Positions 1-64,000 of a stretch of DNA of 64,000 bases are shown here, in pieces (the first letter of the stretch is position 1; the number at the start of each line of letters is the position of its first letter). Source of the stretch: Euonymus europaeus. Lineage: Eukaryota; Streptophyta; Magnoliopsida; Celastrales; Celastraceae. The notes beneath the pieces are model-generated. The model was not told the origin of the DNA. It saw only the letters and a program-made list of their open reading frames with translations, and ran no database searches. The position numbers and the translations under genes were made by a program. Where the stretch lies: NCBI GenBank assembly GCA_963580455.1, contig OY756972.1, positions 13,097,001 through 13,161,000 of the forward strand, in the 5' to 3' direction.

Positions 1-387
1 AAAAGTTCAAAGCAAGAGACAGTAGCCGATTCTACTACAGAGGCTGAGTATATTGCCGCCTCTGATGCTTCAAAGGAGGCTGTTTGGATCAGAAAGTTCA
101 TTACTGGACTTGGCGTGGTTCCTAGCATTGCAAACCCATTGGACATCTATTGTGATAACAATGGGGCCATTACACAGGCTAAGGAGCCCAGATCTCACCA
201 AAAATCCAAACATATACTCCGGCGCTTCCATCTCATACGTGAAATTGTTGACAGAGGAGATGTGAAGATATGCAGAGTATCGACAGATGATAATATCGCC
301 GACCCACTGACCAAGGCTCTGGTGCAGCGGAAGAATGATGGTCACACTCGATCTATTGGTATTAGATACATGAGTGATTGGCTCTAG
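1..387 (+). CDS. Copia Pol polyprotein, C-terminal RNase H domain (5' end outside window)
   Basis: Frame 1 is open from the first base to a TAG at 385-387, giving 128 residues. This is the end of a copia Pol polyprotein, where RNase H removes the RNA strand during reverse transcription. Visible family motifs are SKQETVADSTTEAEYIA near the start, the catalytic-region YCDNNGAI at about residues 50-57, KSKHI at about 70-74, and the closing DNIADPLTKAL followed by a tail ending YMSDWL. No frameshift or internal stop is present in this part. An internal GTG at 115 is only part of the frame and not a start. The stop is only 3 bp before the purine tract and 14 bp before the LTR, the usual compact arrangement. 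An antisense open frame over the same bases is a shadow. Confidence 0.93.
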   Translation, partial: KSSKQETVADSTTEAEYIAASDASKEAVWIRKFITGLGVVPSIANPLDIYCDNNGAITQAKEPRSHQKSKHILRRFHLIREIVDRGDVKICRVSTDDNIADPLTKALVQRKNDGHTRSIGIRYMSDWL

Positions 388-390
388 AGC

Positions 391-400
391 AAGTGGGAGA
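391..400 (+). other. Polypurine tract of the first copia element
   Basis: AAGTGGGAGA lies directly upstream of the LTR start at 402. It is the usual position and composition for the primer of plus-strand DNA synthesis in plant copia elements. Confidence 0.85.
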
Positions 401-401
401 T

Positions 402-1712
402 TGTTGGTGTATGCTCTAGGAGCCAATCATGGGATGATTGTATTAGCATACATTTATTATGTTATATTGAGGTACTTTATTTGTTATGAATTATTTATCT
501 GCACTATATAAATGATTATGATAAATATCCCTAGAATAGTTGGTTCGATGCTATGAGACTTCAAGTGTGTGACTTGAACGTGAGATCTTCATAGATGTAT
601 ATAGAACACTATTCCTAAATGTCCCTAGTCGAGTATTATTGTTAAATGGGATAACATTAATACGTTGAGACTAGTATGTACGTTGATTGATGACTAAATC
701 TTGCAAGTCATGGATATGAGATATCAAATCAATACATAGGTACTTGTTAGAGAACGGGAAGTACTGGATAGACCCAACATGAAAATACTGCATGGATTGT
801 TATATGAATGTCATAAGCTATTCTCATAGTGACAATGATATATGTTTTCCTTTAACCTGAAATCACTACGGTTCCCAACATGAGGAGTTATACACTTTGA
901 TACTGTCTAACGTCAATTGTAAAAGGGTTGGCTATAAAGTCAGTGATTGGGTATATCACAAATCATGTGGAGGAATGTGAGTGACCTAGATGGTATTTTT
1001 CCCTTCTATATAACAGGAGTGATATCCGTGGGCCCCTTGTTTGAGTGAGACTTAGAAATGCATGGCCGTGCTCAAATGAATCAATATGTGATATTGATTT
1101 CGTTTGTTTTTTAATAGTCTACTCAGAATCAAGAAACACATAGATTAACATATACGAGGATGACACATTCCATGCCTCGATGTTAATCAAGATATTAAGG
1201 ACAAAGGGACTATATATAAATTGGTTATAAATAAAGGTTATGTCGAATCATCGACATTCTCGTTATTTGGGTAACAATGATGTGTTGCTAGATACCTCTC
1301 ATTGTTTGTGATGCTAGAATATGATTTTAGTTTCACTGCTAACATAACGAGAACCTATAGGGTCACACACATAGAATAAGTCAAAGATTATGTTATTTAA
1401 GAAGAACATATTACGTTTGGTGTGCCGTACTACTTGGTGAGTTGGGAGAAAAACGGATTGAAGCTTCTTCTCCTAGTTACTAGCATAACGTGAAGAGGCG
1501 ATCTTTGGCTTGTTCGTGTGGATACCATAGAGGCGTGCTGTTCGGTTGGATAGTGCAGATTGATTCGGATCATACAAGCCAAGCAATCGGTTATTTTCTA
1601 CACTTCAAGAGGTAACTTCTCATCACCGATTTATGCCCTTTCACATGGATTCTCTGGAGGGTTTCAATAAAATTTTAAACTTCCGCTGTGTATGAGATAT
1701 TGAAACCCAGCA
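402..1712 (+). repeat. 3' LTR of the first copia element (1311 bp)
   Basis: The LTR runs from TGTTGG at 402 to CCAGCA at 1712. It starts right after the polypurine tract and ends at an abrupt switch to satellite sequence. It has no coding potential. Several TATA-like runs occur (504-512, 1006-1012 and TATATATAAA at 1211-1220); the last is the strongest candidate for the LTR promoter, but the choice is not settled by sequence alone. No second LTR is in the window, so the age of the insertion cannot be estimated. Confidence 0.85.
1211..1220 (+). promoter_or_regulatory. Candidate LTR TATA box
   Basis: TATATATAAA occurs about 810 bp into the LTR, downstream of most of a putative U3. Other TATA-like runs exist in this LTR, so this is a weak call. 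Confidence 0.3.
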
Positions 1713-2165
1713 CAACTCTCTCTATGGAGGAGCTTTTAACGGTTTTGTCCATTTGTCATAGAAAGTTGGTGTTTTGGCATCGAAATAATCTAGGAAGCTT
1801 ATACTCATAAAATTTAACATATAAGAACAATAAAAATTGTACACCGAACAACTTTGATGGTCCGAAGTTGCTCAACTCGCTCTATGGAGGAGCTTTTAAC
1901 GGTTTTGTCCATTTGTCATAGAAAGTTGGTGTTTTGGCATCGAAATAATCTAGGAAGCTTATACTCGTAAAATTTGACATAAAAGAACAATAAAAAGTCT
2001 ATCCCGAGCAACTTTGATAGTCCGAAGTTGCTCAACTCTCTCTATGGAGGAGCTTTTAACGGTTTTGTCCATTTGTCATAGAAAATTGGTGTTTTGGCAT
2101 CGAAATAATCTATGAAGCTTTAACTCGTAAAATTTGACATATAAGAACAATAAAAATTATACACC

Positions 2166-2193
2166 GAGCAACTTTGATAGTCCGAAGTTGCTC
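2166..2193 (+). repeat. Dyad symmetry inside the satellite monomer (example copy)
   Basis: GAGCAACTT (2166-2174) and AAGTTGCTC (2185-2193) are perfect reverse complements separated by 10 nt, so each such monomer can form a 9-bp stem with a 10-nt loop. The same dyad recurs once per monomer. In many copies the left arm reads GAACAACTT, which leaves one mismatch. In some right-array copies the pair CAACTTCG/CGAAGTTG extends the stem inwards. Confidence 0.85.
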
Positions 2194-3781
2194 AACTCTC
2201 TCTATGGAGGAGCTTTTAACGGTTTTGTCCATTTGTCATAGAAAGTTGGTGTTTTGGCATCGAAATAATCTAGGAAGCTTATACTCGTAAAATTTGACAT
2301 AAAAGAACAATAAAAAGTCTATCCCGAGCAACTTTGATAGTCCGAAGTTGCTCAACTCTCTCTATGGAGGAGCTTTTAACGGTTTTGTCCATTTGTCATA
2401 GAAAATTGGTGTTTTGGCATTGAAATAATCTATGAAGCTTTAACTCGTAAAATTTGACATATAAGAACAATAAAAATTATACACCGAGCAACTTTGATGG
2501 TCCGAAGTTGCTCAACTCTCTCTATGGAGGAGCTTTTAACGGTTTTGTCCATTTGTCATAGAAAGTTGGTGTTTTGGCATCGAAATAATCCAGGAAGCTT
2601 ATACTCATAAAATTTGACATATAAGAACAATAAAAATTGTACACCGAGCAACTTTGATGATCCGAAGTTGCTCAACTCTCTCTATGGAGGAGCTTGTAAC
2701 GGTTTTGTCCATTTGTCATAGAAAATTGGTGTTTTGGCATCGAAATAATCTAGGAAGCTTATACTCATAAAATCTGACATATAAGAACAATAAAAATTGT
2801 ACACCGAACAACTTTGATGGTCCGAAGTTGCTCAACTCTCTCTATGGAGGAGCTTTTAACGGTTTTGTCCATTTGTCATAGAAAGTTGGTGTTTTGGCAT
2901 CGAAATAATCTAGAAGGGTTAAACTCATAAAATTTGACATATAAGAAAAATAAAAATTGTACACCGAAAAACTTTGATGGTCCGAAGTTGCTCAACTCGC
3001 TCTATGGAGGAGCTTTTAACAGTTTTGTCCATTTGTCATAGAAAGTTGGTGTTTTCGCATCGAAATAATCTAGGAAGCTTATACTCGTAAAATTTGACAT
3101 AAAAGAACAATAAAAAGTCTATCCCGAGCAACTTTGATAGTCCGAAGTTGCTCAACTCTCTCTATGGAGGAGCTTTTAACGGTTTTGTCCATTTGTCATA
3201 GAAAATTGGTGTTTTGGCAACAAAATAATCAATGAAGCTTTAACTCGTAAAATTTGACATATAAGAACAATAAAAATTATACACCGAGCAACTTGGATGG
3301 TCCGAAGTTGCTCAACTCTCTCTATGGAGGAGCTTTTAACGGTTTTGTCCATTTGTCATAGAAAGTTGGTGTTTTGGCATCGAAATAATCCAGGAAGCTT
3401 ATACTCATAAAATTTGACATATAAGAACAATAAAAATTGTACACCGAGCAACTTTGATGATCCGAAGTTGCTCAACTCTCTCTATGGAGGAGCTTGTAAC
3501 TGTTTTGTCCATTTGTCATAGAAAATTGGTGTTTTGGCATCGAAATAATCTAGGAAGCTTATACTCATAAAATTTGACATATAAGAACAATAAAAATTGT
3601 ACACCGAACAACTTTGATGGTCCGAAGTTGCTCAACTCTCTCTATGGAGGAGCTTTTAACGGTTTTGTCCATTTGTCATAGAAAGTTGGTGTTTTGGCAT
3701 CGAAATAATCTAGAAGGGTTATACTCATAAAATTTGACATATAAGAAAAATAAAAAGTGTACAGCGAGCAACATTGATGGT

Positions 3782-6180
3782 CCGAAGTTGCTCAACTCTC
3801 TCTATGGAGGAGCTTTTAACGGTTTTGTCCATTTGTCATAGAAAGTTGGTGTTTTGGAATCGAAATAATCTAAAAAGCATATACTCATAAAATTTGACAT
3901 ATAAGAACAATAAAAATTGTACACCGAGCAACTTTGATGATCCGAAGTTGCTCAACTCTCTCTATGGAGGAGCTTTTAACGGTTTTGTCCATTTGTCATA
4001 GAAAGTTGGTGTTTTGGCATCGAAATAATCTACGAAGCTTATACTCATAAAATTTGACATATAAGAACAATAAAAATTGTACACCGAACAACTTTGATGG
4101 TCCGAAGTTGCTCAACTCTCTCTATGGAGGAGCTTTTAACGGTTTTGTCCATTTGTCATAGAAAGTTGGTGTTTTGACATCCAAATAATCTAGGAAGCTT
4201 ATACTCATAAAATTTGACATATAAGAACAATAAAAATTGTACACCGAACAACTTTGATGGTCCGAAGTTGCTCAACTCTCTCTATGGAGGAGCTTTTAAC
4301 GGTTTTGTCCATTTGTCATAGAAAGTTGGTTTTTTGGCATCGAAATAATATAGGAAGCTTATACTCGTAAAATTTGACATAAAAGAACAATAAAAAGTCT
4401 ATCCCGAGCAACTTTGATAGTCCGAAGTTGCTCAACTCTCTCTATGGAGGAGATTTTAACGGTTTTGTCCATTTGTCACAGAAAATTGGTGTTTTGGCAT
4501 CGAAATAATCTATGATGCTTTAACTCGTAAAATTTGACATATAAGAACAATAAAAATTATACACCGAGCAACTTTGATGGTCCGAAGTTGCTCAACTCTC
4601 TCTATGGAGGAGCTTTTAACGGTTTTGTCCATTTGTCATAGAAAGTTGGTGTTTTGGCATCGAAATAATCTAGGAAGCTTATACTCATAAAATTTGACAT
4701 ATAAGAACAATAAAAATTGTACACCGAACAACTTTGATGGTCCGAAGTTGCTCAACTCTCTCTATGGAGGAGCTTTTAACGGTTTTGTCCATTTGTCATA
4801 GAAAGTTGGTTTTTTGGCATCGAAATAATATAGGAAGCTTATACTCGTAAAATTTGACATAAAAGAACAATAAAAAGTCTATCCCGAGCAACTTTGATAG
4901 TCCGAAGTTGCTCAACTCTCTCTATGGAGGAGATTTTAACGGTTTTGTCCATTTGTCATAGAAAATTGGTGTTTTGGCATCGAAATAATCTATGATGCTT
5001 TAACTCGTAAAATTTGACATATAAGAACAATAAAAATTATACAACGAGCAACTTTGATGGTCCGAAGTTGCTCAACTCTCTCTATGGAGGAGCTTTTAAC
5101 GGTTTTGTCCATTTGTCATAGAAAGTTGGTGTTTTGGCATCGAAATAATCTAGGAAGCTTATACTCATAAAATTTGACATATAAGAACAATAAAAATTGT
5201 ACACTGAACAACTTTGATGGTCCGAAGTTGCTCAACTCTCTCTATGGAGGAGCTTTTAACGGTTTTGTCCATTTGTCATAGAAAGTTGGTGTTTTGGCAT
5301 CGAAATAATCTAGGAAGCTTATACTCATAAAATTTGACATATAAGAACAATAAAAATTGTACACCGAACAACTTTGATGTTCCGAAGTTGCTCAACTCGC
5401 TCTATGGAGGAGCTTTTAACGGTTTTGTCCATTTGTCATAGAAAGTTGGTGTTTTCGCATCGAAATAATCTAGGAAGCTTATACTCGTAAAATTTGACAT
5501 AAAAGAACAATAAAAAGTCTATCCCGAGCAACTTTGATAGTCCGAAGTTGCTCAACTCTCTGTATGGAGGAGCTTTTAACGGTTTTGTCCATTTGTCATA
5601 GAAAATTGGTGTTTTGGCAACGAAATAATCAATGAAGCTTTAACTCGTAAAATTTGACATATAAGAACAATAAAAATTATACACCGAGCAACTTGGATGG
5701 TCCGAAGTTGCTCAACTCTCTCTATGGAGGAGCTTTTAACGGTTTTGTCCATTTGTCATAGAAAGTTGGTGTTTTGGCATCGAAATAATCCAGGAAGCTT
5801 ATACTCATAAAATTTGACATATAAGAACAATAAAAATTGTACACCGAGCAACTTTGATGATCCGAAGTTGCTCAACTCTCTCTATGGAGGAGCTTGTAAC
5901 TGTTTTGTCCATTTGTCATAGAAAATTGGTGTTTTGGCATCGAAATAATCTAGGAAGCTTATACTCATAAAATTTGACATATAAGAACAATAAAAATTGT
6001 ACACCGAACAACTTTGATGGTCCGAAGTTGCTCAACTCTCTCTATGGAGGAGCTTTTAACGGTTTTGTCTATTTGTCATAGAAAGTTGGTGTTTTGCATC
6101 GAAATAATCTAGAAGGGTTATACACATAAAATTTGACATATAAGAAAAATAAAAAGTGTACAGCGAGCAACATTGATGGT
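3782..6180 (+). repeat. Higher-order repeat unit, 15 monomers (representative)
   Basis: This is the first complete 15-monomer unit. Successive occurrences of its diagnostic monomer are at 3762, 6161, 8561, 10961, 13361, 14961, 17361, 19761, 22161, 24561, 26001, 28401, 30161, 32561 and 34961. The spacing is 2400 bp except for variants of 1600 bp (10-mer), 1440 bp (9-mer) and 1760 bp (11-mer), all exact multiples of 160 bp. This points to unequal exchange in register. Confidence 0.88.
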
Positions 6181-9100
6181 CCGAAGTTGCTCAACTCTCT
6201 CTATGGAGGAGCTTTTAACGGTTTTGTCCATTTGTCATAGAAAGTTGGTGTTTTGGAATCGAAATAATCTAAAAAGCATATACTCATAAAATTTGACATA
6301 TAAGAACAATAAAAATTGTACACCGAGCAACTTTGATGATCCGAAGTTGCTCAACTCTCTCTATGGAGGAGCTTTTAACGGTTTTGTCCATTTGTCATAG
6401 AAAGTTGGTGTTTTGGCATCGAAATAATCTAGGAAGCTTATACTCATAAAATTTGACATATAAGAACAATAAAAATTGTACACCGAACAACTTTGATGGT
6501 CCGAAGTTGCTCAACTCTCTCTATGGAGGAGCTTTTAACGGTTTTGTCCATTTGTCATAGAAAGTTGGTGTTTTGACATCCAAATAATCTAGGAAGCTTA
6601 TACTCATAAAATTTGACATATAAGAACAATAAAAATTGTACACCGAACAACTTTGATGGTCCGAAGTTGCTCAACTCTCTCTATGGAGGAGCTTTTAACG
6701 GTTTTGTCCATTTGTCATAGAAAGTTGGTTTTTTGGCATCGAAATAATATAGGAAGCTTATACTCGTAAAATTTGACATAAAAGAACAATAAAAAGTCTA
6801 TCCCGAGCAACTTTGATAGTCCGAAGTTACTCAACTCTCTCTATGGAGGAGATTTTAACGGTTTTGTCCATTTGTCACAGAAAATTGGTGTTTTGGCATC
6901 GAAATAATCTATGATGCTTTAACTCGTAAAATTTGACATATAAGAACAATAAAAATTATACACCGAGCAACTTTGATGGTCCGAAGTTGCTCAACTCTCT
7001 CTATGGAGGAGCTTTTAACGGTTTTGTCCATTTGTCATAGAAAGTTGGTGTTTTGGCATCGAAATAATCTAGGAAGCTTATACTCATAAAATTTGACATA
7101 TAAGAACAATAAAAATTGTACACCGAACAACTTTGATGGTCCGAAGTTGCTCAACTCTCTCTATGGAGGAGCTTTTAACGGTTTTGTCCATTTGTCATAG
7201 AAAGTTGGTTTTTTGGCATCGAAATAATATAGGAAGCTTATACTCGTAAAATTTGACATAAAAGAACAATAAAAAGTCTATCCCGAGCAACTTTGATAGT
7301 CCGAAGTTGCTCAACTCTCTCTATGGAGGAGATTTTAACGGTTTTGTCCATTTGTCATAGAAAATTGGTGTTTTGGCATCGAAATAATCTATGATGCTTT
7401 AACTCGTAAAATTTGACATATAAGAACAATAAAAATTATACACCGAGCAACTTTGATGGTCCGAAGTTGCTCAACTCTCTCTATGGAGGAGCTTTTAACG
7501 GTTTTGTCCATTTGTCATAGAAAGTTGGTGTTTTGGCATCGAAATAATCCAGGAAGCTTATACTCATAAAATTTGACATATAAGAACAATAAAAATTGTA
7601 CACTGAACAACTTTGACGGTCCAAAGTTGCTCAACTCTCTCTATGGAGGAGCTTTTAACGGTTTTGTCCATTTGTCATAGAAAGTTGGTGTTTTGGCATC
7701 GAAATAATCTAGGAAGCTTATACTCATAAAATTTGACATATAAGAACAATAAAAATTGTACACCGAACAACTTTGATGGTCCGAAGTTGCTCAACTCTCT
7801 CTATGGAGGAGCTTTTAACGGTTTTGTCCATTTGTCATAGAAAGTTGGTGTTTTCGCATCGAAATAATCTAGGAAGCTTATACTCGTAAAATTTGACATA
7901 AAAGAACAATAAAAAGTCTATCCCGAGCAACTTTGATAGTCCGAAGTTGCTCAACTCTCTCTATGGAGGAGCTTTTAACGGTTTTGTCCATTTGTCATAG
8001 AAAATTGGTGTTTTGGCAACGAAATAATCAATGAAGCTTTAACTCGTAAAATTTGACATATAAGAACAATAAAAATTATACACCGAGCAACTTGGATGGT
8101 CCGAAGTTGCTCAACTCTCTCTATGGAGGAGCTTTTAACGGTTTTGTCCATTTGTCATAGAAAGTTGGTGTTTTGGCATCGAAATAATCCAGGAAGCTTA
8201 TACTCATAAAATTTGACATATAAGAACAATAAAAATTGTACACCGAGCAACTTTGATGATCCGAAGTTGCTCAACTCTCTCTATGGAGGAGCTTGTAACT
8301 GTTTTGTCCATTTGTCATAGAAAATTGGTGTTTTGGCATCGAAATAATCTAGGAAGCTTATACTCATAAAATTTGACATATAAGAACAATAAAAATTGTA
8401 CACCGAACAACTTTGATGGTCCGAAGTTGCTCAACTCTCTCTATGGAGGAGCTTTTAATGGTTTTGTCCATTTGTCATAGAAAGTTGATGTTTTGGCATC
8501 GAAATAATCTAGAAGGGTTATACTCATAAAATTTGACATATAAGAAAAATAAAAAGTGTACAGCGAGCAACATTGATGGTCCGAAGTTGCTCAACTCTCT
8601 CTATGGAGGAGCTTTTAACGGTTTTGTCCATTTGTCATAGAAAGTTGGTGTTTTGGAATCGAAATAATCTAAAAAGCATATACTCATAAAATTTGACATA
8701 TAAGAACAATAAAAATTGTACACCGAGCAACTTTGATGATCCGAAGTTGCTCAACTCTCTCTATGGAGGAGCTTTTAACGGTTTTGTCCATTTGTCATAG
8801 AAAGTTGGTGTTTTGGCATCGAAATAATCTAGGAAGCTTATACTCATAAAATTTGACATATAAGAACAATAAAAATTGTACACCGAACAACTTTGATGGT
8901 CCGAAGTTGCTCAACTCTCTCTATGGAGGAGCTTTTAACGGTTTTGTCCATTTGTCATAGAAAGTTGGTGTTTTGACATCCAAATAATCTAGGAAGCTTA
9001 TACTCATAAAATTTGACATATAAGAACAATAAAAATTGTACACCGAACAACTTTGATGGTCCGAAGTTGCTCAACTCTCTCTATGGAGGAGCTTTTAACG

Positions 9101-12100
9101 GTTTTGTCCATTTGTCATAGAAAGTTGGTTTTTTGGCATCGAAATAATATAGGAAGCTTATACTCGTAAAATTTGACATAAAAGAACAATAAAAAGTCTA
9201 TCCCGAGCAACTTTGATAGTCCGAAGTTGCTCAACTCTCTCTATGGAGGAGATTTTAACGGTTTTGTCCATTTGTCACAGAAAATTGGTGTTTTGGCATC
9301 GAAATAATCTATGATGCTTTAACTCGTAAAATTTGACATATAAGAACAATAAAAATTATACACCGAGCAACTTTGATGGTCCGAAGTTGCTCAACTCTCT
9401 CTATGGAGGAGCTTTTAACGGTTTTGTCCATTTGTCATAGAAAGTTAGTGTTTTGGCATCGAAATAATCTAGGAAGCTTATACTCATAAAATTTGACATA
9501 TAAGAACAATAAAAATTGTACACCGAACAACTTTGATGGTCCGAAGTTGCTCAACTCTCTCTATGGAGGAGCTTTTAACGGTTTTGTCCATTTGTCATAG
9601 AAAGTTGGTTTTTTGGCATCGAAATAATATAGGAAGCTTATAGTCGTAAAATTTGACATAAAAGAACAATCAAAAGTCTATCCCGAGCAACTTTGATAGT
9701 CCGAAGTTGCTCAACTCTCTCTATGGAGGAGATTTTAACGGTTTTGTCCATTTGTCATAGAAAATTGGTGTTTTGGCATCGAAATAATCTATGATGCTTT
9801 AACTCGTAAAATTTGACATATAAGAACAATAAAAATTATACACCGAGCAACTTTGATGGTCCGAAGTTGCTCAACTCTCTCTATGGAGGAGCTTTTAACG
9901 GTTTTGTCCATTTGTCATAGAAAGTTGGTGTTTTGGCATCGAAATAATCCAGGAAGCTTATACTCATAAAATTTGGCATATAAGAACAATAAAAATTGTA
10001 CACTGAACAACTTTGACGGTCCAAAGTTGCTCAACTCTCTCTATGGAGGAGCTTTTAACGGTTTTGTCCATTTGTCATAGAAAGTTGGTGTTTTGGCATC
10101 GAAATAATCTAGGAAGCTTATACTCATAAAATTTGACATATAAGAACAATAAAAATTGTACACCGAACAACTTTTATGGTCCGAAGTTGCTCAACTCTCT
10201 CTATGGAGGAGCTTTTAACGGTTTTGTCCATTTGTCATAGAAAGTTGGTGTTTTCGCATCGAAATAATCTAGGAAGCTTATACTCGTAAAATTTGACATA
10301 AAAGAACAATAAAAAGTCTATCCCGAGCAACTTTGATAGTCCGAAGTTGCTCAACTCTCTCTATGGAGGAGCTTTTAACGGTTTTGTCCTTTTGTCATAG
10401 AAAATTGGTGTTTTGGCAACGAAATAATCAATGAAGCTTTAACTCGTAAAATTTGACATATAAGAACAATAAAAATTATACACCGAGCAACTTGGATGGT
10501 CCGAAGTTGCTCAACTCTCTCTATGGAGGAGCTTTTAACGGTTTTGTCCATTTGTCATAGAAAGTTGGTGTTTTGGCATCGAAATAATCCAGGAAGCTTA
10601 TACTCATAAAATTTGACATATAAGAACAATAAAAATTGTACACCGAGCAACTTTGATGATCCGAAGTTGCTCAACTCTCTCTATGGAGGAGCTTGTAACT
10701 GTTTTGTCCATTTGTCATAGAAAATTGGTGTTTTGGCATCGAAATAATCTAGGAAGCTTATACTCATAAAATTTGACATATAAGAACAATAAAAATTGTA
10801 CACCGAACAACTTTGATGGTCCGAAGTGACTCAACTCTCTCTATGGAGGAGCTTTTAACGGTTTTGTCCATTTGTCATAGAAAGTTGGTGTTTTGGCATC
10901 GAAATAATCTAGAAGGGTTATACTCATAAAATTTGACATATAAGAAAAATAAAAAGTGTACAGCGAGCAAAATTGATGGTCCGAAGTTGCTCAACTCTCT
11001 CTATGGAGGAGCTTTTAACGGTTTTGTCCATTTGTCATAGAAAGTTGGTGTTTTGGAATCGAAATAATCTAAAAAGCATATACTCATAAAATTTGACATA
11101 TAAGAACAATAAAAATTGTACACCGAGCAACTTTGATGATCCGAAGTTGCTCAACTCTCTCTATGGAGGAGCTTTTAACGGTTTTGTCCATTTGTCATAG
11201 AAAGTTGGTGTTTTGGCATCGAAATAATCTAGGAAGCTTATACTCATAAAATTTGACATATAAGAACAATAAAAATTGTACACCGAACAACTTTGATGGT
11301 CCGAAGTTGCTCAACTCTCTCTATGGAGGAGCTTTTAACGGTTTTGTCCATTTGTCATAGAAAGTTGGTGTTTTGACATCCAAATAATCTAGGAAGCTTA
11401 TACTCATAAAATTTGACATATAAGAACAATAAAAATTGTACACCGAACAACTTTGATGGTCCGAAGTTGCTCAACTCTCTCTATGGAGGAGCTTTTAACG
11501 GTTTTGTCCATTTGTCATAGAAAGTTGGTTTTTTGGCATCGAAATAATATAGGAAGCTTATACTCGTAAAATTTGACATAAAAGAACAATAAAAAGTCTA
11601 TCCCGAGCAACTTTGATAGTCCGAAGTTGCTCAACTCTCTCTATGGAGGAGATTTTAACGGTTTTGTCCATTTGTCACAGAAAATTGGTGTTTTGGCATC
11701 GAAATAATCTATGATGCTTTAACTCGTAAAATTTGACATATAAGAACAATAAAAATTATACACCGAGCAACTTTGATGGTCCGAAGTTGCTCAACTCTCT
11801 CTATGGAGGAGCTTTTAACGGTTTTGTCCATTTGTCATAGAAAGTTGGTGTTTTGGCATCGAAATAATCTAGGAAGCTTATACTCATAAAATTTGACATA
11901 TAAGAACAATAAAAATTGTACACCGAACAACTTTGATGGTCCGAAGTTGCTCAACTCTCTCTATGGAGGAGCTTTTAACGGTTTTGTCCATTTGTCATAG
12001 AAAGTTGGTTTTTTGGCATCGAAATAATATAGGAAGCTTATAGTCGTAAAATTTGACATAAAAGAACAATCAAAAGTCTATCCCGAGCAACTTTGATAGT

Positions 12101-14980
12101 CCGAAGTTGCTCAACTCTCTCTATGGAGGAGATTTTAACGGTTTTGTCCATTTGTCATAGAAAATTGGTGTTTTGGCATCGAAATAATCTATGATGCTTT
12201 AACTCGTAAAATTTGACATATAAGAACAATAAAAATTATACACCGAGCAACTTTGATGGTCCGAAGTTGCTCAACTCTCTCTATGGAGGAGCTTTTAACG
12301 GTTTTGTCCATTTGTCATAGAAAGTTGGTGTTTTGGCATCGAAATAATCCAGGAAGCTTATACTCATAAAATTTGACATATAAGAACAATAAAAATTGTA
12401 CACTGAACAACTTTGACGGTCCAAAGTTGCTCAACTCTCTCTATGGAGGAGCTTTTAACGGTTTTGTCCATTTGTCATAGAAAGTTGGTGTTTTGGCATC
12501 GAAATAATCTAGGAAGCTTATACTCATAAAATTTGACATATAAGAACAATAAAAATTGTACACCGAACAACTTTTATGGTCCGAAGTTGCTCAACTCTCT
12601 CTATGGAGGAGCTTTTAACGGTTTTGTCCATTTGTCATAGAAAGTTGGTGTTTTCGCATCGAAATAATCTAGGAAGCTTATACTCGTAAAATTTGACATA
12701 AAAGAACAATAAAAAGTCTATCCCGAGCAACTTTGATAGTCCGAAGTTGCTCAACTCTCTCTATGGAGGAGCTTTTAACGGTTTTGTCCATTTGTCATAG
12801 AAAATTGGTGTTTTGGCAACGAAATAATCAATGAAGCTTTAACTCGTAAAATTTGACATATAAGAACAATAAAAATTATACACCGAGCAACTTGGATGGT
12901 CCGAAGTTGCTCAACTCTCTCTATGGAGGAGCTTTTAACGGTTTTGTCCATTTGTCATAGAAAGTTGGTGTTTTGGCATCGAAATAATCCAGGAAGCTTA
13001 TACTCATAAAATTTGACATATAAGAACAATAAAAATTGTACACCGAGCAACTTTGATGATCCGAAGTTGCTCAACTCTCTCTATGGAGGAGCTTGTAACT
13101 GTTTTGTCCATTTGTCATAGAAAATTGGTGTTTTGGCATCGAAATAATCTAGGAAGCTTATACTCATAAAATTTGACATATAAGAACAATAAAAATTGTA
13201 CACCGAACAACTTTGATGGTCCGAAGTTGCTCAACTCTCTCTATGGAGGAGCTTTTAACGGTTTTGTCCATTTGTCATAGAAAGTTGGTGTTTTGGCATC
13301 GAAATAATCTAGAAGGGTTTTACTCATAAAATTTGACATATAAGAAAAATAAAAAGTGTACAGCGAGCAACATTGATGGTCCGAAGTTGCTCAACTCTCT
13401 CTATGGAGGAGCTTTTAACAGTTTTGTCCATTTGTCATAGAAAGTTGGTGTTTTCGCATCGAAATAATCTAGGAAGCTTATACTCGTAAAATTTGACATA
13501 AAAGAACAATAAAAAGTCTATCCCGAGCAACTTTGATAGTCCGAAGTTGCTCAACTCTCTCTATGGAGGAGCTTTTAACGGTTTTGTCCATTTGTCATAG
13601 AAAATTGGTGTTTTGGCAACGAAATAATCAATGAAGCTTTAACTCGTAAAATTTGACATATAAGAACAATAAAAATTATACACCGAGCAACTTGGATGGT
13701 CCGAAGTTGCTCAACTCTCTCTATGGAGGAGCTTTTAACGGTTTTGTCCATTTATCATAGAAAGTTGGTGTTTTGGCATCGAAATAATCCAGGAAGCTTA
13801 TACTCATAAAATTTGACATATAAGAACAATAAAAATTGTACACCGAGCAACTTTGATGATCCGAAGTTGATCAACTCTCTCTATGGAGGAGCTTGTAACG
13901 GTTTTGTCCATTTGTCATAGAAAATTGGTGTTTTGGCATCGAAATAATCTAGGAAGCTTATACTCATAAAATTTGACATATAAGAACAATAAAAATTGTA
14001 CACCGAACAACTTTGATGGTCCGAAGTTGCTCAATTCTCTCTATGGAGGAGCTTTTAACGGTTTTGTCCATTTGTCATAGAAAGTTGGTGTTTTGGCATC
14101 GAAATAATCTAGAAGGGTTAAACTCATAAAATTTGACATATAAGAAAAATAAAAATTGTACACCGAAAAACTTTGATGGTCCGAAGTTGCTCAACTCGCT
14201 CTATGGAGGAGCTTTTAACAGTTTTGTCCATTTGTCATAGAAAGTTGGTGTTTTCGCATCGAAATAATCTAGGAAGCTTATACTCGTAAAATTTGACATA
14301 AAAGAACAATAAAAAGTCTATCCCGAGCAACTTTGATAGTCCGAAGTTGCTCAACTCTCTCTATGGAGGAGCTTTTAACGGTTTTGTCCATTTGTCATAG
14401 AAAATTGGTGTTTTGGCAACGAAATAATCAATGAAGCTTTAACTCGTAAAATTTGACATATAAGAACAATAAAAATTATACACCGAGCAACTTGGATGGT
14501 CCGAAGTTGCTCAACTCTCTCTATGGAGGAGCTTTTAACGGTTTTGTCCATTTGTCATAGAAAGTTGGTGTTTTGGCATCGAAATAATCCAGGAAGCTTA
14601 TACTCATAAAATTTGACATATAAGAACAATAAAAATTGTACACCGAGCAACTTTGATGATCCGAAGTTGCTCAACTCTCTCTATGGAGGAGCTTGTAACT
14701 GTTTTGTCCATTTGTCATAGAAAATTGGTGTTTTGGCATCGAAATAATCTAGGAAGCTTATACTCATAAAATTTGACATATAAGAACAATAAAAATTGTA
14801 CACCGAACAACTTTGATGGTCCGAAGTTGCTCAACTCTCTCTATGGAGGAGCTTTTAACGGTTTTGTCCATTTGTCATAGAAAGTTGGTGTTTTGGCATC
14901 GAAATAATCTAGAAGGGTTATACTCATAAAATTTGACATATAAGAAAAATAAAAAATGTACAGCGAGCAACATTGATGGT
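3782..14980 (+). repeat. Super-repeat copy A (four 15-mers plus one 10-mer)
   Basis: I set HOR boundaries just after the diagnostic monomer that contains CAGCGAGCAA followed by (C/A)ATTGATGG. In this copy the units are 3782-6180 (2399 bp because of the only indel), 6181-8580, 8581-10980, 10981-13380 (2400 bp each) and a shortened 13381-14980 (1600 bp). The TAGTCGTAAA plus AATCAAAAGTC variants occur in the third and fourth units (about 9641 and 12041) but not in the first two. The same positional rule holds in copies B and C. Confidence 0.85.
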
Positions 14981-17900
14981 CCGAAGTTGCTCAACTCTCT
15001 CTATGGAGGAGCTTTTAACGGTTTTGTCCATTTGTCATAGAAAGTTGGTGTTTTGGAATCGAAATAATCTAAAAAGCATATACTCATAAAATTTGACATA
15101 TAAGAACAATAAAAATTGTACACCGAGCAACTTTGATGATCCGAAGTTGCTCAACTCTCTCTATGGAGGAGCTTTTAACGGTTTTGTCCATTTGTCATAG
15201 AAAGTTGGTGTTTTGGCATCGAAATAATCTAGGAAGCTTATACTCATAAAATTTGACATATAAGAACAATAAAAATTGTACACCGAACAACTTTGATGGT
15301 CCGAAGTTGCTCAACTCTCTCTATGGAGGAGCTTTTAACGGTTTTGTCCATTTGTCATAGAAAGTTGGTGTTTTGACATCCAAATAATCTAGGAAGCTTA
15401 TACTCATAAAATTTGACATATAAGAACAATAAAAATTGTACACCGAACAACTTTGATGGTCCGAAGTTGCTCAACTCTCTCTATGGAGGAGCTTTTAACG
15501 GTTTTGTCCATTTGTCATAGAAAGTTGGTTTTTTGGCATCGAAATAATATAGGAAGCTTATACTCGTAAAATTTGACATAAAAGAACAATAAAAAGTCTA
15601 TCCCGAGCAACTTTGATAGTCCGAAGTTGCTCAACTCTCTCTATGGAGGAGATTTTAACGGTTTTGTCCATTTGTCACAGAAAATTGGTGTTTTGGCATC
15701 GAAATAATCTATGATGCTTTAACTCGTAAAATTTGACATATAAGAACAATAAAAATTATACACCGAGCAACTTTGATGGTCCGAAGTTGCTCAACTCTCT
15801 CTATGGAGGAGCTTTTAACGGTTTTGTCCATTTGTCATAGAAAGTTGGTGTTTTGGCATCGAAATAATCTAGGAAGCTTATACTCATAAAATTTGACATA
15901 TAAGAACAATAAAAATTGTACACCGAACAACTTTGATGGTCCGAAGTTGCTCAACTCTCTCTATGGAGGAGCTTTTAACGGTTTTGTCCATTTGTCATAG
16001 AAAGTTGGTTTTTTGGCATCGAAATAATATAGGAAGCTTATACTCGTAAAATTTGACATAAAAGAACAATAAAAAGTCTATCCCGAGCAACTTTGATAGT
16101 CCGAAGTTGCTCAACTCTCTCTATGGAGGATATTTTAACGGTTTTGTCCATTTGTCATAGAAAATTGGTGTTTTGGCATCGAAATAATCTATGATGCTTT
16201 AACTCGTAAAATTTGACATATAAGAACAATAAAAATTATACACCGAGCAACTTTGATGGTCCGAAGTTGCTCAACTCTCTCTATGGAGGAGCTTTTAACG
16301 GTTTTGTCCATTTGTCATAGAAAGTTGGTGTTTTGGCATCGAAATAATCCAGGAAGCTTATACTCATAAAATTTGACATATAAGAACAATAAAAATTGTA
16401 CACTGAACAACTTTGACGGTCCAAAGTTGCTCAACTCTCTCTATGGAGGAGCTTTTAACGGTTTTGTCCATTTGTCATAGAAAGTTGGTGTTTTGGCATC
16501 GAAATAATCTAGGAAGCTTATACTCATAAAATTTGACATATAAGAACAATAAAAATTGTACACCGAACAACTTTGATGGTCCGAAGTTGCTCAACTCTCT
16601 CTATGGAGGAGCATTTAACGGTTTTGTCCATTTGTCATAGAAAGTTGGTGTTTTCGCATCGAAATAATCTAGGAAGCTTATACTCGTAAAATTTGACATA
16701 AAAGAACAATAAAAAGTCTATCCCGAGCAACTTTGATAGTCCGAAGTTGCTCAACTCTCTCTATGGAGGAGCTTTTAACGGTTTTGTCCATTTGTCATAG
16801 AAAATTGGTGTTTTGGCAACGAAATAATCAATGAAGCTTTAACTCGTAAAATTTGACATATAAGAACAATAAAAATTATACACCGAGCAACTTGGATGGT
16901 CCGAAGTTGCTCAACTCTCTCTATGGAGGAGCTTTTAACGGTTTTGTCCATTTGTCATAGAAAGTTGGTGTTTTGGCATCGAAATAATCCAGGAAGCTTA
17001 TACTCATAAAATTTGACATATAAGAACAATAAAAATTGTACACCGAGCAACTTTGATGATCCGAAGTTGCTCAACTCTCTCTATGGAGGAGCTTGTAACT
17101 GTTTTGTCCATTTGTCATAGAAAATTGGTGTTTTGGCATCGAAATAATCTAGGAAGCTTATACTCATAAAATTTGACATATAAGAACAATAAAAATTGTA
17201 CACCGAACAACTTTGATGGTCCGAAGTTGCTCAACTCTCTCTATGGAGGAGCTTTTAACGGTTTTGTCCATTTGTCATAGAAAGTTGGTGTTTTGGCATC
17301 GAAATAATCTAGAAGGGTTATACTCATAAAATTTGACATATAAGAAAAATAAAAAGTGTACAGCGAGCAACATTGATGGTCCGAAGTTGCTCAACTCTCT
17401 CTATGGAGGAGCTTTTAACGGTTTTGTCCATTTGTCATAGAAAGTTGGTGTTTTGGAATCGAAATAATCTAAAAAGCATATACTCATAAAATTTGACATA
17501 TAAGAACAATAAAAATTGTACACCGAGCAACTTTGATGATCCGAAGTTGCTCAACTCTCTCTATGGAGGAGCTTTTAACGGTTTTGTCCATTTGTCATAG
17601 AAAGTTGGTGTTTTGGCATCGAAATAATCTAAGAAGCTTATACTCATAAAATTTGACATATAAGAACAATAAAAATTGTACACCGAACAACTTTGATGGT
17701 CCGAAGTTGCTCAACTCTCTCTATGGAGGAGCTTTTAACGGTTTTGTCCATTTGTCATAGAAAGTTGGTGTTTTGACATCCAAATAATCTAGGAAGCTTA
17801 TACTCATAAAATTTGACATATAAGAACAATAAAAATTGTACACCGAACAACTTTGATGGTCCGAAGTTGCTCAACTCTCTCTATGGAGGAGCTTTTAACG

Positions 17901-20900
17901 GTTTTGTCCATTTGTCATAGAAAGTTGGTTTTTTGGCATCGAAATAATATAGGAAGCTTATACTCGTAAAATTTGACATAAAAGAACAATAAAAAGTCTA
18001 TCCCGAGCAACTTTGATAGTCCGAAGTTGCTCAACTCTCTCTATGGAGGAGATTTTAACGGTTTTGTCCATTTGTCACAGAAAATTGGTGTTTTGGCATC
18101 GAAATAATCTATGATGCTTTAACTCGTAAAATTTGACATATAAGAACAATAAAAATTATACACCGAGCAACTTTGATGGTCCGAAGTTGCTCAACTCTCT
18201 CTATGGAGGAGCTTTTAACGGTTTTGTCCATTTGTCATAGAAAGTTGGTGTTTTGGCATCGAAATAATCTAGGAAGCTTATACTCATAAAATTTGACATA
18301 TAAGAACAATAAAAATTGTACACCGAACAACTTTGATGGTCCGAAGTTGCTCAACTCTCTCTATGGAGGAGCTTTTAACGGTTTTGTCCATTTGTCATAG
18401 AAAGTTGGTTTTTTGGCATCGAAATAATATAGGAAGCTTATACTCGTAAAATTTGACATAAAAGAACAATAAAAAGTCTATCCCGAGCAACTTTGATAGT
18501 CCGAAGTTGCTCAACTCTCTCTATGGAGGAGATTTTAACGGTTTTGTCCATTTGTCATAGAAAATTGGTGTTTTGGCATCGAAATAATCTATGATGCTTT
18601 AACTCGTAAAATTTGACATATAAGAACAATAAAAATTATACACCGAGCAACTTTGATGGTCCGAAGTTGCTCAACACTCTCTATGGAGGAGCTTTTAACG
18701 GTTTTGTCCATTTGTCATAGAAAGTTGGTGTTTTGGCATCGAAATAATCCAGGAAGCTTATACTCATAAAATTTGACATATAAGAACAATAAAAATTGTA
18801 CACTGAACAACTTTGACGGTCCAAAGTTGCTCAACTCTCTCTATGGAGGAGCTTTTAACGGTTTTGTCCATTTGTCATAGAAAGTTGGTGTTTTGGCATC
18901 GAAATAATCTAGGAAGCTTATACTCATAAAATTTGACATATAAGAACAATAAAAATTGTACACCGAACAACTTTGATGGTCCGAAGTTGCTCAACTCTCT
19001 CTATGGAGGAGCTTTTAACGGTTTTGTCCATTTGTCATAGAAAGTTGGTGTTTTCGCATCGAAATAATCTAGGAAGCTTATACTGGTAAAATTTGACATA
19101 AAAGAACAATAAAAAGTCTATCCCGAGCAACTTTGATAGTCCGAAGTTGCTCAACTCTCTCTATGGAGGAGCTTTTAACGGTTTTGTCCATTTGTCATAG
19201 AAAATTGGTGTTTTGGCAACGAAATAATCAATGAAGCTTTAACTCGTAAAATTTGACATATAAGAACAATAAAAATTATACACCGAGCAACTTGGATGGT
19301 CCGAAGTTGCTCAACTCTCTTTATGGAGGAGCTTTTAACGGTTTTGTCCATTTGTCATAGAAAGTTGGTGTTTTGGCATCGAAATAATCCAGGAAGCTTA
19401 TACTCATAAAATTTGACATATAAGAACAATAAAAATTGTACACCGAGCAACTTTGATGATCCGAAGTTGCTCAACTCTCTCTATGGAGGAGCTTGTAACT
19501 GTTTTGTCCATTTGTCATAGAAAATTGGTGTTTTGGCATCGAAATAATCTAGGAAGCTTATACTCATAAAATTTGACATATAAGAACAATAAAAATTGTA
19601 CACCGAACAACTTTGATGGTCCGAAGTTGCTCAACTCTCTCTATGGAGGAGCTTTTAACGGTTTTGTCCATTTGTCATAGAAAGTTGGTGTTTTGGCATC
19701 GAAATAATCTAGAAGGGTTATACTCATAAAATTTGACATATAAGAAAAATAAAAAGTGTACAGCGAGCAACATTGATGGTCCGAAGTTGCTCAACTCTCT
19801 CTATGGAGGAGCTTTTAACGGTTTTGTCCATTTGTCATAGAAAGTTGGTGTTTTGGAATCGAAATAATCTAAAAAGCATATACTCATAAAATTTGACATA
19901 TAAGAACAATAAAAATTGTACACCGAGCAACTTTGATGATCCGAAGTTGCTCAACTCTCTCTATGGAGGAGCTTTTAACGGTTTTGTCCATTTGTCATAG
20001 AAAGTTGGTGTTTTGGCATCGAAATAATCTAGGAAGCTTATACTCATAAAATTTGACATATAAGAACAATAAAAATTGTACACCGAACAACTTTGATGGT
20101 CCGAAGTTGCTCAACTCTCTCTATGGAGGAGCTTTTAACGGTTTTGTCCATTTGTCATAGAAAGTTGGTGTTTTGACATCCAAATAATCTAGGAAGCTTA
20201 TACTCATAAAATTTGACATATAAGAACAATAAAAATTGTACACCGAACAACTTTGATGGTCCGAAGTTGCTCAACTCTCTCTATGGAGGAGCTTTTAACG
20301 GTTTTGTCCATTTGTCATAGAAAGTTGGTTTTTTGGCATCGAAATAATATAGGAAGCTTATACTCGTAAAATTTGACATAAAAGAACAATAAAAAGTCTA
20401 TCCCGAGCAACTTTGATAGTCCGAAGTTGCTCAACTCTCTCTATGGAGGAGATTTTAACGGTTTTGTCCATTTGTCACAGAAAATTGGTGTTTTGGCATC
20501 GAAATAATCTATGATGCTTTAACTCGTAAAATTTGACATATAAGAACAATAAAAATTATACACCGAGCAACTTTGATGGTCCGAAGTTGCTCAACTCTCT
20601 CTATGGAGGAGCTTTTAACGGTTTTGTCCATTTGTCATAGAAAGTTGGTGTTTTGGCATCGAAATAATCTAGGAAGCTTATACTCATAAAATTTGACATA
20701 TAAGAACAATAAAAATTGTACACCGAACAACTTTGATGGTCCGAAGTTGCTCAACTCTCTCTATGGAGGAGCTTTTAACGGTTTTGTCCATTTGTCATAG
20801 AAAGTTGGTTTTTTGGCATCGAAATAATATAGGAAGCTTATAGTCGTAAAATTTGACATAAAAGAACAATCAAAAGTCTATCCCGAGCAACTTTGATAGT

Positions 20901-23900
20901 CCGAAGTTGCTCAACTCTCTCTATGGAGGAGATTTTAACGGTTTTGTCCATTTGTCATAGAAAATTGGTGTTTTGGCATCGAAATAATCTATGATGCTTT
21001 AACTCGTAAAATTTGACATATAAGAACAATAAAAATTATACACCGAGCAACTTTGATGGTCCGAAGTTGCTCAACTCTCTCTATGGAGGAGCTTTTAACG
21101 GTTTTGTCCATTTGTCATAGAAAGTTGGTGTTTTGGCATCGAAATAATCCAGGAAGCTTATACTCATAAAATTTGACATATAAGAACAATAAAAATTGTA
21201 CACTGAACAACTTTGACGGTCCAAAGTTGCTCAACTCTCTCTATGGAGGAGCTTTTAACGGTTTTGTCCATTTGTCATAGAAAGTTGGTGTTTTGGCATC
21301 GAAATAATCTAGGAAGCTTATACTCATAAAATTTGACATATAAGAACAATAAAAATTGTACACCGAACAACTTTGATGGTCCGAAGTTGCTCAACTCTCT
21401 CTATGGAGGAGCTTTTAACGGTTTTGTCCATTTGTCATAGAAAGTTGGTGTTTTCGCATCGAAATAATCTAGGAAGCTTATACTCGTAAAATTTGACATA
21501 AAAGAACAATAAAAAGTCTATCCCGAGCAACTTTGATAGTCCGAAGTTGCTCAACTCTCTCTATGGAGGAGCTTTTAACGGTTTTGTCCATTTGTCATAG
21601 AAAATTGGTGTTTTGGCAACGAAATAATCAATGAAGCTTTAACTCGTAAAATTTGACATATAAGAACAATAAAAATTATACACCGAGCAACTTGGATGGT
21701 CCGAAGTTGCTCAACTCTCTCTATGGAGGAGCTTTTAACGGTTTTGTCCATTTGTCATAGAAAGTTGGTGTTTTGGCATCGAAATAATCCAGGAAGCTTA
21801 TACTCATAAAATTTGACATATAAGAACAATAAAAATTGTACACCGAGCAACTTTGATGATCCGAAGTTGCTCAACTCTCTCTATGGAGGAGCTTGTAACT
21901 GTTTTGTCCATTTGTCATAGAAAATTGGTGTTTTGGCATCGAAATAATCTAGGAAGCTTATACTCATAAAATTTGACATATAAGAACAATAAAAATTGTA
22001 CACCGAACAACTTTGATGGTCCGAAGTTGCTCAACTCTCTCTATGGAGGAGCTTTTAACGGTTTTGTCCATTTGTCATAGAAAGTTGGTGTTTTGGCATC
22101 GAAATAATCTAGAAGGGTTATACTCATAAAATTTGACATATAAGAAAAATAAAAAGTGTACAGCGAGCAACATTGATGGTCCGAAGTTGCTCAACTCTCT
22201 CTATGGAGGAGCTTTTAACGGTTTTGTCCATTTATCATAGAAAGTTGGTGTTTTGGAATCGAAATAATCTAAAAAGCATATACTCATAAAATTTGACATA
22301 TAAGAACAATAAAAATTGTACACCGAGCAACTTTGATGATCCGAAGTTGCTCAACTCTCTCTATGGAGGAGCTTTTAACGGTTTTGTCCATTTGTCATAG
22401 AAAGTTGGTGTTTTGGCATCGAAATAATCTAGGAAGCTTATACTCATAAAATTTGACATATAAGAACAATAAAAATTGTACACCGAACAACTTTGATGGT
22501 CCGAAGTTGCTCAACTCTCTCTATGGAGGAGCTTTTAACGGTTTTGTCCATTTGTCATAGAAAGTTGGTGTTTTGACATCCAAATAATCTAGGAAGCTTA
22601 TACTCATAAAATTTGACATATAAGAACAATAAAAATTGTACACCGAACAACTTTGATGGTCCGAAGTTGCTCAACTCTCTCTATGGAGGAGCTTTTAACG
22701 GTTTTGTCCATTTGTCATAGAAAGTTGGTTTTTTGGCATCGAAATAATATAGGAAGCTTATACTCGTAAAATTTGACATAAAAGAACAATAAAAAGTCTA
22801 TCCCGAGCAACTTTGATAGTCCGAAGTTGCTCAACTCTCTCTATGGAGGAGATTTTAACGGTTTTGTCCATTTGTCACAGAAAATTGGTGTTTTGGCATC
22901 GAAATAATCTATGATGCTTTAACTCGTAAAATTTGACATATAAGAACAATAAAAATTATACACCGAGCAACTTTGATGGTCCGAAGTTGCTCAACTCTCT
23001 CTATGGAGGAGCTTTTAACGGTTTTGTCCATTTGTCATAGAAAGTTGGTGTTTTGGCATCGAAATAATCTAGGAAGCTTATACTCATAAAATTTGACATA
23101 TAAGAACAATAAAAATTGTACACCGAACAACTTTGATGGTCCGAAGTTGCTCAACTCTCTCTATGGAGGAGCTTTTAACGGTTTTGTCCATTTGTCATAG
23201 AAAGTTGGTTTTTTGGCATCGAAATAATATAGGAAGCTTATAGTCGTAAAATTTGACATAAAAGAACAATCAAAAGTCTATCCCGAGCAACTTTGATAGT
23301 CCGAAGTTGCTCAACTCTCTCTATGGAGGAGATTTTAACGGTTTTGTCCATTTGTCATAGAAAATTGGTGTTTTGGCATCGAAATAATCTATGATGCTTT
23401 AACTCGTAAAATTTGACATATAAGAACAATAAAAATTATACACCGAGCAACTTTGATGGTCCGAAGTTGCTCAACTCTCTCTATGGAGGAGCTTTTAACG
23501 GTTTTGTCCATTTGTCATAGAAAGTTGGTGTTTTGGCATCGAAATAATCCAGGAAGCTTATACTCATAAAATTTGACATATAAGAACAATAAAAATTGTA
23601 CACTGAACTACTTTGACGGTCCAAAGTTGCTCAACTCTCTCTATGGAGGAGCTTTTAACGGTTTTGTCCATTTGTCATAGAAAGTTGGTGTTTTGGCATC
23701 GAAATAATCTAGGAAGCTTATACTCATAAAATTTGACATATAAGAACAATAAAAATTGTACACCGAACAACTTTGATGGTCCGAAGTTGCTCAACTCTCT
23801 CTATGGAGGAGCTTTTAACGGTTTTGTCCATTTGTCATAGAAAGTTGGTGTTTTCGCATCGAAATAATCTAGGAAGCTTATACTCGTAAAATTTGACATA

Positions 23901-26020
23901 AAAGAACAATAAAAAGTCTATCCCGAGCAACTTTGATAGTCCGAAGTTGCTCAACTCTCTCTATGGAGGAGCTTTTAACGGTTTTGTCCATTTGTCATAG
24001 AAAATTGGTGTTTTGGCAACGAAATAATCAATGAAGCTTTAACTCGTAAAATTTGACATATAAGAACAATAAAAATTATACACCGAGCAACTTGGATGGT
24101 CCGAAGTTGCTCAACTCTCTCTATGGAGGAGCTTTTAACGGTTTTGTCCATTTGTCATAGAAAGTTGGTGTTTTGGCATCGAAATAATCCAGGAAGCTTA
24201 TACTCATAAAATTTGACATATAAGAACAATAAAAATTGTACACCGAGCAACTTTGATGATCCGAAGTTGCTCAACTCTCTCTATGGAGGAGCTTGTAACT
24301 GTTTTGTCCATTTGTCATAGAAAATTGGTGTTTTGGCATCGAAATAATCTAGGAAGCTTATACTCATAAAATTTGACATATAAGAACAATAAAAATTGTA
24401 CACCGAACAACTTTGATGGTCCGAAGTTGCTCAACTCTCTCTATGGAGGAGCTTTTAACGGTTTTGTCCATTTGTCATAGAAAGTTGGTGTTTTGGCATC
24501 GAAATAATCTAGAAGGGTTTTACTCATAAAATTTGACATATAAGAAAAATAAAAAGTGTACAGCGAGCAACATTGATGGTCCGAAGTTGCTCAACTCTCT
24601 CTATGGAGGAGCTTTTAACGGTTTTGTCCATTTGTCATAGAAAGTTGGTGTTTTGGAATCGAAATAATCTAAAAAGCATATACTCATAAAATTTGACATA
24701 TAAGAACAATAAAAATTGTACACCGAGCAACTTTGATGATCCGAAGTTGCTCAACTCTCTCTATGGAGGAGCTTTTAACGGTTTTGTCCATTTGTCATAG
24801 AAAGTTGGTGTTTTGGCATCGAAATAATCTAGGAAGCTTATACTCATAAAATTTGACATATAAGAACAATAAAAATTGTACACCGAACAACTTTGATGGT
24901 CCGAAGTTGCTCAACTCTCTCTATGGAGGAGCTTTTAACGGTTTTGTCCATTTGTCATAGAAAGTTGGTGTTTTGACATCCAAATAATCTAGGAAGCTTA
25001 TACTCATAAAATTTGACATATAAGAACAATAAAAATTGTACACCGAACAACTTTGATGGTCCGAAGTTGCTCAACTCTCTCTATGGAGGAGCTTTTAACG
25101 GTTTTGTCCATTTGTCATAGAAAGTTGGTTTTTTGGCATCGAAATAATCTAGGAAGCTTATACTCGTAAAATTTGACATAAAAGAACAACAAAAAGTCTT
25201 TCCCGAGCAACTTTGATAGTCCGAAGTTGCTCAACTCTCTCTATGGAGGAGATTTTAACGGTTTTGTCCATTTGTCATAGAAAATTGGTGTTTTGGCATC
25301 GAAATAATCTATGATGCTTTAACTCGTAAAATTTGACATATAAGAACAATAAAAATTATACACCGAGCAACTTTGATGGTCCGAAGTTGCCCAACTCTCT
25401 CTATGGAGGAGCTTTTAACGGTTTTGTCCATTTGTCATAGAAAGTTGGTGTTTTGGCATCGAAATAATCCAGGAAGCTTATACTCATAAAATTTGACATA
25501 TAAGAACAATAAAAATTGTACACCGAACAACTTTGACGGTCCAAAGTTGCTCAACTCTCTCTATGGAGGAGCTTTTAACGGTTTTGTCCATTTGTCATAG
25601 AAAGTTGGTGTTTTGGCATCGAAATAATCTAGGAAGCTTATACTCATAAAATTTGACATATAAGAACAATAAAAATTGTACACCGAACAACTTTGATGGT
25701 CCGAAGTTGCTCAACTCTCTCTATGGAGGAGCTTTTAACGGTTTTGTCCATTTGTCATAGAAAGTTGGTGTTTTGGCATCGAAATAATCTAGGAATCTTA
25801 TACTCATAAAATTTGACATATAAGAACAATAAAAATTGTACACCGAGCAACTTTGATGATCCGAAGTTGCTCAACTCTCTCTATGGAGGAGCTTTTAACG
25901 GTTTTGTCCATTTGTCATAGAAAGTTGGTGTTTTGGCATCGAAATAATCTAGAAGGGTTATACTCATAAAATTTGACATATAAGAAAAATAAAAAATGTA
26001 CAGCGAGCAACATTGATGGT
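14981..26020 (+). repeat. Super-repeat copy B (four 15-mers plus one 9-mer)
   Basis: Units are 14981-17380, 17381-19780, 19781-22180, 22181-24580 and the shortened 24581-26020. It matches copy A at an offset of 11200 bp (for example the TAGTCGTAAA variants at 9641/20841 and 12041/23241) and copy C at offsets of 11040 and then 10400 bp. The 9-mer at its end holds a junction where the ...AGGAATCTTA monomer at about 25795 meets a monomer with AGAAGGGTTA. Confidence 0.85.
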
Positions 26021-29000
26021 CCGAAGTTGCTCAACTCTCTCTATGGAGGAGCTTTTAACGGTTTTGTCCATTTGTCATAGAAAGTTGGTGTTTTGGAATC
26101 GAAATAATCTAAAAAGCATATACTCATAAAATTTGACATATAAGAACAATAAAAATTGTACACCGAGCAACTTTGATGATCCGAAGTTGCTCAACTCTCT
26201 CTATGGAGGAGCTTTTAACGGTTTTGTCCATTTGTCATAGAAAGTTGGTGTTTTGGCATCGAAATAATCTAGGAAGCTTATACTCATAAAATTTGACATA
26301 TAAGAACAATAAAAATTGTACACCGAACAACTTTGATGGTCCGAAGTTGCTCAACTCTCTCTATGGAGGAGCTTTTAACGGGTTTGTCCATTTGTCATAG
26401 AAAGTTGGTGTTTTGACATCCAAATAATCTAGGAAGCTTATACTCATAAAATTTGACATATAAGAACAATAAAAATTGTACACCGAACAACTTTGATGGT
26501 CCGAAGTTGCTCAACTCTCTCTATGGAGGAGCTTTTAACGGTTTTGTCCATTTGTCATAGAAAGTTGGTTTTTTGGCATCGAAATAATATAGGAAGCTTA
26601 TACTCGTAAAATTTGACATAAAAGAACAATAAAAAGTCTATCCCGAGCAACTTTGATAGTCCGAAGTTGCTCAACTCTCTCTATGGAGGAGATTTTAACG
26701 GTTTTGTCCATTTGTCACAGAAAATTGGTGTTTTGGCATCGAAATAATCTATGATGCTTTAACTCGTAAAATTTGACATATAAGAACAATAAAAATTATA
26801 CACCGAGCAACTTTGATGGTCCGAAGTTGCTCAACTCTCTCTATGGAGGAGCTTTTAACGGTTTTGTCCATTTGTCATAGAAAGTTGGTGTTTTGGCATC
26901 GAAATAATCTAGGAAGCTTATACTCATAAAATTTGACATATAAGAACAATAAAAATTGTACACCGAACAACTTTGATGGTCCGAAGTTGCTCAACTCTCT
27001 CTATGGAGGAGCTTTTAACGGTTTTGTCCATTTGTCATAGAAAGTTGGTTTTTTGGCATCGAAATAATATAGGAAGCTTATACTCGTAAAATTTGACATA
27101 AAAGAACAATAAAAAGTCTATCCCGAGCAACTTTGATAGTCCGAAGTTGCTCAACTCTCTCTATGGAGGAGATTTTAACGGTTTTGTCCATTTGTCATAG
27201 AAAATTGGTGTTTTGGCATCGAAATAATCTATGATGCTTTAACTCGTAAAATTTGACATATAAGAACAATAAAAATTATACACCGAGCAACTTTGATGGT
27301 CCGAAGTTGCTCAACTCTCTCTATGGAGGAGCTTTTAACGGTTTTGTCCATTTGTCATAGAAAGTTGGTGTTTTGGCATCGAAATAATCCAGGAAGCTTA
27401 TACTCATAAAATTTGACATATAAGAACAATAAAAATTGTACACTGAACAACTTTGACGGTCCAAAGTTGCTCAACTCTCTCTATGGAGGAGCTTTTAACG
27501 GTTTTGTCCATTTGTCATAGAAAGTTGGTGTTTTGGCATCGAAATAATCTAGGAAGCTTATACTCATAAAATTTGACATATAAGAACAATAAAAATTGTA
27601 CACCGAACAACTTTGATGGTCCGAAGTTGCTCAACTCTCTCTATGGAGGAGCATTTAACGGTTTTGTCCATTTGTCATAGAAAGTTGGTGTTTTCGCATC
27701 GAAATAATCTAGGAAGCTTATACTCGTAAAATTTGACATAAAAGAACAATAAAAAGTCTATCCCGAGCAACTTTGATAGTCCGAAGTTGCTCAACTCTCT
27801 CTATGGAGGAGCTTTTAACGGTTTTGTCCATTTGTCATAGAAAATTGGTGTTTTGGCAACGAAATAATCAATGAAGCTTTAACTCGTAAAATTTGACATA
27901 TAAGAACAATAAAAATTATACACCGAGCAACTTGGATGGTCCGAAGTTGCTCAACTCTCTCTATGGAGGAGCTTTTAACGGTTTTGTCCATTTGTCATAG
28001 AAAGTTGGTGTTTTGGCATCGAAATAATCCAGGAAGCTTATACTCATAAAATTTGACATATAAGAACAATAAAAATTGTACACCGAGCAACTTTGATGAT
28101 CCGAAGTTGCTCAACTCTCTCTATGGAGGAGCTTGTAACTGTTTTGTCCATTTGTCATAGAAAATTGGTGTTTTGGCATCGAAATAATCTAGGAAGCTTA
28201 TACTCATAAAATTTGACATATAAGAACAATAAAAATTGTACACCGAACAACTTTGATGGTCCGAAGTTGCTCAACTCTCTCTATGGAGGAGCTTTTAACG
28301 GTTTTGTCCATTTGTCATAGAAAGTTGGTGTTTTGGCATCGAAATAATCTAGAAGGGTTATACTCATAAAATTTGACATATAAGAAAAATAAAAAGTGTA
28401 CAGCGAGCAACATTGATGGTCCGAAGTTCCTCAACTCTCTCTATGGAGGAGCTTTTAACGGTTTTGTCCATTTGTCATAGAAAGTTGGTGTTTTGGAATC
28501 GAAATAATCTAAAAAGCATATACTCATAAAATTTGACATATAAGAACAATAAAAATTGTACACCGAGCAACTTTGATGATCCGAAGTTGCTCAACTCTCT
28601 CTATGGAGGAGCTTTTAACGGTTTTGTCCATTTGTCATAGAAAGTTGGTGTTTTGGCATCGAAATAATCTAAGAAGCTTATACTCATAAAATTTGACATA
28701 TAAGAACAATAAAAATTGTACACCGAACAACTTTGATGGTCCGAAGTTGCTCAACTCTCTCTATGGAGGAGCTTTTAACGGTTTTGTCCATTTGTCATAG
28801 AAAGTTGGTTTTTTGGCATCGAAATAATATAGGAAGCTTATACTCGTAAAATTTGACATAAAAGAACAATAAAAAGTCTATCCCGAGCAACTTTGATAGT
28901 CCGAAGTTGCTCAACTCTCTCTATGGAGGAGATTTTAACGGTTTTGTCCATTTGTCATAGAAAATTGGTGTTTTGGCATCGAAATAATCTATGATGCTTT

Positions 29001-32000
29001 AACTCGTAAAATTTGACATATAAGAACAATAAAAATTATACACCGAGCAACTTTGATGGTCCGAAGTTGCTCAACACTCTCTATGGAGGAGCTTTTAACG
29101 GTTTTGTCCATTTGTCATAGAAAGTTGGTGTTTTGGCATCGAAATAATCCAGGAAGCTTATACTCATAAAATTTGACATATAAGAACAATAAAAATTGTA
29201 CACTGAACAACTTTGACGGTCCAAAGTTGCTCAACTCTCTCTATGGAGGAGCTTTTAACGGTTTTGTCCATTTGTCATAGAAAGTTGGTGTTTTGGCATC
29301 GAAATAATCTAGGAAGCTTATACTCATAAAATTTGACATATAAGAACAATAAAAATTGTACACCGAACAACTTTGATGGTCCGAAGTTGCTCAACTCTCT
29401 CTATGGAGGAGCTTTTAACGGTTTTGTCCATTTGTCATAGAAAGTTGGTGTTTTCGCATCGAAATAATCTAGGAAGCTTATACTGGTAAAATTTGACATA
29501 AAAGAACAATAAAAAGTCTATCCCGAGCAACTTTGATAGTCCGAAGTTGCTCAACTCTCTCTATGGAGGAGCTTTTAACGGTTTTGTCCATTTGTCATAG
29601 AAAATTGGTGTTTTGGCAACGAAATAATCAATGAAGCTTTAACTCGTAAAATTTGACATATAAGAACAATAAAAATTATACACCGAGCAACTTGGATGGT
29701 CCGAAGTTGCTCAACTCTCTTTATGGAGGAGCTTTTAACGGTTTTGTCCATTTGTCATAGAAAGTTGGTGTTTTGGCATCGAAATAATCCAGGAAGCTTA
29801 TACTCATAAAATTTGACATATAAGAACAATAAAAATTGTACACCGAGCAACTTTGATGATCCGAAGTTGCTCAACTCTCTCTATGGAGGAGCTTGTAACT
29901 GTTTTGTCCATTTGTCATAGAAAATTGGTGTTTTGGCATCGAAATAATCTAGGAAGCTTATACTCATAAAATTTGACATATAAGAACAATAAAAATTGTA
30001 CACCGAACAACTTTGATGGTCCGAAGTTGCTCAACTCTCTCTATGGAGGAGCTTTTAACGGTTTTGTCCATTTGTCATAGAAAGTTGGTGTTTTGGCATC
30101 GAAATAATCTAGAAGGGTTATACTCATAAAATTTGACATATAAGAAAAATAAAAAGTGTACAGCGAGCAACATTGATGGTCCGAAGTTGCTCAACTCTCT
30201 CTATGGAGGAGCTTTTAACGGTTTTGTCCATTTGTCATAGAAAGTTGGTGTTTTGGAATCGAAATAATCTAAAAAGCATATACTCATAAAATTTGACATA
30301 TAAGAACAATAAAAATTGTACACCGAGCAACTTTGATGATCCGAAGTTGCTCAACTCTCTCTATGGAGGAGCTTTTAACGGTTTTGTCCATTTGTCATAG
30401 AAAGTTGGTGTTTTGGCATCGAAATAATCTAGGAAGCTTATACTCATAAAATTTGACATATAAGAACAATAAAAATTGTACACCGAACAACTTTGATGGT
30501 CCGAAGTTGCTCAACTCTCTCTATGGAGGAGCTTTTAACGGTTTTGTCCATTTGTCATAGAAAGTTGGTGTTTTGACATCCAAATAATCTAGGAAGCTTA
30601 TACTCATAAAATTTGACATATAAGAACAATAAAAATTGTACACCGAACAACTTTGATGGTCCGAAGTTGCTCAACTCTCTCTATGGAGGAGCTTTTAACG
30701 GTTTTGTCCATTTGTCATAGAAAGTTGGTTTTTTGGCATCGAAATAATATAGGAAGCTTATACTCGTAAAATTTGACATAAAAGAACAATAAAAAGTCTA
30801 TCCCGAGCAACTTTGATAGTCCGAAGTTGCTCAACTCTCTCTATGGAGGAGATTTTAACGGTTTTGTCCATTTGTCACAGAAAATTGGTGTTTTGGCATC
30901 GAAATAATCTATGATGCTTTAACTCGTAAAATTTGACATATAAGAACAATAAAAATTATACACCGAGCAACTTTGATGGTCCGAAGTTGCTCAACTCTCT
31001 CTATGGAGGAGCTTTTAACGGTTTTGTCCATTTGTCATAGAAAGTTGGTGTTTTGGCATCGAAATAATCTAGGAAGCTTATACTCATAAAATTTGACATA
31101 TAAGAACAATAAAAATTGTACACCGAACAACTTTGATGGTCCGAAGTTGCTCAACTCTCTCTATGGAGGAGCTTTTAACGGTTTTGTCCATTTGTCATAG
31201 AAAGTTGGTTTTTTGGCATCGAAATAATATAGGAAGCTTATAGTCGTAAAATTTGACATAAAAGAACAATCAAAAGTCTATCCCGAGCAACTTTGATAGT
31301 CCGAAGTTGCTCAACTCTCTCTATGGAGGAGATTTTAACGGTTTTGTCCATTTGTCATAGAAAATTGGTGTTTTGGCATCGAAATAATCTATGATGCTTT
31401 AACTCGTAAAATTTGACATATAAGAACAATAAAAATTATACACCGAGCAACTTTGATGGTCCGAAGTTGCTCAACTCTCTCTATGGAGGAGCTTTTAACG
31501 GTTTTGTCCATTTGTCATAGAAAGTTGGTGTTTTGGCATCGAAATAATCCAGGAAGCTTATACTCATAAAATTTGACATATAAGAACAATAAAAATTGTA
31601 CACTGAACAACTTTGACGGTCCAAAGTTGCTCAACTCTCTCTATGGAGGAGCTTTTAACGGTTTTGTCCATTTGTCATAGAAAGTTGGTGTTTTGGCATC
31701 GAAATAATCTAGGAAGCTTATACTCATAAAATTTGACATATAAGAACAATAAAAATTGTACACCGAACAACTTTGATGGTCCGAAGTTGCTCAACTCTCT
31801 CTATGGAGGAGCTTTTAACGGTTTTGTCCATTTGTCATAGAAAGTTGGTGTTTTCGCATCGAAATAATCTAGGAAGCTTATACTCGTAAAATTTGACATA
31901 AAAGAACAATAAAAAGTCTATCCCGAGCAACTTTGATAGTCCGAAGTTGCTCAACTCTCTCTATGGAGGAGCTTTTAACGGTTTTGTCCATTTGTCATAG

Positions 32001-35000
32001 AAAATTGGTGTTTTGGCAACGAAATAATCAATGAAGCTTTAACTCGTAAAATTTGACATATAAGAACAATAAAAATTATACACCGAGCAACTTGGATGGT
32101 CCGAAGTTGCTCAACTCTCTCTATGGAGGAGCTTTTAACGGTTTTGTCCATTTGTCATAGAAAGTTGGTGTTTTGGCATCGAAATAATCCAGGAAGCTTA
32201 TACTCATAAAATTTGACATATAAGAACAATAAAAATTATACACCGAGCAACTTTGATGATCCGAAGTTGCTCAACTCTCTCTATGGAGGAGCTTGTAACT
32301 GTTTTGTCCATTTGTCATAGAAAATTGGTGTTTTGGCATCGAAATAATCTAGGAAGCTTATACTCATAAAATTTGACATATAAGAACAATAAAAATTGTA
32401 CACCGAACAACTTTGATGGTCCGAAGTTGCTCAACTCTCTCTATGGAGGAGCTTTTAACGGTTTTGTCCATTTGTCATAGAAAGTTGGTGTTTTGGCATC
32501 GAAATAATCTAGAAGGGTTATACTCATAAAATTTGACATATAAGAAAAATAAAAAGTGTACAGCGAGCAACATTGATGGTCCGAAGTTGCTCAACTCTCT
32601 CTATGGAGGAGCTTTTAACGGTTTTGTCCATTTATCATAGAAAGTTGGTGTTTTGGAATCGAAATAATCTAAAAAGCATATACTCATAAAATTTGACATA
32701 TAAGAACAATAAAAATTGTACACCGAGCAACTTTGATGATCCGAAGTTGCTCAACTCTCTCTATGGAGGAGCTTTTAACGGTTTTGTCCATTTGTCATAG
32801 AAAGTTGGTGTTTTGGCATCGAAATAATCTAGGAAGCTTATACTCATAAAATTTGACATATAAGAACAATAAAAATTGTACACCGAACAACTTTGATGGT
32901 CCGAAGTTGCTCAACTCTCTCTATGGAGGAGCTTTTAACGGTTTTGTCCATTTGTCATAGAAAGTTGGTGTTTTGACATCCAAATAATCTAGGAAGCTTA
33001 TACTCATAAAATTTGACATATAAGAACAATAAAAATTGTACACCGAACAACTTTGATGGTCCGAAGTTGCTCAACTCTCTCTATGGAGGAGCTTTTAACG
33101 GTTTTGTCCATTTGTCATAGAAAGTTGGTTTTTTGGCATCGAAATAATATAGGAAGCTTATACTCGTAAAATTTGACATAAAAGAACAATAAAAAGTCTA
33201 TCCCGAGCAACTTTGATAGTCCGAAGTTGCTCAACTCTCTCTATGGAGGAGATTTTAACGGTTTTGTCCATTTGTCACAGAAAATTGGTGTTTTGGCATC
33301 GAAATAATCTATGATGCTTTAACTCGTAAAATTTGACATATAAGAACAATAAAAATTATACACCGAGCAACTTTGATGGTCCGAAGTTGCTCAACTCTCT
33401 CTATGGAGGAGCTTTTAACGGTTTTGTCCATTTGTCATAGAAAGTTGGTGTTTTGGCATCGAAATAATCTAGGAAGCTTATACTCATAAAATTTGACATA
33501 TAAGAACAATAAAAATTGTACACCGAACAACTTTGATGGTCCGAAGTTGCTCAACTCTCTCTATGGAGGAGCTTTTAACGGTTTTGTCCATTTGTCATAG
33601 AAAGTTGGTTTTTTGGCATCGAAATAATATAGGAAGCTTATAGTCGTAAAATTTGACATAAAAGAACAATCAAAAGTCTATCCCGAGCAACTTTGATAGT
33701 CCGAAGTTGCTCAACTCTCTCTATGGAGGAGATTTTAACGGTTTTGTCCATTTGTCATAGAAAATTGGTGTTTTGGCATCGAAATAATCTATGATGCTTT
33801 AACTCGTAAAATTTGACATATAAGAACAATAAAAATTATACACCGAGCAACTTTGATGGTCCGAAGTTGCTCAACTCTCTCTATGGAGGAGCTTTTAACG
33901 GTTTTGTCCATTTGTCATAGAAAGTTGGTGTTTTGGCATCGAAATAATCCAGGAAGCTTATACTCATAAAATTTGACATATAAGAACAATAAAAATTGTA
34001 CACTGAACTACTTTGACGGTCCAAAGTTGCTCAACTCTCTCTATGGAGGAGCTTTTAACGGTTTTGTCCATTTGTCATAGAAAGTTGGTGTTTTGGCATC
34101 GAAATAATCTAGGAAGCTTATACTCATAAAATTTGACATATAAGAACAATAAAAATTGTACACCGAACAACTTTGATGGTCCGAAGTTGCTCAACTCTCT
34201 CTATGGAGGAGCTTTTAACGGTTTTGTCCATTTGTCATAGAAAGTTGGTGTTTTCGCATCGAAATAATCAAGGAAGCTTATACTCGTAAAATTTGACATA
34301 AAAGAACAATAAAAAGTCTATCCCGAGCAACTTTGATAGTCCGAAGTTGCTCAACTCTCTCTATGGAGGAGCTTTTAACGGTTTTGTCCATTTGTCATAG
34401 AAAATTGGTGTTTTGGCAACGAAATAATCAATGAAGCTTTAACTCGTAAAATTTGACATATAAGAACAATAAAAATTATACACCGAGCAACTTGGATGGT
34501 CCGAAGTTGCTCAACTCTCTCTATGGAGGAGCTTTTAACGGTTTTGTCCATTTGTCATAGAAAGTTGGTGTTTTGGCATCGAAATAATCCAGGAAGCTTA
34601 TACTCATAAAATTTGACATATAAGAACAATAAAAATTGTACACCGAGCAACTTTGATGATCCGAAGTTGCTCAACTCTCTCTATGGAGGAGCTTGTAACT
34701 GTTTTGTCCATTTGTCATAGAAAATTGGTGTTTTGGCATCGAAATAATCTAGGAAGCTTATACTCATAAAATTTGACATATAAGAACAATAAAAATTGTA
34801 CACCGAACAACTTTGATGGTCCGAAGTTGCTCAACTCTCTCTATGGAGGAGCTTTTAACGGTTTTGTCCATTTGTCATAGAAAGTTGGTGTTTTGGCATC
34901 GAAATAATCTAGAAGGGTTTTACTCATAAAATTTGACATATAAGAAAAATAAAAAGTGTACAGCGAGCAACATTGATGGTCCGAAGTTGCTCAACTCTCT

Positions 35001-36266
35001 CTATGGAGGAGCTTTTAACGGTTTTGTCCATTTGTCATAGAAAGTTGGTGTTTTGGAATCGAAATAATCTAAAAAGCATATACTCATAAAATTTGACATA
35101 TAAGAACAATAAAAATTGTACACCGAGCAACTTTGATGATCCGAAGTTGCTCAACTCTCTCTATGGAGGAGCTTTTAACGGTTTTGTCCATTTGTCATAG
35201 AAAGTTGGTGTTTTGGCATCGAAATAATCTAGGAAGCTTATACTCATAAAATTTGACATATAAGAACAATAAAAATTGTACACCGAACAACTTTGATGGT
35301 CCGAAGTTGCTCAACTCTCTCTATGGAGGAGCTTTTAACGGTTTTGTCCATTTGTCATAGAAAGTTGGTGTTTTGACATCCAAATAATCTAGGAAGCTTA
35401 TACTCATAAAATTTGACATATAAGAACAATAAAAATTGTACACCGAACAACTTTGATGGTCCGAAGTTGCTCAACTCTCTCTATGGAGGAGCTTTTAACG
35501 GTTTTGTCCATTTGTCATAGAAAGTTGGTTTTTTGGCATCGAAATAATCTAGGAAGCTTATACTCGTAAAATTTGACATAAAAGAACAACAAAAAGTCTT
35601 TCCCGAGCAACTTTGATAGTCCGAAGTTGCTCAACTCTCTCTATGGAGGAGATTTTAACGGTTTTGTCCATTTGTCATAGAAAATTGGTGTTTTGGCATC
35701 GAAATAATCTATGATGCTTTAACTCGTAAAATTTGACATATAAGAACAATAAAAATTATACACCGAGCAACTTTGATGGTCCGAAGTTGCCCAACTCTCT
35801 CTATGGAGGAGCTTTTAACGGTTTTGTCCATTTGTCATAGAAAGTTGGTGTTTTGGCATCGAAATAATCCAGGAAGCTTATACTCATAAAATTTGACATA
35901 TAAGAACAATAAAAATTGTACACCGAACAACTTTGACGGTCCAAAGTTGCTCAACTCTCTCTATGGAGGAGCTTTTAACGGTTTTGTCCATTTGTCATAG
36001 AAAGTTGGTGTTTTGGCATCGAAATAATCTAGGAAGCTTATACTCATAAAATTTGACATATAAGAACAATAAAAATTGTACACCGAACAACTTTGATGGT
36101 CCGAAGTTGCTCAACTCTCTCTATGGAGGAGCTTTTAACGGTTTTGTCCATTTGTCATAGAAAGTTGGTGTTTTGGCATCGAAATAATCTAGGAATCTTA
36201 TACTCATAAAATTTGACATATAAGAATAATAAAAATTGTACACCGAGCAACTTTGATGGTCCGAAG
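26021..36266 (+). repeat. Super-repeat copy C, truncated by the Sirevirus insertion
   Basis: Units are 26021-28420, 28421-30180 (11 monomers; four missing relative to copy B), 30181-32580, 32581-34980 and a partial 34981-36266. Private variants of copy B recur here at a fixed distance: ACTGGTAAAA at 19083/29483, CTCTTTATGG at 19317/29717, a TTTATCATAG variant at 22231/32631, CTGAACTACTT at 23604/34004, AACAACAAAAAGTC at 25186/35586, TTGCCCAACTC at 25388/35788 and AGGAATCTTA at 25791/36191. Copies B and C are therefore a recent segmental tandem duplication. Confidence 0.85.
36262..36266 (+). repeat. Target-site duplication, left copy (CGAAG)
   Basis: CGAAG directly precedes the LTR end TGTTGG at 36267 and is repeated directly after the other LTR at 49945-49949. 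A 5-bp duplication is standard for copia integrase. Joining the flanks gives the normal monomer sequence CCGAAGTTGCTC, which shows a simple insertion into the array. Confidence 0.93.
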
Positions 36267-37225
36267 TGTTGGATTGAATGGCACCACAAGAGGGAGGGTG
36301 AATTGTGTACTTAATCAAAAAATTAAGCTAAGTGATCACTTTTTAAATGTAGACAAGTTCAATATCAAATAGACCAATTTAAATCAATGAATAAGCATGC
36401 AAGTATAGAACAATTAGATTTACACCAAATGAGATTGTAATAGGCAGCAAAATCTGATTTATCACAATATTAATTCTAGCAACTTATATGGCAATTTCAG
36501 TGATGAATGCTATGCAAATGATATGCTAAATGAATTTGCTGGAAATTAAATAGAGACATGAGATTTAGAGTGGTTCGGCTTAACCCAAGCCTACATCCAC
36601 TACCCAAGTTTCACTTGGGATTTTCAAACACTCCACTAGAAAGATGGCTTTGCAAGGTCACCACCAACTTAGGGTTTCATCCAAGTTAACCCCAAACTTT
36701 TACAACCAAATGTGGTTTAAGCTCACCACAAACCCAACTCCAAATATAACTCGGTTTAAGCTCACCGAAAACTCAATCTACCATACATGTGGTTTTGGCT
36801 CACCACAAAACCCAATCAACAACAATAAAACTCAGATTTTGGCTTCTTTGTAGCCTGGTATGAGGTGAAGTTTTAGGCTCAAGAAATAGCTCTTTGGTAG
36901 CTGGATTTGTAAGTGGATAAGCTCAAATAATGCTCTTGAAGATTTGGTTTGAGAATGATAAGCACAAAGATTCAGATTTGAGATTTTGATGGCTAGGGTT
37001 TGTGAAACTTTGAAGTGTATAGGAACACATGAAAATTAGCTAACCTAAGGCTTGAATAATGAAAAAAGAGATGAAGAATGAAGCCTTTTATGTGCAGGAA
37101 ATGAGATTGCTCAACCAAGAAAATAACTCTTGAGAAAATGTACAGAAAGATCAAGAATGGCTCAAGAGGAACAATGCTTGAGAAAAAGAAAGATAAATTA
37201 GCCAAGCATCGAGGCAAGAGAGACT
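36267..37225 (-). repeat. 3' LTR, distal part (R/U5-side fragment)
   Basis: This aligns with the 5' LTR at 48157-49115 with about 24 scattered substitutions and a 1-bp indel (GTAGACAAG versus GTAAGACAAG). Alignment stops after AGACT at 37225, where the other LTR goes on with GGGGTTG. In the element's orientation it is the last 0.96 kb of the LTR, ending in CCAACA. Small open frames here, such as one beginning MALQGHHQL, also occur in the other LTR and are not genes. Confidence 0.9.
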
Positions 37226-37236
37226 AGATTATAAGC
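37226..37236. other. 11-bp filler at the left breakpoint of the inverted block
   Basis: AGATTATAAGC separates the LTR homology from the inverted satellite arm. It is not LTR sequence. It looks like two short satellite pieces in scrambled order (CTAGATTAT and TATAAGCTTC, both normal in the minus-strand monomer), joined by overlaps of 2-4 bases to each other and to both flanks. Confidence 0.65.
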
Positions 37237-40200
37237 TTCGGGATAGACTTTCTAATGTACTTCTATGTCAAATTTTACGAGTATAAGCTTCCTAGATTAT
37301 TTCGATGCCAAAATACAACCTTTCTATGGCAAACGGACAAAACCGTTAAAAGTCTCTCCATAGAGAGAGTTGAGCAACTTCGGACCAACAAAGTTCCTCA
37401 ATATACAATTTTTATTGTTCTTATATGTCAAATTTTATGAGTATAAGCTTCCTAGATTATTTCGATGCCAAAACAACAACTTTCTATGATAGATGGACAA
37501 AACCGTTAAAAGCTCCTCCATAGAGAGAGTTGAGCAACTTCAGACTATCAAAGTCGCTCAGGATAGAATTTTTATTCTTCTTATATGACAAATTTTATGA
37601 GTATAAGCTTCCTAGATTTTTTCGATGCCAAAGCACCAACTTTCTATGACAAATGGACAAAACCGTTAAAAGCTCCTCCATAGAGAGAGTTGAGCAACTT
37701 CGAAGCATTAAAGTTGTTCGGTGTACAATTTTCATTGTTCTTATATGTCAAATTTTAGGAGTATAAGCTTCCTAGATTATTTCGATGCCAAAACACCAAC
37801 TTTCTATGACAAATGGACAAAACTGTTAAAAGCTCCTCCATAGAGAGAGTTGAGCAACTTCGAAGTATCGAAGTTGTTCGGGATAGACTTTCTAATGTAC
37901 TTCTATGTCAAATTTTACGAGTATAAGCTTCCTAGTTTATTTCGATGCCAAAACACAACCTTTCTATGACAAACGGAAAAAACCGTTAAAAGTCTCTCCA
38001 TAGAGAGAGTTGAGCAACTTCGGACCAACAAAGTTCCTCAATATACACTTTTTATTGTTCTTCTATGTCAAATTTTATGAGTGTAAGCTTCATAGATTAT
38101 TTCGATGCCAAAACACCAACTTTCTATGACAGATGGACAAAACCGTTAAAAGCTCCTCCATAGAGAGAGTTGAGCAACTTCGGACTATCAAAGTTTCTCG
38201 GGATACACTTTTTATTATTCTTATATGTCAAATTTTATGAGTATAAGCTTCCTAGATTTTTTCGATGCCAAAACACCAACTTTCTATGACAAATGGACAA
38301 AACCATTAAAAGCACCTCCATAGAGAGAGTTGAGCAACTTCGGACCAACAAAGTTGCTCGGGATAGACTTTTTATTGTTCTTCTATGTCAAATTTTATGA
38401 GTGTAAGCTTCCTAGATTATTTCGATGCCAAAACACCAACTTTCTATGACAAATGGACGAAACCGTTAAGAGCACCTCCATAGAGAGAGTTGAGCAACTT
38501 CGGACCATTAAAGTTGTTCGGTGTACAATTTTCATTGTTCTTATATGTCAAATTTTAGGAGTATAAGCTTCCTAGATTATTTCGATGCCAAAACACCAAC
38601 TTTCTATGACAAATGGACAAAACCATTAAAAGCTCCCCCATAGAGAGAGTTGAGCAACTTCGGACAATCGAAGTTGTTCGGTGTACAATTTTTATTGTTC
38701 TTATATGTCGAATTTTAGGAGTATAAGCTTCCTAGATTATTTCGATGCCAAAACACCAACTTTCTATGACAAATGGAGAAAACCGTTAGAAGCTTCTCTA
38801 TAGAGAGAGTTGAGCAACTTCGGACCATCAAAAGTTGCTCGGTGTACAATTTTTATTGTTCTTATATGTCAAATTTTATTAGTATAAGCTTCCTAGATTA
38901 TTTCGATGCCAAAACACCAATTTCTATGACAAATGGACAAAACCGTTTAAAGCTCCTCCATATAGATAGTTGAGCAACTTCGGACAATCAAAGTTGCTCG
39001 ATGTACAATTTTTATTGTTCTTATTTGTCAAATTTTATGAGTATAAGCTTCCAAGATTATTTCGATGCCAAAACACCAACTTTCTATGACAAATGGAGAA
39101 AACCGTTAAAAGCTCCTCCATAGAGAGAGTTGAGCAACTTCGGACCAACAAAGTTGCTCGGGATAGAATTTTTATTGTTCTTATATTTCAAATTTTATGA
39201 GTGTAAGCTTCCTAGATTATTTCGATGCCAAAACACCAACTTTCTATGACAAATGGACGAAACCGTTAAGAGCACCTCCATAGAGAGAGTTGAGCAACTT
39301 CGGACCATTAAAGTTGTTCGGTGTACAATTTTCATTGATCTTATATGTCAAATTTTAGGAGTATAAGGTTCATAGATTATTTCGATGCCAAACACCAACT
39401 TTCTATGACAAATGGAGAAAACCGTTAAAAGCTCCTCCATAGAGAGAGTTGAGCAACTTCGGACCAACAAAGTTGCTTGGAATACAAATTTTATTGTTCT
39501 TATATGTCAAATTTTATGACTGTAAGCTTCCTAGATTATTTCGATGCCAAAACACCAACTTTCTATGACAAATGGACAAAACCGTTAAAAGCTCCTCCAT
39601 AGAGAGAGTTGAGCAACTTCGGACCATCAAAAGTTGCTCGGTGTACAATTTTTATTGTTCTTATATGTCAAATTTTATTAGTATAAGCTTCCTAGATTAT
39701 TTGGATGCCAAAAAACCAATCTCTATGACAAATGGACAAAACCGTTAAAAGCACCTCCATTGAGAGAGTTGAGCAACTTCTGACCATCAAAGTTGCTCGG
39801 TGTACAATTTTTATTGTTCTTATATGTCAAATTTTATGAGTATAAGCTTCCTAGATTATTTCGATGCTAAAACACCAACTTTCTATGACAAATGGAGAAA
39901 ACCGTTAAAAGCTCCTCCATAGAGAGAGTTGAGAAACTTCGGACGATGAAAGTTGCTCGGTGTATAATTTTTATTGTTCTTATATGTCAAATTTTATGAG
40001 TATAAGCTTCATAGATTTTTTCGATGCCAAAACACTAACTTTCTATGACAAATGGACGAAACCGTTAAAAGCTCCGCCATAGAGAGAGTCGAGCAACTTC
40101 GGAATATGAAAGTTGCTCGGTGTACAATTTTTATTGTTCTTATATGTCAAATTTTATGAGTATAAGCTTTCTAGATTATTTCGATGCCAAAACAACAACT

Positions 40201-43200
40201 TTTTATGAAAAATGGACGAAACCGTTAAAAGCTCCTCCACAGAGAGAGTTGAGCAACTTCGGACTATCAAAGTTGCTCGGGATACACTTTTTATTGTTCT
40301 TATATGTCAAATTTTATGAGTATAAGCTTCATAGATTATTTCGATGCCAAAACACCTACTTTCTATGACAGATGGACAAAACCGTTAAAAGCTCCTCCAT
40401 AGAGAGAGTTTAGCAACTTCGGACTATCAAAGTCGCTCAGGATAGAATTTTTATTCTTCTTATATGACAAATTTTATGAGTATAAGCTTCCTAGATTTTT
40501 TCGATGCCAAAACACCAACTTTCTATGACAAATGGACAAAACCGTTAAAAGCTCCTCCATAGAGAAAGTTGAGCAACTTCGAAGCATTAAAGTTGTTCGG
40601 TGTACAATTTTCATTGTTCTTATATGTCAAATTTTAGGAGTGTAAGCTTCCTAGATTATTTCGATGCCAAAACACCAACTTTCTATGACAAATGGATAAA
40701 ACTGTTAAAAGCTCCTCCATAGAGAGAGTTGAGCAACTTCGAAGTATCAAAGTTGTTCGGGATAGACTTTCTAATGTACTTCTATGTCAAATTTTACGAG
40801 TATAAGCTTCCTAGATTATTTCGATGCCAAAACACAACCTTTCTATGGCAAACGGACAAAACCGTTAAAAGTCTCTCCATAGAGAGAGTTGAGCAACTCC
40901 GGACCAACAAAGTTCCTCAATATACAATTTTTATTGTTCTTATATGTCAAATTTTATGAGTATAAGCTTCCTAGATTATTTCGATGCCAAAACAACAACT
41001 TTCTATGATAGATGGACAAAACCGTTAAAAGCTCCTCCATAGAGAGAGTTGAGCAACTTCGGACTATCAAAGTCGCTCAGGATAGAATTTTTATTCTTCT
41101 TATATGACAAATTTTATGAGTATAAGCTTCCTAGATTTTTTCGATGCCAAAGCACCAACTTTCTATGACAGATGGACAAAACCGTTAAAAGCTCATCCAT
41201 AGAGAGAGTTGAGCAACGTCGGACTATCAAAGTTGATCGGGATACACTTTTTATTGTTCTTCTATGTCAAATTTTATGAGTGTAAGCTTCATAGATTATT
41301 TCGATGCCAAAACACCAACTTTCTATGACAGATGGACAAAACCGTTAAAAGCTCCTCCATAGAGAGAGTTGAGCAACTTCGGACCAACAAAGTTGCTCGG
41401 GATAGACTTTTTATTGTTCTTCTATGTCAAATTTTATGAGTGTAATCTTCCTAGATTATTTCGATGCCAAAACACCAACTTTCTATGACAAATGGACGAA
41501 ACCGTTAAGAGCACCTCCATAGAGAGAGTTGAGCAACTTCGGACCATTAAAGTTGTTCGGTGTACAATTTTCATTGTTCTTATATGTCAAATTTTAGGAG
41601 TATAAGTTTCCTAGATTATTTCGATGCCAAAACACCAACTTTCTATGACAAATGGACAAAACCATTAAAAGCTCCTCCATAGAGAGAGTTGAGCAACCTC
41701 GGACCATCGAAGTTGTTCGGTGTACAATTTTTATTGTTCTTATATGTCGAATTTTAGGAGTATAAGCTTCCTAGATTATTTCGATGCCAAAACACCAACT
41801 TTCTATGACAAATGGAGAAAACCGTTAGAAGCTTCTCTATAGAGATAGTTGAGCAACTTCGGACCATCAAAAGTTGCTCGGTGTACAATTTTTATTGTTC
41901 TTATATGTAAAATTTTATTAGTATAAGCTTCCTAGATTATTTCGATGCCAAAACACCAATTTCTATGACAAATGGACAAAACCGTTTAAAGCTCCTCCAT
42001 AGAGAGAGTTGAGCAACTTCGGACAATCAAAGTTGCTCGATGTACAATTTTTATTGTTCTTATTTGTCAAATTTTATGAGTATAAGCTTCCAAGATTATT
42101 TCGATGCCAAAACACCAACTTTCTATGACAAATGGAGAAAACCGTTAAAAGCTCCTCCATAGAGAGAGTTGAGCAACTTCGGACCAACAAAGTTGCTCGG
42201 GATAGAATTTTTATTGTTCTTATATGTCAAATTTTATGAGTGTAGGCTTCCTAGATTATTTCAATGCCAAAACACCAACTTTCTATGACAAATGGACGAA
42301 ACCGTTAAGAGCACCTCCATAGAGAGAGTTAAGCAACTTCGGACCATTAAATTTATTCGGTGTACAATTTTCATTGTTCTTATATGTCAAATTTTAGAAG
42401 TATAAGCTTCATAGATTATTTCGATGCCAAAACACCAACTTTCTATGACAAATGGAGAAAACCGTTAGAAGCTCCTCTATAGAGAGAGTTGAGCAACTTC
42501 GGACCAACAAAGTTGCTTGGTATACAATTTTTATTGTTCTTATATGTCAAATTTTATGAGTGTAAGCTTCCTAGATTATTTCGATGCCAAAACACCAACT
42601 TTCTATGACAAATGGACGAAACCGTTAAGAGCACCTCCATAGAGAGAGTTGAGCAACTTCGGACCATTAAAGTTGTTCGGTGTACAATTTTCATTGTTCT
42701 TATATGTCAAATTTTAGGAGTATAAGCTTCCTAGATTATTTCGATGCCAAAACACCAACTTTCTATGACAAATGGACAAAACCATTAAAAGCTCCTCCAT
42801 AGAGAGAGTTGAGCAACTTCGGACCATCGAAGTTGTTCGGTGTACAATTTTTATTGTTCTTATATGTCGAATTTTAGGAGTATAAGCTTCCTAGATTATT
42901 TCGATGCCAAAACACCAACTTTCTATGACAAATGGAGAAAACCGTTAGAAGCTTCTCTATAGAGAGAGTTGAGCAACTTCGGACCATCAAAAGTTGCTCG
43001 GTGTACAATTTTTATTGTTCTTATATGTCAAATTTTATTAGTATAAGCTTCATAGATTATTTCGATGCCAAAACACCAATTTCTATGACAAATGGACAAA
43101 ACCGTTTAAAGCTCCTCCATAGAGAGAATTTAGCAACTTCGGACAATCAAAGTTGCTCGATGTACAATTTTTATTGTTCTTATTTGTCAAATTTTATGAG

Positions 43201-43787
43201 TATAAGCTTCCAAGATTATTTCGATGCCAAAACACCAACTTTCTATGACAAATGGAGAAAACCGTTAAAAGCTCCTCCATAGAGAGAGTTGAGCAACTTC
43301 GGACCAACAAAGTTGCTTGGTATACAATTTTTATTGTTCTTATATGTCAAATTTTATGAGTATAAGCTTTCTAGATTATTTCGATGCCAAAACAACAACT
43401 TTTTTTGAGAAATGGACGAAACCGTTAAAAGCTCCTCCATAGAGAGAGTTGAGCAACTTCGGACCAACAAAGTTGCTCAGTGTACAATTTTTAGTGTTCT
43501 TATATTTCAAATTTTATGAGTATAAGCTTTCTAGATTATTTCGATGCCAAAACAACAACTTTTTTTGAGAAATGGACGAAACCGTTAAAAGCTCCTCCAT
43601 AGAGATAGTTGAGCAACTTCGGATCATCAAAGTTGCTCAGTGTACAATTTTTAGTGTTCTTATATGTCAAATTTTATGAGTATAAGCTTCATTGATTATT
43701 TCGATGCCAAAACACCAACTTTCTATGACAAATGGACGAAACCGTTAAAAGTTTCTCCATAGAGAGAGTTGAGCAACTTCGTGTTGA
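37237..43787 (-). repeat. Left arm of a 6.55-kb inverted repeat (satellite inserted in the 3' LTR)
   Basis: About 41 satellite monomers lie here in the opposite orientation to every other array in the window. The block is the reverse complement of 49939-56490: mirrored positions add up to 93726, changing to 93727 left of a 1-bp deletion at about 39390. I compared several stretches base by base and found identity or a single difference per stretch. The arm ends CTTCG + TGTTGA, which is the target-site duplication plus the first six bases of the 5' LTR in element orientation. It was therefore copied from the element's far flank after insertion. Repeated 61-116 codon open frames here are mirror images of those in the right arm and are not genes. 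Confidence 0.9.
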
Positions 43788-44341
43788 TTCATTTTTGAAA
43801 ATTCCTTTAAGATAGATATGGAAATGAATCAAAGGCTTTGAATAGGTGAGGATATGGAAAGAGGATTTTGTCCATAATGAAAAGATTATGTTTTGATTCA
43901 CCTCATATCAAACTTGTTTCCATATGTGACGTCTTGATCTTCCATTAATGAACTACCTTCATTGGATACTTCTTCAATTTTAAACTTGAGTTTGATCCTC
44001 TTCATCTACTGCTTTGTATTTCCATATTTGGATTGCTCTCCCATCTTCTTATTTTGGTTCCATTGTTTTGAACTTCTTGATGGAGATCTCATATGCCAAT
44101 GTCACCATGTCCATGTCATCTTGCCACATCATTATGTTCTTGATTGAAAGTTTCCATAAATAACACTTTCCATGAATAGAAGTGGCTGCACACAATTAAA
44201 CTCAAAGAATGCTTTGTAAGCCTTATTAGGCTTCATGCTTGTTAGTCCATATTATTTCCATAATCACATTATTCAAATATATGTAATAAATCAAAGATCA
44301 ATAAACATATATTTTGAAACATTCAAACCATGTATTCAATA
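43784..44341 (-). repeat. 3' LTR, proximal U3 fragment
   Basis: This aligns with the 5' LTR at 49387-49944 with about ten differences. In element orientation it is the first roughly 0.55 kb of the LTR. The LTR start reads TATTGAA instead of TGTTGAA, a G-to-A change in the terminal TG. Compared with the intact LTR, the bases equivalent to 49116-49386 are missing between the two 3' LTR fragments. Confidence 0.88.
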
Positions 44342-44354
44342 TTCTCCCCCTTTT
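44342..44354 (-). other. Polypurine tract adjoining the 3' LTR
   Basis: On the minus strand this reads AAAAGGGGGAGAA immediately before the LTR start, the primer site for plus-strand DNA synthesis. Confidence 0.85.
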
Positions 44355-44555
44355 GATGATTTCAAAATAACCTATGTAACTTTGATTTATTTCATCAAGT
44401 TACTCGCCCTTACATCAAGCTTCACTCAACATTCATTGCTCCCCCTTAATCTATGCATTTAGTTCAAAGTTGCATCCATTTTCTCCCCCTTTATTTTAGA
44501 AATGCATCTTAAAGACAAAATTAACACTTAAAAACACATAGAAACATTGAGTAAA
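44355..44555 (-). other. 3' non-coding segment with extra polypurine motifs
   Basis: Between the ancestral pol stop and the PPT are about 200 bp without a gene. On the minus strand they contain two further GGGGGAG motifs, AAAGGGGGAGAA (44481-44492) and TTAAGGGGGAGC (44438-44449), and a degraded one, GTAAGGGCGAGT (44402-44413). Multiple polypurine tracts upstream of the 3' LTR have been described as a feature of Sireviruses, which supports the lineage call. Confidence 0.7.
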
Positions 44556-44618
44556 TCAAGGAGTAAGGCGCATACCAAGATTTTCTCTTAGAAATTCAAA
44601 ACGATCTTGATTGAGAGG
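44556..44618 (-). pseudogene. Disconnected C-terminal tail of Pol after a premature stop
   Basis: The same frame continues for 20 codons after the TAA at 44619-44621 and ends at a TGA at 44556-44558. It reads PLNQDRFEFLRENLG and so on, the family's normal Pol C-terminus. The TAA replaces the lysine codon of the conserved LADILTKPL motif, a one-base nonsense change. Confidence 0.8.
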
Positions 44619-47600
44619 TTAAGTGAGTATATCAGCTAATTGATTCATTGTATTCACATACTCAACTTTAATTGTGCCTTTGTTCACATGATCCCTAATA
44701 AAGTGATGTCTAATATCTATATGCTTAGCCTTAGAATGATGTATGGGATTTTTAGAAAGACTAATAGCACTTGTATTATCACAATAAATAGGAATATCAG
44801 TCAAGATTAAACCAAAATCATATAATTGTTGTCTAATCCATAGGAGTTGTGCACAACAACTTCCAATGGCCATATATTCGGCTTCGGTGGTAGATAGGGC
44901 AACACTAGCTTGTTTCTTAGAAAACCAAGAAATAAGCATACTTCCTAAAAATTGGCAAGTACCCGAAGTACTCTTCCTATCTACCCTACATCCGGCATAG
45001 TCGGCATTACTATATGCAAGTAAATCAAATACTGAATTTTTGTCATACCATATGCCAAGAGTAGATGTATGTCTAAGGTACCTAAAGATTCTCTTAACCG
45101 CAAGAAAATGAGAATGCATAGGTTGACTCTGAAATCTAGCACACATGCACACACTAAACATTATATCCGGTCTACTAGATGTCAAATATAAAAGAGAACC
45201 AATCATGGATCTATACATTTTAGAATCATAAGGTTGTCCATTTTCATCTTTGTCAAGCTTAGTAGAGACACACATAGGAGTAGGAGAAGGGTTCAGATTT
45301 TCAAAACCAAACTTTTTAAACATATCATGAATATATTTGGTTTGACCAATATGTATGCCTTCCCTAGATTGTTTAACTTGCAACCCTAAAAAGAAGGTAA
45401 GCTCTCTCATCATGGACATTTCAAATTCACTTTGCATGCAAGATTCAAACTCTTTACACATAGCATCATTGGTAGCACCAAAAATAATGTCATCAACATA
45501 TATTTGCACAATAAGCATATCATGACTCTTTTCTTTTAAAAGTAGTGTGCTATCAATTCTTCCTCTTTTAAAACCATTTTGAATCAAGAATGATGAAAGT
45601 CTATCATACCATGCCCTAGGTGCTTGTTTCAAACCATATAAAGCTTTTGACAATTTATAAACATGGTTTGGAAATTTAGGATCTTCAAATTCGGGTGGTT
45701 GCTTTACATGCACATTTTCATTAATAAAACCATTCAAAAAGGCACTTTTGACATCCATTTGATAAAGTTTAAACCCCTTGAAACATGCAAATGCCATAAG
45801 CAACCTAATAGCTTCTAACCGAGCTACTGGTGCAAAGGTCTCTTCATAATCAATTCCTTCTTCTTGATTATAACCTTGTGCAACCAACCTAGCCTTGTTT
45901 CTAACAACTTCACCATTTTCATTCATTTTATTCTTAAACACCCATTTAGTTCCAATTATGGTTTGGTCTTTAGGTCTTGGAACTAAATGCCAAACTTCAT
46001 TCCTAGTGAATTGGTTCAATTCATCTTGCATGGCAACAATCCAATTATCATCAAGTAAAGCATCATCAACATTTCTAGGTTCAACTTGAGAAATGAAAGC
46101 ATATACATTATCCAAAATATTCACATCAACAAACAAAGCACCATTCATCAAATTGGCAACAATGTTATCATTCAAATCACTTATCACATTAGCATGCATA
46201 TCATCATTGGAAGATAAGTGTGATCTACGAGTTCTTACCCCTTGGTGCAAATCACCTATTATGAGATCTTTGGGATGCTTGTGCTTGTCCTTTACTTGTA
46301 ACCATGATGTAGGAGGAGCGGTCACATTCTCATTGGAAGCCATGGGTTCATCACTTGATACTTCAATGCTCATCGGAGGAGCTTGAATTTCATATATTGC
46401 CTTAGGTGTACCTTCATTTGTATTTTCCACATGCTTCTTATCTCCTTTTCTTGGATAATCGATTTTAGGAATTGAAGAGTCATCATCATCATTCAAGTTC
46501 AACTTCTCCAAACCTATCTCATTGTCATCATGCTCAATCAAAGGGTCAAATGCAAGTGTTTCAATAAATTTAACATGTATAGACTCCTCTATTTTCCTAG
46601 ATTTCAGATTGTAAACTCTATATGCCTTAGAAGTCAAAGAATAACCAACAAACAAATAAGGAGCAGATTTTGCATCAAATTTATCTAAGTCATCCTTAGT
46701 GTTTAACACATAGCCTTTGCATCCAAAAACTCTAAAGTGATCAATTCTAGGTTTTCTATCATTCCAAATTTCATAAGGTGTCTTATTAATTTTCTTTCTA
46801 ATAGACAACCTATTAACAACATAGCATGCACAATTTATAGCTTCAGCCCACAAGAACTTAGGTAAATCATTTTCACAAAGCATAGTCCTAGCAATTTCTT
46901 GTAAAGTCCTATTTTTCCTTTCTACTACCCCATTTTGTTGGGGTGTCCTAGGTGAAGAAAAATCATGCCTAATACCATATTCATCACATAATTCTATGAA
47001 TGCATGATTATCAAATTCACCTCCATGATCACTTCTAATTTTGCTAATGTTCATGTTCTTTTCATTTTGAAGTCTCTTGATTAGTTTTGAAAACTCGTGA
47101 ATTGTTTCATGTTTGTAAGCAAGAAAAATCACCCAAGAATATCTAGAATAGTCATCAACAAAGCATCTCAAATCTTTGCCTTGTTCATCATGGTTGCTCT
47201 TGGAGGTGGTTTGATCTCCATGACCAGATTTGAACTTTTCTTTCTTTGATTGGTGAAATGGTGTAGCACCATGCCTCTTCTTCTTATTTATCAAGTATCT
47301 CTTGAATTTTCTTGTCATAAGAGCAATCTCATCATCACTCAATTCTTCCTCACTATCTTCTTTGGAGGCAAATGCGATGCTCTTCTTTTTGGTATCCTCC
47401 TTCTTCACTTCTCTAGCTTTCATATTTGTCTCATAGACCATCAAGGATCCCACTAGCTCATCCAACTTTAAAACTTTGAGATCCTTAGCTTCTTGGATGG
47501 CGGTCACCTTGGCATCCCAACACTCCGGTAAGCTTCTCAAGTACTTTTGAACCTTTTCTTGGTTGGAGAAGATCTTACCTAATGATTCAAGAGAATTCAG

Positions 47601-48119
47601 AATATGTGTTAGTCTTATATCCATATCGATAATGGATTCATTGGGGTGCATGGAAAACAATTCATATGAATGCATGAGCATGTTTATCTTAGACTCTTTA
47701 ACTTGGTTTGTACCCTCATGCTTCATTTCTAGTCTCTTCCACATCTCTTTGGGTGAAACACATGTAGAAAAATGTTTGGCCTCCATTCTATTTAAGGCAT
47801 TGTAAAGTATAGACATAGCTTTAGCATTCAATGACATTTTCTTCTTATCATTATCATCCAATTTATTCCTAGGTTTAGGAACAATTTTCTCTACATCACC
47901 AACCTTGATGGTGGTGGTAGGCTCATGAGGTCCATCCTCTATAACATACCATAGTTCAATATCTATTGAAATAAAATACAACCTCATTCTCATTTTCCAA
48001 TGATCAAAGTCCTCTCCATCAAAGAATGGAGGTCTAACATTGGATTGGCCTTCTAACCCATGATCATGTTTACCACTACTAGATGCCATCATACAAATCA
48101 CAAATAATGCACAAGACAA
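44619..48119 (-). CDS. Defective Gag-Pol polyprotein (in-frame internal deletion)
   Basis: One open frame of 1166 codons fuses capsid-like Gag to a partial Pol. The first ATG is at 48119, but MASSSGKHDHG at residues 10-20 looks like the true Gag start (ATG at 48092 or 48089). Domains: Gag about 10-316 (DHWKMRM, EGTNQVKESKI, SDDEIAL); partial integrase about 317-520 (VDDYSRY, SDHGGEF with Asp364, NGVVERKNRTL with Glu400); linker 520-690; reverse transcriptase about 691-950 (DVKSAFLNG, YVDD at 874-877); RNase H about 1036-1166 (YCDN at 1112-1115, ALSTTEAEY). Gag at about residue 317 runs directly into the middle of integrase. The CCHC zinc knuckle, the aspartic protease, the integrase HHCC domain and the segment with the first catalytic Asp are all missing. 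RNase H has SNAD where family members have SDAD. The frame ends at a premature TAA. The product could not be processed or integrate DNA on its own. Confidence 0.9.
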   Translation of the reverse strand: MSCALFVICMMASSSGKHDHGLEGQSNVRPPFFDGEDFDHWKMRMRLYFISIDIELWYVIEDGPHEPTTTIKVGDVEKIVPKPRNKLDDNDKKKMSLNAKAMSILYNALNRMEAKHFSTCVSPKEMWKRLEMKHEGTNQVKESKINMLMHSYELFSMHPNESIIDMDIRLTHILNSLESLGKIFSNQEKVQKYLRSLPECWDAKVTAIQEAKDLKVLKLDELVGSLMVYETNMKAREVKKEDTKKKSIAFASKEDSEEELSDDEIALMTRKFKRYLINKKKRHGATPFHQSKKEKFKSGHGDQTTSKSNHDEQGKDLRCFVDDYSRYSWVIFLAYKHETIHEFSKLIKRLQNEKNMNISKIRSDHGGEFDNHAFIELCDEYGIRHDFSSPRTPQQNGVVERKNRTLQEIARTMLCENDLPKFLWAEAINCACYVVNRLSIRKKINKTPYEIWNDRKPRIDHFRVFGCKGYVLNTKDDLDKFDAKSAPYLFVGYSLTSKAYRVYNLKSRKIEESIHVKFIETLAFDPLIEHDDNEIGLEKLNLNDDDDSSIPKIDYPRKGDKKHVENTNEGTPKAIYEIQAPPMSIEVSSDEPMASNENVTAPPTSWLQVKDKHKHPKDLIIGDLHQGVRTRRSHLSSNDDMHANVISDLNDNIVANLMNGALFVDVNILDNVYAFISQVEPRNVDDALLDDNWIVAMQDELNQFTRNEVWHLVPRPKDQTIIGTKWVFKNKMNENGEVVRNKARLVAQGYNQEEGIDYEETFAPVARLEAIRLLMAFACFKGFKLYQMDVKSAFLNGFINENVHVKQPPEFEDPKFPNHVYKLSKALYGLKQAPRAWYDRLSSFLIQNGFKRGRIDSTLLLKEKSHDMLIVQIYVDDIIFGATNDAMCKEFESCMQSEFEMSMMRELTFFLGLQVKQSREGIHIGQTKYIHDMFKKFGFENLNPSPTPMCVSTKLDKDENGQPYDSKMYRSMIGSLLYLTSSRPDIMFSVCMCARFQSQPMHSHFLAVKRIFRYLRHTSTLGIWYDKNSVFDLLAYSNADYAGCRVDRKSTSGTCQFLGSMLISWFSKKQASVALSTTEAEYMAIGSCCAQLLWIRQQLYDFGLILTDIPIYCDNTSAISLSKNPIHHSKAKHIDIRHHFIRDHVNKGTIKVEYVNTMNQLADILT

Positions 48120-48139
48120 TTACTTTTATATGCAAGGAA

Positions 48140-48154
48140 CCTGCTCCGATAACA
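48140..48154 (-). other. Primer binding site, initiator-Met tRNA type
   Basis: On the minus strand this reads TGTTATCGGAGCAGG, 2 nt after the 5' LTR. It matches the complement of the plant initiator methionine tRNA 3' end (TGGTATCAGAGCAGG) at 13 of 15 positions. It would prime minus-strand DNA synthesis; the two mismatches suggest decay. Confidence 0.85.
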
Positions 48155-48156
48155 CT

Positions 48157-49944
48157 TGTTGGATTGAATGGCACCACAAGAGGGGGGTGAATTGTGTACT
48201 TAATCAAAAAATTAAGCTAAGTGATCACTTTTTAAATGTAAGACAAGTTCAATCTCAAATAGACCAATTTAAATCAATGAATAAGCATGCAAGTATAGAA
48301 CAATCAAATTAACACCAAATAAGATTGTAATAGGCAGCAAAATCTGATTTATCACAATATTAATTCTAGCAACTTATATGGCAATTTCAATGATGAATGC
48401 TATACAAATGATATGCTAAATGAATTTGCTGGAAATTAAATAGAGACAAGAGATTTAGAGTGGTTCGGCTTAACCCAAGCCTACATCCACTACCCAAGTT
48501 TCACTTGGGATTTTCAAACACTCCACTAGAAAGATGGCTTTGCAAGGACACCACCAACTTAGCGTTTCATCCAAGTTAACCCCAAACTTTTACAACCAAA
48601 TGTGGTTTAAGCTCACCACAAACCCAACTCCAAATACAACTCGGTTTAAGCTCACCGAAAACTCAATCTACCATACAAGTGGTTTTGGCTCACCACAAAA
48701 CCCAATCAACAACAATAAAACTCAGATTTTGGCTTCTTTGTAGCCTGGTATGAGGTGAAGTTTTAGGCTCAAGAAATAGCTCTTTGGTAGCTGGATTTGT
48801 AAGTGGATAAGCTCAAATAATGCTCTTGAAGATTTGGTTTGAGAATGATAAGCACAAAGATTCATATTTGAGATTTTGGTGGCTAGGGTTTGTGAAACTT
48901 TGAACTGTATAGGAACCCACGAAAATTAACTAACCCAAGGCTTGAATAATGAAAAAAGAGATGAAGAATGAAGCCTTTTATGTGCAGGAAATCAGATTGC
49001 TCAACCAAGAAAATAACTCTTGAGAAAATGTAGAGAAAGATCAAGAATGGCTCAAGAGGAACAATGCTTGAGAAAAAGAAAGATAAATTAGCCAAGCATC
49101 GAGGCAAGAGAGACTGGGGTTGTATTTTTAGTGAAGGAATAAATATTGCAGCTCTATATGGACCGTTTGATTGAAAAGCAAGGCAATATGGTCACTTGAT
49201 CAAGGCTACACGTTTTTGACATTTAGAGCAAGAGAATATGTGTCTTTAAAGCTAAACAAATATTGTTCTATGAGTTTAGAAAGTGAATCAATCAAAGGAG
49301 TCAAACCATGTATATTAGGAAGGAAGCTTAGGATTTGAATCAAATATATTCTAGGAAATTTTGGCCATAAAGAAGAGATTATGATTTTGATTAATTTTTG
49401 AAAATTGATTTAAGATAGATATGGAAATGAATCAAAGGCTTTGAATAGGTGAGAATATGGAAAGAGGATTTTGTCCAAAATGAAAGGATTATGTTTTGAT
49501 TCACCTCATATCAAACTTGTTTCCATATGTGACGTCTTGATCTTCCATTAATGAACTACCTCCATTGGATACTTCTTCAATTTTAAACTTGAGTTTGATC
49601 CTCTTCATCTACTGCTTTGTATTTCCATATTTGGATTGCTCTCCCATCTTCTCATTTTGGTTCCATTGTTTTGAACTTCTTGATGCAGATCTCATATGCC
49701 AATGTCACCATGTCCATGTCATCTTGCCACATCATTATGTTCTTGATTGAAAGTTTCCATAAATAACACTTTCCATCAATAGAAGTGGCTACACACAATT
49801 AAACTCAAAGAATGCTTTGTAAGCCTTATTAGGCTTCATGCTTGTTAGTCCATATTATTTCCATAATCACATTATTCAAATATATGTAATAAATCAAAGA
49901 TCAATAAACATATATTTTGAAACATTCAAACCATGTATTCAACA
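48157..49944 (-). repeat. 5' LTR, intact (1788 bp)
   Basis: In element orientation it begins TGTTGAATAC (plus-strand end 49944) and ends CAATCCAACA (48157). Those are good inverted ends, with the PBS 2 nt beyond. It keeps the stretch 49116-49386 that is missing from the 3' LTR. No clear TATA box stands out; the minus strand has a weak CATATAGAG at about 49153-49161. Open frames of 60-75 codons inside it have no recognisable product. Confidence 0.92.
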
Positions 49945-49949
49945 CGAAG
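49945..49949 (+). repeat. Target-site duplication, right copy (CGAAG)
   Basis: CGAAG directly follows the 5' LTR end and matches 36262-36266. A third, inverted copy (CTTCG at 43777-43781) sits inside the 3' LTR because it was carried by the inverted duplication. Confidence 0.93.
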
Positions 49950-51139
49950 TTGCTCAACTCTCTCTATGGAGAAACTTTTAACGGTTTCGTCCATTTGTCA
50001 TAGAAAGTTGGTGTTTTGGCATCGAAATAATCAATGAAGCTTATACTCATAAAATTTGACATATAAGAACACTAAAAATTGTACACTGAGCAACTTTGAT
50101 GATCCGAAGTTGCTCAACTCTCTCTATGGAGGAGCTTTTAACGGTTTCGTCCATTTCTCAAAAAAAGTTGTTGTTTTGGCATCGAAATAATCTAGAAAGC
50201 TTATACTCATAAAATTTGAAATATAAGAACACTAAAAATTGTACACTGAGGAACTTTGTTGGTCCGAAGTTGCTCAACTCTCTCTATGGAGGAGCTTTTA
50301 ACGGTTTCGTCCATTTCTCAAAAAAAGTTGTTGTTTTGGCATCGAAATAATCTAGAAAGCTTATACTCATAAAATTTGACATATAAGAACAATAAAAATT
50401 GTATACCAAGCAACTTTGTTGGTCCGAAGTTGCTCAACTCTCTCTATGGAGGAGCTTTTAACGGTTTTCTCCATTTGTCATAGAAAGTTGGTGTTTTGGC
50501 ATCGAAATAATCTTGGAAGCTTATACTCATAAAATTTGACAAATAAGAACAATAAAAATTGTACATCGAGCAACTTTGATTGTCCGAAGTTGCTAAATTC
50601 TCTCTATGGAGGAGCTTTAAACGGTTTTGTCCATTTGTCATAGAAATTGGTGTTTTGGCATCGAAATAATCTATGAAGCTTATACTAAAAAAATTTGACA
50701 TATAAGAACAATAAAAATTGTACACCGAGCAACTTTTGATGGTCCGAAGTTGCTCAACTCTCTCTATAGAGAAGCTTCTAACGGTTTTCTCCATTTGTCA
50801 TAGAAAGTTGGTGTTTTGGCATCGAAATAATCTAGGAAGCTTATACTCCTAAAATTCGACATATAAGAACAATAAAAATTGTACACCGAACAACTTCGAT
50901 GGTCCGAAGTTGCTCAACTCTCTCTATGGAGGAGCTTTTAATGGTTTTGTCCATTTGTCATAGAAAGTTGGTATTTTGGCATCTAAATAATCTAGGAAGC
51001 TTATACTCCTAAAATTTGACATATAAGAACAATGAAAATTGTACACCGAACAACTTTAATGGTCCGAAGTTGCTCAACTCTCTCTATGGAGGTGCTCTTA
51101 ACGGTTTCGTCCATTTGTCATAGAAAGTTGGTGTTTTGG

Positions 51140-52372
51140 CATCGAAATAATCTAGGAAGCTTACACTCATAAAATTTGACATATAAGAACAATAAAAATT
51201 GTATACCAAGCAACTTTGTTGGTCCGAAGTTGCTCAACTCTCTCTATAGAGGAGCTTCTAACGGTTTTCTCCATTTGTCATAGAAAGTTGGTGTTTTGGC
51301 ATCGAAATAATCTATGAAGCTTATACTTCTAAAATTTGACATATAAGAACAATGAAAATTGTACACCGAATAAATTTAATGGTCCGAAGTTGCTTAACTC
51401 TCTCTATGGAGGTGCTCTTAACGGTTTCGTCCATTTGTCATAGAAAGTTGGTGTTTTGGCATTGAAATAATCTAGGAAGCCTACACTCATAAAATTTGAC
51501 ATATAAGAACAATAAAAATTCTATCCCGAGCAACTTTGTTGGTCCGAAGTTGCTCAACTCTCTCTATGGAGGAGCTTTTAACGGTTTTCTCCATTTGTCA
51601 TAGAAAGTTGGTGTTTTGGCATCGAAATAATCTTGGAAGCTTATACTCATAAAATTTGACAAATAAGAACAATAAAAATTGTACATCGAGCAACTTTGAT
51701 TGTCCGAAGTTGCTCAACTCTCTCTATGGAGGAGCTTTAAACGGTTTTGTCCATTTGTCATAGAAATTGGTGTTTTGGCATCGAAATAATCTAGGAAGCT
51801 TATACTAATAAAATTTTACATATAAGAACAATAAAAATTGTACACCGAGCAACTTTTGATGGTCCGAAGTTGCTCAACTATCTCTATAGAGAAGCTTCTA
51901 ACGGTTTTCTCCATTTGTCATAGAAAGTTGGTGTTTTGGCATCGAAATAATCTAGGAAGCTTATACTCCTAAAATTCGACATATAAGAACAATAAAAATT
52001 GTACACCGAACAACTTCGATGGTCCGAGGTTGCTCAACTCTCTCTATGGAGGAGATTTTAATGGTTTTGTCCATTTGTCATAGAAAGTTGGTGTTTTGGC
52101 ATCGAAATAATCTAGGAAACTTATACTCCTAAAATTTGACATATAAGAACAATGAAAATTGTACACCGAACAACTTTAATGGTCCGAAGTTGCTCAACTC
52201 TCTCTATGGAGGTGCTCTTAACGGTTTCGTCCATTTGTCATAGAAAGTTGGTGTTTTGGCATCGAAATAATCTAGGAAGCTTACACTCATAAAATTTGAC
52301 ATAGAAGAACAATAAAAAGTCTATCCCGAGCAACTTTGTTGGTCCGAAGTTGCTCAACTCTCTCTATGGAGG
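51140..52372 (+). repeat. Duplicated satellite block, copy 1 (offset about 3040 bp)
   Basis: This matches about 54180-55412. A marker is TAATCTTGGAAGC with AAATAAGAAC and TTGTACATCGAGC, seen at about 51629 and 54669 and also at about 50509, so the core of the block also recurs with an offset of 1120 bp (seven monomers). Boundaries are approximate. Confidence 0.7.
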
Positions 52373-52559
52373 AGCTTTTAACGGTTTTGTCCATCTGTCA
52401 TAGAAAGTTGGTGTTTTGGCATCGAAATAATCTATGAAGCTTACACTCATAAAATTTGACATAGAAGAACAATAAAAAGTGTATCCCGATCAACTTTGAT
52501 AGTCCGACGTTGCTCAACTCTCTCTATGGATGAGCTTTTAACGGTTTTGTCCATCTGTC

Positions 52560-54205
52560 ATAGAAAGTTGGTGCTTTGGCATCGAAAAAATCTAGGAAGC
52601 TTATACTCATAAAATTTGTCATATAAGAAGAATAAAAATTCTATCCTGAGCGACTTTGATAGTCCGAAGTTGCTCAACTCTCTCTATGGAGGAGCTTTTA
52701 ACGGTTTTGTCCATCTATCATAGAAAGTTGTTGTTTTGGCATCGAAATAATCTAGGAAGCTTATACTCATAAAATTTGACATATAAGAACAATAAAAATT
52801 GTATATTGAGGAACTTTGTTGGTCCGGAGTTGCTCAACTCTCTCTATGGAGAGACTTTTAACGGTTTTGTCCGTTTGCCATAGAAAGGTTGTGTTTTGGC
52901 ATCGAAATAATCTAGGAAGCTTATACTCGTAAAATTTGACATAGAAGTACATTAGAAAGTCTATCCCGAACAACTTTGATACTTCGAAGTTGCTCAACTC
53001 TCTCTATGGAGGAGCTTTTAACAGTTTTATCCATTTGTCATAGAAAGTTGGTGTTTTGGCATCGAAATAATCTAGGAAGCTTATACTCCTAAAATTTGAC
53101 ATATAAGAACAATGAAAATTGTACACCGAACAACTTTAATGCTTCGAAGTTGCTCAACTCTCTCTATGGAGGAGCTTTTAACGGTTTTGTCCATTTGTCA
53201 TAGAAAGTTGGTGTTTTGGCATCGAAAAAATCTAGGAAGCTTATACTCATAAAATTTGTCATATAAGAAGAATAAAAATTCTATCCTGAGCGACTTTGAT
53301 AGTCCGAAGTTGCTAAACTCTCTCTATGGAGGAGCTTTTAACGGTTTTGTCCATCTGTCATAGAAAGTAGGTGTTTTGGCATCGAAATAATCTATGAAGC
53401 TTATACTCATAAAATTTGACATATAAGAACAATAAAAAGTGTATCCCGAGCAACTTTGATAGTCCGAAGTTGCTCAACTCTCTCTGTGGAGGAGCTTTTA
53501 ACGGTTTCGTCCATTTTTCATAAAAAGTTGTTGTTTTGGCATCGAAATAATCTAGAAAGCTTATACTCATAAAATTTGACATATAAGAACAATAAAAATT
53601 GTACACCGAGCAACTTTCATATTCCGAAGTTGCTCGACTCTCTCTATGGCGGAGCTTTTAACGGTTTCGTCCATTTGTCATAGAAAGTTAGTGTTTTGGC
53701 ATCGAAAAAATCTATGAAGCTTATACTCATAAAATTTGACATATAAGAACAATAAAAATTATACACCGAGCAACTTTCATCGTCCGAAGTTGCTCAACTC
53801 TCTCTATGGAGGAGCTTTTAACGGTTTTCTCCATTTGTCATAGAAAGTTGGTGTTTTAGCATCGAAATAATCTAGGAAGCTTATACTCATAAAATTTGAC
53901 ATATAAGAACAATAAAAATTGTACACCGAGCAACTTTGATGGTCAGAAGTTGCTCAACTCTCTCAATGGAGGTGCTTTTAACGGTTTTGTCCATTTGTCA
54001 TAGAGATTGGTTTTTTGGCATCGAAATAATCTAGGAAGCTTATACTAATAAAATTTGACATATAAGAACAATAAAAATTGTACACCGAGCAACTTTTGAT
54101 GGTCCGAAGTTGCTCAACTCTCTCTATGGAGGAGCTTTTAACGGTTTTGTCCATTTGTCATAGAAAGTTGGTGTTTTGGCATCGAAATAATCTAGGAAGC
54201 TTACA
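52560..54205 (+). repeat. Duplicated satellite block, copy 1 (offset 3520 bp)
   Basis: About ten monomers recur at 56080-57725, exactly 22 monomers downstream, with only scattered substitutions. Shared unusual variants are GAAGTACATTAGAAAGTC, CCTGAGCGACTTTG and TTTTTCATAAAAAGTTG. Both copies are represented in the left inverted arm (the second only up to its 56490 end), so this duplication predates the inversion. Confidence 0.8.
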
Positions 54206-55412
54206 CTCATAAAATTTGACATATAAGAACAATAAAATTTGTATTCCAAGCAACTTTGTTGGTCCGAAGTTGCTCAACTCTCTCTATGGAGGAGCTTTTA
54301 ACGGTTTTCTCCATTTGTCATAGAAAGTTGGTGTTTTGGCATCGAAATAATCTATGAACCTTATACTCCTAAAATTTGACATATAAGATCAATGAAAATT
54401 GTACACCGAACAACTTTAATGGTCCGAAGTTGCTCAACTCTCTCTATGGAGGTGCTCTTAACGGTTTCGTCCATTTGTCATAGAAAGTTGGTGTTTTGGC
54501 ATCGAAATAATCTAGGAAGCTTACACTCATAAAATTTGAAATATAAGAACAATAAAAATTCTATCCCGAGCAACTTTGTTGGTCCGAAGTTGCTCAACTC
54601 TCTCTATGGAGGAGCTTTTAACGGTTTTCTCCATTTGTCATAGAAAGTTGGTGTTTTGGCATCGAAATAATCTTGGAAGCTTATACTCATAAAATTTGAC
54701 AAATAAGAACAATAAAAATTGTACATCGAGCAACTTTGATTGTCCGAAGTTGCTCAACTATCTATATGGAGGAGCTTTAAACGGTTTTGTCCATTTGTCA
54801 TAGAAATTGGTGTTTTGGCATCGAAATAATCTAGGAAGCTTATACTAATAAAATTTGACATATAAGAACAATAAAAATTGTACACCGAGCAACTTTTGAT
54901 GGTCCGAAGTTGCTCAACTCTCTCTATAGAGAAGCTTCTAACGGTTTTCTCCATTTGTCATAGAAATTTGGTGTTTTGGCATCGAAATAATCTAGGAAGC
55001 TTATACTCCTAAAATTCGACATATAAGAACAATAAAAATTGTACACCGAACAACTTCGATTGTCCGAAGTTGCTCAACTCTCTCTATGGGGGAGCTTTTA
55101 ATGGTTTTGTCCATTTGTCATAGAAAGTTGGTGTTTTGGCATCGAAATAATCTAGGAAGCTTATACTCCTAAAATTTGACATATAAGAACAATGAAAATT
55201 GTACACCGAACAACTTTAATGGTCCGAAGTTGCTCAACTCTCTCTATGGAGGTGCTCTTAACGGTTTCGTCCATTTGTCATAGAAAGTTGGTGTTTTGGC
55301 ATCGAAATAATCTAGGAAGCTTACACTCATAAAATTTGACATAGAAGAACAATAAAAAGTCTATCCCGAGCAACTTTGTTGGTCCGAAGTTGCTCAACTC
55401 TCTCTATGGAGG
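54180..55412 (+). repeat. Duplicated satellite block, copy 2 (offset about 3040 bp)
   Basis: This is the second copy of the block at about 51140-52372, 19 monomers downstream. After about 55412 the two diverge (GGAGGTGCTTTTAATGG here, GGAGGAGCTTTTAACGG in copy 1). Boundaries are approximate. Confidence 0.7.
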
Positions 55413-56079
55413 TGCTTTTAATGGTTTTGTCCATTTGTCATAGAAAGTTGGTGTTTTGGCATCGAAAAAATCTAGGAAGCTTATACTCATAAAATTTGAC
55501 ATATAAGAATAATAAAAAGTGTATCCCGAGAAACTTTGATAGTCCGAAGTTGCTCAACTCTCTCTATGGAGGAGCTTTTAACGGTTTTGTCCATCTGTCA
55601 TAGAAAGTTGGTGTTTTGGCATCGAAATAATCTATGAAGCTTACACTCATAAAATTTGACATAGAAGAACAATAAAAAGTGTATATTGAGGAACTTTGTT
55701 GGTCCGAAGTTGCTCAACTCTCTCTATGGAGAGACTTTTAACGGTTTTTTCCGTTTGTCATAGAAAGGTTGTGTTTTGGCATCGAAATAAACTAGGAAGC
55801 TTATACTCGTAAAATTTGACATAGAAGTACATTAGAAAGTCTATCCCGAACAACTTCGATACTTCGAAGTTGCTCAACTCTCTCTATGGAGGAGCTTTTA
55901 ACAGTTTTGTCCATTTGTCATAGAAAGTTGGTGTTTTGGCATCGAAATAATCTAGGAAGCTTATACTCCTAAAATTTGACATATAAGAACAATGAAAATT
56001 GTACACCGAACAACTTTAATGCTTCGAAGTTGCTCAACTCTCTCTATGGAGGAGCTTTTAACGGTTTTGTCCATTTGTC

Positions 56080-57725
56080 ATAGAAAGTTGGTGCTTTGGC
56101 ATCGAAAAAATCTAGGAAGCTTATACTCATAAAATTTTTCATATAAGAAGAATAAAAATTCTATCCTGAGCGACTTTGATAGTCTGAAGTTGCTCAACTC
56201 TCTCTATGGAGGAGCTTTTAACGGTTTTGTCCATCTATCATAGAAAGTTGTTGTTTTGGCATCGAAATAATCTAGGAAGCTTATACTCATAAAATTTGAC
56301 ATATAAGAACAATAAAAATTGTATATTGAGGAACTTTGTTGGTCCGAAGTTGCTCAACTCTCTCTATGGAGAGACTTTTAACGGTTTTGTCCGTTTGCCA
56401 TAGAAAGGTTGTATTTTGGCATCGAAATAATCTAGGAAGCTTATACTCGTAAAATTTGACATAGAAGTACATTAGAAAGTCTATCCCGAACAACTTTGAT
56501 ACTTCGAAGTTGCTCAACTCTCTCTATGGAGGAGCTTTTAACAGTTTTATCCATTTGTCATAGAAAGTTGGTGTTTTGGCATCGAAATAATCTAGGAAGC
56601 TTATACTCCTAAAATTTGACATATAAGAACAATGAAAATTGTACACCGAACAACTTTAATGCTTCGAAGTTGCTCAACTCTCTCTATGGAGGAGCTTTTA
56701 ACGGTTTTGTCCATTTGTCATAGAAAGTTGGTGTTTTGGCATCGAAAAAATCTAGGAAGCTTATACTCATAAAATTTGTCATATAAGAAGAATAAAAATT
56801 CTATCCTGAGCGACTTTGATAGTCCGAAGTTGCTAAACTCTCTCTATGGAGGAGCTTTTAACGGTTTTGTCCATCTGTCATAGAAAGTAGGTGTTTTGGC
56901 ATCGAAATAATCTATGAAGCTTATACTCATAAAATTTGACATATAAGAACAATAAAAAGTGTATCCCGAGCAACTTTGATAGTCCGAAGTTGCTCAACTC
57001 TCTCTGTGGAGGAGCTTTTAACGGTTTCGTCCATTTTTCATAAAAAGTTGTTGTTTTGGCATCGAAATAATCTAGAAAGCTTATACTCATAAAATTTGAC
57101 ATATAAGAACAATAAAAATTGTACACCGAGCAACTTTCATATTCCGAAGTTGCTCGACTCTCTCTATGGCGGAGCTTTTAACGGTTTCGTCCATTTGTCA
57201 TAGAAAGTTAGTGTTTTGGCATCGAAAAAATCTATGAAGCTTATACTCATAAAATTTGACATATAAGAACAATAAAAATTATACACCGAGCAACTTTCAT
57301 CGTCCGAAGTTGCTCAACTCTCTCTATGGAGGAGCTTTTAACGGTTTTCTCCATTTGTCATAGAAAGTTGGTGTTTTAGCATCGAAATAATCTAGGAAGC
57401 TTATACTCATAAAATTTGACATATAAGAACAATAAAAATTGTACACCGAGCAACTTTGATGGTCAGAAGTTGCTCAACTCTCTCAATGGAGGTGCTTTTA
57501 ACGGTTTTGTCCATTTGTCATAGAGATTGGTTTTTTGGCATCGAAATAATCTAGGAAGCTTATACTAATAAAATTTGACATATAAGAACAATAAAAATTG
57601 TACACCGAGCAACTTTTGATGGTCCGAAGTTGCTCAACTCTCTCTATGGAGGAGCTTTTAACGGTTTTGTCCATTTGTCATAGAAAGTTGGTGTTTTGGC
57701 ATCGAAATAATCTAGGAAGCTTACA
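56080..57725 (+). repeat. Duplicated satellite block, copy 2 (offset 3520 bp)
   Basis: This is the second copy of 52560-54205. It straddles the end of the inverted-repeat arm at 56490. It diverges from copy 1 after CTTACACTC at about 57725. Confidence 0.8.
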
Positions 57726-58429
57726 CTCCTAAAATTTGACATATAAGAACAATGAAAATTGTACACCGAACAACTTTAATGCTTCGAAGTTGCTCAACTC
57801 TCTCTATGGAGGAGCTTTTAACGGTTTTGTCCATTTGTCATAGAAAGTTGGTGCTTTGGCATCGAAAAAATCTAGGAAGCTTACACTCCTAAAATTTGAC
57901 ATATAAGAACAATGAAAATTGTACACCGAACAACTTTCATGCTTCGAAGTTGCTCAACTCTCTCTATGGAGGAGCTTTTAACGGTTTTGTCCATTTGTCA
58001 TAGAAAGTTGGTGCTTTGGCATCGAAAAAATCTAGGAAGCTTATACTCATAAAATTTGTCATATAAGAAGAATAAAAATTCTATCCTGAGCGACTTTGAT
58101 AGTCCGAAGTTGCTCAACTCTCTCTATGGAGGAGCTTTTAACGGTTTTGTCCATCTATCATAGAAAGTTGGTGTTTTGGCATCGAAATAATCTATGAAGC
58201 TTATACTCATAAAATTTGACAAATAAGAACAATAAAAAGTGTATCCCGAGCAACTTTGATAGTCCGAAGTTGCTGAACTCTCTCTATGGAGGAGCTTTTA
58301 ACGGTTTCGTCCATTTCTCATAAAAAGTTGTTGTTTTGGCATCGAAATAATCTAGAAAGCTTATACTCATAAAATTTGACATATAAGAACAATAAAAATT
58401 GTACACCGAGCAACTTTCATATTCCGAAG

Positions 58430-61400
58430 TTGCTCGACTATCTCTATGGAGGAGCATTTAACGGTTTCGTCCATTTGTCATAGAAAGTTAGTGTTTTGGC
58501 ATCGAAAAAATCTATGAAGCTTATACTCATAAAATTTGACATATAAGAACAATAAAAATTATACACCGAGCAACTTTCATCATCCGAAGTTTCTCAACTC
58601 TCTCTATGGAGGAGATTTTAACCGTTTTCTCCATTTGTCATAGAAAGTTGGTGTTTTAGCATCGAAATAATCTAGGAAGGTTATACTCATAAAATTTGAC
58701 ATATAAGAACAATAAAAATTGTACACCGAGCAACTTTGATAGTCAGAAGTTGCTCAACTCTCTCAATGGAGGAGCTTTTAACGGTTTGGTCCATTTGTCA
58801 TAGAGATTGGTTTTTTGGCATCGAAATAATCTAGGAAGCTTATACTAATAAAATTTGATATATAAGAACAATAAAAATTGTACACCGAGCAACTTTTGAT
58901 GGTCCGAAGTTGCTCAACTCTCTTTATGGAGGAGCTTTTAACGGTTTTGTCCATTTGTCACAGAATGTTGGTGTTTTGGCATCGAAATAATCTAGGAAGC
59001 TTATACTCATAAAATTTGACATAGAAGAACAATAAAAAGTGTTTCCCGAGCAACTTTGATAGTCCTAAGTTCCTCAACTCTCTCTATGGAGGAGCTTTTA
59101 TCGATTTTGTCCATTTGTCATAGAAAGTTGGTGTTTTGGCATCGAAATAATCTAGGAAGCTTATACAAATAAAATTTGACATATAAGAACAATAAAAATT
59201 GTACACCGAGCAACTTTTGATGGTCCGAAGTTGCTCAACTCTCTCTATGGAGGAGATTTTAACGGTTTTCTCCATTTGTCATAGAAAGTTCGTGTTTTGG
59301 CATCGAAATAATCTATGAAGCTTATACTCATAAAATTTGACATATAAGAACAATAAAAATTGTACACCCAGCAACTTTGATGGTCCGAAGTTGCTCAACT
59401 CTCTCTATGGAGGAGCTTTTATTGGTTTTGTCAATTTGTCACAGAAAGTTGGTGTTTCGCCATCTAAATAATCTAGGAAGCTTATACTAGTAAAATTTGA
59501 CATATAAGAACAACAAAAATTATATACCGTGCAACTTTGATGGTCCGAAGTTGCTCAACTCTCTCTATGGACGAGCTTTTAACGGTTTTGTCCATTTGTC
59601 ATAGAGAGTTGGTGTTTTGACATCGAAATAATCTATGAAGCTTATACTCATAAAATTTGACATATAAGAACAATAAAAATTGTACAGCGAGCAACTTTCA
59701 TATTCCGAAGTTGCTCGACTCTCTCTATGGAGGAGCTTTTAACGGTTTCGTCCATTTGTCATAGAAAGTTAGTGTTTTGGCATCGAAAAAATCTATGAAG
59801 CTTATAGTCATAAAATTTGACATATAAGAACAATAAAAATTATACACCGAGCAACTTTCATCATCCGAAGTTCCTCAACTCTCTCTATGGAGGAGCTTTT
59901 AACGGTTTTCTCCATTTGTCATAGAAAGTTGGTGTTTTAGCATCGAAATAATCTAGGAAGCTTATACTCATAAAATGTGACAGATAAGAACAATAAAAAT
60001 TGTACACCGAGCAACTTTGATTGTCAGAAGTTGCTCAACTCTCTCAATGGAGGAGCTTTTAACGGTTTTGTCCATTTGTCATAGAGATTGGTTTTTTGGC
60101 ATCGAAATAATCTAGGAAGCTTATACTAATAAAATTTGATATATAAGAACAATATAAATTGTACACCGAGCAACTTTTGATGGTCCGAAGTTGCTCAACT
60201 CTCTTTATGGAGGAGCTTTTAACGGTTTTGTCCATTTGTCACAGAATGTTGGTGTTTTGTCATCGAAATAATCTAGGAAGCTTATACTCATAAAATTTGA
60301 CATAGAAGAACAATAAAAAGTCTATCCCGAGCAACTTTGATAGTCCGAAGTTCCTCAACTCTCTCTATGGAGGAGCTTTTATTGATTTTGTCCATTTGTC
60401 ATAGAAAGTTGGTGTTTTGGCATCAAAATAATCTAGGAAGCTTATACAAATAAAATTTGACATATAAGAACAATAAAAATTGTACACCGAGCAACTTTTG
60501 ATGGTCCGAAGTTGCTCAACTCTCTCTATGGAGGAGCTTTTAACGGTTTTCTCCATTTGTCATAGAAAGTTCGTGTTTTGGCATCGAAATAATCTATGAA
60601 GCTTATACTCATAAAATTTGACATAGAAGAACAATAAAAAGTCTATCCCGAGCAACTTTGATAGTCCGAAGTTCCTCAACTCTCTCTATGGAGGAGCTTT
60701 TATCGATTTTGTCCATTTGTCATAGAAAGTTGGTGTTTTGGCATCGAAATAATCTAGGAAGCTTATACAAATAAAATTTGACATATAAGAACAATAAAAA
60801 TTGTACACCGAGCAACTTTTGATGGTCCGAAGTTGCTCAACTCTCTCTATGGTGGAGCTTTTAACGGTTTTCTCCATTTGTCATAGAAAGTTCGTGTTTT
60901 GGCATCGAAATAATCTATGAAGCTTATACTCATAAAATTTGACATATAAGAACAATAAAAATTGTACACCGAGCAACTTTGATGGTCCGAAGTTGCTCAA
61001 CTCTCTCTATGGAGGAGCTTTTATTGGTTTTGTCAATTTGTCACAGAAAGTTGGTGTTTCGGCATCTAAATAATCTAGGAAGCTTATACTAGTAAAATTT
61101 GACATATAAGAACAATAAAAATTATACACCGAGCAACTTTGATGGTCCGAAGTTGCTCAACTCTCTCTATGGACGAGCTTTTAACGGTTTTGTCCATTTG
61201 TCATAGAAAGTTGGTGTTTTGGCATCGAAATAATCTAGCAAGCTTATACTCGTAAAATTTGACGTATAAGAACAATAAAAATTGTACACCGAGCAACTTT
61301 GATGGTCCGAAGTTCCTCAACTCTCTCTATGGAGAGACTTTTAACGGTTTTCTCCATTTGTCATAGAAAGTTCGTGTTTTGGCATCGAAATACTCTATGA

Positions 61401-61472
61401 AGCTTATACTCATAAAATTTGACATATAAGAACAATAAAAATTGTACACCGAGCAACTTTGATATTCCGAAG
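58430..61472 (+). repeat. Tail higher-order repeat, 3043 bp, first copy
   Basis: Nineteen monomers recur at an offset of 3043 bp (for example CTCTTTATGGAGG at 58921/61964 and TTTATCGATTTTGTCC at 59096/62139). The extra 3 bp come from 161-bp monomers that carry AACTTTTGATGG. A nested 1281-bp (eight-monomer) repeat is inside it (59084/60365). The left boundary is approximate. Confidence 0.75.
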
Positions 61473-64000
61473 TTGCTCGACTCTCTCTATGGAGGAGCTT
61501 TTAACGGTTTCGTCCATTTGTCATAGAAAGTTAGTGTTTTGGCATCGAAAAAATCTATGAAGCTTATACTCATAAAATTTGACATATAAGAACAATAAAA
61601 ATTATACACCGAGCAACTTTCATCATCCGAAGTTGCTCAACTCTCTCTATGGAGGAGCTTTTAACGGTTTTCTCCATTTGTCATAGAAAGTTGGTGTTTT
61701 AGCATCGAAATAATCTAGGAAGCATATACTCATAAAATTTGACATATAAGAACAATAAAAATTGTACACCGAGCAACTTTGATTGTCAGAAGTTGCTCAA
61801 CTCTCTCAATGGAGGAGCTTTTAACGGTTTTGTCCATTTGTCATAGAGATTGGTTTTTTGGCATCGAAATAATCTAGGAAGCTTATACTAATAAAATTTG
61901 ATATATAAGAACAATAAAAATTGTACACCGAGCAACTTTTGATGGTCCGAAGTTGCTCAACTCTCTTTATGGAGGAGCTTTTAACGGTTTTGTCCATTTG
62001 TCACAGAATGTTGGTGTTTTGGCATCGAAATAATCTAGGAAGCTTATACTCATAAAATTTGACATAGAAGAACAATAAAAAGTCTATCCCGAGCAACTTT
62101 GATAGTCCGAAGTTCCTCAACTCTCTCTATGGAGGAGCTTTTATCGATTTTGTCCATTTGTCATAGAAAGTTGGTGTTTTGGCATCGAAATAATCTAGGA
62201 AGCTTATACAAATAAAATTTGACATATAAGAACAATAAAAATTGTACACCGAGCAACTTTTGATGGTCCGAAGTTGCTCAACTCTCTCTATGGAGGAGAT
62301 TTTAACGGTTTTCTCCATTTGTCATAGAAAGTTCGTGTTTTGGCATCGAAATAATCTATGAAGCTTATACTCATAAAATTTGACATATAAGAACAATAAA
62401 AATTGTACACCCAGCAACTTTGATGGTCCGAAGTTGCTCAACTCTCTCTATGGAGGAGCTTTTATTGGTTTTGTCAATTTGTCACAGAAAGTTGGTGTTT
62501 CGGCATCTAAATAATCTAGGAAGCTTATACTAGTAAAATTTGACATATAAGAACAATAAAAATTATATACCGTGCAACTTTGATGGTCCGAAGTTGCTCA
62601 ACTCTCTCTATGGACGAGCTTTTAACGGTTTTGTCCATTTGTCATAGAGAGTTGGTGTTTTGACATCGAAATAATCTATGAAGCTTATACTCATAAAATT
62701 TGACATATAAGAACAATAAAAATTGTACAGCGAGCAACTTTCATATTCCGAAGTTGCTCGACTCTCTCTATGGAGGAGCTTTTAACGGTTTCGTCCATTT
62801 GTCATAGAAAGTTAGTGTTTTGGCATCGAAAAAATCTATGAAGCTTATAGTCATAAAATTTGACATATAAGAACAATAAAAATTATACACCGAGCAACTT
62901 TCGTCATCCGAAGTTGCTCAACTCTCTCTATGGAGGAGCTTTTAACGGTTTTCTTCATTTGTCATAGAAAGTTGGTGTTTTAGCATCGAAATAATCTAGG
63001 AAGCTTATACTCATAAAATGTGACATATAAGAACAATAAAAATTGTACACCGAGCAACTTTGATTGTCAGAAGTTGCTCAACTCTCTCAATGGAGGAGCT
63101 TTTAACGGTTTTGTCCATTTGTCATAGAGATTGGTTTTTTGGCATCGAAATAATCTAGGAAGCTTATACTAATAAAATTTGATATATAAGAACAATAAAA
63201 ATTGTACACCGAGCAACTTTTGATGGTCCGAAGTTGCTCAACTCTCTTTATGGAGGAGCTTTTAACGGTTTTGTCCATTTGTCACAGAATGTTGGTGTTT
63301 TGGCATCGAAATAATCTAGGAAGCTTATACTCATAAAATTTGACATAGAAGAACAATAAAAAGTCTATCCCGAGCAACTTTGATAGTCCGAAGTTCCTCA
63401 ACTCTCTCTATGGAGGAGCTTTTATTGATTTTGTCCATTTGTCATAGAAAGTTGGTGTTTTGGCATCGAAATAATCTAGGAAGCTTATACAAATAAAATT
63501 TGACATATAAGAACAATAAAAATTGTACACCGAGCAACTTTTGATGGTCCGAAGTTGCTCAACTCTCTCTATGGAGGAGCTTTTAACGGTTTTCTCCATT
63601 TGTCATAGAAAGTTCGTGTTTTGGCATCGAAATAATCTATGAAGCTTATACTCATAAAATTTGACATAGAAGAACAATAAAAAGTCTATCCCGAGCAACT
63701 TTGATAGTCCGAAGTTCCTCAACTCTCTCTATGGAGGAGCTTTTATTGATTTTGTCCATTTGTCATAGAAAGTTGGTGTTTTGGCATCGAAATAATCTAG
63801 GAAGCTTATACAAATAAAATTTGACATATAAGAACAACAAAAATTGTACACCGAGCAACTTTTGATGGTCCGAAGTTGCTCAACTCTCTCTATGGAGGAG
63901 CTTTTAACGGTTTTCTCCATTTGTCATAGAAAGTTCGTGTTTTGGCATCGAAATAATCTATGAAGCTTATACTCATAAAATTTGACATATAAGAACAATA
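61473..64000 (+). repeat. Tail higher-order repeat, 3043 bp, second copy (cut by window end)
   Basis: This repeats the unit starting at about 58430 with few differences, including the internal 1281-bp and 321-bp offsets. It is still in progress at the window end. Confidence 0.72.

Follow-up and report, generated by a model that had tools for sequence, protein, structure and literature searches.

Plants are known to patch double-strand breaks with filler DNA by synthesis-dependent strand annealing (SDSA), as described in the available sections of PMC4423477, which also cite Wicker, Buchmann and Keller (2010), and excerpts of PMC12231562 describe plant end joining by polymerase theta that leaves microhomology and templated insertions. 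Inverted stretches have also been found inside satellite DNA. Arabidopsis centromeric arrays contain short inverted regions and strand switches (passages of PMC9757041), and in Tribolium madens kilobase-sized inverted satellite subarrays recur as macro-dyad symmetries with thousands of near-identical inversion sites (portions of PMC13081366).

Here we analyzed a 64-kb window of the Euonymus europaeus genome (C16:13097001-13161000, from a 443-Mb assembly in 30 contigs) in which a Copia retrotransposon carries, inside its own 3' LTR, a 6.55-kb inverted copy of the satellite that flanks its other side. As in the plant filler DNA treated in the sections of PMC4423477, foreign DNA would have been copied into a break, whereas here the template is a 6.55-kb satellite tract from the immediate flank, taken in inverted orientation, and the copy sits in the LTR of the element adjoining that flank. 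The junctions share few-base microhomology and possibly templated filler with the polymerase theta products in the excerpts of PMC12231562. Like the Arabidopsis centromeres of PMC9757041, the locus has an inverted stretch inside a plant satellite array, but whereas the passages of that paper come without breakpoints, we could resolve the donor as well as both junctions and assign a relative date. Kilobase satellite subarrays face each other as in the portions of PMC13081366 on Tribolium madens, although here the event is apparently a single one and a retrotransposon lies between the arms. Among the titles and abstract openings of the open-licence literature, we found no case of an inverted satellite patch with a retrotransposon LTR as its recipient. 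An earlier note on this DNA had supposed the configuration to be undescribed, and within that literature this stands for the exact combination, but the component events were already known. Our best reading is that the event is of a known kind while its setting is unusual and well dated.

Most of the window consists of a 160-bp satellite. One 23-mer of it has 82,401 exact matches in the genome (36,812 + 45,589), which points to a major and probably centromeric satellite. Outside the present assembly, the 23-mer did not turn up in the papers, viral contigs or genome contigs searched. Beside the higher-order repeat of the left array (Table 1), the right array (49945-64000) shows a weaker 19-monomer period, and monomer variants are side-specific, with 215 of 215 left monomers and 86 of 87 right monomers assigning to their own side. 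The Copia element sits in this array on the minus strand (36267-49944), and joining the two flanks without it restores the monomer phase at a spacing of 160.

Assignment of the element to Copia follows from its two LTRs, the TG...CA termini of the 5' LTR, a 5-bp target-site duplication and a Copia domain order with integrase ahead of reverse transcriptase. At its inner terminus the 3' LTR has TA in place of TG. Next to the 5' LTR lies a primer-binding-site-like motif, TGTTATCGGAGC, which resembles an initiator-Met tRNA primer site. The 1,166-aa open frame has Pfam matches to PF14223 (residues 52-236), PF00665 (315-393) and PF07727 (707-949). No Pfam match to zinc-knuckle, protease or GAG-pre-integrase families was found in this frame, leaving the coding set for autonomy incomplete; many related proteins, unlike this frame, carry PF22936 and PF13976, and the DNA of a relative, L030, diverges from the element near internal position 998. 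Proteins related to the frame come from Citrus, Carya, Cannabis and others and are distant. The pol frame is open yet internally deleted. The gag and integrase-reverse transcriptase parts are fused in a single frame that is intact despite 2.1% LTR divergence.

Table 1. Window positions of the retrotransposon, its satellite surroundings, the inverted arms and their junctions
Feature	Position	Strand	Basis or remark
Left satellite array, 215 monomers of ~160 bp, 15-monomer (2.4-kb) higher-order repeat	1713..36266	+	TRF, offset identities
Target-site duplication CGAAG, left copy	36262..36266	+	Sequence, empty-site reconstruction
3' LTR, element-3' part	36267..37225	-	97.8% to 48157-49115; native part may extend to 37228
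Left-junction filler, 8-11 bp	37226..37236	.	37226-37228 perhaps native LTR; overlaps satellite words CTAGATTAT and TATAAGCTTC
Left arm	37237..43787	-	Reverse-oriented copy of right satellite flank, inverted target duplication and LTR tip
Inverted target-site duplication CTTCG within left arm	43777..43781	-	
TTGA, 4-bp microhomology common to LTR tip and native LTR (right junction)	43784..43787	.	
3' LTR, element-5' part	43784..44341	-	43784-44339 98.0% to 49387-49942; final two bases set by eye
Polypurine tract adjoining 3' LTR	44342..44356	-	Sequence
Open frame, 1,166 aa: gag, partial integrase core, SH3-like, reverse transcriptase	44619..48119	-	Pfam
Primer-binding-site-like TGTTATCGGAGC, adjoins 5' LTR	48143..48154	-	
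5' LTR, 1,788 bp, TG...CA	48157..49944	-	
Right arm, donor of the copy (5' LTR tip and satellite flank)	49939..56490	+	
Target-site duplication CGAAG, right copy	49945..49949	+	Sequence

The two arms, 6,551 bp and 6,552 bp long, show 14 substitutions and a single 1-bp indel between them, 15 differences in all by BLAST and global pairwise alignment, and are 99.77% identical across 6.55 kb. Aligning the left arm to the reverse complement of the right returned the same arm limits that the earlier note had proposed, and the 14 mismatches and 1-bp gap agree with its description of a mirror broken by one 1-bp indel and less than 1% substitutions. The core between them (43788-49938) measures 6,151 bp, in line with its figure of about 6.15 kb. 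A MAFFT alignment of the arms was discarded in favor of BLAST and global pairwise alignment, having shifted by whole monomers to give 2,933 difference columns. Within the window, the runner-up inverted match longer than 1.5 kb reached 93.0%. When 40 of 7,118 first-look candidates were scored in the genome, the arm's initial 564 bp matched at 100% at the two arms only, with lesser matches of 97% and 94% within the two arms and of at most 93% elsewhere. The adjacent right flank is the sole near-identical source of the left arm found in the window and, among the 40 of 7,118 candidates scored, in the genome, and it supplies the identifiable template expected of a templated insertion.

At its right end the left arm carries the inverted target-site duplication CTTCG and, directly after it, the LTR tip TGTTGA (43782-43787). 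As the arm ends in the element's own target duplication and LTR tip, it was copied from the right flank of the element after integration, as the earlier note had argued, and the matching adjacent flank agrees. That note had also reported the inverted duplication and a 6-nt tip. Both are present, but four of the six tip bases are also native LTR; because TTGA belongs to both, the LTR tip rests on two extra bases together with the target duplication. The LTRs of two relatives, L030 and L033, continue differently past TTGA, and the passage from LTR into tip is therefore genuine.

The arm splits the 3' LTR into two pieces (36267-37225 and 43784-44339), so that it is indeed lodged in the element's own 3' LTR as previously claimed. 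The counterpart of 49116-49386 in the 5' LTR is absent from the 3' LTR. At the left break the LTR of relative L033 reads GAGACTAGA; three of the filler bases (37226-37228) may therefore be native, and the loss amounts to 268-271 bp. The earlier note mentions neither this loss nor the filler, the internal deletion of the pol frame or the 257-bp inverted block described below. In a simple scan, the sole TATA-like word of the LTR, at position 786, falls within this stretch (LTR positions 559-829), and the 3' LTR may therefore lack a promoter. A 27-mer across the right junction occurs once in the genome with at most one mismatch allowed.

Both junctions have the anatomy expected of a templated insertion, with TTGA microhomology on the right and filler (37226 or 37229 to 37236) on the left. 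In arm orientation, the satellite words CTAGATTAT and TATAAGCTTC together cover 37226-37236, overlapping each other, the LTR and the arm by 2-3 bases. Random 11-mers tiled equally well in 871 of 200,000 trials, and for the 8-bp version, with three bases given to the LTR, random 8-mers did so in 8,819 of 200,000. This tiling suggests that the filler may have originated in templated satellite hops.

By divergence, the arm has about one tenth the age of the LTR split. The LTRs differ at 32 of 1,514 positions (2.1%) and the arms at 14 of 6,551 (0.21%), a ratio of 0.10 (0.05-0.19; Fisher p = 7e-14), in keeping with the earlier description of the duplication as young. Substitution rates in plants are 0.7-1.3e-8 per site and year. 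At these assumed rates the element would date back about 0.8-1.5 million years, compared with about 80-150 thousand years for the arm; of these values the age ratio alone is rate-independent, and concerted evolution could distort it. Compared with the monomer consensus, 7 of the 14 substitutions are deviations in the left arm and 7 in the right, where a match to the consensus does not prove the older state. The even split fits mutation in both arms after copying. The same counts led us to reject error-prone copying as the chief cause of the differences, since copying errors would have accumulated in the left arm. Of the 14 substitutions between the arms, 11 are transversions, and the LTR pair has 17 among its 32. 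Both numbers are small, and the satellite background is rich in transversions too (transition fraction 0.37 right, 0.43 left). Each arm comprises roughly 41 monomers, and no whole monomer has been gained or lost between the two. Neighboring 2.4-kb units of the left array differ at 25 of 8,756 positions over one stretch, which points to array turnover of similar age to the arm nearby.

Across the 260 kb around the locus (C16:13000001-13260000), the satellite runs on a single strand except for the left arm and one 257-bp block, counting pieces of at least 50 bp; large inverted blocks are thus rare there. The 257-bp block (C16:13186116-13186372; L021:6116-6372) sits about 25 kb beyond the right edge of the window, is not accompanied by a retrotransposon and has its best source at 98.8% identity 1.6 kb off, making it more diverged than the arm. 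A genome-wide search for direct strand flips with one head-to-head pattern, which covers an estimated less than one tenth of junction phases, returned 0 matches. The 260 kb hold two other insertions, one a nest of LTR elements spanning 18.3 kb and the other a solo LTR of 2,264 bp. All three insertions coincide with breaks between array variants, and near-identical five-monomer blocks spanning them numbered 0, 0 and 0. We considered the element as a barrier to satellite homogenization and found this unsupported, as 325 of 1,239 inner positions also lack spanning blocks at the same threshold. The nest (C16:13080410-13098709) includes window positions 1-1710 and has an inner pair of 2,266 bp at 99.1%. 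The solo LTR (C16:13162813-13165076) is 99.1% identical to that inner pair and flanked by TCTCT.

Our preferred account begins with integration of the Copia element into the 160-bp satellite array. Much later, a double-strand break about one tenth as old as the element would have opened the 3' LTR with loss of about 270 bp, and one broken end would have primed on the element's right flank, in inverted orientation, via very short homology. Some 6.55 kb would then have been synthesized before the copy was sealed to the second end through microhomology and a short filler, a course of the SDSA type with microhomology-mediated closure. We infer the break and the priming end, and as for the enzymes, a replicative polymerase may have made the long tract while its ends may have been closed by end joining of the polymerase theta type. 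Templated inserts made by polymerase theta are short, and in contrast to these the 6.55 kb here needs longer synthesis. We are confident that some templated copying took place after integration, whether by break repair (SDSA) or by fork switching, and a one-off SDSA-type break repair that copied an inverted local template is, in our judgment, its probable form. Fork stalling and template switching (FoSTeS/MMBIR) would have the nascent strand leave the 3' LTR, make short satellite hops, switch to the opposite strand to copy the right flank, and return at TTGA about 270 bp on, without a two-ended break. Short filler, 4-bp microhomology and an inverted local template all fit this route too, and the sequence gives no means of telling it from SDSA, as both leave the same product; the hops, however, lose weight once three filler bases are given to the LTR. 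We regard it as possible but somewhat unlikely.

Three other explanations were weighed. The locus lies within a very large satellite and was examined as assembled sequence alone, conditions under which an assembly or fold-back read artefact might arise. A missed-adapter fold-back read gives a palindrome without a spacer, whereas a 6.15-kb core separates the arms. An artefact would also show no differences between arms in place of 15, with the substitutions split 7/7, nor does it account for junctions with an LTR deletion, microhomology and filler, and the surrounding 260 kb contain no N; we judge it very improbable. Template switching during LTR element replication has been described (parts of PMC1950507) and could in principle yield a chimera formed in reverse transcription or brought in with the element, but the arm holds local flank and target duplication, has about a tenth of the age of the LTR split and has a right junction found once in the genome, and we give this origin almost no credence. 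Finally, the arms might be a selected satellite dyad acting through a hairpin, a cruciform or dsRNA. Arms of 6.5 kb could pair, and kilobase inverted satellite subarrays in Tribolium are claimed to be structural in the portions of PMC13081366. Recurrence of that kind was not seen in what was searched: the 260 kb hold one large and one 257-bp inverted piece, and the right junction is unique in the genome. The junctions moreover resemble repair scars. We find selection for such a dyad scarcely plausible, and any folding, RNA or centromeric function of the arms, including the hairpin, cruciform or dsRNA proposed in the earlier note, would be conjecture. The structure is probably a repair scar and not a working device.

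The locus offers a legible example of how a satellite array can gain an inverted block, complete with donor, recipient, deletion, junctions and a date from the LTR clock. Its arms also form a frozen pair of about 41 monomers and thereby a direct handle on point mutation versus array turnover. In fission yeast, centromeric inverted repeats feed isochromosome formation (sections of PMC10813616). A broader idea, which we put forward as speculation and rather doubt, is that retrotransposons in centromeric satellite nucleate strand switches, with breaks in LTRs patched by inverted copies of the flank, as a general source both of the inverted blocks of plant centromeres and of inverted repeats prone to forming isochromosomes.

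A 945-bp LTR query matched at least 14 other places in the genome at full or near-full length with 96-98% identity, as well as partial ones, among 40 of 78 candidates scored; these places include C8, C9, C12 and C13. We examined 14 stretches around such LTRs, mostly on one side, and 9 were outward-facing. Six of these nine LTR starts border on satellite, either of this type or of a diverged one, suggesting that the Copia family of this element may favor satellite.
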